Of a stretch of 64,000 bases of DNA, positions 1 to 64,000 are shown in pieces. The number at the start of each line of letters is the position of its first letter. Positions within the stretch are counted from its first letter, which is position 1. This DNA comes from Algoriphagus sp. (lineage in GTDB: Bacteria; Bacteroidota; Bacteroidia; Cytophagales; Cyclobacteriaceae), in NCBI GenBank assembly GCA_018336015.1, contig JAGXQZ010000049.1, forward strand, positions 62,001-126,000. Direction: 5' to 3'. Under the pieces are notes generated by a model. The model saw only the letters and a program-made list of their open reading frames with translations. It was not told where the DNA came from and ran no database searches. A program made the translations under genes and the position numbers.

Positions 1-616
1 GCATTTAGCAGTATCCGGAAATATCGGGAGTGGGAAAACCACTCTCACTGAGAAATTGGCCAAACACTATGGGTGGAAGGCAGAATTTGAAGCAGTGGAT
101 GATAATCCCTATTTGCCTGATTTCTATGAAGACATGAAGCGGTGGTCATTTCACCTTCAGGTCTACTTTCTCAATTCCCGTTTCAATCAAATCAAGAAAA
201 TTCAGGAAAGCACCATTCCAACCATCCAAGATCGGACGATCTATGAGGATGCATATATTTTTGCTGCTAACCTTTACAAAAGCAAATTGCTGACAGAGCG
301 AGATTATTGGAACTATAGAAGTCTATTTGATTCCATGATTTCTCATGTTAAGGCTCCGGATCTATTGATTTACCTCAAAGCCGATATTCCCAAACTGGTT
401 GGACAAATCGAAAAGCGTGGAAGGACCTATGAAACTGCCATGCGGATCGACTACCTAAAAAATCTCAACTCACACTACGAGGATTGGATCTCCAATTACA
501 AGGAAGGGAAGCTGCTGATCGTGGATGTCAATGAATTAGATTTTGTGGAGAGGCAAGCAGATTTTTCATTCATTGTGGAAAAAATAGAACGCGAAATGTT
601 TGGGCTTTTTGCCTGA
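1..616 (+). CDS. Deoxynucleoside kinase (start codon cut by window edge)
   Basis: Deoxynucleoside kinase of the dNK/dGK family, which phosphorylates deoxynucleosides in the cytoplasmic salvage pathway. The reading frame is open from base 2 and begins with H-L-A-V followed by the P-loop GNIGSGKTT. Base 1 is G, so only the first two bases of a presumed ATG are missing and the protein would be about 205 residues, the family's usual size. Further family features are the substrate-region segment DDNPYLPDFYEDMKRW and the DRTIYEDAYIF segment (family DRS/ERS-type motif). A strong hairpin terminator follows 8 bases after the stop. Family call is firm; substrate preference (dA/dG or dC) cannot be read here. 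Confidence 0.9.
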   Translation, partial: HLAVSGNIGSGKTTLTEKLAKHYGWKAEFEAVDDNPYLPDFYEDMKRWSFHLQVYFLNSRFNQIKKIQESTIPTIQDRTIYEDAYIFAANLYKSKLLTERDYWNYRSLFDSMISHVKAPDLLIYLKADIPKLVGQIEKRGRTYETAMRIDYLKNLNSHYEDWISNYKEGKLLIVDVNELDFVERQADFSFIVEKIEREMFGLFA

Positions 617-624
617 TAACCAAT

Positions 625-657
625 AAAAAAGGGATTTCGAAGGAAGTCCCTTTTTTT
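625..657. terminator. Bidirectional hairpin terminator
   Basis: An A-run, the arms GGGATTTC (631-638) and GAAGTCCC (643-650, one wobble pair) and then seven T residues form an intrinsic terminator for the kinase. The flanking A and T tracts let it also stop transcripts arriving from the minus-strand genes at 750-2012. Confidence 0.8.
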
Positions 658-708
658 ATATCATTAAAAACTTAGAGGCATTAAGGTTCAATATTGACTG
701 CCGAAAAG

Positions 709-743
709 TCCGAATTCCAAACTCCGAAATCTGAAATCCGAAA
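709..743. repeat. Degenerate 7-bp tandem array, five units
   Basis: Five adjacent heptamers in phase: TCCGAAT, TCCAAAC, TCCGAAA, TCTGAAA, TCCGAAA. The array sits in the 3' gap before the stop of the minus-strand gene at 750. It shares its 7-bp period, but not its sequence, with arrays near 19.5, 24.8-25.2 and 48.2-48.5 kb. Confidence 0.65.
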
Positions 744-749
744 TTTTCC

Positions 750-1394
750 TCACCCCAACTTCCTCATCAACCAATTGTATATCATAGTCCGCTGTTCCTC
801 CTTGGGGTTTATCAAAAGCTGATCGAGACGCTTGAGCGAACCCCCGGTCATGATGGTTTCGTAAGGATTCAGCCGAATGAGCTTATATCCATGGATACGG
901 GTTTGAAGATCGATTTGAGCAGCATTGTAGGCCATCAATTTCCAGCCACTCGGACCATTCCCTGAAAAATCTCCGGGATCTGAAGCTTTTCCGAATAAGG
1001 TGGAAGCCACCGGCGGACCCGACCAAATGCGTTGAGGCATTCCGGCTTTCAAGGCTTCTTTTTCGTAAGTACGACAAAGTCTCTTGTAACTTTCCGCAAA
1101 GGGGAAATTCAATTCTTCATAAAGTCCTGATTTTAAAGAACTCAAGCGATATCGGTGAAAATGAAGTTCATCGTCCCAAAGAATAAGATGCCGACCAAGT
1201 TTAAAGTCAAATTTTAGCTTTTCCAGTAAAGGAAGCGAACCATTTCCTCCCAATTCGTTGAGGATTTCCTTTAGCCATCCTTTGCCTTTTTCGTCTAGGT
1301 ATTTTGGCACCACTTCCAATTCGTTTTGCCAGTCGTAGTCAGCCCCACCCTCTTTGAGAATCAGGTCGAGCTGTCGGGTCATCAGGTGTTCCAT
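750..1394 (-). CDS. Conserved hypothetical protein (214 aa)
   Basis: No family recognised. A soluble 214-residue protein without signal peptide or membrane segment. The middle is rich in aromatic and basic residues (LHFHRYRL) and is followed by a Gly/Pro/Ser stretch (SDPGDFSGNGPSGW). It starts 4 bp after the stop of the DUF2452-type gene, so the two are almost surely co-transcribed, with a small membrane protein upstream of both. Function is unknown; co-occurrence with DUF2452 is the only contextual lead. Confidence 0.75.
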   Translation of the reverse strand: MEHLMTRQLDLILKEGGADYDWQNELEVVPKYLDEKGKGWLKEILNELGGNGSLPLLEKLKFDFKLGRHLILWDDELHFHRYRLSSLKSGLYEELNFPFAESYKRLCRTYEKEALKAGMPQRIWSGPPVASTLFGKASDPGDFSGNGPSGWKLMAYNAAQIDLQTRIHGYKLIRLNPYETIMTGGSLKRLDQLLINPKEEQRTMIYNWLMRKLG

Positions 1395-1398
1395 TTAC

Positions 1399-1857
1399 TC
1401 AGGTGTTTTCTCTCAGGATTTCCCAAGTGTGGTCTGCAAGTAATTTTACCTCAGCCACAAAATTTGCCCAATCCTTTTTGCGTCCCCATTCCTCCGGAGC
1501 AATCATACTCATGAAGTCGGTTCCGTCTGCCTTCTGGTACAAAAAATAACGGTGATTGATCAGCGGCTCGAAAGCAATTGATGCACCATAGATCCGCTCA
1601 GATACTTCTACTCTAGCTTGAATCTTCTTAGCCTGATCTGCCAAAAGCCTCATTTGCTCGTAGATTTGAGCCATCTGCATATCAGTCTGACTATGCATGG
1701 CTGCCACGGCCCTACCGGTAATTTTCCCTTGGTCCTCAGGCTTGATGATGGCGCTTCCCGAATGATGGGCATAAGGCAAAGTACCGGGATTTTCGGTAGT
1801 CTTTTCCTTCATTAATTCTAGGTCGAGCTTATCGACATCTATTTTCTTACCGATCAT
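1399..1857 (-). CDS. DUF2452 family protein
   Basis: A 152-residue soluble protein that I assign to DUF2452 from its overall look: an N-terminal NPGTLPYAHHSGSAIIKPEDQGKI segment, a central helical stretch (MQMAQIYEQMRLLADQAKKIQ) and a C-terminal HRYFLYQKADG...SMIAPEEWG region. The family has no known activity. The start codon overlaps the stop of the upstream small membrane gene by 4 bp (ATGA), so translation is probably coupled. Middle gene of a three-gene minus-strand operon (2012 to 750). Confidence 0.7.
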   Translation of the reverse strand: MIGKKIDVDKLDLELMKEKTTENPGTLPYAHHSGSAIIKPEDQGKITGRAVAAMHSQTDMQMAQIYEQMRLLADQAKKIQARVEVSERIYGASIAFEPLINHRYFLYQKADGTDFMSMIAPEEWGRKKDWANFVAEVKLLADHTWEILRENT

Positions 1858-2012
1858 TTTTTGGGAGATTCTACTTCGTTGGATATTCTTTCCTTCAGAT
1901 TGCCTTTTGAACCGGGAAATGTGGTTCTCCTTGAAATATCATAACTCACATAAAGGATGATCAGCATAAAGAGGACAAACAAGGCCAGAAAGATCTTTTT
2001 ATTCTTTTGCAT
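1854..2012 (-). CDS. Small single-pass membrane protein (52 aa)
   Basis: Starting at the ATG at 2012, the protein has a short basic N-terminus (MQKNKKIF), one strongly hydrophobic helix (LALFVLFMLIILYVSY) and a charged tail, so it should be an N-in/C-out inner-membrane protein. The frame extends to a TTG at 2036, but the ATG gives a cleaner membrane-protein start. It overlaps the DUF2452 gene by ATGA and heads the operon. No family recognised. Confidence 0.6.
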   Translation of the reverse strand: MQKNKKIFLALFVLFMLIILYVSYDISRRTTFPGSKGNLKERISNEVESPKK

Positions 2013-2174
2013 GAGTTTGAGCGATTCTGAAGGCAAAATTAAGCAATGAGTTTTTCAAGTGAATGGTTTCAAAACTCATCTATAGAAATAAAGCATTTTG
2101 AAAATTGTTTATAAATTTAGCTTATTCCTTTTTGGAATGGATTTTTAATACCTTATCCATACTTTAATCACACT

Positions 2175-2510
2175 ATGTATCAACTGATTAGCGAGAAAGC
2201 CATTTATCAGTATTTTGGGGATGACGACCATGATATGATTAGAGAGATGATTGAAATCATCTTGAATACCAACATCAAAGACTTAAAAGAACTCGAAACT
2301 TTTTACGGAGTATCGGATTTTGCTACGATCAAAAAACGCTGCCACAAAGCCAAACCTTCCATGAGTTATGTTGGCGCACTGAGAGTCAGAAAAACCCTGG
2401 AAGAAATTGAAGAGAAGCTTGAGAGCTCTCATTCCCTTAATTCACTATTACAAAATCAATTGGGAATTTTGGAAACTGAATTGAATGACTTTCTATCTAA
2501 ATTGAACTAA
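2175..2510 (+). CDS. Hpt (histidine phosphotransfer) domain protein
   Basis: A 111-residue stand-alone Hpt protein, a four-helix relay that passes phosphate between hybrid kinases and response regulators in the cytoplasm. The signature RCHKAKPSMSYVGA holds the phospho-accepting His at residue 57, followed by the usual Lys at 58 and a small-residue turn. The remainder is helical and ends in a Leu-rich coiled segment. No kinase or regulator lies next to it, so partners must be encoded elsewhere. It is divergent from the operon at 2012 and 33 bp upstream of the S9 peptidase gene. Confidence 0.75.
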   Translation: MYQLISEKAIYQYFGDDDHDMIREMIEIILNTNIKDLKELETFYGVSDFATIKKRCHKAKPSMSYVGALRVRKTLEEIEEKLESSHSLNSLLQNQLGILETELNDFLSKLN

Positions 2511-2543
2511 TTACCCATATCACCCTACAATCACCCTATTCAA

Positions 2544-4916
2544 ATGCTCCGGAAACTTCTATTTCTGCCTGGTTTACTGTGCTTTTTTGCAGTAGTCCAA
2601 GCACAATCTCCACTTACTGTGGACTACATCATGAGAGACCCAAAGTGGATGGGAACCTTTCCTTCGACCCACTCTTGGAGCGAAGACAGCAAGCAGATTT
2701 TTTTCAGGTATAATCTCGAAAATGACCCCGCCGACTCCCTATATAAAATTGATCTTACCAAACCTTCTCAGATTTCAAAAGTCCACTGGCCGGAAGAAAA
2801 GCTGCTCAGAAAAGAACTTTCCACTTTCAACTCAGACCAAAGCTTAAGACTGTACAAAGAAAAGAACACCATTTACCTGGAGGACAGAAAGAAAGGAAGC
2901 ACCTCTGCCTTAGTGGATTGGTTTGAATCTTTCACCAACCTTCAGTTTTTGGCTAATGAAAACCTGGTTTCCTTTATCTCGGGATCAAATGTTTTCCTGG
3001 TGGATCGGACTACAGGTAAAGTCACCAAACTCACTTCCATCGTCAATGGTCCAAAACCGGCTGCAACTGCTGCTTCACTATCCTCCAAAGTTTCTTTTCT
3101 CGAAGCCGAAAACCTCTCGCTGCTTCAAGTAGTCAATGAGCGAAAATTAGCGCAACAGCAAACTCGGGCCTATCGGGAAGCTATCCGGCCCAAGAATCAG
3201 GAATTTGTTTTCTACACCGAAGGTAAAAACCTGTCCAACATGCAGGTGAGCCCGGATGCACGATTTTTGACTTTTTCTGTATTCAGTCCTGCATCCAATA
3301 AAAACACCAAAGTGCCCGATTATACCGCTGCTTCTGGATACACGGAAGATATAAATACACGTCCCAAAGTCGGAACACAGCCCAACAAAGTTGAAATCGG
3401 AATCTATGACTTGGAGCGGGATACAGTTTATTATGTCAAAACGGCCAATCTTCCAGGCATCAAGGATTTACCTGATTATGTCAAAGATTACCCTGAAAAG
3501 ACTTGGGAAGAAAAAGTTCGGGATTTGACTCTTTCTGCTCCTTACTTTTCTCCTGATGGCAAACGGGCGATTATTCAAGCCCGAGCTTTTGACAACAAAG
3601 ATCGCTGGATTGCCGAAGTCAATTTAATGACCGGTGAATTGAAAAACCTAGATAGACAGCGAGATGAAGCCTGGGTGGGTGGACCCGGGATAGGTGGCGC
3701 GTTTGGAGGAGGTACTCTAGGCTGGCTTCCTGATTCCAAGCACATCTATTTCCAATCTGAGGAGACTGGATATTCGCATTTATACCTCTTGGACGTGACT
3801 ACAGGTCAAAAGAAAGCGCTTACAGCTGGAAAATTTGAAGTCTTCGATCCATTTATTTCCAAAGACAAAAAATCATGGTACCTCACCACCTCTGAAGTCG
3901 ATCCGGGTGAGCGGCATTTTTACCGAATGCCGATCATGGGCGGTAAAATGGAAAAACTTACGTCCATGACAGGCGAAAATGCAGTGGTGCTTTCTCCTGA
4001 TGAAAAGAAGATGGCCATCCTCCATTCCTACTCCAATGTGCCTACCGAACTCTATGTTCAAGAAAATAAGGTTGGAGCTATTCCTCAAAAATTGACTTCC
4101 GGCCAAACAGAGGAGTTCAAAGCCTATGCTTGGAAAGATCCGCAAATTGTCAGATTTGCTGCTCAAGATGGAGCGCAGGTTCCGGCACGTCTATACCTTC
4201 CTGAGCCAAGCAAGAAAAATGGAGCTGCTGTGATTTTTGTCCACGGTGCAGGTTACCTCCAAAACGCGCACAAATGGTGGAGTACTTATTTCAGAGAATA
4301 CATGTTTCATAACCTATTGACTGATCTGGGTTACACCGTATTGGATATTGACTACCGGGCTTCAGCGGGTTATGGTCGGGATTGGCGTACCGGCATCTAC
4401 CGGCACATGGGAGGTAAAGACCTTTCAGACCAAGTCGATGGCGCCAAATACCTCATCGCTCAGCACGGAGTTGACGCTGGAAAAATCGGGATTTATGGGG
4501 GTAGCTACGGAGGATTTATCACGCTGATGGCGCTATTTAATCATGGAGACCTGTTCAAATCCGGGGCAGCACTTCGCTCGGTGACGGATTGGGCGCATTA
4601 CAATCATGGCTACACTGCCAACATTTTGAATACCCCTGAGGAAGATCCCATCGCTTACCGTCGCTCTTCTCCGATCTATTTTGCCGAAGGACTAAAAGGA
4701 AACCTCCTGATTGCTCATGGCATGCTGGATGTGAATGTGCATTTTCAAGATGTGGTCAGACTGGCCCAGCGACTGATCGAACTCAAAAAAGACAATTGGG
4801 AAATGGCCGTTTATCCCGTGGAAGACCATGGGTTTGTGGAGCCAAGTTCCTGGGCAGATGAGTACAAGCGTATCTTGAAATTGTTTAACACCACCCTTTT
4901 GAAAGAGAAGAAATGA
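2544..4916 (+). CDS. Secreted S9 family prolyl peptidase (DPP4-like)
   Basis: A serine peptidase of family S9 (prolyl oligopeptidase/dipeptidyl peptidase IV type) that cleaves short peptides, probably in the periplasm. A signal peptide of about 20 residues (ending AVVQAQS) precedes a beta-propeller (about 30-540) with repeated YFSPDGKRA/YFQSEETG-type blades. The C-terminal alpha/beta hydrolase domain carries the triad: Ser654 in GGSYGG, Asp729 in GMLDVNVHFQD and His762 in EDHGF. The 790-residue length fits the family. Its stop overlaps the start of the gamma-glutamyltransferase gene by ATGA, which suggests coupled production of two peptide-degrading enzymes. Confidence 0.92.
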   Translation: MLRKLLFLPGLLCFFAVVQAQSPLTVDYIMRDPKWMGTFPSTHSWSEDSKQIFFRYNLENDPADSLYKIDLTKPSQISKVHWPEEKLLRKELSTFNSDQSLRLYKEKNTIYLEDRKKGSTSALVDWFESFTNLQFLANENLVSFISGSNVFLVDRTTGKVTKLTSIVNGPKPAATAASLSSKVSFLEAENLSLLQVVNERKLAQQQTRAYREAIRPKNQEFVFYTEGKNLSNMQVSPDARFLTFSVFSPASNKNTKVPDYTAASGYTEDINTRPKVGTQPNKVEIGIYDLERDTVYYVKTANLPGIKDLPDYVKDYPEKTWEEKVRDLTLSAPYFSPDGKRAIIQARAFDNKDRWIAEVNLMTGELKNLDRQRDEAWVGGPGIGGAFGGGTLGWLPDSKHIYFQSEETGYSHLYLLDVTTGQKKALTAGKFEVFDPFISKDKKSWYLTTSEVDPGERHFYRMPIMGGKMEKLTSMTGENAVVLSPDEKKMAILHSYSNVPTELYVQENKVGAIPQKLTSGQTEEFKAYAWKDPQIVRFAAQDGAQVPARLYLPEPSKKNGAAVIFVHGAGYLQNAHKWWSTYFREYMFHNLLTDLGYTVLDIDYRASAGYGRDWRTGIYRHMGGKDLSDQVDGAKYLIAQHGVDAGKIGIYGGSYGGFITLMALFNHGDLFKSGAALRSVTDWAHYNHGYTANILNTPEEDPIAYRRSSPIYFAEGLKGNLLIAHGMLDVNVHFQDVVRLAQRLIELKKDNWEMAVYPVEDHGFVEPSSWADEYKRILKLFNTTLLKEKK

Positions 4917-6616
4917 ACAAATCAGGAATAGTATCCCTTGCCCTCGCCCTTTCCGTTCTGGTTTTTTCCTGCGGAAAGCAAGAAACAACACCTTCAGCCA
5001 AAGTCGGCCTTATCGCTGAAAAAGCCATGGTGGTTTCAGCTAGAGAAGAAGCCTCACAAATAGGTTTGGAAATTCTGAAAAAAGGAGGAAATGCCTTTGA
5101 TGCAATGATGGCTACCGAAATGGCTTTGGCCGTGGCTTTTCCTTTTGCTGGAAACTTAGGAGGCGGAGGTTTTATGGTATATCGTATGGCTGATGGAAGC
5201 GTTGGTTCGATAGATTACCGGGAAAAAGCTCCTCAGGCAGCCTCCAAAGACATGTATTTGGATGAAAATGGGGATGTCATTCCAGACCTGAGTACCAAAG
5301 GAGCTTTGGCTTCGGGAGTGCCGGGGACGATTGCCGGTATTTTTGAAGCACAAGCCAAATTCGGAAAGCTGAAACCTGCCGAAATCCTTCAGCCCGTGAT
5401 TGATCTCGCCCGAAATGGTTTTGTGGTGACCAAAGCACAAGCCGAGCGGCTTCAGCGAAATCGGGAAGTATTTGTGGAAGTAAATGGGCCTGAGACCTTT
5501 TTTGCGAAGGAAATCAAAGAAGGCGACACCCTCAAAATCCCCATCTTGGCAGCTACACTGGAGCGAATTGCCAAAAACGGAAGAGATGAGTTCTATAAAG
5601 GCGAAACAGCTAAAATCCTCGCTCGACACATGCAGGAAAAGGGCGGCATCATTACGGAAGCAGATTTAGCCGCTTACGATGCCGCTTGGAGAGATCCAAT
5701 CGTATTTCCATACCGAGATCTGAAAATCATCTCCATGGCCCCTCCCAGTTCAGGAGGTATCACTTTGGCTCAGATCTTATCCATGTTGGAGCAGCATGAT
5801 TTGAAAAAACTCGGCCACCATTCGCCGGAATACATCCAACTTTTGGTGGAAGCTGAGCGAAGAGCCTATGCAGACAGAAACTTCTATTTGGGCGATCCTG
5901 ACTTCGTAAAAATACCTGTAGATCAATTGCTTGATAAAGAATATTTAAAGTCAAGAATGAGCAATTTCTCTTTTGAAAAAGCCACTAAATCTGAGGAGAT
6001 TTCAGAGGGAAAGATTGCTTTTGCTGAGAGCATGGAGACCACTCACTATTCGATTGTAGATGCGGAAGGCAATGCCATTTCAGTGACTACCACACTGAAT
6101 GGTGCCTATGGATCGAAAGTGTACATCGATGAATTGGGCTTTTTCATGAATAATGAAATGGATGATTTCAGCTCCAAGCCCGGGATTCCCAATATGTTTG
6201 GTCTGATCGGCGCTGAGGCGAATAGCATTGCCCCTGGCAAACGAATGCTCAGTTCCATGACCCCCACTATTGTCGAAAAAGGAGGCAAACTCTGGATGGT
6301 GGTCGGCACTCCGGGTGGTTCTACCATCATCACTTCCGTACTACAAACGATCCTGAACGTCGCTGAATTTGACATGGGAATGCAGCAGGCTGTAGAAGCA
6401 CCGAGATTTCACCATCAGTGGCTTCCTGACTTGGTCAATTTTGAGCCGGATTCTTTTGACTCCACGCTCATTGCCACTTTGAAATCAAGGGGCTATCTGA
6501 TCAATGAAAAAAACAGCCCGATTATTGGCAAAGTAGATGCGATTTTGGTTTTGCCGGATGGCAAGCTGGAAGGCGGAGCTGATCCTCGAGGGGACGATAA
6601 GGCGGTAGGTTTTTAA
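4913..6616 (+). CDS. ggt: Gamma-glutamyltransferase, lipoprotein
   Basis: An N-terminal nucleophile enzyme that cleaves or transfers the gamma-glutamyl group of glutathione and gamma-glutamyl peptides. The N-terminus is a lipoprotein signal with lipobox VFSC (Cys20), so the enzyme is likely membrane-anchored on the periplasmic side. The self-cleavage site is at METTHYSIVD, with Thr376 the predicted nucleophile of the small subunit. Other family blocks are GGNAFDAMMATE, GNLGGGGFMVYR, the oxyanion/Gly region PPSSGGI, MLSSMTPTI and GTPGGSTIITSV. Length 567 is normal. It is translationally coupled to the S9 peptidase upstream. Confidence 0.93.
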   Translation: MNKSGIVSLALALSVLVFSCGKQETTPSAKVGLIAEKAMVVSAREEASQIGLEILKKGGNAFDAMMATEMALAVAFPFAGNLGGGGFMVYRMADGSVGSIDYREKAPQAASKDMYLDENGDVIPDLSTKGALASGVPGTIAGIFEAQAKFGKLKPAEILQPVIDLARNGFVVTKAQAERLQRNREVFVEVNGPETFFAKEIKEGDTLKIPILAATLERIAKNGRDEFYKGETAKILARHMQEKGGIITEADLAAYDAAWRDPIVFPYRDLKIISMAPPSSGGITLAQILSMLEQHDLKKLGHHSPEYIQLLVEAERRAYADRNFYLGDPDFVKIPVDQLLDKEYLKSRMSNFSFEKATKSEEISEGKIAFAESMETTHYSIVDAEGNAISVTTTLNGAYGSKVYIDELGFFMNNEMDDFSSKPGIPNMFGLIGAEANSIAPGKRMLSSMTPTIVEKGGKLWMVVGTPGGSTIITSVLQTILNVAEFDMGMQQAVEAPRFHHQWLPDLVNFEPDSFDSTLIATLKSRGYLINEKNSPIIGKVDAILVLPDGKLEGGADPRGDDKAVGF

Positions 6617-6627
6617 AATAAGTTATA

Positions 6628-6753
6628 AAAGGGGTTGTCTTTCAAGTAAGTGCTGTCAATAAGAGGGAAGCGGAATTATAGTCCAGAACGCTATAAATGG
6701 ACTTCGACTAAACTCAGGCATTCTATACTTCACATGATGAGACAGCCTCTTTC
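6628..6753. repeat. Imperfect terminal inverted repeat, about 125 bp
   Basis: The left end AAAGGGGTTGTCT (6628-6640) mirrors the right end GAGACAGCCTCTTT (6740-6753, read in reverse complement), with extra weak matches just inside. It fills most of the gap between ggt and the response regulator and carries no open frame. It could be a mini-element or IS remnant with GAGGCTGTCTC-like ends, or a long imperfect hairpin acting as a terminator between convergent genes. Confidence 0.35.
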
Positions 6754-6770
6754 TTTATTTTGAATCCCAT

Positions 6771-7499
6771 TTACACCCCCGTAATCTCCCTAAATTTGGC
6801 ACTTTGCCGCTGACTCAGATCGATTTTATGTCCTGATTTTAAAATGATTAAAAGAGTGCTGTTAAAGTAGGGTTCGATCTGCTCGACAAAGTCCAGATTG
6901 AACATGTATTGACGGTTGGCTCTGAAAAATAGATCTTCAGGAAGCTTTTGCTCCAAATAGGTTAGGGATTTATGCAGAAGCGGCTTATGCTTTTCATAGT
7001 ACACTCGCACATAGTTGCCCTCGCTTTCCAAGAGGTATATCTTCGAGATTTGGACGAAGTGGCATTTTTCCCCATCCTTGATAAAAATCTTCTTCTCGGC
7101 ACTCAAGCGTCCATCTTCCGTGGATGAGTTTTGAGTGGCCTGTTGCTTTGCCCTAAACCTCTGAATGGCTTCTGCCAATCGCTGGGGATTGACGGGTTTC
7201 AGAATGTAATCCAAGGCATTGACCTCAAATGCTTTGATCGCAAACTGATCATAGGCAGTCACGAAAATGACTTCTTTGACCTCTTCCAGACTTTCCAAAA
7301 ACCCAAATCCATCTTTTCCGGGCATATTGATATCCAGGAATATCAAGTCAGGCTTCAATTCATTGCACTCCTGAATGGCCTGATCTACCCGATCACTCGC
7401 CCCAATGATCTCCAAATCCTCGAAAGGCGCCAATAAAACCTTGAGCTCTTCCAATGCCAAAAGTTCATCATCGACCAAATACACACGTTTCTTTGTCAT
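6771..7499 (-). CDS. LytTR-type response regulator
   Basis: A two-component response regulator. Residues 1-120 form a receiver domain with acidic pocket DDE near residue 10 and phospho-acceptor Asp56 in FLDINMPG, then VTAYDQFAIKAFEVNALDYILKPV. Residues about 137-242 form a LytTR DNA-binding domain (FIKDGEKCHFV, YLLESEGNYVRVYY, FFRANRQYMFNLDFVEQIEPY). Its start overlaps the stop of the histidine kinase gene by 4 bp (ATGA), making the two a cognate pair. Target genes cannot be read from the window. Confidence 0.93.
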   Translation of the reverse strand: MTKKRVYLVDDELLALEELKVLLAPFEDLEIIGASDRVDQAIQECNELKPDLIFLDINMPGKDGFGFLESLEEVKEVIFVTAYDQFAIKAFEVNALDYILKPVNPQRLAEAIQRFRAKQQATQNSSTEDGRLSAEKKIFIKDGEKCHFVQISKIYLLESEGNYVRVYYEKHKPLLHKSLTYLEQKLPEDLFFRANRQYMFNLDFVEQIEPYFNSTLLIILKSGHKIDLSQRQSAKFREITGV

Positions 7500-8602
7500 G
7501 AGATAGGATAGATTAAAGTGGATTTTACCAGTTGATTCCCAAAATTATCGAGGTGGAAAGAAGCATTCTCCGGAAATAGATTTTCCAGTCTCTTCTGAAG
7601 ATTGGTCAGTCCGATACCCATTGAAAAGTTTTCTGCCAATTGGCCTGAGTTGACCACTTCGACGCAGATTCGGGCTCCTTTTATTTTACTTTCAATCTTG
7701 ATGATTCCGCCATCAGGCAGTTTTGTAATTCCATGTTTGATGGCATTTTCAGCCAAAGTCAGTACCATAGCGGGAGGAATCCTTTGATCGAGGGTCTCCT
7801 CTTGTAGTACAATTTCTACTTCTAGCCGCTTTCCAAATCGGATTTGCTCCAATTCCAAGTATTTCACTACCTCATTGATCTCTTCATTGATACTGATCAA
7901 GGGCGCTTTTTCATAATTCAGCGAAAATCTCAGCAATTCGGAGAGTTTGATGATCGCATCCCTTGACTTTTCCTGATCGATCAAAACCAGAGCTTTGATG
8001 CTGTTGAGGGCATTAAACAAAAAATGAGGATTAAGTTGAATTTTCAACAGCTCTAATTCCGCTGATTTGGCTACGTTTTCCAACATCAACTTTTGCTCGG
8101 TAATTTCTGCATTGCGCTTTAGAATATGATACAGGTAATAGATAATGATCCATACCAAAACATACCTACCCAAATTCATAACCTGACCCAAAAATGATAT
8201 TAAAGTCGACTGAGATAGTAAAGTACTCGGGTCAATAAATGCATAAGGAAGGTAAAGCATAAAAGACATTAAAAAAGCGATCATCAAGGTGTCAAAAAAT
8301 GCCTTACTCCAAATTCTAGAGAGACTTTTTTCAAAAACATGAGACCTGATAAAAACTGACTTGTAGGCATGCGAAACAAACAATCCTACCAATGAGTAAA
8401 AGGTAAATTGCTGAAAGAAAGCCCACTCAAATTGGCCATGAATAAAAAAGGTGTAATTGACTGTTTCGATAAATATGATCGAACTCCAACCAAGTATCTG
8501 CAAAAGCCAATACACCTTGGTTTTTCCTAATGGCCATTTTTTCCCCATAAGTCCAGCGAGTATCCTTGGATTATTTGACAGGTTCGACTTGATATCCCGC
8601 AT
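7496..8602 (-). CDS. LytS-like sensor histidine kinase (His_kinase family)
   Basis: Membrane sensor kinase of the LytS/YehU class. Four hydrophobic segments occupy residues about 30-160, followed by a short coiled coil and the His_kinase motif IQLNPHFLFNALNSIKAL with phospho-His193. The ATPase part has an N-box (TLAENAIKHGI) and a G-box (GIGLTNLQKRLENLFP). The chosen ATG overlaps the end of the TraB gene by 32 bp; an internal ATG at 8548 would give a 350-residue form. It pairs with the LytTR regulator downstream. Confidence 0.9.
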   Translation of the reverse strand: MRDIKSNLSNNPRILAGLMGKKWPLGKTKVYWLLQILGWSSIIFIETVNYTFFIHGQFEWAFFQQFTFYSLVGLFVSHAYKSVFIRSHVFEKSLSRIWSKAFFDTLMIAFLMSFMLYLPYAFIDPSTLLSQSTLISFLGQVMNLGRYVLVWIIIYYLYHILKRNAEITEQKLMLENVAKSAELELLKIQLNPHFLFNALNSIKALVLIDQEKSRDAIIKLSELLRFSLNYEKAPLISINEEINEVVKYLELEQIRFGKRLEVEIVLQEETLDQRIPPAMVLTLAENAIKHGITKLPDGGIIKIESKIKGARICVEVVNSGQLAENFSMGIGLTNLQKRLENLFPENASFHLDNFGNQLVKSTLIYPIS

Positions 8603-9437
8603 GTTTCAGCAAAGAAATCACCCCATTTTCACCTGCCAAATGCCCGCTTCCCACGGCCACAAACACACTTTCTTTAACCATTTTCTCTTGAAGTTGGGGG
8701 ATCCAAGCCTTGTTTCTACTGTCTAGCATAATGCCTCTGTATTCTTTCGTCATCCCGTCTTGGTTCATGGTTTGATATAGGGCTTCAATATCTTCCTCCA
8801 GGTAGGCAGTAACCATAGCCTTAAATTCCTCTGCACCTGATTCATCTTTGATCATTTTAACCAATTCATCCAATTGGACTTTAGCAGGTATTTGATCAAA
8901 AGTTCCCATTTGAATTTCGACAGTTTCCAGTCCTTCGATGGGTTTACTTTGGCTTTGAGCTTGAGCGGTGAAATAGCCCTCAAAACTTTCTGTCTCTGGA
9001 CATGGCAAGGTTTTGATCAATGCCATAGACGAAAGCACGAAAGGTTTCAAAATTCCGATTTGAGCCAGGCCTACTCCAAAATTTTTCATAAAAAATGCAT
9101 CCATCATGCTGGCATCTTCTTCTGAAAGTTCTCCTTGAATATTTTTCATTCCGGGATTCAAAGAATGCTGTTGAATGTTGGCCATCAGCTGTGGATCACT
9201 CATATCGAGCTCCATCACAAGCTTTTCGCTGCTTTCAAAAGCTTTTTTCACTCGATCATTTATCACAAAATCTTCTTTACAGATGATGTGAATGGTACCA
9301 AACAGGTAAGATTCCTTGGAAAGTCCGTTACCTGAAATCTTCCAAAGCAATGATCCTTCTTGAGAAAAACTCAAAAAGGATACGTGTAAGAAAATACAAA
9401 ATGTAAAAGTGAGCTTGAGTAAATGACGGTTATACAT
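8571..9437 (-). CDS. TraB/GumN family secreted protein
   Basis: TraB/GumN (PF01963) family protein, distantly related to Tiki-type metalloproteases. The ATG at 9437 is preferred over the upstream one at 9482 because it starts a clean signal peptide (basic MYNRHLLK, hydrophobic core, SFLSFSQ). The family hallmarks are both present: GTIH near the N-terminus of the mature part (YLFGTIHIICKED) and the C-terminal GSGHLAGENG. The protein is 288 residues, typical for the family. It lies upstream of, and overlaps, the LytS-like kinase gene, so the three genes probably share a transcript. Confidence 0.85.
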   Translation of the reverse strand: MYNRHLLKLTFTFCIFLHVSFLSFSQEGSLLWKISGNGLSKESYLFGTIHIICKEDFVINDRVKKAFESSEKLVMELDMSDPQLMANIQQHSLNPGMKNIQGELSEEDASMMDAFFMKNFGVGLAQIGILKPFVLSSMALIKTLPCPETESFEGYFTAQAQSQSKPIEGLETVEIQMGTFDQIPAKVQLDELVKMIKDESGAEEFKAMVTAYLEEDIEALYQTMNQDGMTKEYRGIMLDSRNKAWIPQLQEKMVKESVFVAVGSGHLAGENGVISLLKHAGYQVEPVK

Positions 9438-9671
9438 GATCAGAAAATTAAATCCAGAGGAAAGATCGGAGAAAAAGAGCAAAACCCACCTTCAAACCTC
9501 CATCAATGCAGGTTTTGAGAGATGAATGAAGTGTTAAAAATCCGATGATAACCTTCGCTTAAAGTAGATTATTGCCAAAAAAATCATTTCAATCCGCTTT
9601 GGATTAATTTTTTGAGGCCTAGTCGGAAAAAATTCTAACTTCCATTTTCTAAACCTTTAAACCCATTAACC

Positions 9672-9743
9672 ATGAAATCAAACTGTGTGAATGAATCTTT
9701 CCAAGAGATCATTCTGCGAATTGGGAGATTTCCTGTGGCCTAA
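9672..9743 (+). other. Possible 23-codon small ORF upstream of the TIM-barrel gene
   Basis: An ATG-to-TAA frame encodes MKSNCVNESFQEIILRIGRF followed by PVA. It ends 18 bp before the ATG of the Tat-exported protein at 9762. The ATG sits in an AT-rich leader (AACCTTTAAACCCATTAACC). It might be a leader peptide or simply chance; no family is recognised. Confidence 0.25.
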
Positions 9744-9761
9744 AAAAACAATCTAACTCAC

Positions 9762-10790
9762 ATGAAAAACCGTCGCGAATTTCTTCAAAAATCAGCCTTA
9801 GGAATTGCCGGATTGGTCACCGCACCATCTTGGCTCCAAGGTGCTCCTGCCCTGATCAAGTCCTTTAATAAACCGGATTCTCTAATCAATGGAGTCCAAA
9901 TCGGCTGTATTACCTATTCTTTTCGATCCATGCCTGACCAAAGTGCCGAGGCTACACTGAAGTATGTCGTTGATTCAGGGATCTCTTCCATCGAATTGAT
10001 GGGTGATCCTGCAGAAAGTTTTGCAGGAATGCCAACCCCTACCTTTAACCGTACTCGGGTCTTCCAATTGGGTGGAAAGCAACGGAGAGGCGAAACACTC
10101 ACCGAAGATGAAAAGAAAGAATTGGCAGATCTTCAAGCACAAAGTGCTGCCTACACCAAAGTAGTTGCGGAGTGGAGAGCAAATGCAGACATGAAAAAAT
10201 TTGAGCAGGTTCGCAAAATGTACAAAGATGCGGGCGTGACTATCTATGCCTTCAAACCCAATGCATTTGGAGCAAACAATTCAGATCTAGAAGTGGCTTA
10301 CGGAATGAAAGCCGCCAAAGCCTTGGGAGCTAGCCACGTGACCTTGGAGCATCCCTCCAACGATGAACAAACCCTTAGACTTGGTAAACTTGGAGAACAA
10401 AACGGTATGTCGGTCGGCTACCATGGCCACGAGCAGGAAACGTTTACTTTCTGGGATACTGCCTTAGCTCAAAGCCCAAAAAACGGTCTCAACCTTGATG
10501 CAGGCCACTACATCGCAGCAGGACATACAGATCTTATTCCTCTGATCGAAAAGCATCATGCCCGCATCCTCAGCATGCACACCAAAGACCGACAAACCCC
10601 TGCAAACGGAAAAGGTAACTTGGCTTGGGGCACCGGAAATACGCCTATTGGAGATATCCTCAAGCTAATGCAAAAAAACAAATACAAATTCCCTGCAACC
10701 ATCGAATTGGAGTACCAAGTACCTCAAGGTTCAGATGCAGTGAAGGAAGTACAGAAGTGTTTGGAATTTTGCCGCAAAGCACTGGGATAA
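9762..10790 (+). CDS. Tat-exported sugar phosphate isomerase/epimerase (TIM barrel)
   Basis: A xylose-isomerase-like TIM-barrel protein of the sugar phosphate isomerase/epimerase group (PF01261). The N-terminus NRREFLQKSALGIAGLV is a twin-arginine-type signal, so folded export is likely. Barrel landmarks are GCITYSFR, ISSIELMGD, HVTLEHPS, VGYHGHEQE, NLDAGHY, SMHTKDR and TIELEYQV; the Glu, Asp and His residues in these are the usual divalent-metal ligands. Substrate is not predictable; Bacteroidota often place such proteins in sugar catabolism. A hairpin terminator follows the stop. Confidence 0.85.
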   Translation: MKNRREFLQKSALGIAGLVTAPSWLQGAPALIKSFNKPDSLINGVQIGCITYSFRSMPDQSAEATLKYVVDSGISSIELMGDPAESFAGMPTPTFNRTRVFQLGGKQRRGETLTEDEKKELADLQAQSAAYTKVVAEWRANADMKKFEQVRKMYKDAGVTIYAFKPNAFGANNSDLEVAYGMKAAKALGASHVTLEHPSNDEQTLRLGKLGEQNGMSVGYHGHEQETFTFWDTALAQSPKNGLNLDAGHYIAAGHTDLIPLIEKHHARILSMHTKDRQTPANGKGNLAWGTGNTPIGDILKLMQKNKYKFPATIELEYQVPQGSDAVKEVQKCLEFCRKALG

Positions 10791-10792
10791 AC

Positions 10793-10827
10793 AAAAAAGC
10801 GGGTCGTAAATGGCCCGCTTTTTTTTA
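10793..10827. terminator. Bidirectional terminator between convergent genes
   Basis: A-run, arms GCGGGTCG and TGGCCCGC (two wobble pairs) around the loop TAAA, then eight T residues. It serves the plus-strand TIM-barrel gene and the minus-strand DUF1684 gene, whose stop codon lies inside the T tract region. Confidence 0.85.
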
Positions 10828-11694
10828 ATGTCCTTTAGGATCCTTCTCCCCCACTTTCAATGCTATGGGAAGCCGATTTACCTTTGGAGGGATAGGACAG
10901 GTAGCAAAGGCCGTAAATGCACAAGGAGGATTGTAGGAGAAATTAAAATCAATCTCGGTCATCCCGGTTTTATCCGGATAGCTTACATAAAGGTATCTTC
11001 CAGTAGGATAGGTCTCTTGCCCACTGGTTTCGTCAGAAAAGATCACAAAAAGCTTACCTGCTTCATCCAGAGCATGTAATTGGTACTTTTCATCCCCAAT
11101 CTCAAACTTCAAAATCCCCATCACTTTCCATTCAATCACCTGACCAAGGACATTGGGTATTTCCATGGTCTCGTTGAATTTGGGTTCAAAAAATGCTTTT
11201 ACTTTGAATGATGGATCATAGTCAAAAACTGGAATTCCTTCAAATTTCCCCAATTCCGGATGTGTCAAATCCCTCAGCCTAACCGCATATTGTCCCCCTC
11301 GTTGGATAACTGTCCATTTCCAATGATCAAAATAAACCCCTCCTTTTGCATAGGATGAAACAGGGTACTGGAGGGTTTTGGCTGGAAATTGAAGGTTACT
11401 TTTTTTGGCAACTTTTGGATTGAAAAAGAACCAAACCGAATCATTGACTAGCTGAAAAGTACCGATATTCCTTTTTCCTGCTTGACCTGAAAGGATCAAA
11501 CTATCATCTGAAATCTCATTCAAGTAGGCATTTTTTTCGTCCAACCAAAGCAATCCAGAAAGATTAATCCAACCGTCTTCGCCTGTTAATTCGGCTATCC
11601 TGTCCTTTTTCCAATTTTCAAATTCAGTCACTTGGGCATTTGCTTGTTGGATGAATAATAAGAAAATCAGGGGTAATGCGGCGAACCTATTCAT
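10825..11694 (-). CDS. DUF1684 family secreted protein
   Basis: A 289-residue protein with a cleavable signal (MNRFAALPLIFLLFIQQANAQ) and the DUF1684 pattern: ENWKKDRIAELTGEDGWINLSGLLWLDE at the start of the mature chain, the central RLRDLTHPELGKF and the conserved C-terminal FNFSYNPPCAFTAFATCPIPP block. The biochemical role of the family is unsettled. It lies 7 bp behind a TauE-type permease gene on the same strand and is likely co-transcribed with it. Confidence 0.85.
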   Translation of the reverse strand: MNRFAALPLIFLLFIQQANAQVTEFENWKKDRIAELTGEDGWINLSGLLWLDEKNAYLNEISDDSLILSGQAGKRNIGTFQLVNDSVWFFFNPKVAKKSNLQFPAKTLQYPVSSYAKGGVYFDHWKWTVIQRGGQYAVRLRDLTHPELGKFEGIPVFDYDPSFKVKAFFEPKFNETMEIPNVLGQVIEWKVMGILKFEIGDEKYQLHALDEAGKLFVIFSDETSGQETYPTGRYLYVSYPDKTGMTEIDFNFSYNPPCAFTAFATCPIPPKVNRLPIALKVGEKDPKGH

Positions 11695-11701
11695 GAAGCT
11701 A

Positions 11702-12571
11702 TCAGAGGGCGAGATAAAAGGTACGTATGCTTAGGAATATAATCAAAATTCCTACTGCAATCATTAAGTACTTTGGCTTGATCAATCTGCATATGTAAGC
11801 GGCAAAAGGTGCAGCCACAATTCCTCCCAAAATCAACCCCAGCACAGGGGCTAAACTGAGTTCTTTGACAAAAAACAAAAACGTCGAAGCACTGGCTAGC
11901 GAAACAAAAAACTCCACAAAGTTACCTGTGCCAATGGCATAACGAGCGATTTTTCCCTTACTCAACAAGGTACTGTTTACAATTGGTCCCCAACCTCCGC
12001 CGCCTACCGCATCGGCAAAACCTCCAGCCGAGGCCAATACAGGAATTGATTTGCTTTCACGATCAAACTTTGGCACTTGCTTCTTTTTGACTTTTCTAAG
12101 AATGACAATCCCCATGACAAAAAGGTAAACGGCAATTACCGGTTTAACCAAATCAGGATCTAAACTGGATAGGATATACGCTCCTATAATTGATCCCAAA
12201 ACCCCGGGAATCAAGAGTTTTTTGGCCAATTTCCAGTCCACATTACCCATTTTCCAGTGAGAAATTCCAGAAGCCAAACTAGTAAACACCTGGGCAAAAT
12301 GAACCCAAGCGGATGCAGTAGCCGGAGGAATTCCAATACCCAATAAGATCGAATTGGAACTCACTCCATAAGCCATTCCTAATGCCCCATCGATACTCTG
12401 TGCTATAAATCCTACTAACAAAAACCAAAGAAACATCTCCATATCTATCTCCCAGGATTTGATGGATTCGGTGAGAGTCTGCGTCACCAATAGGACAAAC
12501 ATCACACCTGCGAAGGCAAAAAACATGGACCAAAATGGCTCTGTTCGTAGTCGGATAATTAGCTTTTCCAT
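11702..12571 (-). CDS. TauE/SafE family membrane permease
   Basis: A TauE/SafE (sulfite/organosulfonate exporter-like) integral membrane protein with about eight predicted helices. The two related halves carry family-type glycine patterns: GFIAQSIDGALGMAYGVSSNSILL in the first half and GGFADAVGGGGWGPIVNSTLLSKG in the second. Substrate is probably a small sulfur or organic anion, but this is by family only. Upstream of the start is a 10-bp inverted repeat that could be an operator. The DUF1684 gene follows 7 bp downstream. Confidence 0.87.
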   Translation of the reverse strand: MEKLIIRLRTEPFWSMFFAFAGVMFVLLVTQTLTESIKSWEIDMEMFLWFLLVGFIAQSIDGALGMAYGVSSNSILLGIGIPPATASAWVHFAQVFTSLASGISHWKMGNVDWKLAKKLLIPGVLGSIIGAYILSSLDPDLVKPVIAVYLFVMGIVILRKVKKKQVPKFDRESKSIPVLASAGGFADAVGGGGWGPIVNSTLLSKGKIARYAIGTGNFVEFFVSLASASTFLFFVKELSLAPVLGLILGGIVAAPFAAYICRLIKPKYLMIAVGILIIFLSIRTFYLAL

Positions 12572-12577
12572 CTAAGG

Positions 12578-12608
12578 TTTGGAATCTGATTAGGTTTGAG
12601 ATTCCAAA
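12578..12608. promoter_or_regulatory. Perfect 10-bp inverted repeat upstream of the TauE gene
   Basis: TTTGGAATCT and AGATTCCAAA are separated by 11 bp, ending 7 bp before the TauE start codon. Size and place fit a regulator operator or a 5' UTR hairpin that could cover the ribosome binding region. Confidence 0.4.
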
Positions 12609-12680
12609 TGTAACGGAAAATTTTATTTCCCTATTAATAAGGTAGGGTATATAGAAATAATATTGTTAAAATTTATTTCC

Positions 12681-13838
12681 TCAATAAATGATGCTTTTCA
12701 ATCCTTTGAGGCGATTTAAAGCCTCCATCAATTCGCGTTCTTCTTTGGCAAAACAAAAACGAATGATTTTATCGTCTCTCCTGTCTGAGTAGAAAACTGA
12801 AATCGGGATACATGCAACTTTCAATTCTTTGGTCATTCGTTCCGCCAATACTCGGTCAGGTAATTGAGACAAATGCCCATAGGATACCAATTGAAAAAAA
12901 CTGCCGGTGGAAGGCACAAACTCGAGCTCAGTTTGGGCTAAGCCCTCAGCAAAAAGATCTCGTTTCTTTTGATAAAAATCCGGAATACTCATGTAACGCT
13001 CTGGTTCCTCTAAGTATTCTGCCAAAGCATACTGAATCGGAGTCACTGTACTAAAGGTGACATATTGGTGGATCTTTCGAAATTCCCCGGACAGGACTTC
13101 AGGGGCGATGCAATAGCCGATTTTCCAGCCTGTCACGTGAAAAGTCTTTCCAAAAGAACCACACACGAATGTTTGATCTCTAAGAATGGGATGTGAACCG
13201 ATGGAAATATGTTGCCAATTATCAAATGTAATATGTTCATAAACCTCATCACTGATCACATAAATTCCTGTATTCTCCACCAATTCGGCCAGTTGATTGA
13301 CATCTTCAACCGACCATACATACCCACTCGGATTATGCGGCGAGTTGACCATAATGGCTCTGGTTTTCGAAGTAATTGCCGTCTTGACCCGCTCCCAATC
13401 GACTGAAAAATCACCTTGATTCAAGGGTACATATACCGGAACACCACCATTTAAGGTGATAGCTGGCTCATAACTATCATAGGCAGGCTCCAAAACAATC
13501 ACCTCATCTCCCGATCTTACTACCGAGGTTACGGCACAGAAAATGGCCTCTGTAGCACCAGAAACTATCGTGACTTCCTGGTCAGGATTAGGAAAATAAC
13601 CTTGTGTCAGTTGGGTTTTCTTCGCCAAAATATTCCTCAATGCAGGTATTCCCGACATGGGAGAATATTGATTATATCCTGCTTGGGTGTATTTGGCCAC
13701 CATTTCCAACAAAATCGGATCAGACCCAAACCCGGGAAAGCCTTGAGATAGATTGATGGCTCCTTCATCAGTGGCCATTTTGGACATGATGGTAAAAATG
13801 GTGGTCTCGATATGTGGTAGCTTTGAAATTAAAGTCAT
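12681..13838 (-). CDS. PLP-dependent aminotransferase (class I/II, methionine/kynurenine type)
   Basis: A fold-type I aminotransferase resembling YbdL-type methionine aminotransferase. From the ATG at 13838 the protein is 385 residues. The ATG is preferred because the longer frame to 13913 runs through a terminator hairpin of the neighbouring gene. Landmarks are LSQGFPGF, SGATEAIFCAV, NSPHNPSG (Asn165), SDEVYEHI (Asp197) and the Schiff-base Lys231 in GSFGKTFHVTGWKIGY, with the carboxylate-binding Arg near the C-terminal IRFCFAKE. It transfers amino groups from methionine or aromatic amino acids to a keto acid; exact donor not determinable. Confidence 0.9.
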   Translation of the reverse strand: MTLISKLPHIETTIFTIMSKMATDEGAINLSQGFPGFGSDPILLEMVAKYTQAGYNQYSPMSGIPALRNILAKKTQLTQGYFPNPDQEVTIVSGATEAIFCAVTSVVRSGDEVIVLEPAYDSYEPAITLNGGVPVYVPLNQGDFSVDWERVKTAITSKTRAIMVNSPHNPSGYVWSVEDVNQLAELVENTGIYVISDEVYEHITFDNWQHISIGSHPILRDQTFVCGSFGKTFHVTGWKIGYCIAPEVLSGEFRKIHQYVTFSTVTPIQYALAEYLEEPERYMSIPDFYQKKRDLFAEGLAQTELEFVPSTGSFFQLVSYGHLSQLPDRVLAERMTKELKVACIPISVFYSDRRDDKIIRFCFAKEERELMEALNRLKGLKSIIY

Positions 13839-13895
13839 TGTAAAAGAGGATTTCTTGTCTTGAAGAAAAGGATTTTTTCTCAAACCTCTAAAATG

Positions 13896-13927
13896 AAAAA
13901 AGCCGCAGAACAACTTTCTACGGCTTT
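13896..13927 (-). terminator. Terminator of the YtxH-like gene
   Basis: Arms AAAGCCG and CGGCTTT around a 13-nt loop, with a T-run on the minus strand (A-run on plus). It lies between the YtxH-like stop and the aminotransferase start, both on the minus strand. Confidence 0.7.
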
Positions 13928-13949
13928 AAGCTTTATTGAAAACGTTGGT

Positions 13950-14192
13950 TTAGTTTACTTTTTCAGCATTGGATTGAGTCAATGCTTTTCCTCTTTCGAG
14001 TGTTTCAAGTCCGGCAACTTTGACTTTTTTACCTAACTCTTCTCCAGCTTTTTGAAGTTGGACCAAGATCTTTGAAAGCTTTTCCTTTTGTGGGCCTAGC
14101 TTTTCACGATTGCGATAGACCAAAGCACCAGCTACGACTCCGGCAGCTAGACCTCCTATCCATAAGGCAAGTTTTGTTTTTGAAGTTTTCAT
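13950..14192 (-). CDS. YtxH-like small membrane protein
   Basis: An 80-residue protein with an N-terminal glycine-rich transmembrane helix (LALWIGGLAAGVVAGALVY), the YRNREK junction and a long amphipathic Lys/Glu-rich helix, as in YtxH/general-stress membrane proteins. No enzymatic motif. Such proteins are often stress-induced; nothing in the sequence shows that here. The 240 bp upstream (14193-14432) hold no other gene. Confidence 0.7.
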   Translation of the reverse strand: MKTSKTKLALWIGGLAAGVVAGALVYRNREKLGPQKEKLSKILVQLQKAGEELGKKVKVAGLETLERGKALTQSNAEKVN

Positions 14193-14432
14193 TTGGGTAG
14201 TTTTATGGTGGTTAAATCAGTGAATAATAACCTGAAAGTTTCCGGTATTTAAACCGTTCCATGCAAAATTGATTTGGCTGCTGTTAAGTGCACGGATGTA
14301 TACACTTGAGGTTGTGTATTTCGAGGAATATTTTGTCAAATTCTGTTAATTTCAGTGTAATTATCAGGATTTTAGAAGGTTAAAGATCTGATTTGAATCC
14401 TTTTGATTCGTATTTATTGATTTTCTAAAAGT

Positions 14433-14948
14433 ATGTCGACCTACAATTTTCAATCTCAATTGAGCAAATTTGATTTCAACCACTGGCATTTCCATATCCC
14501 AGTTCCGGATGAAATTGCCACAGCTTTGATGGATGATTCCCACCGAAGAGTATTGGTGTGGCTCGCTGAGGATGGCCCTTATCATATGGCATTGCTCAAG
14601 GCTAAATCATGCTGGTACCTATTGATCAATCAAGACCTTAGAAAAAAACATCAATTAGAAGTAGGGGCTCCTGTCTTCCTAAGGTTAGAAAGAGATTTTA
14701 GCGAGTTTGGGCATGAGGTACCGGAGGAATTCCAAGTGCTTTTGGATCAGGATGAAGAAGGAAATGCTTTTTTTAGAAAATTGACACCGGGAAAACAAAG
14801 AAGCCTGATCTACTTAGTATCTCAGGTCAAAAATTCGGATTCCAGGATGAAAAGATCTCTGGCTATTTTGCATCATCTCAAGGTAGCCGGAGGAAAATTA
14901 GACTTCAAACAACTCAATAGCTGGATCAAACATTACAATAATCTGTAG
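14433..14948 (+). CDS. DUF1905/YdeI-OmdA type protein
   Basis: A 171-residue cytoplasmic protein combining a DUF1905-like N-terminal beta domain (about 1-90; FHIPVPDEIATALMDDSHRRVLV, then LEVGAPVFLRLERD) with a C-terminal YdeI/OmpD-associated helical segment (about 115-165; LTPGKQRSLIYLVSQVKNSDSRMKR, a basic helix). The family has been linked to bacteriocin tolerance but its mechanism is unclear. It is followed after 56 bp by a small lipoprotein gene. Confidence 0.8.
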   Translation: MSTYNFQSQLSKFDFNHWHFHIPVPDEIATALMDDSHRRVLVWLAEDGPYHMALLKAKSCWYLLINQDLRKKHQLEVGAPVFLRLERDFSEFGHEVPEEFQVLLDQDEEGNAFFRKLTPGKQRSLIYLVSQVKNSDSRMKRSLAILHHLKVAGGKLDFKQLNSWIKHYNNL

Positions 14949-15004
14949 CGTTTTTTACCTTAGCATTGTCTATTACGATAAGAAGACATTTAAACAATTT
15001 CCAA

Positions 15005-15292
15005 ATGAAATTAAATCACTTAATCCTATTGATTTTCAGCCTATTATTGGTTTCCTGTTCGCTGGATTCTGCAGAAGATCCATTGGAGGTTTTTCGTGAA
15101 ATTGCCTATAATTCTTTGTCATCAACTGAAAAGTCCACTATCGTGGGTGACTGGAAAAAAGCTGAGGTCTCGGCTTGGGTTGACGGCAATTACTTGGTCA
15201 TATTTCAAACCACGGATAGTGCCACAAGAGGCCCAATTCGCGTAGTAGTGGATCCGGATACAGGCCGTGTAGTAGAAAAATTACCAAGATGA
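15005..15292 (+). CDS. Small lipoprotein (95 aa)
   Basis: Starting at the ATG at 15005, the protein has a lipoprotein signal (MKLNHLILLIFSLLLVSC) and a 77-residue mature domain rich in beta-prone segments (AWVDGNYLVIFQT, IRVVVDPDTGRVVEKLPR). The frame opens earlier at 14966, but this ATG gives the natural signal. No family recognised; predicted to be membrane-anchored in the envelope. A strong hairpin terminator follows directly. Confidence 0.65.
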   Translation: MKLNHLILLIFSLLLVSCSLDSAEDPLEVFREIAYNSLSSTEKSTIVGDWKKAEVSAWVDGNYLVIFQTTDSATRGPIRVVVDPDTGRVVEKLPR

Positions 15293-15294
15293 CA

Positions 15295-15327
15295 ATAAAA
15301 AAGAGGGCGAAAGCCCTCTTACTTTTT
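15295..15327. terminator. Bidirectional hairpin terminator
   Basis: Perfect 8-bp stem AAGAGGGC/GCCCTCTT with a GAAA tetraloop, A-run before and ACTTTTT after. It separates the convergent lipoprotein and bTHX genes. Confidence 0.9.
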
Positions 15328-15328
15328 A

Positions 15329-15451
15329 CTACTTGTCGAGTTTCAGTTTGATTTTTCTTGCCAGCTTGTTCTGTTTTTTCTTAGGTCGGCTGGCTCCAAA
15401 TGATCCACTGTTGATTTTACCTTTTTTGGATTTAATGTCTCCTTTTCCCAT
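15329..15451 (-). CDS. 30S ribosomal protein bTHX
   Basis: A 40-residue, very basic peptide that starts MGKGDIKSKKGKINSGSFGA and continues SRPKKKQNKLARKIKLKLDK. The MGKGD(I/K)K...GKI..GS(F/Y)G..RPKK pattern is that of the small-subunit protein Thx, which packs into the head of the 30S subunit in Thermus and is common in Bacteroidota. The gene is too short for usual ORF cut-offs. It lies alone, convergent with the small lipoprotein gene, and shares the bidirectional terminator at 15295-15327. Confidence 0.9.
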   Translation of the reverse strand: MGKGDIKSKKGKINSGSFGASRPKKKQNKLARKIKLKLDK

Positions 15452-15569
15452 GGTTTTTCAGATTTAAGTTAACAATGCACCAAGTTAAAAAAGAGGAAAA
15501 AATGAGTCAATTCAATCTTTACTTAAGCACACTTTTATGGATTGACTTTTCTATTTTAGCCCAAAGAAT

Positions 15570-16301
15570 ATGAAAAAATTACCTCATTCTCTTCCTGAAA
15601 TCAACTGTGACCTGGGAGAAGGCATCTCCGGGGAGGAATTTATTTTCCCCCTGATCGATGCAGCCAGCGTCGCCTGCGGGGGGCATTTCGGATCGGAAGA
15701 ATCGATCCGGGCCACACTGGAGCTCGCTAAAAAATTTCAGAAAAAAGCAGGTGCACACCCCTCCTATCCCGATCTGGAAAACTTTGGCCGAATTTCCCTG
15801 AACATCAATCAAACTGAATTGAAAAATAGCCTTGAAAAGCAAATTCATGCTTTCAATAAGGTCGCTGACTCTCTCGGAATCTCCATGGATCATATCAAGT
15901 TTCATGGTGCGCTGTACAACGATGCCGCGAAGGATCCTATTTTGGCTGATTTCCTGACAGATTTCATAAAGTCAACTTGGCCAGGTATTCCTGTATTGGT
16001 TCCTCCTCATTCCTTTATGGAAGAATATTCCCTCAAGAAAGGATTACCTTATCGACTCGAAATCTTCGGAGATCGAACCTATTTAGATACCTATCAACTC
16101 GCACCCAGGAGTATGCAAGGTTCTCTTTTGACTGAAAAAGCGCAAGTAGAAAAGCACCTCAAATCCATTTTCTTCGAAAACGGTATCCGATCCGTTGACG
16201 GTACGCTACTTCCCATTCAAGCTGATACGCTTTGCTTCCACGGAGATAATCCGGGGATACAAAGTTTTTTACCTAATCTGCGAAAAACCTATTGGACTTG
16301 A
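15570..16301 (+). CDS. pxpA: 5-oxoprolinase subunit PxpA (LamB/YcsF)
   Basis: LamB/YcsF family subunit A of the ATP-dependent 5-oxoprolinase, which opens 5-oxoproline (pyroglutamate) to glutamate. Family blocks are INCDLGEG at the N-terminus, ASVACGGHFGSEESI, AGAHPSYPDLENFGR, IKFHGALYNDA, EIFGDRTY and LCFHGDNPG. The length of 243 fits. It overlaps pxpB by 4 bp at the TTGA junction and pxpC follows, giving the complete pxpABC set in one operon. The upstream gap to bTHX (15452-15569) contains the promoter region. Confidence 0.95.
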   Translation: MKKLPHSLPEINCDLGEGISGEEFIFPLIDAASVACGGHFGSEESIRATLELAKKFQKKAGAHPSYPDLENFGRISLNINQTELKNSLEKQIHAFNKVADSLGISMDHIKFHGALYNDAAKDPILADFLTDFIKSTWPGIPVLVPPHSFMEEYSLKKGLPYRLEIFGDRTYLDTYQLAPRSMQGSLLTEKAQVEKHLKSIFFENGIRSVDGTLLPIQADTLCFHGDNPGIQSFLPNLRKTYWT

Positions 16302-16987
16302 AGCCCCGCTATCTGCAACTCACACCTCAGATTGGAGAACTGGTGTGGCAGCAATCTCCGACAGATGATTTGCTGGCTATGCAGCTTGCCTACATTCAGC
16401 TGCTGGAGCATCATTTTGGTGATAAGCTGATTGAGTTCAGACAAGGTTTTACCCGAATCAGTTTGAGGTGGAAAGAAGAAACAGACCACCTAAATTTTCA
16501 AAAAATTCTATCTGATCTCAATCCTGTACCTGTGGTACTACCTGAAAAAACCTGGGAAATACCGGTTTGCTATCACGAATCATTGGCTTTTGATTTGGAG
16601 GCATTCTGTAAAACCAAAGGATTGACGCTTGACCAACTCATGGCGATCCACACGGGATCAACTTATAGAATCCACTTTTTTGGCTTTCTACCTGGATTTT
16701 TCTACTTAAATGGACTCCCTGAAATGCTCCATTCGCCAAGAAAAGCAACCCCTTCCCTTTCTGTCCCAGCAGGATCCGTAGCGATTGGCGGTGCTCAGAC
16801 AGGAATTTATCCTTGTCAAAGTCCAGGGGGATGGCATTGCATTGGCCAGACGCCAATTCCTCTGTTTGACCCAAAGTCTAATCCACCCGTGTGGGCAAAA
16901 TCCGGCGAACAAATCCAGTTTAGATCCATCACCTTGGAAGAATTTAACAACTGGTCGGATGCTAATTCATTTTTCAAAAAACCATGA
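16298..16987 (+). CDS. pxpB: 5-oxoprolinase subunit PxpB (KipI-like)
   Basis: KipI-type subunit B of 5-oxoprolinase. There is no ATG near the start; a TTG at 16298 overlaps the pxpA stop as TTGA, mimicking the ATGA coupling used elsewhere here, and another TTG lies at 16292. Family landmarks are the N-terminal beta domain and the cyclophilin-like core with GFLPGFFYLNGL, PRKATPSLSVPAGSVAIGG and QTGIYPCQSPGGWHCIGQT. Its stop overlaps pxpC by ATGA. Acts with PxpA and PxpC in the cytoplasm. Confidence 0.93.
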   Translation: MKPRYLQLTPQIGELVWQQSPTDDLLAMQLAYIQLLEHHFGDKLIEFRQGFTRISLRWKEETDHLNFQKILSDLNPVPVVLPEKTWEIPVCYHESLAFDLEAFCKTKGLTLDQLMAIHTGSTYRIHFFGFLPGFFYLNGLPEMLHSPRKATPSLSVPAGSVAIGGAQTGIYPCQSPGGWHCIGQTPIPLFDPKSNPPVWAKSGEQIQFRSITLEEFNNWSDANSFFKKP

Positions 16988-17856
16988 ACAAGGAAAAAGG
17001 ATCAGCTCTCATTTTGCGAACCGGACCGGGAAGCAGCATTCAAGATCAAGGAAGATTTCTTGGATCACACTATGGCATACCTTCTTCGGGTGTGATGGAT
17101 CAGAAAAGCTTGAGGTGGGTCAATCATGTCCTGCAAAATTCCCCCAACGATGCAGTGCTTGAGATTTCATCTCCAGGATTTACGATTCAGTTTGATTGCT
17201 CTACCCTGATTTCAATTGCCGGGGCCACTTCGGTTGTCAAGGTTAATTCCAAAGAGGAAGGAAATCCCAGTTTGATTGGGATTCAAGCGGGAGAAATATT
17301 AGAAATCGGAGGTTTTATTACGGGAAGCCGAATTTATCTTGGCATCAAAGGAGGATTTCTAACTCCGCTTTTTCTCGGATCTAGAAGCTTCTTTTTACCC
17401 GTCACCGGACAATCCATGCTCAAAAAAGGTGATATCCTGGAATATGATAGCTTCATACCCTTTTCCAAATCTCCGGCTCAAGCTAAACCTCGCTGGAGTT
17501 CTTCTTGGCTAGAAGAATTTGAAGTAAAAGCTTTTCCGGGACCCGACTGGAATTTACTTTCTCCTGATCAGCAAGAAAAAATCAGGAAAACAGAATTTCA
17601 CCTTTCCAAGCTATCCAACCGAATGGGCATTCAGCTGGAAGAACTCGTGGAAAATACCTTACCCGAAATGCCGACCAATCCCGTTTTTCCGGGCACAATT
17701 CAATTGACATCAGGCGGTAAGCTCCTCCTATTGATGCGGGATGCAGGAGTTACTGGGGGGTACCCGAGAATCCTCCAACTCCCAGATGAATCTGTTTCAT
17801 TGCTTTCTCAAAAAAGTCCCGGCCAGTCCATTCGATTTATTATAAAGGATTTTTAA
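16984..17856 (+). CDS. pxpC: 5-oxoprolinase subunit PxpC (KipA-like)
   Basis: Biotin-dependent-carboxylase-like subunit C of 5-oxoprolinase (KipA/AHS2 family). Landmarks are GPGSSIQDQGRF, GIPSSGVMDQKSLRWVN, ALEISSPG-like VLEISSPG, KAFPGPDWNLL, SKLSNRMGIQLE and RDAGVTGGYPRI. The length of 290 is normal. Third and last gene of the pxpABC operon, translationally coupled to pxpB by a 4-bp overlap. No clear terminator is visible in the 98 bp before the DUF4301 gene. Confidence 0.93.
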   Translation: MNKEKGSALILRTGPGSSIQDQGRFLGSHYGIPSSGVMDQKSLRWVNHVLQNSPNDAVLEISSPGFTIQFDCSTLISIAGATSVVKVNSKEEGNPSLIGIQAGEILEIGGFITGSRIYLGIKGGFLTPLFLGSRSFFLPVTGQSMLKKGDILEYDSFIPFSKSPAQAKPRWSSSWLEEFEVKAFPGPDWNLLSPDQQEKIRKTEFHLSKLSNRMGIQLEELVENTLPEMPTNPVFPGTIQLTSGGKLLLLMRDAGVTGGYPRILQLPDESVSLLSQKSPGQSIRFIIKDF

Positions 17857-17954
17857 GCTCATTTTCAGCAGTTTGGAAAGAATTAGGCATGGATCATTTG
17901 AGGATTAAGTTTAGCCGATTAACTTGAAGAAAACCATTTTCAACTACTATAGAC

Positions 17955-19469
17955 ATGGACGCTGTTATTTTCGAAAAAGTCAAAAATCAGGGCATGAACC
18001 CTGAAACCGTAGCCCAGCAAATTGAAAACTTTAAAAACGGATTTCCTTTTCTCAAAATCCTTGGACCTGCCACTCCAGATCATGGCATCAAGGTTCTCAA
18101 TTCGGACGAGCTGACTCATTTTCTACACATTTACCCAAGTAAAGCGGCTTCCAAGGAAGTGGTAAAATTTGTGCCTGCATCAGGAGCTGCCTCGCGCATG
18201 TTCAAAGATCTGTTTTCATTTTTGGAGGGTGATGGAGATTTGGAAAAAAGCAGTTTCACCAAGAAGTTCATTCAAAACATTGAAAAATTCGCATTTTTCG
18301 AAGATTTAGACCTTTATCTCCAATCACAAGGAAGCGGGATAGCAGCCTGCTTAGCTAGCGGTGACTATAAAAAAATCGTTGCGGGATTGCTTTCTGAAGA
18401 GGGTTTGGGGTATGGATCCCTGCCCAAAGGCCTGCTTCGCTTTCATAAATATCTCAGCGAAAACCGTACGCCAGCCCACGAGCACCTGATCGAAGGAGTA
18501 CAATATGCGGTAGGCAAAGGAAACACAGTGAAAATCCACTTCACCGTTTCCCCCGAACACGAAGCAAAATTCAAAGCTGAAGTAGAATCGGTACTTCCAG
18601 AGCTAAAGGCCGCAACAGGCTTGGCATTTGAGATTTCATACTCCCAGCAAAAAAAATCCACCGACACCATCGCGGTAACAATGGACAATGTGCCATTTGA
18701 AGAGGAAGATGGCAGCTTGCTCTTTCGCCCTGCCGGACATGGAGCGCTTTTGGAAAATCTAAATGACATCAAAGCCGACTTGATCTTCATCAAAAACATC
18801 GATAACGTCGTACCTGACCGACTTAAATCCACTACCAAGGAGTACAAAATGGCCATTGGTGGATTGCTTTTGGAAGCTCAGGAAAGAATCTTCGATGCCA
18901 TTCGAGCCTTGGACCAAGAAATCACGCATGCATCGGTTGCCCAAGCAGCACAAGTTTATCATGAGGTCTTGGGTGGAAAAATCCCAACCACCGAATCCGG
19001 GCAATCTTTGGAAGAATTGGCGAGATACATCAAGGACAAATTGAATCGTCCTATCCGAGTATGTGGAATGGTAAAAAATACCGGAGAACCGGGAGGCGGA
19101 CCTTTCTGGGTTGAGGAAAAAGACGGCTCACAGTCTCTCCAAATCCTAGAAACTGCTCAAATCGACCTAAATGACCCAAGTTCAAAAGCACACATGATGG
19201 CCTCAACCCACTTTAACCCGGTGGATTTGGTCTGTGGTACCAAAGATTACCAAGGTCGTTCTTTTGATCTTTTGGAGTTTAGAGATATGCAGACTGGTTT
19301 TATTACCGAAAAGTCAAAAAGCGGCAGAGATCTGAAAGCTTTGGAATTGCCTGGACTTTGGAATGGCGCCATGGCAGGCTGGAATACCCTGTTTGTGGAA
19401 GTTCCCCTCATTACGTTCAATCCGGTAAAAACTGTGAATGACCTCTTACGAGACGAACATCAGGGATAA
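17955..19469 (+). CDS. DUF4301 family protein
   Basis: A 504-residue soluble protein matching DUF4301, a family found mainly in Bacteroidota. Visible features are the Gly/Ala-rich FVPASGAASRMFKDLF near residue 75, which resembles the sugar nucleotidyltransferase N-terminal loop, the central FRPAGHGALLENLNDIKADLIFIKNIDNV, and the C-terminal GEPGGGPFWVEE and MASTHFNPVDLVCG blocks. A nucleotidyltransferase-like role is a guess from these loops. It stands between the pxp operon and a convergent WYL regulator. Confidence 0.85.
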   Translation: MDAVIFEKVKNQGMNPETVAQQIENFKNGFPFLKILGPATPDHGIKVLNSDELTHFLHIYPSKAASKEVVKFVPASGAASRMFKDLFSFLEGDGDLEKSSFTKKFIQNIEKFAFFEDLDLYLQSQGSGIAACLASGDYKKIVAGLLSEEGLGYGSLPKGLLRFHKYLSENRTPAHEHLIEGVQYAVGKGNTVKIHFTVSPEHEAKFKAEVESVLPELKAATGLAFEISYSQQKKSTDTIAVTMDNVPFEEEDGSLLFRPAGHGALLENLNDIKADLIFIKNIDNVVPDRLKSTTKEYKMAIGGLLLEAQERIFDAIRALDQEITHASVAQAAQVYHEVLGGKIPTTESGQSLEELARYIKDKLNRPIRVCGMVKNTGEPGGGPFWVEEKDGSQSLQILETAQIDLNDPSSKAHMMASTHFNPVDLVCGTKDYQGRSFDLLEFRDMQTGFITEKSKSGRDLKALELPGLWNGAMAGWNTLFVEVPLITFNPVKTVNDLLRDEHQG

Positions 19470-19475
19470 AATTTT

Positions 19476-19583
19476 CAATGACCAAACTCAATGATCAATT
19501 TTCACGGGTATTTTACGTCCATTGAAAATTGATCATTGCTAATTGCTAATTGTTATTTGATCATTGTTAATTGTTAATTGACC
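19476..19583. repeat. 7-bp period array with inverted arm and 15-bp hairpin
   Basis: Nine heptamers run in perfect phase from 19521: ATTGAAA, ATTGATC, ATTGCTA, ATTGCTA, ATTGTTA, TTTGATC, ATTGTTA, ATTGTTA, ATTGACC. The left part (CAAT or CAAA cores at 19476, 19483, 19489, 19496) is the same motif in reverse complement. The two arms meet in a perfect 15-bp inverted repeat (19490-19504 and 19523-19537) with an 18-nt loop. It lies between the convergent DUF4301 and WYL genes. Confidence 0.75.
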
Positions 19584-19586
19584 CTT

Positions 19587-20501
19587 TTAATAGCTTCCTC
19601 TTTCCAATTGCTCTTTTAGGTACCCTTTCATTTCCTCTCCTTCTTCCACTTTGACTTCACCGGGTAAGCCAAGGATAAACCTCGCCAAACCGGGTAGATG
19701 TGGGATTTCGCCCTGGAAATAATATTGATTACGATTCTTTATCTGCATAAAAGGTCGGGCATTGGGATGCTCCTCGAGCATGAGTTGATAGGCTTTTTTA
19801 CTCAGCTTGAGCTTGACGGAGTATTTTCCTTTGCCAGTAAATCCAAATAGCGCTTGTTCGGGAAGTTGGTGTTTCGATTCATGTTTCCAAGATTCAGAAG
19901 CAAGGATGACTTCACCTATCCGCTCAATTTTGAACATTTTCATCGTCTTGCTCTCCACCTCCAAAGCATGGATATGCTCATAATCCGAGGTAAAACCGAC
20001 TGGTTCCACCAATCGATCAGAAACCGTATCGCTGCTGAGTGAATAATATTCCTTTAACCAAATCTGCTTTTTCCCTGCAATACCCTGACCAATCAAGTCT
20101 ACTTGACGTCCCAAGTTGGCCCGGAATAGTTGTTCGGATCCTTGTTTCACCTCTGATTTGAGTTGGAGTTTTTGCAAAACAGAATCCTTTAACAGATTGC
20201 CCTTGCCTTGACTTTCAATCAGACCTTTGAGCCATTGATTCTCTTCCGATGAAAAAGTGCTGTATGTCGATGCGCTTGGAAGATATTCGGGACGCTCCTG
20301 GATTTTGTATTTGCTAAATTCCTTAACGACAACAAACCCAAGCGCTTCCAATAGCTTGAAATAGCGGTAAATCGTGCGTTCATCGGTCTCAAGTAACTCT
20401 GCAAGTCGGTGCACCGGCTTCCCGATTGTGCCTTGAAGTAGGTTGATCAACTTGAAAACGCGAAGAATCTTTTGCTGTTCGATTTGTCCTGATTGTGCCA
20501 T
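19587..20501 (-). CDS. HTH/WYL domain transcriptional regulator
   Basis: YafY/PafBC-type regulator. Residues about 8-65 form a winged helix-turn-helix (RVFKLINLLQGTIGKPVHRLAELLETDERTIYRYFKLLEALGF) and residues about 145-215 a WYL-type ligand domain (IWLKEYYSLSSDTVSDRLVEPVGF). The C-terminal part has the usual WCX-like segment. Such regulators sense nucleic acid or small ligands; the target is unknown. It is divergent from the GT-C membrane protein gene, so that gene is one candidate target. Confidence 0.85.
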   Translation of the reverse strand: MAQSGQIEQQKILRVFKLINLLQGTIGKPVHRLAELLETDERTIYRYFKLLEALGFVVVKEFSKYKIQERPEYLPSASTYSTFSSEENQWLKGLIESQGKGNLLKDSVLQKLQLKSEVKQGSEQLFRANLGRQVDLIGQGIAGKKQIWLKEYYSLSSDTVSDRLVEPVGFTSDYEHIHALEVESKTMKMFKIERIGEVILASESWKHESKHQLPEQALFGFTGKGKYSVKLKLSKKAYQLMLEEHPNARPFMQIKNRNQYYFQGEIPHLPGLARFILGLPGEVKVEEGEEMKGYLKEQLERGSY

Positions 20502-20650
20502 AGGTAGTGACGATAAGTGTCTAAAAGTAGAACCTTCAGGCTAATCTAACGAATAGTTTGACGCATATTGTCGGGGAATAAAGAAGGAAGGTTCGTGGCA
20601 TAAATCATACATTGACTTGAACCAACCACTCTTTCCCCTATTTTTACTTC

Positions 20651-22234
20651 ATGGCCACATTTTTAAGCAACAGAAATCCCAAATCTTTGGCGCTCTTGGC
20701 TGGATCAACTTTTTTATTTCTGTATTGGCTGATTGGATTTGACGGGATTACCTTCTCGGATGACGTGTATTATTTGCTGGCGGGGAAGAAATTTTGGGAA
20801 GGTACCATGGAGGCCAATGCCTATCACTTTTCCACCCGCTGGGGAGCGTATGTGCCTTCGGGCCTAATTGGTTGGCTTCTGGGTTTTGAACCACATCTCA
20901 TTTCCTTCATTTCTTTACTTAGTTATCTAGCTTCTCTGGCACTTTTACTCAAAGTCTTACCACATAAATCCAATCCTTGGATCCTGGTGTTGTGGTTTTC
21001 GACCCAAGTTTACTTCCTCCATTTTCTCACCAAAGTCTATCCAGATTCCTTACTGGTTTTCTGGGTGGCACTAATTCCCTTCTCGGCAGTTTACCGACAT
21101 GAAAAACCCTTTCTGGCTGCTTTAGGGTTGGTTTCAGGCTTATTTTTTGGTTTTTTGACCAAAGAGACCATCGTGCTTTTAGGCCCCTTGCCTTTCCTAC
21201 TGTATTATTTTGACCGAAGAAACAAAACAGTTAAAACCTCCTTTTACCTCTCGATCTTGGGTATCGGGCTATTCTTCGCTGCCAGCTACTTGGGCTACTT
21301 TTGGGTTGAGTTTGGTGATCCTTTCTATCGAATTACCTCCATCAATGCAGGCCATTACATCTCTGAGTTTACCTATGCCGACAAAGGGATTTGGTCCATC
21401 CTGCGGAGAATCAGTTACCTACCGATCCTCACCTTTGTGGAGCGTGGCTATTGGCTTTGGATAATCCTGGCTTTTCCTGCACTAAGTTGGCAATGGAAAA
21501 AACAGACAACCCCGTTTCTTGAATTTTCCATCGCAGCAATCCTCCTACTCATCGGGTTTTGGCTGATGACTTCTACTTTGGAGTTTTACAATCCCATCTA
21601 TTTGAATCCCCGACACCTAATCATTGTAGTTCCCATTTTAGGCTTTTTGATCGCCTCTGGATGGGAGAATTGGCAGGCAAATCCAAAAATGCGAAGGATG
21701 ATTTTGGCCTTGATTCTACTGGGTGTTGGCATCAGTTTTTTCCAAGGTGACTTCAAAATGGCTGGATTTCAAGCCGCCTTTTTTCTACTGATTCTTCCTC
21801 AGAAATTGCCTTTTCGTTCACTTCTCATCGTGCTGATTTTAGCTATTCCTGCACTGTACTCCATATTCTATCAGCACAAGCTAAAGAGCTATCCAACTTT
21901 ACTCAGTACCTTCAAAGAAGAGGTTATAAACTCAGAAAATCAGGAAGTTATTTTGGTCAATAATTTCATTGATTTCAGTAAGGAAGTCCTTCTTGAGGGG
22001 GATAGCATAACCCAATCTAAACTGGCAGGCATCGAGAAAATCGATTCGATCCAACAGCTGAATCCCTCTCGAATCCTTGTGATCATCTATCGCTATTACC
22101 AGCACGCCTATCCCAAAGAACAGGTGGATGTGGATGCCTTGGAAAATTGGCTTTCAACAGAATTTGTACTTCTAGAGGAAAAAGAAAAGGACCAGATTTG
22201 GGTCCGGTCCTTTGAAAGAAAGTCAACTCAATAA
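20651..22234 (+). CDS. GT-C glycosyltransferase-like membrane protein
   Basis: A 527-residue polytopic membrane protein with about 11-12 hydrophobic helices and a short C-terminal soluble tail. The first periplasmic loop carries SDDVYYLLAGKKFW, and a later loop YPDSLLVF; the acidic D-D pair in loop 1 is the usual catalytic position in GT-C (PMT/ArnT-like, family GT39/83) enzymes that use polyprenyl-linked sugars. Substrate unknown. It ends convergently with DUF5777, overlapping by 7 bp. Confidence 0.75.
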   Translation: MATFLSNRNPKSLALLAGSTFLFLYWLIGFDGITFSDDVYYLLAGKKFWEGTMEANAYHFSTRWGAYVPSGLIGWLLGFEPHLISFISLLSYLASLALLLKVLPHKSNPWILVLWFSTQVYFLHFLTKVYPDSLLVFWVALIPFSAVYRHEKPFLAALGLVSGLFFGFLTKETIVLLGPLPFLLYYFDRRNKTVKTSFYLSILGIGLFFAASYLGYFWVEFGDPFYRITSINAGHYISEFTYADKGIWSILRRISYLPILTFVERGYWLWIILAFPALSWQWKKQTTPFLEFSIAAILLLIGFWLMTSTLEFYNPIYLNPRHLIIVVPILGFLIASGWENWQANPKMRRMILALILLGVGISFFQGDFKMAGFQAAFFLLILPQKLPFRSLLIVLILAIPALYSIFYQHKLKSYPTLLSTFKEEVINSENQEVILVNNFIDFSKEVLLEGDSITQSKLAGIEKIDSIQQLNPSRILVIIYRYYQHAYPKEQVDVDALENWLSTEFVLLEEKEKDQIWVRSFERKSTQ

Positions 22235-23103
22235 CTCCGTTTTTTCTGCCCCATGGCGAAGATTCGATTGACATTGAAACCCAAGCGAAATTCCTCCCCC
22301 GGTACGCCATTTCCTCCTGCCAACAGGTATTGCTCATTGAGTGCCTGAGAAGTCAGAAAGTACATCTGAAACACATGCCCTCCGGCTTCCACATCCCAAC
22401 CGATCCCGAAATTACTTCGGAGCTCAGAGTTGAGGTTGGGAATGTACTGTAGCGTCAGTGAAGATCGGTCAGTCACCTTGATCTTACCGCTCATGCCGAG
22501 TGCCAAGTACAGGTTTTGATCTCCTTCAATCTGATAGATTTCAAGCGGATTCACAAAATAGCTTAGCATGGGACTGAGTTGGAAACTGATCTTGGGAGAA
22601 AATCTTCTCGCCAACATCACCTGCGCAGAATAGGCCAATCGATCCGAGAAATCAGGACGCTCCAAAGGTCCCAAAAAACGGTAGGGATTGCTTACCGCAC
22701 CCATTCCACCAGCCACACTGACAGATAGAGGAATCTTATCATTCTGAGTTTGTTCCAGCAAGTGATACCTTCCATACAAGTTGTAAAATTTATCCCTGCT
22801 GCTCCGGGCAAATCCAAGTGACAATTTTTCACTCAACCCAAATTCAAAGCTAAACTGGATATTTGCCCCATTGTCCAAGCCCCAGAGATTTTCAACACCA
22901 CCATCCAGAGTGCCAAAGGTGTGCATGATGGCAAAGTGCATGGATTTCTTCTCCAAAGGCTCTACCGTCAGCAAATTGATATGCCTGGGTGCATGAAAGA
23001 TCAAATCCACCGGTAGATTTTCATCCTCCAGTTTGCGCTCCAGCTGTGCGAAAAGTGAACCGCTCCAGCCCAAGGCCAATAAAAGTGTGATCAGTTTCTT
23101 CAT
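22228..23103 (-). CDS. DUF5777 outer-membrane beta-barrel protein
   Basis: A 291-residue protein with signal peptide (MKKLITLLLALGWSGSLFAQ) and the DUF5777 pattern: DLIFHAPRHINLLTVEPLEKKSMHFAIMHTFGTLDGGVENLWGLDNGANI, followed by alternating amphipathic strands as in an outer-membrane barrel. It is the last gene of a Rieske-YceI-DUF5777 operon, overlapping yceI by 4 bp. In Bacteroidota these families often travel together, which suggests an envelope electron-transfer role. No direct function known. Confidence 0.87.
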   Translation of the reverse strand: MKKLITLLLALGWSGSLFAQLERKLEDENLPVDLIFHAPRHINLLTVEPLEKKSMHFAIMHTFGTLDGGVENLWGLDNGANIQFSFEFGLSEKLSLGFARSSRDKFYNLYGRYHLLEQTQNDKIPLSVSVAGGMGAVSNPYRFLGPLERPDFSDRLAYSAQVMLARRFSPKISFQLSPMLSYFVNPLEIYQIEGDQNLYLALGMSGKIKVTDRSSLTLQYIPNLNSELRSNFGIGWDVEAGGHVFQMYFLTSQALNEQYLLAGGNGVPGEEFRLGFNVNRIFAMGQKKRSY

Positions 23104-23639
23104 TTTTTGGGATTCAAGATTGCTTCGATAGATACCTGCTGCTCGGCAGCCAATTCGTAAAAGACCAATTTGGGAATGTCGATCTTGTAATCGTTCAAGG
23201 CCACGACCCAGGCTGCTTTCAGTTCGAGACTGCCGTTGGTCAGCTTTTTCAGATTTCCTGTGACGGTGATCTCGCGCTCCACACCATGGATTTTGAATTT
23301 CCCTCTCACGGTCACTTTCTCAGAAGCTCCGTTGAGTTTGGGTAGCGTTTCAAACTTGCCTGTAAACTCCGCAAACGGATACTTTTCCGTCTCCAAGTAA
23401 TTCTCCCTCATGTGCTTGTCCCGGAGTGTAATTCCCGTCTTGAGGGTATTGAGGTCCAGAAAAAAATCCACCAGGTTTTTATCCAAATCGATCAAGCCTT
23501 TTAGCGTTTTGGATTCACCGGTAAACTCGCTGAGTGAAGCTTTCGAAAGGAACGTAGCTTTTCCATTGGCAGTCTGGTATTCTTGTGCATGGACCGAGAA
23601 ACTCCAAAGAAAAGACAAGATACAAACCAGTCGGATCAT
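23100..23639 (-). CDS. YceI family periplasmic lipid-binding protein
   Basis: A 179-residue lipocalin-like protein with signal peptide (ending SFSVHAQ). YceI blocks are visible: an early AKASLSEFTGESKTLKGLIDLD-type strand pair, RDKHMRENYLETEKYPFAEFTGKF and KFKIHGVEREITVTGNLKK. The family binds isoprenoid quinones or similar amphiphiles in a beta-barrel. Overlaps of 4 bp with both neighbours (Rieske upstream, DUF5777 downstream) show tight translational coupling, in line with quinone-linked electron transfer. Confidence 0.92.
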   Translation of the reverse strand: MIRLVCILSFLWSFSVHAQEYQTANGKATFLSKASLSEFTGESKTLKGLIDLDKNLVDFFLDLNTLKTGITLRDKHMRENYLETEKYPFAEFTGKFETLPKLNGASEKVTVRGKFKIHGVEREITVTGNLKKLTNGSLELKAAWVVALNDYKIDIPKLVFYELAAEQQVSIEAILNPKK

Positions 23640-24136
23640 TTGGTTACGGTTAGCGTGGTTCCATTTACGCTTGCAGTAAATAACGCCAAGGGCGCATTCG
23701 CTGGACCTTGAAGAACTTTACCAGCTGAGTCAAACACCGAACCATGGCAAGTACAGGTAAAGCGACTGTTGGCAAAAGACCAACTGTCCGAGCATCCTGA
23801 GTGGGTACACACCGAAGTCATCGCAACATAGGAACCATTAATATTAGCGACCAGGGCGCGGGCATCTTGAATCAACAGCCAACCACCCGAACTGGCTAGT
23901 CGAGTTTGGATGGTTAAGTCTATTCGGATGGTATTTCCCGAAACTGTGATTCCTCCGGATTGACCGGGGTTTCCGGTATTATTCCCATTTCCGGGATCTG
24001 CATCATCGGTCGAGGAACAGGAAGTAAAAAAGGCAACTCCGAAGGTGCCCATGACAGCGGCAAGACCCGCCTTTTCAATAAATTTTCTTCGGGAATCAGT
24101 AAGCTTTCCTGAGGTAGTTGGGATTGACTTTTCCAT
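23636..24136 (-). CDS. Rieske [2Fe-2S] lipoprotein
   Basis: A Rieske ferredoxin-domain protein. From the ATG at 24136 it begins with a twin-arginine signal (DSRRKFIEKAGLAAVMGTFGVAFF) that ends in a lipobox TSC, so a folded cluster protein is probably exported and lipid-anchored. A Gly/Asn linker precedes the domain. Cluster ligands are in CTHSGC and CTCHGSVFD. It heads the operon with YceI and DUF5777. An 11-bp inverted repeat lies just upstream. The longer frame to 24178 is rejected because it would run into that repeat and bury the Tat signal. Confidence 0.92.
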   Translation of the reverse strand: MEKSIPTTSGKLTDSRRKFIEKAGLAAVMGTFGVAFFTSCSSTDDADPGNGNNTGNPGQSGGITVSGNTIRIDLTIQTRLASSGGWLLIQDARALVANINGSYVAMTSVCTHSGCSDSWSFANSRFTCTCHGSVFDSAGKVLQGPANAPLALFTASVNGTTLTVTK

Positions 24137-24140
24137 AAAA

Positions 24141-24184
24141 GATTGATTGTTAGGTTTTGTGATAGCACTTACGAACAATCAATC
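24141..24184. promoter_or_regulatory. 11-bp inverted repeat before the Rieske operon
   Basis: GATTGATTGTT and AACAATCAATC, 22 bp apart, directly upstream of the Rieske start codon at 24136. A second perfect 8-bp palindrome (GATCAAAA-N3-TTTTGATC) occupies 24191-24209. The first fits an operator or leader hairpin; the second may be the 3' end of the neighbouring gene. Confidence 0.4.
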
Positions 24185-24213
24185 AATTCGGATCAAAAAG
24201 GTTTTGATCGGTC

Positions 24214-24735
24214 TTAAAAATGTTTGGGCCTCAAGATCTCACTCACGATGATGGCTTCTTTTACCGTCTTTGGGTTTTTCAAAAGCTCAGCATATTTATT
24301 CACTTTTGGAGCTGCGATTTCCTGCGATTTGAAGCGCTTAAACTCAGGTTCGACGAAAGTCTTATTGGCTAAAGCTTGGTAGGGATTTTTTTTCACCGAA
24401 GATTCAAAAGCTCCCTCGTAAAATTTAGCCTCATCATCCACTTCTTCCACAGGTTCAAAGCGTCGTTTAGGCTGAGTTTTTGGTTCCTGAAAAGTAGTTG
24501 GAGCGGGTGCAGTAAAGACAGGTTGAGGCTTTGGAGCAGGAGGCGCTTCCGGGGCCGGAGGATTCTGGGCATTTCGGATCTCCTTAAGCAATTCTTCAAA
24601 AGTCAACCCCTTTGGTGGTGCTTCAGGCTGATTTTCATCGGAATCCATAGGTTCTGCCGACTTCTTCTTTTTGGAAGCATTGTAAATAAAATACGCCACA
24701 ATCGCGATGATGTAGATGATCTGTCCTAAGTCCAT
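24214..24735 (-). CDS. Membrane-anchored proline-rich protein
   Basis: A 173-residue protein with one N-terminal membrane helix (LGQIIYIIAIVAYFIYNA), a KKKK stop-transfer patch, an acidic segment, a helical LTFEELLKEIRNAQN motif, a proline/alanine-rich linker (about 60-90) and a charged helical C-terminus. This suggests a cytoplasmic tail scaffold. No family function recognised. Co-directional with the Rieske operon but separated by 77 bp of palindromes. Confidence 0.7.
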   Translation of the reverse strand: MDLGQIIYIIAIVAYFIYNASKKKKSAEPMDSDENQPEAPPKGLTFEELLKEIRNAQNPPAPEAPPAPKPQPVFTAPAPTTFQEPKTQPKRRFEPVEEVDDEAKFYEGAFESSVKKNPYQALANKTFVEPEFKRFKSQEIAAPKVNKYAELLKNPKTVKEAIIVSEILRPKHF

Positions 24736-24777
24736 GAAGGTAAGATAAGGGAAAAAAGATTTCGATGGGAATATAAA

Positions 24778-25180
24778 TACGATTTACGATTTACGAATGA
24801 CGACACCCAAGATTGCTCCCTACAGTTACGAGATAATCGGAAGTAAGGACGAGTTACGATTTACGAATGACGACATTCTAAGGAACTTCAATCATTAAAC
24901 TTCTAGGAAACATTCAAATGGTTCAAGTCTGCAGAAGTGCCTGCTGCTAAATTGGTTCAAGTCTTCAGACCTGCCTGCTGAAGGCAGGCTTGGACCCTTT
25001 TGGATGCAGTCTTCAGACCGCTTTACTGTTCATCATTCGGCCTTCTTTATTCGTTATTCGACATTTACTTAAACTTTCGAATGTTAAAATTTCGAATACT
25101 GAACATCGAATGATGAATAGCGAAGAAAAGTCAAGTCTACTCTAGATGTCGTAAATCGTAAATCGTCATTCGTAAATCCC
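24778..25180. repeat. Nested inverted 7-bp arrays with a 34-bp direct-repeat core
   Basis: The 524-bp gap before smc holds no gene. Outer left arrays (24778-24805 and 24848-24875) have units such as TACGATT, TACGAAT and GACGACA. The outer right array (25146-25180) has ATGTCGT, AAATCGT, AAATCGT, CATTCGT, the same motif on the other strand. Inner arrays TTATTCG (25033-25067) and CGAA/TGAA every 7 bp (25092-25126) are likewise inverted. The core has GGTTCAAGTCT repeats at 24921 and 24955 and a GCCTGC/GCAGGC hairpin near 24975. Confidence 0.7.
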
Positions 25181-25202
25181 ACAAGCATATCTCATCAAAT
25201 TA

Positions 25203-25232
25203 TTGTCAAATCCATCCTTTCCCCCTATTTTG
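25203..25232 (+). promoter_or_regulatory. Candidate Bacteroidota sigma-A promoter of smc
   Basis: TTG at 25203-25205 and TATTTTG at 25226-25232 are 20 bp apart, close to the -33 TTG / -7 TAnnTTTG arrangement of Bacteroidota. Transcription would begin about 20 bp before the ATG at 25260. Confidence 0.4.
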
Positions 25233-25259
25233 AAACCTTAATCGCGAGGAAAAAAGAGT

Positions 25260-28200
25260 ATGCTGCTTAGCAAACTGGAAATCAAAGGATTCAAAAGTTT
25301 TGGGGATAAAATGGTCATCCACTTCGACAAGGGTATCACCGGTGTCGTGGGTCCAAATGGCTGTGGCAAATCCAACGTGGTCGATGCCATCCGTTGGGTG
25401 CTCGGCGAGCAAAAATCCCGAATGCTGCGCTCCGACAAGATGGAAAATGTCATCTTCAACGGAACCAAAAACCGTAAGCCTACCAACATGGCCGAGGTTT
25501 CCCTGACTTTTGAAAACACCAAAAACCTCCTTCCTACCGAATACACCCACGTCACCATCACCCGACGCTACTACCGCACCGGGGAAAGTGAATACCAAAT
25601 CAACGGCGTCACCTGTCGCCTGAAGGACATCACCAACCTATTCATGGACACGGGGATCACGTCCAACTCCTACGCGATCATCGAACTCAAGATGATTGAA
25701 GAGTTACTCAATGACAAAAACAACTCCCGACGGGAACTCTTCGAAGAAGCTGCCGGTATCTCCAAGTTCAAAAACCGCAAGCGGGAAACGCTCCGAAAAC
25801 TCGAAGATACCGATGCCGATTTGGCAAGGGTTGAGGACTTGCTGTTTGAGATTGATAAGAATTTAAAATCGCTGGAAAAGCAAGCCAAGCAGGCTGCCAA
25901 GTACTTTGAGATCAAAGCCGATTACCGATTGGCGAGTATCAACTTGGCTAAGAAGTCCATCGAGCAATACGCTCAGGCTCTGATTGAAGCCAATTCAAAA
26001 ATCACACAGGAATCCGACCGTAAGCTTCAGGTTCAAACCCAAATCGCTGACCTGGAGGCCCAACTCAGCGAACTCAAAGCCGAGTTGATCCATAAGGAAA
26101 AGCTCCTTTCCTCCCGACAAAAAACACTCAACGAGCACGTCAATAAAATCCGAGCCTTCGAGTCGGAAAAGAAAATCAAAAACGAACGGCTACGATTTCT
26201 CGAGGACCGCTCCCAAGCTTTACGCGAGCAAATCGATAATGACCGAAAGTCAAATGACCGTGCAGGCTTTTCTATCCGCTCCTTGCAGCAGGAAAAAGAG
26301 TCTGCCGAAAAAATCCTCGCAGAAAAAGAATTTGTCGTGTCCTCGCTTCGTCAGGAATACGATTCCCAAAAGTTGGTGACTTCCGAAAAGCAACAGTCCC
26401 AAAAGGAAGTTGCCCTGCGTTTCGAAAGTCTCAAAGAACGGGTTTACCAACTCGGCAAAGAAGTCGAAATCAAGCAAATCCAACTCAGCACCCTCAAGCA
26501 GGAACTCGAGCGCACGTCCTCAGATGACAGTTCGCAGGAAGCCAATTTGGTGGAGTTTGAGGATAAAATGGCGGAACTGAAAGCACAGCTCGATGCCGCC
26601 CAATCCTCCTACGCCACCCTTAAATCCAAGCAGGAAGATCAGGATCAGAAGATCGAAGAGACCAACCGCGTGATCGAAATGATCCGAGAAGAGTTGACCA
26701 CATCTTCCCGCAAGTTGGACTCCAAGACCAACGAATTCAACCTGACCAAATCACTGGTCGAAAACCTCGAAGGCTTCCCGGAAGCCATCAAATTCCTCAA
26801 GAAAAACGACTCTTGGGGTAAGGACATTCCCCTCCTCTCCGACTTGCTCACCACCGATGAAAAGTATCGTGTGACGATAGAAAACTACCTCGAGTCCTAC
26901 ATGAACTATTACGTGGTGGACACCGAGGCGCAAGCGATAGCAGCGATCCAATTGCTCAGTGATGCCGCAAGAGGTAAGGCCAATTTCTTTGTATTGGAGC
27001 ATTTTGAGCGCTTCAAGCCCAGCCAAAGCAAGCTTTTCGCCAATGCCATTGCCGCCACGGAGATCATCGAGTTTGATGTCAAGTACGGTCGTCTGATCAA
27101 CTTTATCCTAGACAATGTCTACCTCGTGCAGGGAGATTACAAGGATTTCCCGACGGATCCGGAATGTGTGTTTCTCTCCGAAACGGGCAAATACACCAAA
27201 CGTAAGTTTTCCATCTCGGGGGGTTCCGTGGGGCTTTTCGAAGGAAAACGAATCGGCCGTGCCAAAAACCTGGAAAAGCTCGACAAGGAAATCAAAGAAC
27301 TGGGCAAAAAGGTCAGCACAACCCGCAGCAACCTGGACCAAAAACTCAGCGACCTGCTCAAGCTCAAGGAAGTCAGCTACAAAAAAGCACTGGAAGAAAG
27401 CCAAGTTGCCATCAACGAGCTCAATTCGGCCTATGTTTCCATCCGAACCAAAAAGGAGCAATTGGCTGAGCTACTCAGCTCCAATGCCAACAAGCGGGAA
27501 GATATCCTCGACCGCATCGCGACCTTGGAAGAAAGCCTGACCGCGATTCAGCCCCGATTGGCGGAAGAAAAGGAGCAGTTTGACGGTTTGGCGGAGCAGG
27601 TGGCGCTCCTAACAGAGGAAGTGGAAGCCGAAAACAAGCGCTTGGCCGAAAAGTCCCAAACCTTCAATCAGGAAAACATCACCTACATCCAGCAAGTCAA
27701 TCGGGTGAACAACCTGGAACAGGAGATTGAATTCAAGCAGAATGCTTTCGAAAGCTCCAAAGAGCGGATTGAAAAGTCCCAAGCCGAACTCGCCCAACTC
27801 GATGCTGAGATCAAAAGTCTACTGGACAACAATGAAGTCAAAGACGACGAACTGATCGAGCTTTATTCCGAAAAAGAAAGCATCGAACAGGGCGTGACCG
27901 AAGCCGAAAAGGACTACTACGGCGCCCGAGGCCTGATCGATGAAACCGACACGCGCATCCGCAGCCTGCAGAAATCCAAGGAAGGATTTGACCACCTGCT
28001 CAGCGAGCTTCAAAATGCCATCAACGAGATCAAGCTCAAGATGAGCGGGATGAAGGAGCGACTGAGTGTAGAGTTTGAGCTCGACCTCGATCAGCTGATG
28101 GAAGAAAATCCGAACCTCGATCCGGAATTTGCAGACTTTGCCGAGGAAGAACTTCGAGACCTGGTGCGCAAGCAAAAAGAGCGACTGGAAAAAATCGGTC

Positions 28201-28799
28201 CGATCAATCCGATGGCGATGGAAGCCTACGACGAGATCAAGATCCGTTTCGACTTTATCACCGGACAGAAGGCCGATTTGGTCAAGGCCAAGGAATCTCT
28301 ATTATCCACCATTTCCGAGATCGATCAGGTGGCCAAGGAGACATTTTTGGATGCCTTTGGCAAGATCAAAGAGAACTTTGTGAAGGTCTTCCGCTCCCTC
28401 TTTACCGAGCAGGACGACTGCGATCTGACCTTGGTCGATCCGGACAATCCTCTGGAATCGCCCATCGAGATCATGGCCAAGCCCAAGGGCAAGCGTCCCC
28501 TGACCATCAACCAGCTGAGCGGTGGGGAAAAGACCCTGACGGCCACTTCCCTACTCTTCTCCATCTACCTGCTGAAGCCGGCCCCCTTCTGTATCTTCGA
28601 CGAGGTGGATGCCCCGCTGGACGATGCGAACATCGACAAGTTCAACCAGATCATCCAGAAGTTTAGCTCCGAGAGCCAGTTTATCATCGTGACGCACAAC
28701 AAGCGCACCATGGCCAGCACGGATATTATGTATGGAGTAACCATGATTGAGGCGGGGGTATCGAGAGTGGTTCCGGTGGATTTGAGGGAGTTGGCTTGA
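25260..28799 (+). CDS. smc: Chromosome segregation ATPase SMC
   Basis: Full-length 1179-residue SMC, the condensin ATPase that organises and segregates the chromosome. The N-terminal head has Walker A GPNGCGKSN (31-39) and VLGEQKSRMLRSDKMENVIFNG. Two long coiled coils flank a hinge (about 500-650; EGFPEAIKFL to INFILDNVYLV). The C-terminal head has signature LSGGEKTLTATSL (from 1086) and Walker B CIFDEVDAPLDD with Asp1114-Glu1115. No scpA or scpB gene is nearby. The last 135 bp occur again twice downstream (29787-29921, 32092-32226), so the 3' end appears to be an insertion target. Confidence 0.97.
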   Translation: MLLSKLEIKGFKSFGDKMVIHFDKGITGVVGPNGCGKSNVVDAIRWVLGEQKSRMLRSDKMENVIFNGTKNRKPTNMAEVSLTFENTKNLLPTEYTHVTITRRYYRTGESEYQINGVTCRLKDITNLFMDTGITSNSYAIIELKMIEELLNDKNNSRRELFEEAAGISKFKNRKRETLRKLEDTDADLARVEDLLFEIDKNLKSLEKQAKQAAKYFEIKADYRLASINLAKKSIEQYAQALIEANSKITQESDRKLQVQTQIADLEAQLSELKAELIHKEKLLSSRQKTLNEHVNKIRAFESEKKIKNERLRFLEDRSQALREQIDNDRKSNDRAGFSIRSLQQEKESAEKILAEKEFVVSSLRQEYDSQKLVTSEKQQSQKEVALRFESLKERVYQLGKEVEIKQIQLSTLKQELERTSSDDSSQEANLVEFEDKMAELKAQLDAAQSSYATLKSKQEDQDQKIEETNRVIEMIREELTTSSRKLDSKTNEFNLTKSLVENLEGFPEAIKFLKKNDSWGKDIPLLSDLLTTDEKYRVTIENYLESYMNYYVVDTEAQAIAAIQLLSDAARGKANFFVLEHFERFKPSQSKLFANAIAATEIIEFDVKYGRLINFILDNVYLVQGDYKDFPTDPECVFLSETGKYTKRKFSISGGSVGLFEGKRIGRAKNLEKLDKEIKELGKKVSTTRSNLDQKLSDLLKLKEVSYKKALEESQVAINELNSAYVSIRTKKEQLAELLSSNANKREDILDRIATLEESLTAIQPRLAEEKEQFDGLAEQVALLTEEVEAENKRLAEKSQTFNQENITYIQQVNRVNNLEQEIEFKQNAFESSKERIEKSQAELAQLDAEIKSLLDNNEVKDDELIELYSEKESIEQGVTEAEKDYYGARGLIDETDTRIRSLQKSKEGFDHLLSELQNAINEIKLKMSGMKERLSVEFELDLDQLMEENPNLDPEFADFAEEELRDLVRKQKERLEKIGPINPMAMEAYDEIKIRFDFITGQKADLVKAKESLLSTISEIDQVAKETFLDAFGKIKENFVKVFRSLFTEQDDCDLTLVDPDNPLESPIEIMAKPKGKRPLTINQLSGGEKTLTATSLLFSIYLLKPAPFCIFDEVDAPLDDANIDKFNQIIQKFSSESQFIIVTHNKRTMASTDIMYGVTMIEAGVSRVVPVDLRELA

Positions 28800-28813
28800 T
28801 TTGATAAAATTTC

Positions 28814-28980
28814 GGCTAAAGCCCAAGCGATTGTTTGAATCCATGTTGCCTCCAGCTGAAGCAGGAGGCAATTCAACCAATCGTATTGTTCGATAGGATT
28901 TTTGAATTGGAATGGTGAATAGACATGGCCTTTAGGCCATTCCATTTGAATCATAATCGTATTTAATCGGGCTTTATCCC
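28814..28980. repeat. Left palindrome cluster (BIME-like) of the RAYT unit
   Basis: Four short palindromes in order: GGCTAAAGCC (28814), TTGCCTCC/GGAGGCAA arms (28846-28871), ATGGCCTTTAGGCCAT (28925) and GGGCTTTATCCC (28969). The same four, in the same order and orientation, recur at 29448-29636 on the other side of the transposase gene. This is the layout of REP/BIME elements mobilised by REP-associated transposases. Confidence 0.75.
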
Positions 28981-29007
28981 AAATTCTTCATCTTCAATTT
29001 TTCAAGT

Positions 29008-29445
29008 ATGCCATTCGTAAAAATTTACATCCACCTCGTCTGGAGTACCAAAAACAGGGTGCCGTACTTGAACTCAAAAGAACTCAGAGTAAAAGTCTGG
29101 AATCATATCCGTGAAAACGCACAGAAAAAAGAAATTTTCGTGGATTTCATCAATGGATACTCAGATCATTGCCATTGTTTGATTTCTCTAGGAGTGGATC
29201 AAACCATCGAAAAGACAGTCCAGCTTCTAAAAGGTGAGTCTTCTTTTTGGATCAATAAAAATGGTTTGACCTCTGAGAAATTCGAATGGCAGGATGAATA
29301 TTTTGCTGTTTCTGTATCAGAATCTCAGATAGATAGGGTTCGAGACTATATTAAAAAACAAGAAGAGCATCATCTGAAAAAGACTTTTAAGGAAGAATAT
29401 GAAGAATTTATATCCAAATATGGCTTTCAGAAATTGAAGGGTTGA
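29008..29445 (+). CDS. REP-associated tyrosine transposase (Y1, IS200-like)
   Basis: A 145-residue HUH transposase of the IS200/TnpA_REP type. HUH motif His54-Cys55-His56 in YSDHCHCLISLG and catalytic Tyr114 in RVRDYIKKQEEHHLKKTF. The N-terminal FVKIYIHLVWSTKNRVPYL is typical of the family. It acts on single-stranded palindromic ends. Palindrome clusters in direct orientation flank it on both sides, so the gene appears to sit inside its own REP unit. Intact length suggests it may still be active. Confidence 0.92.
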   Translation: MPFVKIYIHLVWSTKNRVPYLNSKELRVKVWNHIRENAQKKEIFVDFINGYSDHCHCLISLGVDQTIEKTVQLLKGESSFWINKNGLTSEKFEWQDEYFAVSVSESQIDRVRDYIKKQEEHHLKKTFKEEYEEFISKYGFQKLKG

Positions 29446-29447
29446 TT

Positions 29448-29636
29448 GGGCTAAAGCCCAGCATGATTTTTCATCCATTTCAATGCCTCCAGCTGAAGCA
29501 GGAGGCAAATCAATTCAAGAGACAAATCAAATTTTCTGCACTATCAATAATTATGATGTTTCGACCATTATTGAATAGGAATGTGCCTTTAGGCCATTCC
29601 AAAATTTGGATTCCCATTCCCTCTGGGCTTTAGCCC
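29448..29636. repeat. Right palindrome cluster (BIME-like) of the RAYT unit
   Basis: GGGCTAAAGCCC (29448), TGCCTCC/GGAGGCA arms (29484-29507), GTGCCTTTAGGCCA (29583) and GGGCTTTAGCCC (29625). It matches the left cluster in order and is followed immediately by the tail of a KilA-N gene. Confidence 0.75.
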
Positions 29637-29649
29637 AATTAAATCCCAT

Positions 29650-29737
29650 AAGCCTATTTCGCATCAACCAACTCGCGATCACTCAAATGACTTCTTTGGT
29701 TCGTCACCGAAATGATTTGACTGAATTAAGAAGTTGA
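29650..29737 (+). pseudogene. 3' remnant of a KilA-N gene (copy 1)
   Basis: About 29 codons ending in TGA at 29735 read NQLAITQMTSLVRHRNDLTE plus LRS and stop. They match the C-terminus of the intact KilA-N protein at 30101-30913 (NQLAITQMTSLIRHRRNLED). The rest of this copy is missing and its left side abuts the RAYT palindrome cluster, so the REP unit probably replaced or interrupted it. A 49-bp spacer links it to smc tail copy B, as in copy 2. Confidence 0.75.
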
Positions 29738-29786
29738 AAATTGGAAATGAGCCTTATTTAAGTAATGCAATAAGCGCAATTTAACC

Positions 29787-29921
29787 AGCTCCGAGAGCCA
29801 GTTTATCATCGTGACACACAACAAGCGCACCATGGCCAGCACGGATATTATGTATGGAGTAACCATGATTGAGGCAGGCGTGTCAAGAGTAGTTCCGGTG
29901 GATTTGAGGGAGTTGGCGTAA
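29787..29921 (+). pseudogene. Extra smc 3' end (tail copy B)
   Basis: 135 bp matching smc 28665-28799. It encodes the identical peptide from ESQFIIVTHNKRTMASTDIM to DLRELA, then TAA. By eye it has eight differences from the resident tail (for example ACG/ACA, GCG/GCA, GGG/GGC, GTA/GTG, TCG/TCA, GCT/GCG, TGA/TAA), and all are synonymous. The fragment has no start and cannot make a useful protein. The synonymous pattern says it diverged while part of a working smc gene. Confidence 0.85.
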
Positions 29922-29965
29922 CGTCTTTGCGAGGAGGAGGTACGATGACGAAGCAAACTCATTCC
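29921..29965. repeat. Candidate short interspersed repeat after smc tail B
   Basis: The stretch CGTCTTTGCGAGGAGG followed by ACGATGACGAAGCAA resembles a REP-like intergenic repeat that I recall from related genomes. Only one copy is present in this window, so its repeat status is from memory, not shown here. The remaining spacer to 30100 holds no gene. Confidence 0.3.
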
Positions 29966-30100
29966 TGTAGTAGGTTCAGAGTTCGTTGTTCTTGGTTTAG
30001 CCTTTAGCATTCCACGAGTTGGCATCTTTGTTTCTTTTAGGCTTGAGGCTCAATCCTTATATTTAGCTATTAATCAACTTTTTATACCAAATACACTTTT

Positions 30101-30913
30101 ATGGCAAAAGGAAAGAAAATATCGGTTCAGGGTACAGAGATTACCCTTCTAATTGAAAAATCTGGTGAATTTATTTCACTAACTGACATGCTAAAGGCTA
30201 AGGATGGGGAATTCTTCATCTCCGATTGGTTAAGGAACAGAAATACTTTAGAGTTTTTGGGAATTTGGGAGTCAGTAAACAACCCAGATTTTAATTATGG
30301 CGAATTCGCCACAATTAAAAGTCAAGCTGGATTAAACAGCTTTAAAATCAGTGTTAAAGAGTGGGTTGAAAAAACAAAAGCTATTGGATTAAAAGCAACT
30401 GCAGGGCGATATGGAGGCACTTATGCACATATAGATATTGCCTTTGAATTTGGCATGTGGATTAGTCCTGGTTTTAAAATTTACCTGATTAAAGAATATA
30501 AACGACTCAAAGAAGACGAAAACAACCGACTAAAGCTGGAATGGAACTTCCAACGAACCCTAGCCAAAGTCAACTACTATATCCATACCGATGCGATCAA
30601 AGAAAATCTCATCCCTACTGCAATCTCCAAAACTCAAGCCGCTATCATCTATGCCAATGAAGCCGATGTACTGAACATGGCCTTGTTTGGAAAAACAGCC
30701 AAGCAGTGGAGAGATCAGAATCCCGAAAAATCCGGAAACATCAGAGACTATGCTACTATTGAGCAACTCGTGGTTCTATCCAACATGGAAAGTACCAATG
30801 CCCTGCTGATTCATCAAGGTCTCTCCCAACCCGATCGGTTAATCCACCTCAACCAACTCGCGATCACTCAAATGACTTCTTTGATTAGGCACAGAAGGAA
30901 TTTGGAAGATTAA
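30101..30913 (+). CDS. KilA-N domain protein
   Basis: A 270-residue protein with a KilA-N DNA-binding domain over about residues 8-120 (ITLLIEKSGEFISLTDML, DGEFFISDWLRNRNTLEFLGIWE, WVEKTKAIGLKATAGRYGGTYAHIDIAFEFGMWISP). A helical C-terminal half ends SQPDRLIHLNQLAITQMTSL. KilA-N proteins are common in phages and mobile elements; a DNA-binding regulatory role is likely. The C-terminal codons recur as gene tails at 29650-29737 and 31947-32042, each followed by an smc tail, so this gene appears to be cassette cargo. ORF6N follows after 63 bp. Confidence 0.88.
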   Translation: MAKGKKISVQGTEITLLIEKSGEFISLTDMLKAKDGEFFISDWLRNRNTLEFLGIWESVNNPDFNYGEFATIKSQAGLNSFKISVKEWVEKTKAIGLKATAGRYGGTYAHIDIAFEFGMWISPGFKIYLIKEYKRLKEDENNRLKLEWNFQRTLAKVNYYIHTDAIKENLIPTAISKTQAAIIYANEADVLNMALFGKTAKQWRDQNPEKSGNIRDYATIEQLVVLSNMESTNALLIHQGLSQPDRLIHLNQLAITQMTSLIRHRRNLED

Positions 30914-30976
30914 ATTTTTAATCAAAAAGCTTTATTTTGAGCTTCTAATCGCACTTTTATACCTCATTTTTCCCTT

Positions 30977-31855
30977 ATGACACCAAGCTCAATGATCTCC
31001 CAAGAGGAAATAGAAAATCGAATTTTTACCATAAGAGGCCAACAAGTAATGATTGACAGGGATTTGGGTGAAGTTTATTGTGTAGACACCAAAGTTCTGA
31101 ACCAAGCTGTAAAAAGAAATTTGGAAAGATTTCCGGATTCTTTCAGATTCCAACTTTCTGAGGAAGAAAAAAATGAACTGGTCACAAATTGTGACCAGTT
31201 TAATAAACTCAAACACTCCACTTCCAATCCCTTTGCTTTCACCGAGCAAGGTGTAGCCATGTTATCAGCGGTCTTGAGGAGCGAAACTGCGATTCGTGTA
31301 AGTATCCAAATCATAAAGACATTTGTTGCCCTTCGAAAAATTACTGCCGAAAATCAACTTCTGTTCAAAAGATTGGAAAAGGTTGAACTCAAACAACTGG
31401 AAACCGACCAAAAATTTGACAGAATATTTAAGGCCTTGGAAAGCAAGGAGCATATCCCTAATCAAGGTGTATTTTTTGAAGGAGAGGTATTTGACGCGTA
31501 CGAGTTGACATCCCGCATCATTCGATCTGCTAAGTCTAGCATTATCTTGATTGACAATTACATCAATGAAACTACCTTAACTCACCTATCAAAGAAGAAT
31601 CAAGGAGTCAAAACCATTTTGTTTACCAAAACCATCTCCAAACAAATCGACTTGGATATTCTAAAGGCCAATGAACAATATGGAGGATTTGAAGCCAAAG
31701 TATTTGAAAAAAGCCATGATCGGTTTTTGATCATTGATCAGGAAGAAATCTACCATCTCGGTGCTTCTTTAAAGGATTTGGGTAAAAAATGGTTCGCTTT
31801 CTCAAGATTGGAAAAAAAGTCAGTGAAAAGTTTAATAGACTCACTTCCTTTCTAA
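30977..31855 (+). CDS. ORF6N domain protein with PLD-like C-terminus
   Basis: A 292-residue protein. Residues about 12-120 form an ORF6N (KilA-N-related) DNA-binding domain (IFTIRGQQVMIDRDLGEVYCVDTKVLNQAVKRNLERFPDSF, NPFAFTEQGVAMLSAVLRS). A Lys/Glu-rich coiled linker follows (about 120-160). The C-terminus (165-290) has IILIDNYINETTLTHL and HDRFLIID (His247-Asp254) then YHLGASLKDLGKKWFAF, resembling a single phospholipase-D-type HxK/D...GS motif with Arg in place of Lys. Nuclease activity is unproven. It shares strand with the KilA-N gene. Its coding sequence contains a 10-bp-arm palindrome at 31176-31200. Confidence 0.87.
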   Translation: MTPSSMISQEEIENRIFTIRGQQVMIDRDLGEVYCVDTKVLNQAVKRNLERFPDSFRFQLSEEEKNELVTNCDQFNKLKHSTSNPFAFTEQGVAMLSAVLRSETAIRVSIQIIKTFVALRKITAENQLLFKRLEKVELKQLETDQKFDRIFKALESKEHIPNQGVFFEGEVFDAYELTSRIIRSAKSSIILIDNYINETTLTHLSKKNQGVKTILFTKTISKQIDLDILKANEQYGGFEAKVFEKSHDRFLIIDQEEIYHLGASLKDLGKKWFAFSRLEKKSVKSLIDSLPF

Positions 31856-31946
31856 ACTGGGATAGGTCAACAGCTTTTTCTTCCACCTGCAGATAAGCTT
31901 AATTGCCAGATAGTAAAGGAATTTACCACAACCTGTGCAATTAAAT

Positions 31947-32042
31947 CAACCCGAACGCTTACTCCACCTCAACCAACTCGCGATCACTCAAATGACTTCT
32001 TTGGTTCGTCACCGAAATAATTTGGCTGAATTAAGAAGTTGA
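31947..32042 (+). pseudogene. 3' remnant of a KilA-N gene (copy 2)
   Basis: Thirty-one codons and TGA encode QPERLLHLNQLAITQMTSLV then RHRNNLAELRS, matching the end of the KilA-N protein at 30101 and nearly identical to remnant 1. No upstream part is present; the 91 bp between the ORF6N stop and this remnant hold no coding signal. A 49-bp spacer similar to that after remnant 1 joins it to smc tail copy C, so remnant plus spacer plus tail is one repeated module of roughly 270 bp. Confidence 0.75.
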
Positions 32043-32091
32043 AAATCGAAAATCAGCCTTATTTTAGCAAAGCCACAAGCACAATCGAAGC

Positions 32092-32226
32092 GGCTCCGAA
32101 AGCCAGTTTATCATCGTGACACACAACAAGCGCACCATGGCCAGCACGGATATTATGTATGGAGTAACCATGATTGAGGCAGGTGTATTGAGGGTAGTTC
32201 CGGTGGATTTGAGGGAGTTGGCCTAA
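32092..32226 (+). pseudogene. Extra smc 3' end (tail copy C)
   Basis: A second 135-bp duplicate of the smc terminus. It shares ACA, GCA, GTA and TAA with copy B against the resident gene but has its own changes (GAG/GAA, GGT, AGG, GCC). One codon differs in meaning (TCG Ser to TTG Leu). It thus represents a third smc allele. It marks the right edge of the KilA-N/ORF6N module. Confidence 0.85.
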
Positions 32227-32402
32227 GTATCGACTATCGCCTTTTCCTTATTAATTGTTGATTGGCAAGGAGACAAAAAATATTGAACGTGTGGTTGCAT
32301 GGGCAATAATTAAACTTATGGGAATCAATTTACTCCGGAATTTATATCTTTTTAGAAAGATGGATTTAAGGAATGACTTGATTTGGATATTTACCTTCTC
32401 TC

Positions 32403-32588
32403 TTACCTCGGGGCTGCAATGCAAGGTTCGGCCGAATTTTGGGAAACTAGCCTCTCATTACAAACCGAACAGGAATAATATTTTAGGTTTCCGTACCAAT
32501 CTGTACTCAACTCATGAATAAATTTAAGTTTACTGTAGCAATAAGGACAATGAACTTCGGAGGCTTTTATTTTTTTCTTTTCTTTCAT
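32403..32588 (-). CDS. Small zinc-ribbon protein (61 aa)
   Basis: A 61-residue basic peptide with two CxxC knuckles, CPYC near residue 19 and CSVC near residue 40, separated by KLKFIHELSTDWYGNLKYYS. This is the pattern of a small zinc ribbon. It starts 10 bp after the stop of the methyltransferase-HIT gene, so it is likely the last gene of that minus-strand operon. The final residues (SAEPCIAAPR) look unstructured and could reflect a truncated or recombined 3' end. A plus-strand frame overlaps but looks spurious. Confidence 0.5.
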   Translation of the reverse strand: MKEKKKIKASEVHCPYCYSKLKFIHELSTDWYGNLKYYSCSVCNERLVSQNSAEPCIAAPR

Positions 32589-32598
32589 AAAAGGTAAT

Positions 32599-33474
32599 TT
32601 AATACACTTTCTTCTCCGGAATCACACCTCTCACTCCTCCTCTTGGATTTTCCATATCTCCCGCGTACCTCGGAATCAGATGGATATGAACATGGAAAAC
32701 TGTCTGTCCAGCTTTTTCTCCGACATTTATTCCAATGTTGAAGCCATCAGGATTGAAACGCTTTTGGATTTCCTTTTTCACCTTATTAAGCATAAACAGG
32801 CAGGAAGCCTGTTCTTTGAAATTCAATTCAAAGTAATCCGAAACATGCCTTTTGGGAATGATTAAGGCGTGTCCTGGATTTACAGGGAATTTATCCAAAA
32901 TGGAATAAGCTTGAGCTGATTCAAAAATCAATTCCGCTTTGGATTCTGGATTACAAAACGGACAATCTGAGAGTAATTTTTCAACCTGATTGTAATGTCT
33001 GTATTCGTAAATTTCGCAAGTATCATTCTTAAAAATGGACCGAAAAGGCAAAATGACATTAGTTTGAAATGTCGGTTTTTGGTGAATTTTATGCATTCGG
33101 AACCCTTCATAGACCAAATCCCTTCTGATCGCGAAATATGCTTTTCCCGAAGGCTTTAGTAAAGAGGAAATCTCCATTAAAACCAAAGCTTGTTCATCTG
33201 GCAGGAGAACATTCAGCACATAAAAGCAAATGATGGTATCAAAATTTTGCTCAGGAAATTTGGGAAAATAATGCTTATCATAGCCTTTGATGTCTACTCC
33301 ATGATTGGCTAAGATCTCAACGTCTTTTCCAAGTCCGCATCCAAAATCCAAAACTTCACCCAACAAAAGACCTCTTTCCTTCACAATTCTTGCAGGAAAA
33401 GAAAGAGAATCCCGATCCTTGGCTGTCAGGTGAGAAAATTGGTTTTCATTCTTGCCCATAATATTCAAAACCAT
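32599..33474 (-). CDS. SAM methyltransferase fused to HIT hydrolase domain
   Basis: A two-domain protein of 291 residues. Residues about 15-165 form a class I methyltransferase with SAM motif VLDFGCGLGKDVE (41-53), an acidic residue after strand 2 (IKGYDKHY) and DTIICFYVLNVLL. Residues about 170-291 form a HIT domain: a CPFC zinc-type knuckle (171-174), NPGHALIIPKRHV, and the histidine triad HVHIH (261-265). HIT enzymes act on nucleotidyl linkages. The combination suggests processing of a methylated nucleotide or nucleic acid end, which is inference. It overlaps the upstream HNH gene by 29 bp. Confidence 0.85.
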   Translation of the reverse strand: MVLNIMGKNENQFSHLTAKDRDSLSFPARIVKERGLLLGEVLDFGCGLGKDVEILANHGVDIKGYDKHYFPKFPEQNFDTIICFYVLNVLLPDEQALVLMEISSLLKPSGKAYFAIRRDLVYEGFRMHKIHQKPTFQTNVILPFRSIFKNDTCEIYEYRHYNQVEKLLSDCPFCNPESKAELIFESAQAYSILDKFPVNPGHALIIPKRHVSDYFELNFKEQASCLFMLNKVKKEIQKRFNPDGFNIGINVGEKAGQTVFHVHIHLIPRYAGDMENPRGGVRGVIPEKKVY

Positions 33475-34501
33475 TATTGTGAGCGATGGTAATCAATGGT
33501 TGAAGTGTTTCCTTAAACCTCAACTTTCCCAAGGTTTCGTCAAGAAGACCATCAATAGTTGGAAAAATAGTAAGGTATTCCTCAATGACCCATGATTTTG
33601 GTGCTTTCTTAAAAACGATCTCAAAGCTTCTCTTTTGAATATCAAAAAAAGGTTCGAATAATTGTTCAAGCCTTGGGAGCTTATCACTTTTTGATGAATT
33701 GGTAGAAGAATGAGCAGGAACTAAATTCCAGTTTAAATTATGAGACACAAAGTTATAGGGCACAAAATGATCTAAAACATAATTTTCTTTAGTAAGCGGT
33801 ATATTGGAATAGATACACCTATGCTCATTTACCTCATCAAAATAGAGATTCCAAAACTCCAATTTGTTTTTGTTGAGATTACTCCTATTGATAGGCTTTA
33901 TAAGCTTATTTGGAATATCAGGAACATTAGGATTATGCTTTTGTAAAAAGAGACTCAAATTCCAGTAGCAAAAGCTTTTTAGAATGGCTGAGTTTTTTAA
34001 TAGATATTGAAACCATTCTGGATTAATCTCTATGTGATGTTGATCCAAAAAGTATAGACTTTTTCTTTTTGGATCACGTGAGTAAAAATAGATTTGATTT
34101 TTATTCAAGTTAGGAAACCAAGGCGAAAGGAACCAATGAGGCACTTGATTATCGAAATGGGACAGTGCAGATATCGATTTTAAATCATTTAAGGAAAGAA
34201 TTTGATTCCAAACCTGATTCTGATTTAAGTCTACTGGAATTCCTCTTTCGCGATGGAAAAAAGAAATTGTCTCCTGAATCTTGTCCTGTTTACCAAAAGA
34301 GACTTTGAAGTAATTAACAGTATACCATGCATTCGACAACATCCGAGAAAAAATTCTTCTTTTCTCAATTCTCAATCCTTCTTCTTCCAACAATTGAAGA
34401 AATGAGAGAAACCAATAATACTTATAGGTAGCTGAAGTCTTTTTAAATGTTGCAGATAAAAATTGAATAGGGAGTAAATTATCCTCAGGTAAATTGACCA
34501 T
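33446..34501 (-). CDS. HNH endonuclease domain protein
   Basis: A 351-residue protein whose C-terminal half holds an HNH nuclease motif: HRCIYSNIPL (Cys229), VLDHFVPYNFV (Asp244-His245), NWNLVPAHSS and TNSSKSDKLP (Asn268, Lys271). The N-terminal 200 residues are helical and aromatic-rich with no recognised family, and may bind the substrate. Base composition is AT-rich compared with smc. It heads a minus-strand set with the methyltransferase-HIT fusion (29-bp overlap) and a zinc ribbon, beside the smc-tail island. A defence or mobile-element role is plausible but unproven. Confidence 0.82.
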   Translation of the reverse strand: MVNLPEDNLLPIQFLSATFKKTSATYKYYWFLSFLQLLEEEGLRIEKRRIFSRMLSNAWYTVNYFKVSFGKQDKIQETISFFHRERGIPVDLNQNQVWNQILSLNDLKSISALSHFDNQVPHWFLSPWFPNLNKNQIYFYSRDPKRKSLYFLDQHHIEINPEWFQYLLKNSAILKSFCYWNLSLFLQKHNPNVPDIPNKLIKPINRSNLNKNKLEFWNLYFDEVNEHRCIYSNIPLTKENYVLDHFVPYNFVSHNLNWNLVPAHSSTNSSKSDKLPRLEQLFEPFFDIQKRSFEIVFKKAPKSWVIEEYLTIFPTIDGLLDETLGKLRFKETLQPLITIAHNNGFEYYGQE

Positions 34502-34669
34502 ATTTTTTTAAAAACTTTAGTTCAATTTAGCAAAAACCCACAAAAAACCATTTCAGAGTAGAATAATTGCCTAAGTGGAGATTGCAACTCCCCTTTCATA
34601 TTCCAAAAAATTTGAATTTCCTCCATTACCCACTTGCCAAGTCCCTCTACCCCTTCCCAAGTCCCCCAG

Positions 34670-34921
34670 TTCACCTTTTTTCCGAACCTTTTCGCTTCGG
34701 AATCAAACCGGTTTGAAGGATTGGCGAAAAGGTTTGTCGGTTTTGTAAACAAGTTTGCGAATCTGGGAAACAGGTTTGCTGTTTTGCTCGCTCATTTCGC
34801 CGAATCCGTAAAAAAGATCGGCAAATCCTCGAAGTGGTTTACCGAATCGGGAAGAAGTTTCGACACTTTGTCGAAAAAGTTTGTTTCCGAGGCAAATTAC
34901 TTGCTTTTTCAAGCGAATGAA
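34670..34921. repeat. Degenerate 21-bp tandem array, 12 units
   Basis: Twelve 21-bp units in strict phase (starts at 34670, 34691, 34712 and so on). Most begin TTT or TTC and many end AAG or AGG. Read on the plus strand, the array gives heptads such as FEGLAKR, FVGFVNK, FANLGNR, FAVLLAH, FAESVKK, and it is also partly open on the minus strand. The frame continues through the terminator at 34989-35018 and starts only at a TTG, so a protein is doubtful. The rest of the 34502-35045 gap holds only this array and the terminator. Confidence 0.7.
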
Positions 34922-34988
34922 GTCACCCATTTTATGATCTACTGGACCTTTCTTCTTACCCACCCTAACACTTTAGCACTGTACTTCA

Positions 34989-35018
34989 CAAAAAAGCCGG
35001 AGAGGTTCGTCTCCGGCT
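34989..35018 (-). terminator. Terminator of the 158-aa hypothetical gene
   Basis: Perfect 8-bp stem GCCGGAGA/TCTCCGGC with a 6-nt loop, followed on the minus strand by six T residues. Confidence 0.88.
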
Positions 35019-35045
35019 AGTGTCAAGTCATGCATCAGGTCCTCT

Positions 35046-35522
35046 TTAGTCCTGAGGAGGGAGATTTTGCCGTTTGCCCTGACCTTCAAACCGCTTGCGC
35101 AGGTCGTCATAAATGGCCTTGGCATCGGGAACATTCATTTTGGCCGCCTGCTTCACCGAATTGTAATAACTCAGGGCACTGACATACGCTTCAGACCCGG
35201 CCAGCATGGTGGTGTCACTCAGCGTATCCTCAATCTGTGTGCATTGCCTTAGCAGAGGCAAGAGCTTGCTCACCGCTTCCCAGTCCTTGTCAAATTCTTC
35301 TTTTGGGACAAAAGGGGGCATAAACTGAGGATTACTACCGGCATACTCTGCCACCTTTCCGACGAAAGGTTCCGTGCCATCACTCATCTTCGGAATGGTC
35401 TTCCGCTGTTCGGGCGTGAGGGCAATCACATAAGGTGCAAGAATCTGTTGCACTTGGTCTAGGGCTGTTTTGACAGCCTGTAGATCCGCATCAGGGATCT
35501 GAATGGAAATTTTGTTTTCCAT
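35046..35522 (-). CDS. Conserved hypothetical protein (158 aa)
   Basis: No named family recognised. A soluble, mainly helical protein, with an N-terminal KISIQIPDADLQAVKTALDQVQQILAPYVIALTPEQRKTIPKMSDGT segment and a C-terminal KQAAKMNVPDAKAIYDDLRKRF segment. It lacks signal and membrane helices. Similar proteins of this size with a LTPEQRKTIPKM-type motif are, as I recall, common in Bacteroidota. Single gene with its own terminator. Confidence 0.7.
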   Translation of the reverse strand: MENKISIQIPDADLQAVKTALDQVQQILAPYVIALTPEQRKTIPKMSDGTEPFVGKVAEYAGSNPQFMPPFVPKEEFDKDWEAVSKLLPLLRQCTQIEDTLSDTTMLAGSEAYVSALSYYNSVKQAAKMNVPDAKAIYDDLRKRFEGQGKRQNLPPQD

Positions 35523-35708
35523 GGTAAAAATGAGGTTTAGTGAAAAATTAAATTAAAACGGTAAGCTTAAGTTAAGTTCTTTAGTTGGAAAAACAAAAGA
35601 AAAGATTGGGCAGGATTCTAAAACCTACCAGGTCTTTCCTTAAAGGGATTTGAACTGAGTTCACCAGGCATTCAGCCTTGACTTTCTGTTTACTTCAGCC
35701 TAAAGGCT

Positions 35709-37364
35709 TTACTTCGCAAATAAGGGTGGATGCTTTTCTTCAAAATCCGTCGCCTGCTGATAGGCTCGGGCAAGGGCTAAAATACTTCCCTCGTCATACA
35801 GGTTGCCCAAAAGCGTTAAACTGGTGGGCCTGCCCTTTTTGTCGAAGCCATTGGGCACACTGACCGCAGGATGCCCGGTCAGGTTGGTGATCAAGAGCTG
35901 CCTGCCCCGGTTGGAGGGAGCGATGATGACCTCATAGTCTTTGAAAAGCGCATGCATGGCCTCGATCAGCAGGCTGCGCTGCCGGTTGGCCTGAAGGTAC
36001 TCGACCGCAGGGATAAATCGGGACTGCCTCAGGGAATTGGCTCGAGAGGCTTCGTCCTGCTCGGTCAGCAAGTCTACGGCTCCACTCCGTACCAAGTCGT
36101 CAAAGAAAGCGCCCGCTTCGGCTCGGAGAATAATATCAAAGACAGCATAGGGAAAGTTGGCTGGCAATTCAATCGGAGTAGGCTCCACGCCCATCGTTTT
36201 CAATACTTCCAAGGTGGCTTTCAGATTGGCACCCCACTCCGTCGTGTCGGATTCAATGTCTTTTTTCAGGTAGGCCACTTTCAGTTGCGCAGGTGATTTT
36301 GTCACCCTATTGAATGGGGCCTCATTGGTACTTGGGTCCTGGGGATCTTTGCCATAGAGTAGGCTGAAGATCAGTTCGCAATCCTCGGCAGAGCGGGCAA
36401 GTGGGCCGATTTTGTCCATGGACCAGCTGAGGCTCATGGCGCCCTGACGGCTGATTCGGCCATAAGTTGGGCGAAGGCCGGTGACTCCTGATCTAGAGGC
36501 GGGTGCTGTGATGGAGCCGAGGGTCTCTGTCCCGATGGCAAAGGCCACCAACCCTGCGGAGGTGGCTGCACCGGAACCGGCAGAGGAACCGCTCGCACCC
36601 TGGGTGAGGTCCCATGGATTTTTGGTTTTGCCCCCAAACCAGACATCACCACGTGCGAGTTCACCCGAAACGAGTTTTCCTAGCAATACGGCTCCCACCT
36701 CTTCCAAGCGCCTGACCACATAGGCCGTCGCATCAATTACTTGGTTGGAATACGGCGCAGCGCCCCAGGTGGTTGGATATCCGGGAACAGCCAAGAGGTC
36801 CTTCACGCCATAGGGAATCCCATGCAAAATGCCCCGATACTTACCCGCGGCGAGCTCCTGATCTGCCCGCTTTGCCTGTTTGAGGGCCAGATCTTCCGTC
36901 AGCGTGATCACACTTTGGAGTTGGCCGTCGTAGCGCTTGATCCGATCCAGGTAGAGTCGAGTTAAAGCTTCGGAAGTGATTTTACGTTTTTTGATCAGCG
37001 AAGCCAACTGCGGAATCGTGTAAAAAGCGACCTCCTGAAGATCAGCAGGCAGACTTACCTCATCCGGGATCAGGAAAGGGGGATTGTCTTTTTTCTCAGG
37101 AAATTGAAACCCCATGGGGCGTGGATCAAACTGGACTGCAGGTAGGGTCTCGTAGGGAACAGGATAGGCACGAAGGCTATCATACCCTGATTTGTTTTCC
37201 TTGAGGTAGTTGTATGCCACGTCAATTCGCTCATTTTCAAACTCCAGACCGATTAATTTTTGGCTGTGTCGGATGTCTTTTTTGGTAAAGCCAGCTTCGT
37301 TGGTTTTGCAGGAAAATAAGCCCAAAGCAAAAGCGAGCAGCGCGAAGAAAACGGATGGTTTCAC
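35709..37364 (-). CDS. Amidase-signature lipoprotein
   Basis: Amidase signature family hydrolase (GatA-related), 551 residues. The start is a GTG; no in-frame ATG lies directly upstream. A lipoprotein signal with LFSC (Cys19) suggests an envelope location, so a role in tRNA amidation is unlikely. Catalytic residues are Lys188 in GIPYGVKDL, cis-Ser260 in GASGSSAGSG and nucleophile Ser284 in GTETLGSITAPAS. It probably hydrolyses amides or peptides outside the cytoplasm. Stand-alone gene. Confidence 0.9.
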   Translation of the reverse strand: MKPSVFFALLAFALGLFSCKTNEAGFTKKDIRHSQKLIGLEFENERIDVAYNYLKENKSGYDSLRAYPVPYETLPAVQFDPRPMGFQFPEKKDNPPFLIPDEVSLPADLQEVAFYTIPQLASLIKKRKITSEALTRLYLDRIKRYDGQLQSVITLTEDLALKQAKRADQELAAGKYRGILHGIPYGVKDLLAVPGYPTTWGAAPYSNQVIDATAYVVRRLEEVGAVLLGKLVSGELARGDVWFGGKTKNPWDLTQGASGSSAGSGAATSAGLVAFAIGTETLGSITAPASRSGVTGLRPTYGRISRQGAMSLSWSMDKIGPLARSAEDCELIFSLLYGKDPQDPSTNEAPFNRVTKSPAQLKVAYLKKDIESDTTEWGANLKATLEVLKTMGVEPTPIELPANFPYAVFDIILRAEAGAFFDDLVRSGAVDLLTEQDEASRANSLRQSRFIPAVEYLQANRQRSLLIEAMHALFKDYEVIIAPSNRGRQLLITNLTGHPAVSVPNGFDKKGRPTSLTLLGNLYDEGSILALARAYQQATDFEEKHPPLFAK

Positions 37365-37532
37365 AGGTGGTGGAGTTGATCAAGGAAAGAAAGATTCACC
37401 AAAATGGGTTCGATGAGTAAGATAAGGGAAAATCAAAAAATGCAGCAAGGTAATCGTGCTGACCGGAAAAATGGAAGGTCAAGGGAGGGGTAAATCTGGA
37501 GGAATAGGAACCTGAAAAATCTGATTACCTAA

Positions 37533-38090
37533 TCAATAAAACTTGAGGTAATCGATCCATAGCTGAAAGCTTCCCTCCTGCTTGTCTGCTAGTATAAATC
37601 CTATCCGTTGGATGTCTTTGAGTTGGTTGGGATCGATCCCCTGGCTGATGGTAACTCCCATTCTGCTGATTTCAAGATCTTTCAAGGGAATGGTGAGCGT
37701 GACCCAATTTTGGGTTTTGGAACCGAACTTTGCCCGAAACTTGGGAAGGTAAAAGGGGGTGTCTTTTTCGATCAAAATCTCAAACTTCCGATCGGTGTCT
37801 GATTTGTACCGGATCTCGCAAAAGCGATACCCCGAAAGGTCGTAATCGCCCAGGGCACCACGGAGCGAGACAAATCCTCCGTTGTTACGGAGCGAAACCA
37901 CCCCGGTAAAGAGCAGCGCATCTTGGTCCAGTTTGGCTTGGGACTGAGACATCCCACCCATCACTCCGTCATTGATGATGGACCAGCGACCGAAGTTTTT
38001 TCCTTCTCCGAAATCAAAAATCAAGGGTTCCTTCATCGTATCTGAGTTGAGTTGAGCGTATAAATACAGGCCAAGAATTACAGTCCACAT
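37533..38090 (-). CDS. CIA30 family protein
   Basis: CIA30 (complex I intermediate-associated protein 30) domain, a jelly-roll beta-sandwich. Landmarks are IFDFGEGKNFGRWSIINDGVMGGMSQSQ, FTGVVSLRNNGGFVSLRG, CEIRYKSDTDRKFEILI and the C-terminal IGFILADKQEGSFQLWIDYLKFY. The longest frame begins with TTG at 38126; the ATG at 38090 gives a short hydrophobic leader (MWTVILGLYLYAQ) and 185 residues. Bacterial CIA30 proteins have no established role. Confidence 0.82.
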   Translation of the reverse strand: MWTVILGLYLYAQLNSDTMKEPLIFDFGEGKNFGRWSIINDGVMGGMSQSQAKLDQDALLFTGVVSLRNNGGFVSLRGALGDYDLSGYRFCEIRYKSDTDRKFEILIEKDTPFYLPKFRAKFGSKTQNWVTLTIPLKDLEISRMGVTISQGIDPNQLKDIQRIGFILADKQEGSFQLWIDYLKFY

Positions 38091-38296
38091 GTAACCTAAA
38101 GGGCTTTGGGTGTGGGATTGTTTCAAAGTCAGGGAAAAATAGGGAAGTACTCTTTTTTACTAGTTGGCTTTCTGCCGATGACCCACCCTGCCTTGCCACC
38201 GCAAAAGTGTTAAGGAGCCTGAGAAGTTTTCCTTCTTAGATGTCCTCAATTTCTCAGGAGAAATAAGGCATCCCAAGCCAATCTCACACAACACCT

Positions 38297-39202
38297 TTAC
38301 CCCTCTCTTTCCTCCGACCTGAAGTAAAAAAATAAACACACGTACATCAGGCAAGTCAACAAATGCCAGATGGCATGACCTTGAATAAGGTAATCCGGCC
38401 CATTAAACCGATCTGCGATATCCAAATCCCGGATATAGGAACCCAACACCAACGTAACGATTCCCGCCACAAACCAGCGGATTTGGAGGTATTTACCCGG
38501 CGTAAACGCACTTACCCCTGCAAAGACAAAGAGCAGGCCACTGAGGTAGCCAGACACTTTTGAAAAGGAATACTCCCATTTGTAATAAGTAAAGTAGATG
38601 GAAGCAAAAACCACAACCACAGACAATAGCGGCCAACTAGACAGAGTTCGTCGGGTTCTGGGTATCCGGAGCTTTGGCAGCCAACTGCCCAAGGCCAGAC
38701 CAGCCAGGCAAAGCAAGGTGGCATACATCCCGCCCACATCGCACTGTTGTCCATAGCGGGTCAGAGAAGCATGGAAAAATCCACTGCCCAACCCGAGGTA
38801 AATCCCTGCCAGTCCAAAAAGAAAAGTTTGGACCGGTGCAGCACACAAGTACCCTCGCTCTAGCGACCAGCTTCGCTTCCAGTCATAGACCGCCAACCCA
38901 ATCACGTAAAACCCGAAGCAGACGTAGAAGATATTGGACCAGGTATTGATCCGAGTGCGAAAAACGCTGTCGGGATAGATCCGCTCTCCGTATTCCGAAT
39001 GGAGAAACTCCTCAGCGGGCACCCAATCCGCCCAAACGGGTTGATTTTTGAACATCAGGAAAACCAAAAGAGAAAGCAACAAGACGATAAATGTCCCTCC
39101 TAAACCCGTCCAATGAACCCAGTTGGGGAGTTGATCGAGCTTCAATCGCTCCTTGATCGATAGGGTCGTTGGCTGATGGTGAGAGTCAATGGGTTCAGGC
39201 AT
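38297..39202 (-). CDS. Ceramidase-like (CREST superfamily) membrane protein
   Basis: A 301-residue polytopic protein with about seven helices. Motifs match the alkaline ceramidase/CREST superfamily of membrane hydrolases: NTWSNIFYVCFGFYVIG, GSGFFHASLTRYGQQCDVGGMY (His, Ser and Asp) and HAIWHLLTCLMY (two His), which would bind zinc. It may act on amide-linked lipids such as the sphingolipids that many Bacteroidota make; substrate unproven. Confidence 0.8.
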   Translation of the reverse strand: MPEPIDSHHQPTTLSIKERLKLDQLPNWVHWTGLGGTFIVLLLSLLVFLMFKNQPVWADWVPAEEFLHSEYGERIYPDSVFRTRINTWSNIFYVCFGFYVIGLAVYDWKRSWSLERGYLCAAPVQTFLFGLAGIYLGLGSGFFHASLTRYGQQCDVGGMYATLLCLAGLALGSWLPKLRIPRTRRTLSSWPLLSVVVVFASIYFTYYKWEYSFSKVSGYLSGLLFVFAGVSAFTPGKYLQIRWFVAGIVTLVLGSYIRDLDIADRFNGPDYLIQGHAIWHLLTCLMYVCLFFYFRSEEREG

Positions 39203-39435
39203 TTGGTTTTGGAGAAATAGAAATCCGTGATTGGTTAGGAAAGGGACGTTTCTTAAAGATTACTATCCTTGCGGTGGATTCAGTAATCGGTATCCTAATT
39301 TGCCAAAACTTTTCACAAACCTTAGAAAACCTATTTTGTATTTTATGATTATCCGCTTTTCTACGAGTACCCAACTAAGAAAAGGTTTGAAGTACGATTA
39401 GAGATGCTTTAGACTGTCGTCTGTGGTCAATCAAC

Positions 39436-39492
39436 GAATATCCGCAATCTTTAGAACCGATGACCTGCTTAGCGGTAAGCTTGCGGATATTC
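39436..39492. repeat. 12-bp perfect inverted repeat in a 300-bp gap
   Basis: GAATATCCGCAA (39436-39447) and TTGCGGATATTC (39481-39492) enclose 33 nt that contain a second small hairpin (GCTTA/TAAGC). No gene is seen in 39203-39503. It is too GC-balanced and lacks a T-run for a classic terminator; a small repeat element or structured RNA is possible. Confidence 0.45.
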
Positions 39493-39503
39493 ATAGTGTA
39501 GGC

Positions 39504-40601
39504 TCATTTGCCCCCTTCATGGGACAGTTGATCTGCATACGGTCGCACAGTCTCCACCAACTCCAATAAAAACTTTCCTTGCTCTTCCAGAAAAGGCATA
39601 TGTCCACTGTAATCAAAGGAAATCAGCTTTTTTTGTGGAGCTTGGATGGTTTCAAAATAGGCAGCAGCCGAAGAAAACGGGGTGTGAAGATCATGCCGCC
39701 CCATCATGAAAATAACGGGAAGTTGAAGTTCGGTTGGAAAAGGTGCCTGAGCTCCCCGAGGCAGGAGTTTCCGGGTAATCCAAGAAGTACTCTGCTCCAG
39801 ACTCTCCACATCCGCTTTGCTGTAGTCCGGAGAGAGCAAAGGCAAGTCAAAATACAGATTCATATCCGGCTTGCCATACCAACCCCCATTAAATACTCGG
39901 GACCATTTACGCACGGCAAGCATTTTTCGGATCGGAGTCGAACCATCAGGATTGGGGTAAGGCGCAAGAGATTTCAATTCATCAATTGCAGGTTGATTTC
40001 CTGACGATTCAGCTAATTGGATTACCGTATCATAAATCACTTTTTCAGGACTTCCGGGGGACATCTGCCCTACACCAAGGTAGGCATGGAGCTTTTGAGG
40101 AATCCGGGAAGCCATGCGAACGCCCAAGGAAGAACCATAAGAGTAGCCCATGAGGAAGATCTTTTCTTTATCCAATCGCTCCCTGAGGTGGTCAACAAGG
40201 AGGTAAGCGTCCTGGATAAGAGTCTGGAAACTCAGCTGCTCTGCCAACAAGGTAGTATCTGAAGACACCCAGTTTTTGCCGGCTCCTCGTTGATCCCAAT
40301 GGACTACCGTAAAAAACTCCTCCCAAGGGGTCTGGAATGCCCAACTCACTGGCAATAAGGGACTGGCTGGGCCACCATGGAGAATCAACAATACCGGATT
40401 TGCCTTATCTCTTCCCCGTATGCTGATCCACTGTTTGGCGCCATTGAGGTCAATTTGCTCCAGGATATCAATTCCTTGAGGCGTGTGAATCTCCCTCAAT
40501 TCTCCCAAGAGAGATTGGACTTCGTTTGCGGAACTGTGATTGGTTTGAGCTGCGAGCTGAATGCATGCTAGTGAAAAGAGGAAAACAAAAAGAGTCTTCA
40601 T
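39504..40601 (-). CDS. Secreted alpha/beta hydrolase (prolyl aminopeptidase-like)
   Basis: From the ATG at 40601 the protein is 365 residues with a signal peptide (MKTLFVFLFSLACIQLAAQ). The alpha/beta hydrolase fold shows the oxyanion motif LHGGPASP, WDQRGAGKN, nucleophile Ser in MGYSYGSSLG, Asp in GRHDLHTP and His in DYSGHMPFLEE. HGGP and DQRGAGKN point to the proline iminopeptidase (S33) group. The upstream frame to 40679 is ignored as it precedes the signal. Divergent from a Crp-type regulator. Confidence 0.88.
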   Translation of the reverse strand: MKTLFVFLFSLACIQLAAQTNHSSANEVQSLLGELREIHTPQGIDILEQIDLNGAKQWISIRGRDKANPVLLILHGGPASPLLPVSWAFQTPWEEFFTVVHWDQRGAGKNWVSSDTTLLAEQLSFQTLIQDAYLLVDHLRERLDKEKIFLMGYSYGSSLGVRMASRIPQKLHAYLGVGQMSPGSPEKVIYDTVIQLAESSGNQPAIDELKSLAPYPNPDGSTPIRKMLAVRKWSRVFNGGWYGKPDMNLYFDLPLLSPDYSKADVESLEQSTSWITRKLLPRGAQAPFPTELQLPVIFMMGRHDLHTPFSSAAAYFETIQAPQKKLISFDYSGHMPFLEEQGKFLLELVETVRPYADQLSHEGGK

Positions 40602-40817
40602 AGGGAGATCTGTCTTGAATTTCAAATAAATCGAAGACAATCCATTTTTAAAAATAAGATCGATGGGATAGCCTGTCATTTAGGCAAAAGTCTGTAAGCC
40701 TTATCCCGGGACATGGATTTGAAGAGGATGTGTTGACGCTTATGGGCAGGCGATGCACAGGATTTCCCTGTTCCGAACAAATATTGAGTATCTTGAACCC
40801 AATACCCAAAATTGACC

Positions 40818-41393
40818 ATGAGCCCATTGGATTTGCTTTACCGCTACATGCATGCGAGGACAGGTCTTTCCGAACAGGAATTTGAACCGATCGCGGCATG
40901 CTTTCAGCCATGCTCCTACAAAACCAACCAGTACCTCCTCCGGGAAGGTGAAGTGTGTCAGCACAATTATTTTGTCACTAAGGGAAGTTTCCGAATGTTT
41001 CAGGTGAATGCAGAGGGCATGGAACTGACCCGTTACTTCGCTTTTGAGAATAAGTTTGGCACCAACCTCACCAGCCTGATCGAAGCTTCACCTTCTATTG
41101 AAAATCTCCAAGCCATCGAGCCATTGGAGGTGCTTAAGATCTCCAAAAAGGACTTTTTTGACTTGGTAGATAGCATTCCAGCGATCAATAAGATCTATCG
41201 AAACATCCTTGAAAATGCCTACATCACGTCTCAAAAGCGGATTTATGACTTACAGGGAATGGCTGCTTTGGATCGCTTACGCTGGCTCTTGGAGCAGTAT
41301 CCGATGATTTTGACACGAATTCCCAGTCGGATGATTGCCTCCTATCTGGGCATTACGCCCTACACCTTGAGTCGGCTCAAGGCACAATTGTAG
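40818..41393 (+). CDS. Crp/Fnr family transcriptional regulator
   Basis: A 191-residue regulator with a cyclic-nucleotide-binding-like beta-roll (about 20-115; YLLREGEVCQHNYFVTKGSFRMFQ, LEVLKISKKDFFDLV) and a C-terminal helix-turn-helix (RIPSRMIASYLGITPYTLSRLKAQL). The FNR-type cysteine cluster is absent, so it likely responds to another ligand. ATG at 40818 chosen over the TTG at 40812. Divergent from the S33-like hydrolase, a possible target. Confidence 0.88.
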   Translation: MSPLDLLYRYMHARTGLSEQEFEPIAACFQPCSYKTNQYLLREGEVCQHNYFVTKGSFRMFQVNAEGMELTRYFAFENKFGTNLTSLIEASPSIENLQAIEPLEVLKISKKDFFDLVDSIPAINKIYRNILENAYITSQKRIYDLQGMAALDRLRWLLEQYPMILTRIPSRMIASYLGITPYTLSRLKAQL

Positions 41394-41467
41394 GCGGAAA
41401 GTCTTGCCCTAGAGCAAGTTTCGATAAAGCTTGCTGTACTACTTTTGAGGTATTATCTCCCAAACCA

Positions 41468-42148
41468 ATGAGCCCAATATTTACAAACCGTACCATTTGC
41501 TTTCTTCTGCCTGTTTTCAGCCTTCTGGGCTTATTTTCACAACCAGTAAAAGCGCAAGGACCTCCTACTCCACCTACCCCTGTGGAATTGATGTTTGGCC
41601 ATGAGCGATTGGATTTTCAGCTGGTTTTCAAACGGAATTTTGCCCCTCAAAGCAAATTCAGTCTCTTGACCATAGCGGTTTTTTCTGAGAATTATGCCAA
41701 AGAAAAGCGCATCGGAGATTCCATGGTGATTCCATTTCAGGTCAATTATGCATTAGGCAAAAAGGGTTTCTCCTTGGCAGCAGGAGCGGAAGCCAACTCG
41801 GTGGCTGGCTTCGGGACCACCTTGGGATTGACCCATGGATATGCCAGCAAAAAGTGGCTAGCCATCTCCGTGCTCAACTACCAGCTGGGCGAATCCAAAG
41901 ACGTGAAGCTTTTTGGACTCTACGAATACAAGCCACAGCTCAATGAGACCTGGTCTTTTTATTCCAGGCTACAGGTCGTGTATAATTATTCCTTAGCCGA
42001 ATCTCAGCACAACAGAAGCTTTCTTTACTTGAGAGCAGGGTTGAAAAAGGGCCCGCTGGGCTTTGGTCTGGGCGCCAACTTTGATCAGTATGGCCCAGAC
42101 AAAATCGCCAGAGACAACTACGGGGTATTCACCCGATGGGAATTTTGA
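41468..42148 (+). CDS. Putative outer-membrane beta-barrel protein
   Basis: A 226-residue protein with signal peptide (ending QPVKAQ) and a short Pro-rich start (GPPTPPTPVELMFGHERLDFQLVFKRNF). Alternating hydrophobic and polar strands follow and the chain ends in aromatic-rich FTRWEF, as in outer-membrane barrels. No named family recognised. It lies 74 bp behind the Crp regulator on the same strand. Confidence 0.6.
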   Translation: MSPIFTNRTICFLLPVFSLLGLFSQPVKAQGPPTPPTPVELMFGHERLDFQLVFKRNFAPQSKFSLLTIAVFSENYAKEKRIGDSMVIPFQVNYALGKKGFSLAAGAEANSVAGFGTTLGLTHGYASKKWLAISVLNYQLGESKDVKLFGLYEYKPQLNETWSFYSRLQVVYNYSLAESQHNRSFLYLRAGLKKGPLGFGLGANFDQYGPDKIARDNYGVFTRWEF

Positions 42149-42311
42149 CCAAAAGTCACAAAAAGGAAAAACCTGAATCAAAATCGGACACTGTTGTACA
42201 CTTTGATACAATCTGAAGGAATTCAAAATATTAAAGCCTTGAATATCTTGCACTTTCAAAATTAGCACGGATATTTCTACTTTATATTTTGTAAACAAAA
42301 CTCAACTCACC

Positions 42312-43025
42312 ATGAAATCAGGATTTTTCCTTTACCTATTTGCAGGCCTAGCTTTAATCTCTTGCCGCCCGAATGAAAGTGGTTCCGACAACCGATTCAG
42401 TGAAGAAAAAAATATAGAAGGGGTTTCCAGACTCCAGATCAATGGCGTTTTCAACCTACAGCTTACCCAATCCGACCAGGAAAGTCTTACCATAGATGGA
42501 AGTCCGGAACTTGCTGAAAAACTCAAAGTCACTCAAGAGGGAGATTTGTTGATCCTGGAAATGGAAGAATTCAACACCGGTTTTTTTGACAAAAAAGAGC
42601 TAAAAGTTAACCTCGCCATCTCCAATCTGGAAGAATTCCAGTTTGACGGAGTAGGCAATATTCAAACCACCGGAACCTTCATCGTGGATAGAGTGAAGAT
42701 CCTTGGCGAAGGTGTCGGCAACATTGAGATGGATTTCCAAACTGAAAATTTGGATGCTGATCTCAATATGGTGGGAAAGATGACTCTCAGAGGTAAATCC
42801 ACTAAAGTGACTCTTCAAAATGAAGGGATAGGAAATATCGACGCCTCACAGTTGATCGCTCAAGAAATGGAGGTAAAAAGCTCCGGCATCGGTAAAATGG
42901 ATGTGCACTGCGAAGGCAATCTCTCCATGGTGGTCGAAGGAATCGGAAAAGTCACTTACAGTGGCAACCCAAAGGTGATCAAGAAAGAGATATCCGGAAT
43001 CGGAAAGGTGGAAGCAAAAGAATAA
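42312..43025 (+). CDS. GIN domain (DUF2807) lipoprotein
   Basis: A 237-residue protein with lipoprotein signal (lipobox LISC, Cys18) and a GIN domain (PF10988), a right-handed beta-helix-like fold of repeated strands. The repeated GVGNI/GIGKM tetrads (FDGVGNIQT, GEGVGNIEM, NEGIGNIDA, SSGIGKMDV, VEGIGKVTY, ISGIGKVEA) spaced about 20 residues apart give the domain its name. Function unknown; envelope location likely. Confidence 0.9.
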   Translation: MKSGFFLYLFAGLALISCRPNESGSDNRFSEEKNIEGVSRLQINGVFNLQLTQSDQESLTIDGSPELAEKLKVTQEGDLLILEMEEFNTGFFDKKELKVNLAISNLEEFQFDGVGNIQTTGTFIVDRVKILGEGVGNIEMDFQTENLDADLNMVGKMTLRGKSTKVTLQNEGIGNIDASQLIAQEMEVKSSGIGKMDVHCEGNLSMVVEGIGKVTYSGNPKVIKKEISGIGKVEAKE

Positions 43026-43027
43026 AC

Positions 43028-43378
43028 TCAACCCAACAACTGACCAAAAGTCAGTAGCGTGTGATTGGGATCCAAAATGGCAAATTCTCTCATTCCCCAA
43101 GGCTTGTTTTCCAAGGAACCATTGGGGTGAATCGGTACCTCTCGCTGGAGAAAATCCTCATATAAGGAATCGATACCCTCAACCATTCGAAGGTAAATCA
43201 TCGCATAGTTGCTCAACGGATCCAGATCAGGAAAATGAAAAAAGTGGAGCTCTACCTCTGCTTTTTTCATGACCAAGTAATCCGGATACCGACTTTGAGT
43301 AGAAAACAATAGGTGTTTTTCAAAGAACTCACGGGTCTGATCAAGATCCCTGGCAGGCAGGCGTGGAATGACTTTCAT
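43028..43378 (-). CDS. VOC superfamily (glyoxalase/bleomycin-resistance-like) protein
   Basis: A 116-residue single-copy VOC protein with paired beta-alpha-beta-beta-beta modules: IPRLPARDLDQTREFFEKHLLF at the start, EVELHFFHFPD in the middle, and MREFAILDPNHTLLTFGQ at the end. The proportions are those of bleomycin-binding-like proteins. The usual metal ligands are not all evident, so ligand binding rather than catalysis is plausible. Convergent with the GIN gene (2-bp gap). Confidence 0.85.
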   Translation of the reverse strand: MKVIPRLPARDLDQTREFFEKHLLFSTQSRYPDYLVMKKAEVELHFFHFPDLDPLSNYAMIYLRMVEGIDSLYEDFLQREVPIHPNGSLENKPWGMREFAILDPNHTLLTFGQLLG

Positions 43379-43475
43379 GGGTAATTTTCAACTTGGTGTT
43401 TTGAAAAGTACAACAAAACCTACCCTTTCAAAAAAATGAAGCTGATTAGACCCGTTCAAAGGGTATCATTCAACC

Positions 43476-44768
43476 TTACAGGGCTTTGTTTAATGAAAAA
43501 TAATGCCTCCCTTTTTCGTAGCGATAGGAAAGATTCATCCCGATAGATTCTGCAATCTCTTTACTGAGCGAAAGCCCCAATCCAGAGCCTTTCTCTTTTT
43601 GAGTACCATAGCCTGGCTCGACCATCAAGGTAAAGAGGTCTCTTTGGGTCTTTTCGGTAAGGACTTCGCCGGGATTAGATACTTCCCAAGCCAAAAAATC
43701 CAATGAAGCAGATAGGGCTAAAGTGACCTCTTCTCCTTCTTTCGAAAATTTAATAGCATTGTCCAACAGGTTTTTTAGGATGATCTTGACAGGATTGGGA
43801 TCAAGGTCGAGAATAAGGTTTTCGCCTTGCTGTTGGTAGGTAAGATTCAGATTTTTGGCTGAAGCGGTCACTTCCATGGTATCAAAAATCTCCTTAGTCA
43901 AGCCTTGGATGTGAGTGGTCTCCTTTTTCTCATCCTTTTCACCCAATTCTATCATCACCCAATTCAAGGTATTGTTAAGGACATTGCTCAGGTGAATATT
44001 TTGCCTCTTTAAGTTTTTGAGCAGGGTTTCCATATTGCCATGATCCAAAATCCCCATCTCAAAAAGCTCCAAAGTAAGTTGGAGAGAAGCCATTGGACTT
44101 TTTAAATCATGTGATAGCAGCGCAAGGAGCTTGGTTTTCTTTTGATTGAGAAGCTCAAGTTTTTCATTGGCTTCCTCCTTTTCATTTTTGGTCTGTACAA
44201 GAAGGTTGTATTGGGCATTGTAGTTTTTAAGCAAAATCCAAAGTCCCATGACCCAAAAAACCAGAATCCAAAAGAACCCTAGTACATTATCCCAAAAAGC
44301 CCCAAAAGGGGTAGAATATTCGGTATTGATGGCTATCCAGCCATTTACCTCGGCAAAATACAAACCCGCAAATGTGAAAAACACCAAGGTGAGCCAAATC
44401 CATTTCAATACTCCATTGACCAAGGCTGTAATGACAATCGTAAATAGGAAAATGGTGTAATCCGTAGGTCCATTCGATCCTTGATTGTAAAAGAAGTTAA
44501 TGACGATACCGATGTAGCAAAAAACCAAGATGGCATTGAGCATCCATTGATGGGGTAGCTTTTTGATGATCAAAAAATAGGCGATGAAAAATGGGATGGA
44601 TAAACCCAGTTTCATCAGAACAATAAAAAGTGGAACCTCAGTAAACAGGTTGGTAAATCCGAAAATCAACATCAAAATCCCTCCAAGCAACATGGTGTAC
44701 AACGTAAGTTTGCGCTGTAAATCCACCAAACTATGTGGTTTTTTAGTGGTAATAATCGATTCAGCCAT
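43476..44768 (-). CDS. Membrane sensor histidine kinase (HisKA)
   Basis: From the ATG at 44768 a 430-residue orthodox kinase. Six hydrophobic segments occupy about residues 20-180, with only short loops, so the signal is probably sensed in or near the membrane. A coiled coil leads to HisKA motif LLSHDLKSPMASL (His220), an N-box (LKNLLDNAIKFSKEG) and a G-box (GSGLGLSLSKEIAES). No response regulator is adjacent, so it is an orphan here. A hairpin lies upstream. Confidence 0.9.
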   Translation of the reverse strand: MAESIITTKKPHSLVDLQRKLTLYTMLLGGILMLIFGFTNLFTEVPLFIVLMKLGLSIPFFIAYFLIIKKLPHQWMLNAILVFCYIGIVINFFYNQGSNGPTDYTIFLFTIVITALVNGVLKWIWLTLVFFTFAGLYFAEVNGWIAINTEYSTPFGAFWDNVLGFFWILVFWVMGLWILLKNYNAQYNLLVQTKNEKEEANEKLELLNQKKTKLLALLSHDLKSPMASLQLTLELFEMGILDHGNMETLLKNLKRQNIHLSNVLNNTLNWVMIELGEKDEKKETTHIQGLTKEIFDTMEVTASAKNLNLTYQQQGENLILDLDPNPVKIILKNLLDNAIKFSKEGEEVTLALSASLDFLAWEVSNPGEVLTEKTQRDLFTLMVEPGYGTQKEKGSGLGLSLSKEIAESIGMNLSYRYEKGRHYFSLNKAL

Positions 44769-44802
44769 GTTGGGTTGATGCGTGCTTTCGGGGTTTTGAA
44801 GG

Positions 44803-44841
44803 AAAAAAAAAGACCTAAAACTTATCAAGTTTGGTCTTTTT
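44803..44841. other. Terminator-like hairpin between divergent genes
   Basis: AGACC and AAACTT on the left pair with AAGTTT and GGTCT on the right, flanked by A-run and T-run. It lies between the start of the histidine kinase (44768, minus) and the symporter gene (45056, plus), where a terminator is not expected; it may attenuate the kinase leader or end a small RNA. Confidence 0.4.
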
Positions 44842-45055
44842 GATTCTTACGTTCCAATTTTATAATGATTTAGTTATATAAAATATGGAATTCTGCCTCC
44901 TACTCCCAAACCATGTTTAAATTGAAACAAATGGCTAAGATTTGTATACCATTAGTTTTTTAAAGTGTGAAGCAATTTGGAATCTTTTGACGGAGCAGGA
45001 CCTGCGCATTAAGGAAGAATTTTGATTTTTCAGCAATTCCTTTGATTTTCGGAGA

Positions 45056-45955
45056 ATGTCCCAAAATCCCCTCGACACAGTAAGGCTGAATTTCTCTCAA
45101 GGAGATCTCCTTTTACTCAATTTGGCCTTGGCGCTGATTATGTACGGAGTGTCATTGGATCTAAGGTGGGCCGATTTTAAATACTTGCTCCAGCATCCCA
45201 AAGCATCCTTTTTGGGCGTTTTTTCTCAGTTTTTTGTACTTCCATTATTAACATGGGTGATCATTTCACTACTTAATCCACCGCCAAGTGTGGCATTGGG
45301 TATGTTTCTCGTGGCCGCTTGCCCTGGAGGAAATGTTTCCAATTTTCTAACTAATCTAGCCAAAGGAAATACAGCGCTCTCCGTAAGCTTGACTGCTTTT
45401 TCCAGTGTTTCGGCCATATTTCTTACTCCTTTGAATTTTGCGATTTGGGCAGGTTTCTATGCCCCAACCTCGCTACTTCTTAAGGAAATCAGTCTTGATA
45501 TCAGTGAGGTCTTTTTCACTGTCGGAATCATCCTGGGAATTCCTTTGATCTTGGGTATCCTCACCCATTAAAAACTTCCTGATTTTGCAGCAAAAGCCTC
45601 CAAAATCCTCAAACCCCTAAGCATTCTGATTTTTGCTGCATTCGTGATTATTGCTTTTTCCGGCAATTTTGACCTATTCACCCAATACATTGGGATGATA
45701 TTTTTCTGGGTGTTGATGCATAATTTCGCAGCACTTGGAGCTGGCTTCCTAACCGCAAAAGTGGGAAAACTACCTCTAGCAGACATCAAAACCATCACCA
45801 TCGAAACTGGCATTCAAAATTCCGGGTTGGGCCTCGTGCTAATTTTCACCTATTTTGAGGGCCTTGGAGGGATGGCTATCATTACGGCTTGGTGGGGAAT
45901 CTGGCACTTGATTTCAGGTATGACTGTAGCAAGTCTTTGGAAAAATAGGAAATGA
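45056..45955 (+). pseudogene. Bile acid:sodium symporter (BASS) family, interrupted by one stop
   Basis: The frame 45056-45571 ends at TAA (45569-45571), but the same frame resumes immediately and runs to 45955 without further stops, giving 299 codons in all. Both parts read as one BASS-type transporter: the first half has the NPPPSVALGMFLVAACPGGNVSNFLT substrate-site motif, and the second half has KTITIETGIQNSGLGLVLIF, the conserved E-T-G-I-Q-N-S-G block. A single nonsense mutation (CAT TAA AAA), or a sequencing error, is the simplest reading. The 3' end overlaps plsC by ATGA. Confidence 0.85.
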
Positions 45956-46953
45956 AAAACGCATTCAATGCCATTCTGAGGCTTTTGGTCAAAGTGGCAC
46001 TCCATGGTTATTTCAAAAAAATCATCGTCGAGGGCAAAGAAAATATACCCGAGAATCGTCCCGTGATTTTGGTGGCAAATCATCAAAATGCCTTGCTCGA
46101 TCCACTCTTATTGGCCACCCACACTCATTTGAAACCTTGGTTCCTCACTCGGGCGGCGGTTTTTGTCAATCCCTTCATTTCCAAAGTCTTGAATTACATC
46201 CGTATGCTTCCCGTCTATCGGGTGAAGGATGGATTCTCGACCATTCAGCAAAACCACCAGACTTTTGAAGCCACCTTTGAGGTATTACGTGCAAATGGGA
46301 CGGTGGTGATTTTTGCAGAAGGCAGCCATAGTCTGACTAGAAACCTTAGGCCACTGAGTAAAGGATTTACCCGGATGGCCTTTGGACTCAAGGAAAAATT
46401 CCCCCAACTGGAACCGGTTATTTTCCCCGTCAGTATTGGATTTAGTGCGCATAAACGATCAGGAAGTACCGTTAGGATTACTTTTGGAAAAGCCATTCCC
46501 GTGGATATGCCTCACAGCCAATCCGGCAAGTTGACCAAATCCGTGGAGAAAGCTTTGAAATCCATGATGGTAGATTTGCCTGACGAGGGCTATCCCGAAA
46601 CTTTGCAAACACTGTTCGATCATCGAGTTGACCTCACCTCAAAATCGGAAGTTGAAGGCTTTTTAACTCATGGCAAGGTCAACCACCCGATCAAGGAATC
46701 TTCCTCTCTGATCAATAAAATGATGAAGATTTTTCATTTTCCTCTCTACTGGATCTGGCTTTGGATCAGACCAAAAGTGGAGGATGAAGTATTTACAGGG
46801 ACCTGGAAGTTTTTGATTGGATTTGGGCTGGCTTTGGTTTGGTATTTAATTTTAATCCTGCTAGCCGTATGCACCAGTTTGGGCAGCTGGGCCTTAGCCT
46901 TTTTGATCATGGCTTGGCTTACGCTATGGAAAAATACGAATTCCCAAGAGTAA
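45952..46953 (+). CDS. 1-acylglycerol-3-phosphate acyltransferase (PlsC-like)
   Basis: A 333-residue acyltransferase of the LPLAT/PlsC family, which adds the second acyl chain in phosphatidic acid synthesis. The HX4D motif is VANHQNALLD (His44, Asp50), followed by RMLPVYR (block II) and VVIFAEGSHS (block III). The C-terminal 90 residues add two hydrophobic helices, so it is membrane-bound. Translationally coupled to the broken BASS gene upstream. A hairpin terminator lies 50 bp after the stop. Confidence 0.9.
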   Translation: MKNAFNAILRLLVKVALHGYFKKIIVEGKENIPENRPVILVANHQNALLDPLLLATHTHLKPWFLTRAAVFVNPFISKVLNYIRMLPVYRVKDGFSTIQQNHQTFEATFEVLRANGTVVIFAEGSHSLTRNLRPLSKGFTRMAFGLKEKFPQLEPVIFPVSIGFSAHKRSGSTVRITFGKAIPVDMPHSQSGKLTKSVEKALKSMMVDLPDEGYPETLQTLFDHRVDLTSKSEVEGFLTHGKVNHPIKESSSLINKMMKIFHFPLYWIWLWIRPKVEDEVFTGTWKFLIGFGLALVWYLILILLAVCTSLGSWALAFLIMAWLTLWKNTNSQE

Positions 46954-47002
46954 CCTGTTTACATGAAGTATTAGGTCGTATACCACTGTAAAACAATAAG
47001 TT

Positions 47003-47052
47003 GAACAGATTGATGTTTTTACTTTTCATCAATCTGGTTCAGGTATTTTTTT
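47003..47052 (+). terminator. Terminator after plsC
   Basis: AGATTGATG and CATCAATCT form a 9-bp stem extended by GAAC/GTTC, followed by a T-rich run. Confidence 0.65.
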
Positions 47053-47106
47053 TAAAAGAAGTTGAAAAAAGAATATTTAAAACCAAATAATATTTGGCTT
47101 TGTTTT

Positions 47107-47114
47107 TACCTTTG
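47107..47114 (+). promoter_or_regulatory. Candidate -7 element of the HPPD gene
   Basis: TACCTTTG matches the Bacteroidota -7 consensus TAnnTTTG exactly, 30 bp before the ATG. No convincing -33 TTG lies about 20 bp upstream, so confidence is limited. Confidence 0.4.
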
Positions 47115-47143
47115 ATCCAGATTTAAACCCAAACATAACGATC

Positions 47144-48238
47144 ATGACTGAAGACTTTCTGCCCATCAATGGGACGGATTATGTAGAACTCTATGTGGGC
47201 AATGCCAAGCAGAGTGCGCTTTTTTACCAATATGCTTTTGGTTTTGAGTTGATTGCCTATGCAGGACCTGAGACCGGCGTAAAGGATCGGGCTTCTTATG
47301 TATTGAAGCAGGATAAAATCCGATTGGTCCTCACCTCTCCCCTTTCCGCTGATCATCCTATCAATCACCACATCCAAACCCATGGTGATGGAGTAAAAGT
47401 ATTGGCGCTGTGGGTCGATGATGCCGAAAAATCCTGGAAAGAAACTACTTCAAGAGGTGCTGAATCAGCCGGAGAACCAACCATTCTGAGCGATGCGCAT
47501 GGTGAGGTTAAGGTGGCCAGCATTAGAACCTACGGTGACACCATTCACACCTTTGTGGAGCGTAAAAACTACCATGGTATTTTCTTGCCGGGCTTTAAAC
47601 CCAGAAAAAGCACATACCAATCCACTTCCATCGGATTGAAATACATTGACCACTGTGTGGGAAATGTAAACTTGGGTGAGATGAATCGTTGGGTAGAGTT
47701 TTATGAAAATGTGATGGGTTTTAAGCTGCTGATCACCTTTGATGACAAAGACATCTCCACAGAGTATTCTGCCCTGATGTCGAAAGTCGTTTCCAATGGA
47801 AATGGTTACATCAAATTCCCAATCAATGAACCTGCCGAAGGAAAGAAGAAATCACAGATTGAAGAGTATTTGGATTTCTACGGGGGCGCGGGAGTGCAGC
47901 ATATGGCTATCGCTACAGATAATATCATTCACACCGTGAGTGAATTAAGAAAAAGAGGTGTGGAATTTCTTGAAGTTCCTTCTACTTATTACGACGACCT
48001 GTTGGATCGCGTAGGTCAAATCGATGAGGACCTGCAGCCGCTTAAGGAGCTGAATATCCTGGTGGATCGAGACGAAGAAGGATATCTTTTACAAATATTT
48101 ACCAAGCCTGTCCAAGATCGCCCAACGCTCTTCTTTGAAATCATCCAGCGAAAAGGAGCTACCTCTTTTGGAAAAGGCAATTTCAAAGCGCTATTCGAAG
48201 CGATTGAAAGAGAGCAAGAGTTGAGAGGGAATCTGTAA
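47144..48238 (+). CDS. hpd: 4-hydroxyphenylpyruvate dioxygenase
   Basis: Non-haem Fe(II) dioxygenase that turns 4-hydroxyphenylpyruvate into homogentisate in tyrosine breakdown. Two VOC-type halves are visible. The iron ligands are His170 (KYIDHCVGNV), His253 (GVQHMAIATDN) and Glu332 (LFFEIIQRKG). The length of 364 is normal, and the C-terminal GFGKGNFKALFEAIE-type segment (SFGKGNFKALFEAIEREQ) is conserved. No other tyrosine-pathway genes are adjacent. Flanked downstream by a heptamer array and a terminator. Confidence 0.95.
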   Translation: MTEDFLPINGTDYVELYVGNAKQSALFYQYAFGFELIAYAGPETGVKDRASYVLKQDKIRLVLTSPLSADHPINHHIQTHGDGVKVLALWVDDAEKSWKETTSRGAESAGEPTILSDAHGEVKVASIRTYGDTIHTFVERKNYHGIFLPGFKPRKSTYQSTSIGLKYIDHCVGNVNLGEMNRWVEFYENVMGFKLLITFDDKDISTEYSALMSKVVSNGNGYIKFPINEPAEGKKKSQIEEYLDFYGGAGVQHMAIATDNIIHTVSELRKRGVEFLEVPSTYYDDLLDRVGQIDEDLQPLKELNILVDRDEEGYLLQIFTKPVQDRPTLFFEIIQRKGATSFGKGNFKALFEAIEREQELRGNL

Positions 48239-48243
48239 AAATA

Positions 48244-48498
48244 GATGTAAGATTTTAGACACAAGATGTAAGACAGAAGAATTTAGAGGTCTAGTTAGAG
48301 TTTGCTCCCAGGTCTATGAAAATGAAAAATGCCGGGTAACAAGCCCGGCTTTTTAATTTCAAATTTTTAAGGTATGGAGGACAATCCCAACTTTTCCAAA
48401 GTTTGAAACTCTGGAAATTTCTAATTTCAAAGATCTCTAGTGTTAACCATCCAGTATCTAGACTCTTATGTCTTATGTCTAAAGTCTAATGTCAACTC
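48244..48498. repeat. Inverted pair of 7-bp arrays flanking a terminator
   Basis: Left array 48244-48292 has seven in-phase units (GATGTAA, GATTTTA, GACACAA, GATGTAA, GACAGAA, GAATTTA, GAGGTCT). Right array 48457-48498 has six units beginning TC (for example TCTTATG, TCTTATG, TCTAAAG, TCTAATG), which is the left motif in reverse complement. The terminator at 48325-48355 lies between them. The gap of about 260 bp holds no gene. Confidence 0.75.
48325..48355. terminator. Bidirectional terminator between hpd and GH2
   Basis: GCCGGG and CCCGGC arms around a 7-nt loop, A-run before and five T residues after; serves both convergent genes. Confidence 0.85.
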
Positions 48499-48499
48499 T

Positions 48500-50314
48500 C
48501 TACTTATACAGCTTCTCATGCATTTTCTTCAACTCCTCAAGGGCTATCTTGATCACTTGACGGTCATAGGTCATGAGTCCGTTGGTTTCGATCTCCACAT
48601 CGGTTGTTTGGGTATACACCGCCGCAGCCAATCCTCTAGGAATGTATTTTGCCAAATCATCGATTAAAGCAGAATACCTGGCCTTTAGATCTTCGGCAGT
48701 AGAAAAACTCTGATAACCCCAATTGTCCTTTTGCTGCCAAGTATGACCTTCCAAAGGCAATCCCAAGCCTCCAAATTCTCCCAATACCATGATTGATTTA
48801 TCTCCAAAAATCTTTGGGTCTGGCATTACCGGATCGGGGTAATTATGGAGATCGAGGATATCTCCCACTACTGTGGAGCCTTCCATTTCAAAATTGCCCC
48901 CTGAAGCAGAATTGATCAATCTGGTTGCATCCAAGTCTCTAGTCATTTGAGTGATTTCACCCGTTTTGAATTGTCCCCATGCTTCATTGAAAGGAACCCA
49001 AACCACAATGGATGGGAAAAATCTAAATTCATTGATGATCTCTTTCCACTCTGTTTTGAAGATTGCTTCCGACTCTGGAGTTCTGACTTTTTCCACACCT
49101 TCACGAATGACACCAGGGCGTACTTCCCATCTATTGCCCATGTCACCACTAGGCATATCTTGCCATACCAGCATGCCCAAACGATCCGCGTGGTAATACC
49201 AGCGAGCCGGCTCTACTTTGACGTGCTTACGGATCATGTTGAAACCCATTTCTTTGGTTTTCTCGATGTCAAAAAGTAGAGCTTCATCAGTCGGGGCAGT
49301 ATACAAACCATCTGGCCACCAGCCTTGATCCAAAGGTCCGTAATGAAACAGCGGTTTGCCATTCAAAAACATCCGCTGATATCCATCTGCTGTTTTAGCC
49401 ATTCGGATGTCTCGATAAGCCGCATAGGACTTCACTTCCTCGATGAGCTTTTTTCCTTCCCAGACTTTGATTGACACATCGTACAAAGTCGGTGAGTCAG
49501 GAGACCAAGCTTTTGGAGCATTGAGTTTTACAGGAAGTGGCGCATTGCTTTTTCCTCGAAAAGAACCCGCTACGGTAGCACCGTCTTTCAAGGTAACCTC
49601 TACCTCTAATCCCTCTTTACTGGAAGTGACTTGGGGATAAAAGACTTGTGTCCCATTTTCCCAATCTGTGTTGGAATAAACAGAGGCCAAATAGCTTTCC
49701 GGTACCGTTTCTAACCAAACCGTTTGCCAGATTCCGGTCACAGGAGTATACCAAATCCCTTTTGGATCTTTTACTTGCTTACCTCGGGGCTGAGGGCCTG
49801 AATCACTTGGGTCCCACACACGAACCCGGATTTTTTGGGTTTTGGTTTTTGCCAATTGGTCAGTGATGTCAAAAGAGAAGCTGTCAAATCCACCGAAATG
49901 CTTACCTATGGAAGTACCGTTTACCCACACTTCGGTCTCCCAATCAGAAGCACCGAAATGCAGCAAAACCCTCTTGCCTTTTCGGTCTAGGGTAAGATCA
50001 ACTGTTTTTTCGTACCAAAGCTCATTCTCAGGACCGACTGCTTTCTGGACGCCTGACAGATAAGATTCTACCGGAAAAGGGACAGTGATCTTTCCTGCAA
50101 AACCAATTTCAGGAAGGCTGCCTTTGGGTAAAATGGCATAATCCCATGGGCCATTGAGGTTTTGCCAGGAAGACCTGACCAATTGGGGACGTGGATATTC
50201 CGAATGTGGCGCCTCCTTGGAAACCTGATCGGTCCAGGGAGTTTTCAACCTAGCAGTCTGTGAAAAGCTCACCTGACTGACAAAAACAAAAAGTAAAAGA
50301 AGAATCTTTTTCAT
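48500..50314 (-). CDS. Glycoside hydrolase family 2 protein
   Basis: A secreted 604-residue GH2 enzyme (beta-galactosidase/glucuronidase/mannosidase class). Signal peptide MKKILLLLFVFVSQVSFSQ. The sugar-binding jelly roll spans about 40-205 (LNGPWDYAI, LHFGASDWETEVWVNG), the Ig-like domain about 205-305 and the TIM barrel from about 310. Acid/base Glu444 is in VPFNEAWGQ and nucleophile Glu513 in MVLGEFGGLGLP. Substrate linkage is not determinable. A secreted protein of unknown family lies 30 bp upstream and may be co-transcribed. Confidence 0.92.
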   Translation of the reverse strand: MKKILLLLFVFVSQVSFSQTARLKTPWTDQVSKEAPHSEYPRPQLVRSSWQNLNGPWDYAILPKGSLPEIGFAGKITVPFPVESYLSGVQKAVGPENELWYEKTVDLTLDRKGKRVLLHFGASDWETEVWVNGTSIGKHFGGFDSFSFDITDQLAKTKTQKIRVRVWDPSDSGPQPRGKQVKDPKGIWYTPVTGIWQTVWLETVPESYLASVYSNTDWENGTQVFYPQVTSSKEGLEVEVTLKDGATVAGSFRGKSNAPLPVKLNAPKAWSPDSPTLYDVSIKVWEGKKLIEEVKSYAAYRDIRMAKTADGYQRMFLNGKPLFHYGPLDQGWWPDGLYTAPTDEALLFDIEKTKEMGFNMIRKHVKVEPARWYYHADRLGMLVWQDMPSGDMGNRWEVRPGVIREGVEKVRTPESEAIFKTEWKEIINEFRFFPSIVVWVPFNEAWGQFKTGEITQMTRDLDATRLINSASGGNFEMEGSTVVGDILDLHNYPDPVMPDPKIFGDKSIMVLGEFGGLGLPLEGHTWQQKDNWGYQSFSTAEDLKARYSALIDDLAKYIPRGLAAAVYTQTTDVEIETNGLMTYDRQVIKIALEELKKMHEKLYK

Positions 50315-50343
50315 AGTGCTTGGAATTTTGGGTTGATCGAAAA

Positions 50344-51174
50344 TTAATGAAAATCAAACCAGAGAATCATGGCACTTAATTCCAATGGTTTGTAAAGGTT
50401 ATTATTGGAATCACCAGAGGGTGTCTCAATTTCAGTGGAGGAATTTCCTTGACTTGGGGCTTGGAAAAGAAAACTCAGATCTGACTGTAAAAGCCCACTT
50501 TGATGATTTTTCAGGTCTGCTACTTTTAAAATCAAATTGGGGGTATCCGAGCTGATGGACAAGGCTACCGATTCAAAAGCCAGATTGACTTTTTCTATGC
50601 CCTGCAGAAAAAATGGCTTTGAAGGTTCATTTTCTGTTTGGTGGTCCATCCAAGTCCCCGTGCCTAGCCCTTTGGCACTCCAATTTAAATTTTTAAGCTC
50701 ATAATTAGGAAGATCAAAACCTAAACCCAGCGTCGAAGAAGCCTGAAAATCAAACGTACCTCGCGCTTCCATTTTGAGCCGTCCCGAGGCGAGTACTGTC
50801 CAGGTAAGCGTAGCCGGCCAAGGAGAGTAAGAAGATTGAATTTGAATCGATCCGTCTTTTAGTTTTTTCCAAGTCACAGCTTTGAAGCCACTTTCCAGGC
50901 CTTCTGTACCCGCCACTTGTGCAAAGGTTAACACATGCATTCCGATTTTCACTTTTTCCAAAGTGCCTTTTGATTTACCAAACACAAAAAGCCGCTCTCC
51001 TACTTGGATATGAAGCTCAGTGGTGGATTCCCTTACCTTGATGGGATCAAGACTTTCTGTAGCGGAAACCGAGGTAGTAGTCAAACCTTTTGAAAATTGA
51101 ATTGGAGTGGCCAATACAACTACACAAAAGGAAATCAAAGCAAAGGTGAATTTTGCTGCGATGGGGAAATTCAT
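50344..51174 (-). CDS. Secreted beta-sandwich-like hypothetical protein
   Basis: From the ATG at 51174 a 276-residue protein with signal-like N-terminus (MNFPIAAKFTFALISFCVVVLATPIQF). The rest is beta-rich and includes WPATLTWTVLASGRLKMEARGTFD, LGLGFDLPNYELKNLNWSAKGLG and DHQTENEPSKPF. The pattern recalls the small-chain/mutarotase-like terminal domain of large GH2 beta-galactosidases, where a TG..DHQ stretch is common. With the GH2 gene 30 bp downstream, it could supply that domain as a separate chain. Assignment is tentative. Confidence 0.5.
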   Translation of the reverse strand: MNFPIAAKFTFALISFCVVVLATPIQFSKGLTTTSVSATESLDPIKVRESTTELHIQVGERLFVFGKSKGTLEKVKIGMHVLTFAQVAGTEGLESGFKAVTWKKLKDGSIQIQSSYSPWPATLTWTVLASGRLKMEARGTFDFQASSTLGLGFDLPNYELKNLNWSAKGLGTGTWMDHQTENEPSKPFFLQGIEKVNLAFESVALSISSDTPNLILKVADLKNHQSGLLQSDLSFLFQAPSQGNSSTEIETPSGDSNNNLYKPLELSAMILWFDFH

Positions 51175-51355
51175 GCGATTGAACAAGGGTAATTGATCGA
51201 ACAAAATAGATTTAATCCATCTGAATAAAAATTAAAACCTCTTTAAATAGATAGATTTGGCCGTTTTCAATTAAAAAAAGATCATTTACGGGTCTTGGTT
51301 AGCATATTTTGACATTTTATCTAACTTAGAACCGTACAGTAATTTTTATAAAAAA

Positions 51356-53086
51356 ATGAGTTCTATCGACCCTGCAATCTTAAGCAAAGCCCAAAGTTGG
51401 CTAGATGGCAATGTGGACAGCGAAACCAAAGCGTCCATTCAAAAACTAATCAAGGAAAACCCTACGGAATTGGTTGATTCCTTTTATCAGGACTTGGAGT
51501 TTGGCACAGGCGGACTTCGCGGATTGATGGGGGTTGGCACCAATCGGATGAATGTCTACACAGTAGGCATGGCTACTCAAGGCTTGGCCAATTATTTATT
51601 GCAATGCTTTCCCGGAGAAGTCATCAAAGTGGCTATCACCCACGACTCACGGATCAACAATACGCTTTTCGCAAAAACCACTGCCGATGTATTGACTGCA
51701 AACGGTATACAAGTGATGTATTTCAGAGAGATGCGGCCTACTCCCATGCTTTCTTTCGCGGTAAGGCATTTTGGTTGCAAATCCGGCGTAATGATTACCG
51801 CTTCACACAATCCTAAAGAATATAACGGTTACAAAGCCTATTGGGAAGACGGTGCACAAGTAGTGGCCCCTCACGATAACAACATCATCAAGGAAGTCCA
51901 AAAAATCACCTCCTTTGACCTCGTCAACTGGAATAAAAATGATGACCTGATCCATTACATCGAAGAGGACTTTGATGCCATCTATATGGAAAAGGTAAAA
52001 GGACTGAGCTTGGCAAAAGCTGAAATCCAAGCTCAAAAATCCATGCCGATTGTTTTCTCACCTATTCATGGCGCCTCCGGCAAAATGGTTCCTGCCGCAT
52101 TAAGGGCTTTTGGTTTTGAAAATATCCACGTGGTGAAAGAGCAAATTGAACCGGATGGCACTTTCCCTACAGTCATTTATCCAAACCCCGAGGAAGCAGA
52201 AGCTTTGACGCTATCGATCGAATTAGGAAAAAAAGTAGGCGCTGAGTTGGTACTCGCCTGCGATCCGGACGGAGACCGCTATGCAGCTGTGGTACCCAAT
52301 GAAAAGGGAGAATTTGAACTCCTCAATGGTAACCAAACCGGTACTCTCCTGTCCTATTACTTGCTCTCTCGTTGGAAGGAAGCCGGCAAATTGGACGGTA
52401 AACAGTTTATGGTAAATACCATTGTGACCACTGAATTGATCAATGAGATTGCAGCTGGTTTTGGCGTGAAATGCTTCAATGTATTGACAGGGTTTAAAAA
52501 CATTGCAGCCATCATCCGTGATTTGGAAGGAAAAGAAACCTACATCGGGGGTGGTGAAGAATCTTATGGCTATCTCGTGGGAGATTTTGTGAGAGACAAA
52601 GATGGGGTCAGCGCCTGCGCAATGGTTGCAGAAGTCATCGCCTACTACAAAACTCAAGGGAAAAACGTGTTTCAGGTATTGGCAGAGATTTACAGCCAAT
52701 TTGGTTTTTACAAAGAGTCACTTATTTCCGTGACCAAAAAAGGAAAAGACGGAGCCGAGCAAATTCAGAAGCTGATGGCAGACTTCAGAACCAATCCTCC
52801 CAAAGAAATGAATGGCTCGGCGGTGGTGAAAATCGTGGATGTAAAAAACTCTACTGTAACACACGTCCAAACTGGTCAAGTAGAAAAATTGGATATGGAC
52901 AAATCCAATGTGATGCAGTTTTACTTGGCTGATGGAAGCAAAATATCCGCAAGACCATCAGGTACCGAGCCAAAAATCAAATACTATTTCTCCGTGAATA
53001 CACCGATTACCGACCCGAAAGCGTATCGAGAGGTTGAGGCCAAATTGGTAGAAAAACTGGATGGTTTAAGAGCGTATTTTAGCTAA
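51356..53086 (+). CDS. Phosphohexose mutase (phosphoglucomutase/phosphomannomutase)
   Basis: An alpha-D-phosphohexomutase of 576 residues. Phosphoserine loop MITASHNPKEYNGYK with Ser150, metal loop DPDGDR (Asp303, Asp305, Asp307), sugar loop GGGEESYGYLVG and phosphate loop ARPSGTEPKIKYYFSV. The N-terminal FGTGGLRGLMGVGTNRMN is typical of the long PGM2/PMM-type form. It interconverts glucose-1-P and glucose-6-P or mannose analogues. A terminator hairpin follows. Confidence 0.93.
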   Translation: MSSIDPAILSKAQSWLDGNVDSETKASIQKLIKENPTELVDSFYQDLEFGTGGLRGLMGVGTNRMNVYTVGMATQGLANYLLQCFPGEVIKVAITHDSRINNTLFAKTTADVLTANGIQVMYFREMRPTPMLSFAVRHFGCKSGVMITASHNPKEYNGYKAYWEDGAQVVAPHDNNIIKEVQKITSFDLVNWNKNDDLIHYIEEDFDAIYMEKVKGLSLAKAEIQAQKSMPIVFSPIHGASGKMVPAALRAFGFENIHVVKEQIEPDGTFPTVIYPNPEEAEALTLSIELGKKVGAELVLACDPDGDRYAAVVPNEKGEFELLNGNQTGTLLSYYLLSRWKEAGKLDGKQFMVNTIVTTELINEIAAGFGVKCFNVLTGFKNIAAIIRDLEGKETYIGGGEESYGYLVGDFVRDKDGVSACAMVAEVIAYYKTQGKNVFQVLAEIYSQFGFYKESLISVTKKGKDGAEQIQKLMADFRTNPPKEMNGSAVVKIVDVKNSTVTHVQTGQVEKLDMDKSNVMQFYLADGSKISARPSGTEPKIKYYFSVNTPITDPKAYREVEAKLVEKLDGLRAYFS

Positions 53087-53106
53087 ACTGAACCTTATTC
53101 AAATGG

Positions 53107-53135
53107 AAAAGCACCGGAGTGATTCGGTGCTTTTT
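53107..53135 (+). terminator. Terminator of the phosphomutase gene
   Basis: AAAAGCACCG and CGGTGCTTTT form a 10-bp stem with an 8-nt loop and a T-run. Confidence 0.87.
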
Positions 53136-53162
53136 CATTAGTATTCCATGACATAGTTCAAC

Positions 53163-54107
53163 TCATTCTTTCCCCAAATGGATCAATGCATCTCCCACAT
53201 TGATCACCGGATTATTGTTTACTCCGATCACATGTCCATTGGTCGTTGCTTTTACGGGTACGATCACTTGTCCATAAGGATCAGAAATATGCGCTAGCAA
53301 TTCTCCTTTTCTCACAAAGTCTCCCAGCTTGACCAAGCAGGAAAATATCCCGGAAGCTTTGGCTCGGGTCCATTCACTTTCCTTAAGAATAATTGTTGAC
53401 TGTGGAAGTTGTGGTGAATTGATCATTTCCAGGTGATGAAGCAGCCGTTTGGTTCCAGAAATTCCTTCTTCAATGGAATAATTATCCAATCGCATCGACT
53501 CACCACCTTCATAGACCAAGAGGTGTTTCCGACTTTTATAGGCTGTTTTCCGAAATGATTTTTCGATATGCTTGGAGTGGACTACATAGTGAGTTCCAAA
53601 TGCCTTAGCAAGCTCCAAACCCACTTTATCCTTGAAATCCACCCGGATTTGTGGATGATTGGAAAGCATCCTTCCTCCTGTATGAAAGTCAATTCCAAAA
53701 TCAATCAATGGGATCACTTCTTCGCTCAATATAAATGCGATCCTCGATGCCAAGGATCCCTTTTTACTACCCGGAAAACTTCGATTCAAGTCCCTACCAT
53801 CCGGAAAAGTCCTACTATTGGAAAGAAAACCATAGATGTTGACTAAGGGAATAATGATCAGTGTCCCACGCTTCAACTCTAAATTATCATCGAATTCTTG
53901 CAGGAGCTTTTTCGCTGTGACTACCCCGTTGATTTCGTCCCCATGCACCCCCCCGCTGATCAATACGACAGGACCTTCATTTTTAGAAGATCTAATAAAA
54001 ATCGGGAGATCAATTACCGTATGCGTGGGTAGTTTGGCAATAGGCAATTCAATATTAACTGATTGACCGGGTTTGACCCGAATACCGTTGATTTGGATTT
54101 CTTTCAT
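53163..54107 (-). CDS. Succinylglutamate desuccinylase/aspartoacylase-like deacylase
   Basis: M14-type zinc amidohydrolase of the AstE/ASPA group, 314 residues. Zinc ligands are His55 and Glu58 (SGGVHGDEINGVV) and His142 (GIDFHTGGRML), with RDLNRSFPG as substrate loop. The C-terminal 80 residues form a beta-rich hammerhead-like domain (VRKGELLAHISDPYGQVIVPVKATTNGHVIG). It deacylates an N-acyl amino acid or cleaves an amide. Divergent from murB: the starts lie 79 bp apart. Confidence 0.9.
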   Translation of the reverse strand: MKEIQINGIRVKPGQSVNIELPIAKLPTHTVIDLPIFIRSSKNEGPVVLISGGVHGDEINGVVTAKKLLQEFDDNLELKRGTLIIIPLVNIYGFLSNSRTFPDGRDLNRSFPGSKKGSLASRIAFILSEEVIPLIDFGIDFHTGGRMLSNHPQIRVDFKDKVGLELAKAFGTHYVVHSKHIEKSFRKTAYKSRKHLLVYEGGESMRLDNYSIEEGISGTKRLLHHLEMINSPQLPQSTIILKESEWTRAKASGIFSCLVKLGDFVRKGELLAHISDPYGQVIVPVKATTNGHVIGVNNNPVINVGDALIHLGKE

Positions 54108-54185
54108 GTACAGCGCTCAGAGATCAAATTATCCATTTCGCAATGGCATAAAATCTTGTTTATTTCGCAGGACAAGCCTTGGCCC

Positions 54186-55199
54186 ATGAAGATACAAGAA
54201 AACCTTTCGCTGAAACCCTTCAATACTTTTGGAATTGATAAAAAAGCACAATTCTTTACAGCAGCTCACACGATAAATGAGTTGAAAGAGGCGCTTATTT
54301 GGGCAAAAGAAAGAGATTTACCCATCTTTATTTTGGGAGGAGGAAGCAATATTCTCCTGACTAAAGACATCCTTGGATTGGTGATCAAGGTGGAACTGCA
54401 AGGAATTGAAGTCATCCACGAGGATGAAAATCAGGTGTTGGTAGAGGTCGGTGCCGGGGTAGTTTGGCACGAATGGGTGTTATACTCACTCGAAAAGAAT
54501 TGGGCAGGAATTGAAAACCTCTCTTTAATTCCAGGCACCGTGGGGGCCTCACCTATGCAGAATATCGGAGCTTACGGAGTTGAAATCAAGGATGTCTTTC
54601 ACAGTCTAAAGGCTTTAAATAGGAATACCCTAGCAATAGAAACCTTTGATGCGGTTGACTGCAAATTTGGATACAGAGAAAGCGTATTTAAGCACGAATC
54701 GAAGGATCAATACATCATCACCTCAGTTTGTTTTAAACTTTTAAAGATCCCTGAATTCCACGTAGAATATGGTGCTATCCAAGATGTTCTCAAAGAAAAA
54801 GGCGTTTCAGAATTAAGTATTAAGGCAGTAAGTGAAGCCGTAATTGCGATCCGTCAATCCAAACTACCTGATCCGAAGCAACTTGGAAATGCAGGTTCAT
54901 TCTTTAAGAATCCTACGATTCCAGTCAGCCAATTCGAAAATTTAAAAAACAAGTATCCTACTATTCCAGGATATATGGTACCGGAAGGCATCAAAATACC
55001 CGCTGGATGGCTTATCGAACAATCAGGTTGGAAAGGAAAGCGATTGGGTGAAGTAGGGGTTCATGCCAAGCAGGCATTGGTTTTAGTAAATTATGGGGAA
55101 GGTACAGGTGAGCAAATAAAAAACTTATCAGAGCAAGTCAGGGCTACCGTAAGGGATCAATTCGGAATAGAGTTAAACCCAGAAGTAAACTTCATTTAA
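54186..55199 (+). CDS. murB: UDP-N-acetylenolpyruvoylglucosamine reductase
   Basis: FAD-dependent reductase that makes UDP-MurNAc in peptidoglycan synthesis. The start at the ATG 54186 gives 337 residues beginning MKIQENLSLKPFNTFGIDKKA, the normal MurB opening; the longer frame to 54063 overlaps the divergent gene. FAD motifs are ILGGGSNILLT and LIPGTVGASPMQNIGAYGVEI. Later blocks are FGYRESVFK, GNAGSFFKNP, GWLIEQSGWKGKRLG and the terminal RDQFGIELNPEVNFI. It ends convergently with dCMP deaminase, 4-bp overlap. Confidence 0.96.
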   Translation: MKIQENLSLKPFNTFGIDKKAQFFTAAHTINELKEALIWAKERDLPIFILGGGSNILLTKDILGLVIKVELQGIEVIHEDENQVLVEVGAGVVWHEWVLYSLEKNWAGIENLSLIPGTVGASPMQNIGAYGVEIKDVFHSLKALNRNTLAIETFDAVDCKFGYRESVFKHESKDQYIITSVCFKLLKIPEFHVEYGAIQDVLKEKGVSELSIKAVSEAVIAIRQSKLPDPKQLGNAGSFFKNPTIPVSQFENLKNKYPTIPGYMVPEGIKIPAGWLIEQSGWKGKRLGEVGVHAKQALVLVNYGEGTGEQIKNLSEQVRATVRDQFGIELNPEVNFI

Positions 55200-55678
55200 A
55201 TAAGTGGGTCTATCACTTCCAAGTTTTTGGAATATCGATCTACGGTAACCCCAAATTTTTTCAAAAAATCTACTCCCTCATCTGATCCTATTCCTTTGTA
55301 CTCAGCATAGGAAAACAGGTAAACTACCTTTGAAATTCCCATTGAAAAGATAATTCTGGCACAAGCTAAGCATGGAGCAAGGGTAACATATAGTGTAGAA
55401 CCTTCCACAGCAGTATTGTTTTTTACGGCATACAAGATCGCGTTCTGCTCTGCATGCAGGGCTAAAGAACAACTCCCTTTGGAATCACGGGCACAGCCAT
55501 GTTCGGGAAACTCTACATCACAGTTGTGCGTGCCTGCGGGAGGTCCATTATACCCTATCGAGATGATCCTGGTGTCTTTAGTCAAAACGGCTCCTACGTG
55601 CTTTTTAATACAATGGGAACGCTTGGCAAGATTAACCGCCAATTCCATAAAAATATCGTCAAAATCAGGTCTACTCAT
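55196..55678 (-). CDS. Deoxycytidylate (dCMP) deaminase
   Basis: Zinc-dependent dCMP deaminase (ComEB-like), 160 residues, which converts dCMP to dUMP for dTMP synthesis. Zinc ligands are His75 (catalytic Glu77) in LHAEQNAI, and Cys103 and Cys106 in APCLACAR. GYNGPPAGTHNC is the usual substrate loop. The stop overlaps the end of murB by 4 bp. The 137 bp upstream hold no gene. Confidence 0.93.
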   Translation of the reverse strand: MSRPDFDDIFMELAVNLAKRSHCIKKHVGAVLTKDTRIISIGYNGPPAGTHNCDVEFPEHGCARDSKGSCSLALHAEQNAILYAVKNNTAVEGSTLYVTLAPCLACARIIFSMGISKVVYLFSYAEYKGIGSDEGVDFLKKFGVTVDRYSKNLEVIDPLI

Positions 55679-55815
55679 CAGGAAGTTTTTTTCAAAAGTA
55701 AGAATCTCAAAACTAGACTGGAAGTCATATTGACTAAACTGGTTTGTTTTTTCGTTAAGAAAGAAAAATTAACTTCAAACTGTTCAAAACATTTGAACCC
55801 AAATTACATTTTCCC

Positions 55816-56394
55816 ATGAAGATGAACTTAAGACTTCCTATATGCTTGGTTGCGGGATTAATACTGTTTTCATGCAGTTCTATAGAAGTTTTCAAAGAGA
55901 ATACCGAGATCCCGATTCGCAAAAGTTACAAAAGCTTTGTGATCGTCAATAAAGAATTGGGAATGCAGGGATTTTCAGATCAAAAAATCGATGAAATGAT
56001 CAAGTCAGAACTTCAAACCCAACTGGAGTTAGCTGGAATGATTTACGACCCTAAGCAGCCCGATTTGGTAATTCGGTACCATTCGAATGAAGATCCAAGA
56101 CAAAAGGAGATAGTGAATAACATGAATCCCTATCCATTTTGGGGCTATCGAATCTACGATCCTTGGTTTTTCAATCCCTATAATTTCAACAATCGCCCAA
56201 GAGTAAGTACCTCAAACTATGAACTGCTTCAGGTCATTCTTGATTTTCTTGATCCTGTTCAGGATAAGTATTTGATGACCCTTACAGCAGTGACAGAAGT
56301 CACTAATCCCAAGTCCAAACCAAAACTTGCCCTAAAATCCTTAAAAAGTGCAACAGAAACATTTGTAAATCTCAATCATCCCACCCAAAATTAA
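55816..56394 (+). CDS. DUF4136 lipoprotein
   Basis: A 192-residue lipoprotein (lipobox LFSC) of the DUF4136 type, with the strand KSFVIVNKELGMQGFSDQKIDEMIKSELQTQLELAGM, the PDLVIRYH strand and a C-terminal half with LLQVILDFLDPVQDKYLMTLTA. The family is found in envelopes of many bacteria, without known function. The stop is 2 bp before the start of the Mpo1-like gene, so the two are co-transcribed. Confidence 0.85.
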   Translation: MKMNLRLPICLVAGLILFSCSSIEVFKENTEIPIRKSYKSFVIVNKELGMQGFSDQKIDEMIKSELQTQLELAGMIYDPKQPDLVIRYHSNEDPRQKEIVNNMNPYPFWGYRIYDPWFFNPYNFNNRPRVSTSNYELLQVILDFLDPVQDKYLMTLTAVTEVTNPKSKPKLALKSLKSATETFVNLNHPTQN

Positions 56395-56396
56395 TC

Positions 56397-56711
56397 ATGG
56401 AAAAAAGATACACCTCCATTCAAGAATTTTATCCTTATTACCTATCAGAACACCAAAACCCTATTTCGAGAATCCTTCATTTTGTCGGAACCGGATTGGT
56501 AATTGCCATTGTAATTATCTCCCTGATTGTCAATAAGTATTACTGGATTTCAAGCATTCCTTTGGTAGGTTATGGATTTGCATGGGTGGGTCATTTCTTT
56601 TTTGAGAAGAACAAACCTGCTACATTCAAATACCCTCTGTATAGCCTGGGTTCAGATTTCATATTATTCTTTGATCTATTGACCGGAAAGCAGCGATTCA
56701 ACCCCAAATGA
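56397..56711 (+). CDS. Mpo1-like (DUF962) membrane protein
   Basis: A 104-residue protein with the DUF962 pattern: EFYPYYLSEHQNPISRILHFVGTGLVI, where the N-terminal Y..EH.NP.sR..H motif supplies His residues, two membrane helices, and WVGHFFFEKNKPATFKYP. In yeast Mpo1 is an Fe-dependent dioxygenase of fatty-acid alpha-oxidation; a similar role here is inferred. Coupled to the DUF4136 gene. Confidence 0.88.
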   Translation: MEKRYTSIQEFYPYYLSEHQNPISRILHFVGTGLVIAIVIISLIVNKYYWISSIPLVGYGFAWVGHFFFEKNKPATFKYPLYSLGSDFILFFDLLTGKQRFNPK

Positions 56712-56822
56712 CCTTCTTCTTGAAATTTTACAATTTTTAATCAAAACTATTTGCTTTTTAAGATTTAGGCCTTACTTTTGTATAGGTTATAATGTATTTC
56801 AGTAGCACATATTTGCACTTTG

Positions 56823-57179
56823 ATGTTAACAATTGTTCTTATAGACGACGATCCAATCAGTACTTTCGTAACTGAAAAACTGATTTCAAAAAACGTAAAG
56901 GAGCCGTGCGAGTTCTATAAGTATCAAAGTGCAAAACGAGCACTTGAAGAAATTCAGTCAATCAAGCCCCACTATTTATTTTTAGATTTGAATATGCCTG
57001 AAATGACAGGATGGGATTTTTTGGACAGGTTTAACCCTAATCACGAAGAAGCACAAATTTACATCTTGAGTAGTTCGGTAGATGAAAGAGATATCACAAA
57101 GGCCAGTCAATACGCTATCGTCAAAGACTACTTATCAAAGCCTTTGATAAAAAAATACATCAAAAATATCTTCAACTGA
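56823..57179 (+). CDS. Single-domain response regulator (receiver only)
   Basis: A 118-residue receiver domain without output domain. Acidic pocket DDD (8-10), phospho-acceptor Asp55 in LFLDLNMPEM, YILSSSVDERD and the switch Lys in YLSKPL. The ATG at 56823 is preferred to the TTG before it. It would act as a CheY-like or relay protein; partner kinases may include the orphan kinase at 43476 or the Hpt at 2175, which is speculative. Confidence 0.9.
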   Translation: MLTIVLIDDDPISTFVTEKLISKNVKEPCEFYKYQSAKRALEEIQSIKPHYLFLDLNMPEMTGWDFLDRFNPNHEEAQIYILSSSVDERDITKASQYAIVKDYLSKPLIKKYIKNIFN

Positions 57180-57203
57180 TCTAAAAAAGGTCAGTTTTTT
57201 TTT
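57174..57203 (+). terminator. Terminator of the receiver gene
   Basis: ACTGATC and GGTCAGT form a stem with one wobble pair and a loop TAAAAAA, then a T-run. Confidence 0.7.
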
Positions 57204-57257
57204 GTTTCAACAAAACCTAGGTTTCTGTATTTTGGTTATTTACAAAAAACCAGAGAA

Positions 57258-57743
57258 ATGGCTACACCTAATCCTGAATTGATCGCTGCCATCGAGCGGA
57301 CCATCTCTAACTTACAGTCAGGTGCATCTTACCAATGGGGACATATGGGTGCATGTAACTGTGGAAACCTAGCACAAGAATTAACCAAATTTTCCAAAGC
57401 AGAAATTCACCAATTTGCCATGCAGCGTCATGGAGACTGGAATGAACAACTGATTGACTATTGCCCGACCAGTGGATATCCCATGGATTTGATGGTGAAC
57501 AAAATGCTTGAATTTGGTTTGACAATTGACGATTTGAGCCACCTTGAGAGGCTTTCGGATCCAGCCATACTCTCTAGAATTGAAAAAGAAAAAAGAGATC
57601 AGTTAAACAAAAACCGAAGAGAAGATGTCATTTTTTATCTTCAAGTGTGGGCTAATCTGCTGAGAGAAAAGTGGCTAGGAGAACAAGATATTTTGGACGA
57701 AATTATTTCTGAAAAAAAATTAAAGTTACCTGCATTGGTGTAA
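57258..57743 (+). CDS. Conserved hypothetical protein (161 aa)
   Basis: No named family recognised. A soluble helical protein with an N-terminal HMGACNCGNLAQEL motif containing two Cys, CPTSGYPMDLMVNKMLEFGL in the middle and DVIFYLQVWANLLREKWLGEQ near the end. The conserved-looking Cys and His residues could bind metal. Upstream, TATTTTG at about 57221 may be the -7 box. It lies 58 bp before the hyperacidic small gene. Confidence 0.7.
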   Translation: MATPNPELIAAIERTISNLQSGASYQWGHMGACNCGNLAQELTKFSKAEIHQFAMQRHGDWNEQLIDYCPTSGYPMDLMVNKMLEFGLTIDDLSHLERLSDPAILSRIEKEKRDQLNKNRREDVIFYLQVWANLLREKWLGEQDILDEIISEKKLKLPALV

Positions 57744-57801
57744 ATGAATTTTTGCCTTATTTCGTACTATTCAATCATTAAAACCCCTTTAAACGACAGC
57801 T

Positions 57802-58002
57802 ATGGAGGATTTTGAAGAAGAATTCGATGAATTTGACGATCTCGAGGAAGAGGATGAATTTGAGGACGAGTTCGAAGATGAATATGATCTCGATGAGGAA
57901 AACGAATTAATTGACGACAATTTCGTGGACTTCGATGAAGAAGAGGAAGAAGACTTTGACGACTTCGAAGATGAAGAAGAATTTGACGATGATTTAGATT
58001 AA
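57802..58002 (+). CDS. Hyperacidic small protein (66 aa)
   Basis: Of its 66 residues, the large majority are Asp or Glu, with no Lys or Arg, and Phe or Leu recurs every three to five residues (MEDFEEEFDEFDDLEEEDEF at the start). Such chains are disordered and can bind basic proteins or nucleic-acid-binding surfaces, as do RNAP delta or histone-chaperone-like tails. No family recognised. The reading frame is free of stops and has an AT-rich leader upstream. Low complexity weakens the coding call. Confidence 0.6.
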   Translation: MEDFEEEFDEFDDLEEEDEFEDEFEDEYDLDEENELIDDNFVDFDEEEEEDFDDFEDEEEFDDDLD

Positions 58003-58030
58003 TCTGTGGATGTTCAACTCTTAATTAGTC

Positions 58031-58062
58031 TTTGCTATTTAGGATGATGGACATTATCTTCG
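58031..58062 (+). promoter_or_regulatory. Candidate promoter of the 48-aa membrane protein gene
   Basis: TTTG at 58031 and TATCTTCG at 58055 are separated by 20 bp, near the -33/-7 arrangement of Bacteroidota, 28 bp before the ATG at 58091. Confidence 0.45.
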
Positions 58063-58090
58063 TCCATTAATCTAAAAAACCTCATTTATC

Positions 58091-58237
58091 ATGATACTAC
58101 TAGATGTATTCAGTTCACCACTCATGTTTGGAGCACAATTGTTCCTATTGATTGTGTGTATTCTTGTTGGTCTTGGTGCTGGTCTATCTGCAGTAGATGC
58201 CAAAAACACCTTCAACAAAAAGAAAGCTGATCATTGA
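58091..58237 (+). CDS. Small membrane protein (48 aa)
   Basis: A 48-codon frame starting MILLDVFSSPLMFGAQLFLL and continuing IVCILVGLGAGLSAVDA, then a charged tail NTFNKKKADH. It has one long hydrophobic stretch, so it is a single-pass membrane peptide. A promoter-like pair upstream and a perfect terminator 20 bp after the stop frame it as a real monocistronic gene. It was too short for usual ORF cut-offs. No family known. Confidence 0.65.
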   Translation: MILLDVFSSPLMFGAQLFLLIVCILVGLGAGLSAVDAKNTFNKKKADH

Positions 58238-58256
58238 TCTTTAATTATAAAATTTT

Positions 58257-58284
58257 AAAAGGAGGCTATAGCCTCCTTTTTTTT
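58257..58284 (+). terminator. Terminator of the 48-aa gene
   Basis: GGAGGC and GCCTCC arms around TATA, with A-run before and nine T residues after. Confidence 0.9.
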
Positions 58285-58394
58285 TACCTAGGATACACTG
58301 AATACTTCTACCGCTTAATGAAATCGAACAATTCAGTTTGATTTCATTTCAAGTTCTCTAAATCACTGATTTTACTTCATTTAATCCACTAAAT

Positions 58395-58832
58395 ATGACT
58401 CCACAGAATTACAAAAATCACGCTCGATATTATCCTTTTCATCATTTCATCGTTACTCCTCTTACCTTAATTCTCCTAGGTTGGACGATAGCTCGTACAA
58501 ATTTCACCACATCGGAAAGTAGCGCTGAAAGTTTATACCAATTACTTATTGCTCTTATTTTGGCTCTGTTGCCATTATTGGCAAGAATTTATGCGCTAAA
58601 ACTCCAAAATCGGATGATCTTAAATGAGATGAGGATTCGCTATTTCCATCTGACGGGGAAACCTTTTTATGACAAGGAAAATCAATTGAAATTGGGTCAA
58701 ATCATTTCATTAAGGTTTGCAAGTGATGAGGAACTATTAGTATTAATGGAAAAATCAATCGAGAAAGGGCTTTCGCCAAAAGAAATCAAACTTCAAATCA
58801 AAAACTGGAAAGGTGATTACCGACGGGTGTAA
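58395..58832 (+). CDS. DUF6526 family membrane protein
   Basis: A 145-residue protein with two N-terminal membrane helices (FIVTPLTLILLGWTIA; LYQLLIALILALLPLLARIYAL) and a soluble C-terminus. The opening PQNYKNHARYYPFHHFI and RYFHLTGKPFY are the DUF6526 signature. No function known. Its 3' end overlaps the glycerate kinase gene by 16 bp on the opposite strand. Confidence 0.85.
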   Translation: MTPQNYKNHARYYPFHHFIVTPLTLILLGWTIARTNFTTSESSAESLYQLLIALILALLPLLARIYALKLQNRMILNEMRIRYFHLTGKPFYDKENQLKLGQIISLRFASDEELLVLMEKSIEKGLSPKEIKLQIKNWKGDYRRV

Positions 58833-59941
58833 TCATTGAAAAAACCCTCCTTTAATGAAGAATTTATAAGCCTTTGAAGATTTTCAGAGGCTTTCTTTTT
58901 CAACAAAAGGTCAGAAAAATCCAGATCAGGTAGTTTTAAAACCAGGTCAAATCCTGCATTCTCTGCCTCAGATCCGGAGGAGATCAATGCAATCTTTTTA
59001 CCTTTATATTTTGCCATCTGAAGAAGTTCATAACAGGCTTTCCCTTCGGAACTCTGATCATCATACCTACCCTCTCCTGTAATTATCCAGTCCGCTGATT
59101 CTATCTTTTCTTTCAACTTTACTTTTTCAAAAAAATAGTTGGCACCATATGCCAGCTTAGTTTCAAAAAAGAAATCAAGCCCTAAAGCGATTCCACCTGC
59201 AGCACCAAAACCCGATCGGTCTTCCCAAGGTTTCCCGGTTTTTTTAATCAGAAGATCAACCAGCCGTCGATGCTGTAATTCAAAATCAAGAAGTTCATCC
59301 TTGTCGAGCCCTTTTTGAGGACCAAAGACCCTAACAGCCCCCCTTTCTCCAAAGAAGGTGTTTTTCACATCACAAAGGCAGGTGAATTTTACTTTCGGTT
59401 TATTAATTGGTAGTTGGATAAACTTGGTTTTTGGGATCAAATCAGTTGAAAACATGGGCAATTCCCTTCCCTTTTGATCCAAAAAATGAAATCCCAATGC
59501 TCTTAAAATACCTGTTCCGAAATCAATTGTAGCACTCCCTCCTAAACCTAAAACAATCTCCTCAGCCCCTAGCAGCAGTGCTTGTTGAATGGCTAGTCCT
59601 GTTCCAAAGGTTGAAGCTGTTCGTGGCTCCTTTTGGAAGTCTTGCAATATTCCCAAACCGGAAAATGTAGAAACATCCAAATAGGAAACTTTGGATATTT
59701 CATCCCATCCAAAATGTCCTTGGATTGGTTGGCCAACTGCATTAAGGGACCAAACATTCACTTTTTCAAGTCCCAGATGATCTATCAATAATTCACACGT
59801 TCCATCTCCTCCGTCGGCAATAGGTAATAATTCAATTCCCGAATCCGGCAAAATTTCCCTAATTGATTTTTCAATCAAAATAGAGGCTTCACTTGCAGTC
59901 AAAGTCCCTTTGAATGCATTTGGAGAAACAAGGAACTTCAT
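58817..59941 (-). CDS. Glycerate kinase
   Basis: GarK/GlxK-type glycerate kinase, 374 residues, which phosphorylates glycerate for entry into glycolysis. Family blocks are LVSPNAFKGTLTASEA, LLPIADGGDGTCELL, LGLGGSATIDFGTGILRALG, the substrate loop GFGAAGGIALGLDFFF and ADWIITGEGRYDDQSSEGKA. Its ATG overlaps the stop of the AGCS symporter by 4 bp, so the pair forms an operon. Symporter plus kinase suggests linked use of an amino acid or small acid, which is inference. Confidence 0.93.
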   Translation of the reverse strand: MKFLVSPNAFKGTLTASEASILIEKSIREILPDSGIELLPIADGGDGTCELLIDHLGLEKVNVWSLNAVGQPIQGHFGWDEISKVSYLDVSTFSGLGILQDFQKEPRTASTFGTGLAIQQALLLGAEEIVLGLGGSATIDFGTGILRALGFHFLDQKGRELPMFSTDLIPKTKFIQLPINKPKVKFTCLCDVKNTFFGERGAVRVFGPQKGLDKDELLDFELQHRRLVDLLIKKTGKPWEDRSGFGAAGGIALGLDFFFETKLAYGANYFFEKVKLKEKIESADWIITGEGRYDDQSSEGKACYELLQMAKYKGKKIALISSGSEAENAGFDLVLKLPDLDFSDLLLKKKASENLQRLINSSLKEGFFNDYTRR

Positions 59942-61287
59942 TTTTTCTGCATTCTCGAAAAGTAATCTTTGGTAGCTGCCCGAACTTTAGGAGCTAAATA
60001 AAGCGCTGCAATCATGTTTGGAAATGCCATGACCGCATACATTCCATCCACCAAGCTCACGACCACATCCAATGAAGCCACAGCACCTACTACAATCGTG
60101 ATCAAATAGAAATAATTGTAATAATCTGCCTTATCAGCCCCAAAAAGATAATTGGCACACTTATGACCATAATAGGAATAAGTAAACATAGTGGAAAGAG
60201 CAAAAACCAAAACCGATACCATCAATAAATACTTACCCACCACAGGAATTCCCATTTCGAAAGCTGCTAATGTCAACTTAACTCCATCATTTTCTGTCGT
60301 TTGCCATACGCCTGTCAGTAATATCGCCAAAGCAGTCAACGTACATACGATCACCGTATCAATGAAAGGACCTAACATGGCAATCAATCCTTCACGAATT
60401 GGCTCCTTATTTTTGGATTGACCGTGTACCATCGGTGCTGTGCCGATACCGGCTTCATTGGAAAATGCCGCTCTTCTGGCTCCCACTATAATTACTGATC
60501 CTACAGCACCACCCATGACTGCATTTCCGGTAAAGGCATCCACAAGGATAAGTTTGAACATCTCAGGAATTCCTTCATAATACTTAAATACAATCAGCAA
60601 AACTGTAAAAAAGTAAATCCCCACCATAAATGGGACCATCTTCGAAGCTACAGCTGCTATTCGTTGAATCCCTCCCAGAATCACCACAGCTGTCAAAGAC
60701 ATCATAATTATTCCGATAATCCACCTGTTTCTTACAGTTTCGTCCATGGTATCAGGTTCGATTAATACCGCTTGGATTACTGCAGTTAATTGATTGGCCT
60801 GAAAAATTGCCAAAAGCCCAATCACACCCGCAATACAAAATACATAGGAAAGGAATTTCCATTTCTTCCCCATTCCATGGTCAATTACATACATTGGACC
60901 TCCCTGAATCACTCCGGCAGAGTCTGTTCCTCTATACATTATAGCCAAACTACAGGTGTAAAATTTGGTAGCCATTCCCACAAAAGCAGCAATCCACATC
61001 CAAAAAATAGCCCCAGGACCACCCATATTCAATGCAATAGCTACCCCTGAGATATTTCCAAGCCCCACCGTAGATGCAATTGCAGAATACAAGGCTTGAC
61101 GGGAGGTGATTTGACCAGGAGCCAAATCGTCATCGTATTTACCACGGAGAAGTCCTATGGCATGGCCCATTTTAGTAAACGGAATAAATCCAGAGTGAAT
61201 GAAAAAAAAGGTGCCACCTCCAAGAAGAAGTACTAAAATCGGAGGTCCCCAAATCCAGTTACTAAAGGCAATAATTAATTCTCCCAT
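59938..61287 (-). CDS. Alanine/glycine:cation symporter (AGCS family)
   Basis: A 449-residue sodium-coupled amino-acid symporter of the AGCS/AlsT family with about 11 helices. Conserved segments are GGPGAIFWMWIAAFVGMATKFYTCSLA, TVGLGNISGVAIA and the AGCS signature-like AAFSNEAGIGTAPMVHG. It imports alanine, glycine or serine with a cation. A 4-bp overlap couples it to glycerate kinase downstream. Confidence 0.93.
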   Translation of the reverse strand: MGELIIAFSNWIWGPPILVLLLGGGTFFFIHSGFIPFTKMGHAIGLLRGKYDDDLAPGQITSRQALYSAIASTVGLGNISGVAIALNMGGPGAIFWMWIAAFVGMATKFYTCSLAIMYRGTDSAGVIQGGPMYVIDHGMGKKWKFLSYVFCIAGVIGLLAIFQANQLTAVIQAVLIEPDTMDETVRNRWIIGIIMMSLTAVVILGGIQRIAAVASKMVPFMVGIYFFTVLLIVFKYYEGIPEMFKLILVDAFTGNAVMGGAVGSVIIVGARRAAFSNEAGIGTAPMVHGQSKNKEPIREGLIAMLGPFIDTVIVCTLTALAILLTGVWQTTENDGVKLTLAAFEMGIPVVGKYLLMVSVLVFALSTMFTYSYYGHKCANYLFGADKADYYNYFYLITIVVGAVASLDVVVSLVDGMYAVMAFPNMIAALYLAPKVRAATKDYFSRMQKK

Positions 61288-61416
61288 GAGACTTGATTGA
61301 TTGTAGTGCTTTTATAATTGAATTCGATAATAGGCCCATTTTCTCCTAAAACCAAGAATTCAATTAACTGAATAAGATTATGAAGAAAAGAATGTTGCCT
61401 GATAATCATAAAAAAT

Positions 61417-61452
61417 GAAAAACCCGATAGGTTTCAGCTATCGGGTTTTTAT
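61417..61452. terminator. Terminator before the hexosaminidase gene
   Basis: AAAACCCGATAG and CTATCGGGTTTT form a 12-bp perfect stem with a 7-nt loop, A- and T-runs on both sides. It terminates the minus-strand GH20 transcript arriving from 61455. Confidence 0.9.
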
Positions 61453-61454
61453 AC

Positions 61455-63047
61455 TTACCACTTGATTTTGGGAGACTTATAAAATTCTACTCCTTGAGCA
61501 TCCCAACGTTTTCCCTGAACAGGAATTCGCTTCGAAAATCCCTCCCAACTTCGTTTTTCCTGCGAAGTCCATGAAATTTCTGCTGAGGCGGCTAACCTTG
61601 GAAAAGCCAAATAGCTGATATCCCCTCTGTTGGTCACTGTTTCGGTCCAGAGTGGAGCTTCAATTCCCAAAATATTTTCCTTGGCAATCCCTTGAGCATA
61701 CTCAGATGGCTCCCATAGGTAGGCGGAATCTAACTCTACATAAGCAGCCCAATGAAGACCAATTCGTGTGGTGCTATCATATTGCATGTCCAAGTAGATC
61801 TTTTTGGCTGGGGACATCAGCACTTTGTTGCCTTGATCTTTTGCCAACTTGGCGTTTTCTTCTTTTGCCCAAAACTGCGCAACATTACCTGGAAGCAGCT
61901 TTGCAGTCGCCACTTCATCCCAACCAATGCTGGTCTTTCCATATTTGGATACGATATCCTGCACACGCTCCACAAAATAGATATAGTCCTCTTTTTCAGT
62001 CACATGAGATTCATCACCACCGATGTGGAAATAAGGACCTGGTGTGATTTCTGAAATTTCTCTCACCACACTGTCCACAAAAGCATAAGTAAGTTCCAAC
62101 TTGGGTGCAAAGGTACTCCAGCCTACCTCTATACCGGTGTAAAGCTCGGAGGCTTGTGGATTTTTAAGCGGCATGGTGTAGTCAAGAGGAGCTTTATTGA
62201 CAGAGTCCAGTTTTCCATTTGGAAGATTTACCCCGGGATTCAATTCAGCATAAGAAGCCAGCGCAGCATTAGTATGACCAGGCATGTCCACTTCGGGAAC
62301 TATCGTAATAAATCTTTCAGCTGCATAGGCGACAATTTCTTTGTACTCCTCTTGGGTGTAGAAACCACCATCCCCACCTCCTACTTCCGTACTTCCGCCG
62401 ATTTCCGTCAGTTTAGGCCAAGATTTAATTTCAATTCTCCAGCCTTGATCATCGGTTAAGTGCAAATGCAGGTAGTTTAATTTTAGCTGAGCCATTTGAT
62501 CGATGTAGAATTTTACATCTTCGACTGAAATAAAATGTCTGGCTACATCCAGCATCGATCCTCTGTATGCGTACGCCGGAGCATCTTTGATGTTACCTTG
62601 TGGAATTGACCAATCCACCTGCTGAACTGATGCTTGATTAATCTCTACTGGCAACAGCTGAAGGAGAGTTTGAATCCCGTAGAAAAGGCCTGCTTCTCCA
62701 GAGGAAGAAATTTTTATTCCGTCTTCACTTACCTGAAGTTCATAGGATTCCGAAGCATCAGATCCGGTTAATTCTAAGGTGATATCTCCACCATCAAAAG
62801 AAACCGGCAATTCAAATCCTGTAGAAGGTCTAAGCTTACCAGCCAAGAATTCACCTAACTGGGTCAATTTTTCACTTGAGCCAATGAGTTTGATTCCGGA
62901 TGAAGTGCTCAAATCATAGGTTCCGGAACCATCAGTGATTTCCTGTGGAAGCGGTACCAATCCTGATTCGGTCAATTTGGGAGATTTTTGGCAAGAAGCT
63001 AATGCCAACAAACTTCCGATTAGCAGAGTCCAAAGTGTTTTTTTCAT
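61455..63047 (-). CDS. Beta-N-acetylhexosaminidase (GH20) lipoprotein
   Basis: GH20 enzyme removing terminal N-acetylhexosamines from chitin-derived or glycan substrates. From the ATG at 63047 a lipoprotein signal with LASC (Cys19). A GH20b N-terminal domain (about 25-140) precedes the TIM barrel; catalytic pair Asp345-Glu346 in HIGGDESHV, with LHLTDDQGWRIE and VPEVDMPGHTNA as further landmarks. The C-terminal AEISWTSQEKRSWEGF is typical. The longer frame to 63065 would add six residues only. It could be periplasmic or surface-exposed. Confidence 0.94.
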   Translation of the reverse strand: MKKTLWTLLIGSLLALASCQKSPKLTESGLVPLPQEITDGSGTYDLSTSSGIKLIGSSEKLTQLGEFLAGKLRPSTGFELPVSFDGGDITLELTGSDASESYELQVSEDGIKISSSGEAGLFYGIQTLLQLLPVEINQASVQQVDWSIPQGNIKDAPAYAYRGSMLDVARHFISVEDVKFYIDQMAQLKLNYLHLHLTDDQGWRIEIKSWPKLTEIGGSTEVGGGDGGFYTQEEYKEIVAYAAERFITIVPEVDMPGHTNAALASYAELNPGVNLPNGKLDSVNKAPLDYTMPLKNPQASELYTGIEVGWSTFAPKLELTYAFVDSVVREISEITPGPYFHIGGDESHVTEKEDYIYFVERVQDIVSKYGKTSIGWDEVATAKLLPGNVAQFWAKEENAKLAKDQGNKVLMSPAKKIYLDMQYDSTTRIGLHWAAYVELDSAYLWEPSEYAQGIAKENILGIEAPLWTETVTNRGDISYLAFPRLAASAEISWTSQEKRSWEGFSKRIPVQGKRWDAQGVEFYKSPKIKW

Positions 63048-63275
63048 GGGTGCGATTTTGACCAAACTTAATCTAAAATTTTATAAAAGTCTTTGCCGCC
63101 AGTAAATTTTAAAAACCTGATCAATCCAACATATTTCTGAAAAAAAAGTATGAAGGAGCTTATCCCCATTCAAAGGAAATGATGAGGTTTAATTCTAAAA
63201 CCCATTCTTTTTTCAAAAAAATTGCCATTACTTACTGATTCAAATATTGTACTACATCTCATAGATCAATAACCC

Positions 63276-64000
63276 ATGGAGAACAACAAACCAAATGAGA
63301 AAGAAAACTCAAGAAGAAGTTTTTTGAAAGGCTCAGCCTTGGCAGTAGCTGGATTTTATATTGTGCCTAGACATGTATTGGGAGGACCGGGATTCATTGC
63401 TCCTAGCGACAAATTAAGAGTAGCTTCAATTGGTGTTGGAGGCATGGGATATGGTGACGTAAGTGGAGTATTCAGAAGCGGAAAAGCAGACATTGTAGCC
63501 CTCTGTGATGTTGATGACACACGTGCTGCCAAAGCAAGACAAGACCATGCAAAAGCAGCTTACTACAAGGACTATAGAGTCATGCTCGAAAAAGAGGGCA
63601 AAAATATAGATGCAGTGACTGTATCTACACCAGATCACATGCATGCCGTGCAAGCCATGATGGCCATGAAAATGGGGAAGCATGTCTATGTACAAAAACC
63701 GATGTCACATGATATTTACGAAGCACGTGTTCTAACTGAAGCAGCGGAAAAGTATAAAGTAGTCACCCAAATGGGAAATCAGGGTTCATCAGGTGATGGA
63801 GTCCGACAAATGGTTGAATGGTATAATGCAGGATTGATTGGTGAAGCAACCAAAGTCTGGTCTTGGACCAACAGACCTGTTTGGCCTCAAGGAATCCAAT
63901 GGCCTAGCACTCCAGCCACACCTCCGGCAGATTTGGATTGGGATCTTTGGTTGGGTACTGCCCCTTACAAAGACTTTGTTGGCAACCTGGTTCCATTTAA
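63276..64000 (+). CDS. Gfo/Idh/MocA family oxidoreductase, Tat-exported (3' truncated)
   Basis: Only the first 241 codons lie in the window. The N-terminus SRRSFLKGSALAVAGFYIVP is a twin-arginine signal. The NAD-binding Rossmann motif follows as VASIGVGGMGYGD, then DIVALCDVDD, VTVSTPDHMHAVQAMMAMKMGKHVYVQKP (the EKP-like lysine motif, here QKP) and VTQMGNQG. These oxidise or isomerise sugars or inositols using NAD. Substrate unknown. It begins 229 bp from, and is divergent to, the hexosaminidase gene, so a joint role in amino-sugar use is possible. Confidence 0.92.
   Translation, partial: MENNKPNEKENSRRSFLKGSALAVAGFYIVPRHVLGGPGFIAPSDKLRVASIGVGGMGYGDVSGVFRSGKADIVALCDVDDTRAAKARQDHAKAAYYKDYRVMLEKEGKNIDAVTVSTPDHMHAVQAMMAMKMGKHVYVQKPMSHDIYEARVLTEAAEKYKVVTQMGNQGSSGDGVRQMVEWYNAGLIGEATKVWSWTNRPVWPQGIQWPSTPATPPADLDWDLWLGTAPYKDFVGNLVPF

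What the first reader, a model, noticed from the sequence alone, without database searches (positions are those of the whole stretch)
28665..32226. smc 3' end as a repeated insertion point: three 135-bp smc tails with synonymous divergence
Seen directly: the last 135 bp of smc recur at 29787-29921 and 32092-32226. Copies B and C each follow a KilA-N gene tail and a 49-bp spacer, so the module is KilA-N tail, spacer, smc tail. By eye, B differs from the resident tail only at synonymous positions (eight changes, including the stop codon), and C has one amino-acid change. Neutral decay of a dead duplicate would not spare the protein. So each tail probably evolved as the end of a working smc before being pushed downstream, as when an element integrates in a gene 3' end and restores it with its own copy. 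I know of no described system that uses smc in this way.
Basis: partly seen in the sequence, partly recalled or inferred. Interest (0 to 1): 0.87.

Follow-up and report, generated by a model that had tools for sequence, protein, structure and literature searches.

The report
Defence genes stacked behind smc
In Algoriphagus bacteria, phage-defence and other genes repeatedly land at the very end of the essential gene smc, each landing giving smc a fresh but equivalent ending and pushing the old one downstream as a fossil marker, apparently without any dedicated integration enzyme.

Summary
In detail: copies B and C of the last 135 bp of smc lie at 29787-29921 and 32092-32226. B differs from A at 8 sites with no amino-acid change; C at 10 sites with 2 changes, not 1. 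It is not unique to this window. Displaced, mostly decayed smc tails occur in 12 of the 66 genomes of the genus with an smc match (72 searched, this genome included) and in 9 of 80 public smc loci (five of these are the same genomes). They bound inserts with KilA-N, NmrA, peptidase M28 or Y1-transposase genes, amid known or candidate defence genes. An uninserted reference exists: in L016 a candidate defence gene starts 51 bp after smc; in L012, L083 and L023 its relative follows a fossil smc tail. In 12 genomes no tyrosine or serine recombinase match lies on the smc contig nearer than 128 kb, as far as contigs reach. A, B and C form one clade (98/95), so donors were close kin. I read this as serial C-terminal displacement by homologous recombination in the smc 3' end, as proposed for rhs genes, but at an essential gene whose tail is swapped for an equivalent one. 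The recombination step is inferred.

The parts
25260..28799 (+). smc, 1179 aa, with working tail A at 28665-28799
   Evidence: 80 public relatives kept
29008..29445 (+). Y1 (IS200-like) transposase; similar 30-bp repeats at 28847-28876 and 29484-29513
   Evidence: Pfam Y1_Tnp 3.5e-27; repeats
29642..29737 (+). relic of a KilA-N gene 3' end, then a 49-bp spacer
29787..29921 (+). displaced smc tail B (8 differences from A, 0 amino-acid changes)
30101..30913 (+). KilA-N gene, 270 aa, matches PADLOC PDC-S22
   Evidence: Pfam; PADLOC 1.8e-130
30977..31855 (+). ORF6N gene, 292 aa, matches PADLOC PDC-S05
   Evidence: Pfam; PADLOC 1.4e-117
31947..32042 (+). second KilA-N 3' end relic (first 88 nt 85% identical to the intact gene's end), then a 49-bp spacer
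32092..32226 (+). displaced smc tail C (10 differences from A, 2 amino-acid changes)
33446..34501 (-). HNH_4 endonuclease-like gene beyond the stack
   Evidence: Pfam 1.2e-6; no PADLOC match

Best explanation
The 3' end of smc in Algoriphagus is a recombination-fed landing site for defence and other genes. DNA from a close relative carrying the smc 3' end plus new cargo recombines with the resident smc. The working gene then ends in the incoming tail, and the resident last ~110-180 bp, with everything behind them, are pushed downstream. Repetition stacks layers of cargo, each bounded by a fossil smc tail that then decays. Because cargo plus a tail is itself flanked by smc homology, it can recombine again at any smc end, as a circle by single crossover or as linear DNA with one homologous and one illegitimate joint. 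Shown: the structure, empty versus occupied sites, purifying selection on the displaced tails that could be tested, recurrence across species, cargo type, and no nearby tyrosine or serine recombinase. Inferred: homologous recombination as the agent, the incoming form, and the order of events.
For: Selection on displaced copies: A-B 8 nt/0 aa, A-C 10/2, G004 13/3, L080 (last 111 bp) 15/2, and an acyl-CoA dehydrogenase gene (Pfam) in L190 27/8; P 0.0003 or lower in these five. Empty site L016 against L012, L083, L023. An NmrA-spacer-tail unit is followed by different neighbours: a PDC-M26A-type gene (L012, L083), a small ORF and an HNH gene (L014), a C5 methylase (L028). Gene turnover in 35 loci: downstream 147 ORFs in 98 clusters, mean Jaccard 0.022; upstream 166 in 52, 0.216. 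Defence cargo. No recombinase match on the smc contig nearer than 128 kb in 12 genomes. Lineage limit: A, B, C one clade 98/95; the G004 relic sits with its own smc and L009 (96/87). KilA-N is beside smc in 11 of the 18 genus genomes that have it (of 72). It swaps independently of smc: the window's copy is 80% identical to one in another genus beside an acyl-CoA dehydrogenase-like gene (G260) but 75% to the one behind smc in G004. Possible exchange among tails: the 12 variable sites avoid a 59-bp block (P 0.011 and 0.017).
Against: Most tails start in a narrow zone (-135 to about -120 from the stop, three flank types, judged by eye from gapped alignments; also about -113 in L080 and -180 in L118, and an L035 fragment from about -160), tighter than random illegitimate joints would give. 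In L038 the proximal fossil is more decayed than the distal one, against strict newest-first order. The two KilA-N relics in the window show no selection signal (P 0.10, 0.19). The collections hold one genome per species, so no strain comparison, and no circle was seen. A 135-bp tree cannot name donors. Outside smc I found few gene-tail cases: the window's KilA-N, a gene in L015, and one clear case among 44 non-smc KilA-N loci.
Confidence: 0.6

Rival explanations
1. Site-specific integration: a recombinase acting in trans, or since lost, uses an attachment site near -130 in smc, and its element carries the smc tail to restore the gene, as phage 21 and e14 do in icd (recalled).
For: Tail starts cluster at -135 to about -120 for three flank types; tail length resembles the recalled icd case; one module occurs in several backgrounds.
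Against: No tyrosine or serine recombinase match nearer than 128 kb (G020) on the smc contig in 12 genomes, though several contigs reach less far; inserts of one gene occur without one (L033, G004); the window tails are alleles of one lineage; other starts exist (L080, L118).
Confidence: 0.2
2. Insertion with long target duplication inside one genome: an element inserts and copies about 135 bp of smc.
For: Same geometry; described for restriction-modification genes (title seen in a reference list; content recalled). An IS-like insert in G078 has a 174-bp identical copy of smc -81 to +93.
Against: A dead duplicate would not diverge almost only at synonymous sites.
Confidence: 0.08
3. One ancestral smc-KilA-N-tail module, inherited and amplified by unequal crossing over, with gene conversion keeping the tails alike.
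For: B and C share 277 bp at 89% and are sisters (99/87); the G003 array has KilA-N genes separated by smc tails.
Against: Different cargo types carry tails; conversion does not explain 8 silent and 0 coding differences; an empty site exists.
Confidence: 0.12

Closest known systems
rhs C-terminal displacement (Jackson 2009, PMC2935791; passages seen)
   Same: Old 3' ends are shunted downstream in arrays; single crossover with a circular intermediate in conserved sequence is proposed; [quoted passage not shown]
   Different: There the displaced tips are variable, non-homologous ends of the protein; here the new tail is equivalent and the novelty is the genes behind an essential gene.
Sequential displacement of T6SS effector genes in Vibrio cholerae (Kirchberger 2017, PMC5361080; abstract and passages seen)
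   Same: Serial insertion at one end, old material kept behind, no evidence of an integrase, homology-facilitated illegitimate recombination proposed.
   Different: Effector-immunity genes, not an essential housekeeping gene; the effector itself changes.
Insertion with long target duplication (Nobusato 2000; title seen in a reference list, content recalled)
   Same: Restriction-modification genes flanked by long direct copies of target (recalled).
   Different: Here the two copies look like alleles that were both under selection.
Phage 21/e14 in icd (recalled)
   Same: A gene 3' end is replaced by an equivalent incoming tail.
   Different: Integrase-driven; no integrase found here.
Defence hotspots between core genes (e.g. 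PMC10250203; start of abstract in search listings)
   Same: Varied defence genes at a fixed core-gene site.
   Different: Here fossil tails mark layers.

Membership tests
C-terminal displacement (rhs type) | Displaced 3' fragments of the upstream gene downstream of it | tested here: met
C-terminal displacement (rhs type) | Displaced fragments belong to the same clade as the working gene | tested here: met
   window tails 98/95; G004 relic with its own smc and L009 96/87; other relics not placed
C-terminal displacement (rhs type) | The new C-terminus is non-homologous to the old one | tested here: not met
   tails encode nearly the same residues; so it works like it but is not a member
Integrase element restoring a gene 3' end | Recombinase on the element or beside the site | tested here: not met
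   12 genomes, no tyrosine or serine match on the smc contig nearer than 128 kb; several contigs reach less far (G024 24 kb, G051 60 kb, G028 ends 0.4 kb after smc)
Integrase element restoring a gene 3' end | Fixed crossover position | tested here: inconclusive
   mostly -135 to about -120, also about -113 and -180
Insertion with long target duplication | The two copies arise from one target | tested here: not met
   silent divergence in the five working-displaced pairs tested; G078 may be such a case
Defence hotspot | Varied defence genes at a fixed core-gene site in many species | tested here: met
   no PADLOC count was made upstream as a control, only gene turnover

The most novel reading that the evidence does not exclude
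Small units made only of defence or other genes plus a host-gene 3' end act as recombinase-free mobile cassettes: the host tail is their homology arm and repair patch, so an essential gene serves as an integron-like loading dock that keeps a stratified record of past defence systems, and the same units (KilA-N, PDC-S22) use other genes such as an acyl-CoA dehydrogenase the same way.
Probability: 0.3. Interest if true: 0.85.

Novelty: new variant of a known kind. Interest (0 to 1): 0.62.

Why it matters
It offers a readable record of successive gene arrivals at one site and a way for defence islands to grow without integrases, which bears on how defence islands form. Fossil tails of core genes could be scanned for genome-wide to find such docks and order their layers.

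Tried and rejected
Chance or low-complexity repeats: rejected. Paralogous genes: screened. tRNA or known RNA at the site: none in the window, none at gathering score in 24000-40000. Carriers of the tail: 12 phage records, all under 60% identity, two annotated as smc and the rest unannotated; 49 plasmid records, 47 under 60%, best listed row 61.9% (20 of 49 listed); viral contigs none. A general rule that KilA-N inserts with flanking duplication: of 58 KilA-N loci, 14 belong to smc or to the G003 array; of the other 44 (some are pieces of one gene, L162 could not be tested) 9 of 43 have flanking direct repeats, against 8 of 343 control genes (346 less 3 rows that were smc tails). The controls did not exclude KilA-N genes, and 4 of the 8 are Y1 transposases. 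Several of the 9 are dispersed repeat arrays, and a gene-tail search across KilA-N (58 loci, 180 flanking ORFs, 1.5 kb each side) gave one clear non-smc case. Which tail is native: unresolved; in a few close pairs the tail is more diverged than the body (L016-L018 P 0.002), in others not (window-L004, L012-L014, L019-L021). The G004 comparison was misaligned and is discarded.

Rows dropped before counts: G061 (its second match is 23 bp); three smc-tail rows.

Full report
What is there. The window lies in a 4.46-Mb genome held as G000; its nearest public smc relatives are Algoriphagus. smc occupies 25260-28799. Its last 135 bp recur at 29787-29921 (B) and 32092-32226 (C). Between A and B lie a Y1 transposase and a KilA-N 3' relic; between B and C lie an intact KilA-N gene, an ORF6N gene and another KilA-N 3' relic. 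Each relic ends 49 bp before the smc tail. The KilA-N and ORF6N proteins match the PADLOC families PDC-S22 and PDC-S05; I recall that PDC stands for phage defence candidate.

Selection. B carries 8 differences from A with no amino-acid change; random mutation would give 5.8. C carries 10 with 2. The same excess of silent change is seen for the displaced tail in G004 (13 nt, 3 aa), in L080 (15, 2, last 111 bp), and for a displaced tail of an acyl-CoA dehydrogenase gene lying beyond a KilA-N gene in L190 (27, 8). Only relics alignable without gaps were tested. The two KilA-N relics in the window gave no signal (P 0.10 and 0.19). The tails tested spent most of their divergence as ends of working genes.

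How widespread. Of 72 genomes of the genus, 66 gave an smc match, and 12 of these, the window's own included, have a further tail match (G061, with 23 bp, not counted). In 295 genomes of the family, searched with the 60-aa end at E 1e-5, 5 of 17 in the genus and 1 of 278 outside it had more than one match. That one, G078, differs: an IS-like insert with an identical 174-bp copy running past the stop codon. In G003 and G011 a tail lies well inside another contig than smc, near a Vsr gene and KilA-N units (G003) or a type I methylase (G011); in G058 it is on a 5-kb contig. In G028 it is on another contig, near an AbiH gene, but the smc contig ends 0.4 kb after smc and the orientations allow one continuous stretch, so it is not counted as away from smc.

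Empty and occupied sites. In L016 smc is followed after 51 bp by a gene whose relatives in L012, L019, L023 and L083 match part of the PADLOC profile PDC-M26A; next to it, in L083, is a DUF2357/PDDEXK_7 gene. McrBC-like is my own reading. In L012, L083 and L023 the relative of that gene is preceded by a fossil smc tail, with other genes between it and the working smc; in L012 and L083 the intergenic sequence also matches L016. A unit of NmrA gene, spacer and tail is found before three different neighbours. This shows insertion into smc with the old end displaced.

The cargo. Downstream of smc, 35 loci share almost nothing (mean Jaccard 0.022; 98 clusters from 147 ORFs), whereas upstream they share more (0.216; 52 from 166). 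Among 88 downstream proteins Pfam and PADLOC found type I, HpaII-, EcoRII- and MvaI-type restriction genes, C5 methylases, a KAP NTPase and HNH nucleases (only the first 25 families of each were displayed). Single proteins matched type I subunits, PDC-S20 and PDC-S41; 3 of the 10 sent there matched nothing. Some inserts are not defence genes (NmrA, peptidase M28; a rhamnosidase-type gene), and L080's insert of about 0.3 kb holds no long gene.

Mechanism. In 12 genomes with displaced tails, tyrosine-recombinase matches on the smc contig are 128 kb (G020), 167 kb (G011) and 195 kb (G028) away or more, and no serine recombinase is on an smc contig. Several contigs reach less than 100 kb from smc, and other enzyme families were not searched this way. 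The three window tails form a clade (98/95) with B and C sisters (99/87); the G004 relic falls with its own smc and that of L009 (96/87). Window and L004 smc differ by 9%, A and B by 6%. The incoming tails thus look like alleles of close kin, as expected if homology is needed. The 12 sites that vary among A, B and C avoid a 59-bp block (P 0.011 and 0.017), weak evidence of exchange among tails. Tail starts are tighter than random joints would give: -135 for KilA-N type 1 (window, G004; G024 has a like spacer), about -130 to -120 for KilA-N type 2 (with L023) and the NmrA unit, about -113 in L080, about -180 in L118; L035 is a fragment from about -160 that lacks the end. I read this as inheritance of the homology arm by cassettes rather than an attachment site, but a trans-acting recombinase is not excluded.

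Against a clean story. In L038 the nearer fossil is more decayed than the farther. Outside smc, the gene-tail cases are few: the KilA-N 3' end in the window and an unassigned gene in L015, and the acyl-CoA dehydrogenase gene.

Known or not. rhs C-terminal displacement and the Vibrio T6SS arrays work alike, including proposals of circular intermediates or one-sided homology. What differs is an essential gene whose end is swapped for an equivalent one, and cargo lying behind it. None of the titles listed in searches (15 of 107; 7 of 7; 10 of 14) describes this at smc, and one search found no paper; most subscription papers are not held.

Noticed in passing
window 30101-31855; L192 5825-7361; L193 2969-4459: KilA-N (PDC-S22) followed directly by ORF6N (PDC-S05) recurs behind smc in three genomes; possibly a two-gene system (PADLOC names tested for the window pair only).
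   Followed up: partly
L187 1-6152; L188 258-5188: KilA-N lies in arrays of single genes separated by repeats of about 400 bp (83-92% identical) or about 250 bp (72-93%), cassette-like.
   Followed up: no
L209 1-270; L210 1-212: In G078, an IS-like insert with ends CTGTCTTCCG and CGGAAAACAG is flanked by an identical 174-bp copy of smc -81 to +93, unusually long for an IS; assembly breaks inside it.
   Followed up: partly
L169 2482-3778: A 66-bp-period repeat array, CRISPR-like, lies beside a KilA-N gene.
   Followed up: no
L123 5695-8814: Decayed KilA-N genes with smc tails between them, on a contig away from smc in G003.
   Followed up: partly
L118 5752-8134; L120 287-1091: In two genomes an smc tail relic lies beside alike uncharacterised genes, next to a type I methylase in L118.
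   Followed up: partly
L015 13061-13835: A 33-residue copy, 88% alike, of the end of an unassigned 189-aa gene lies about 0.1 kb behind it, in the region behind smc.
   Followed up: no
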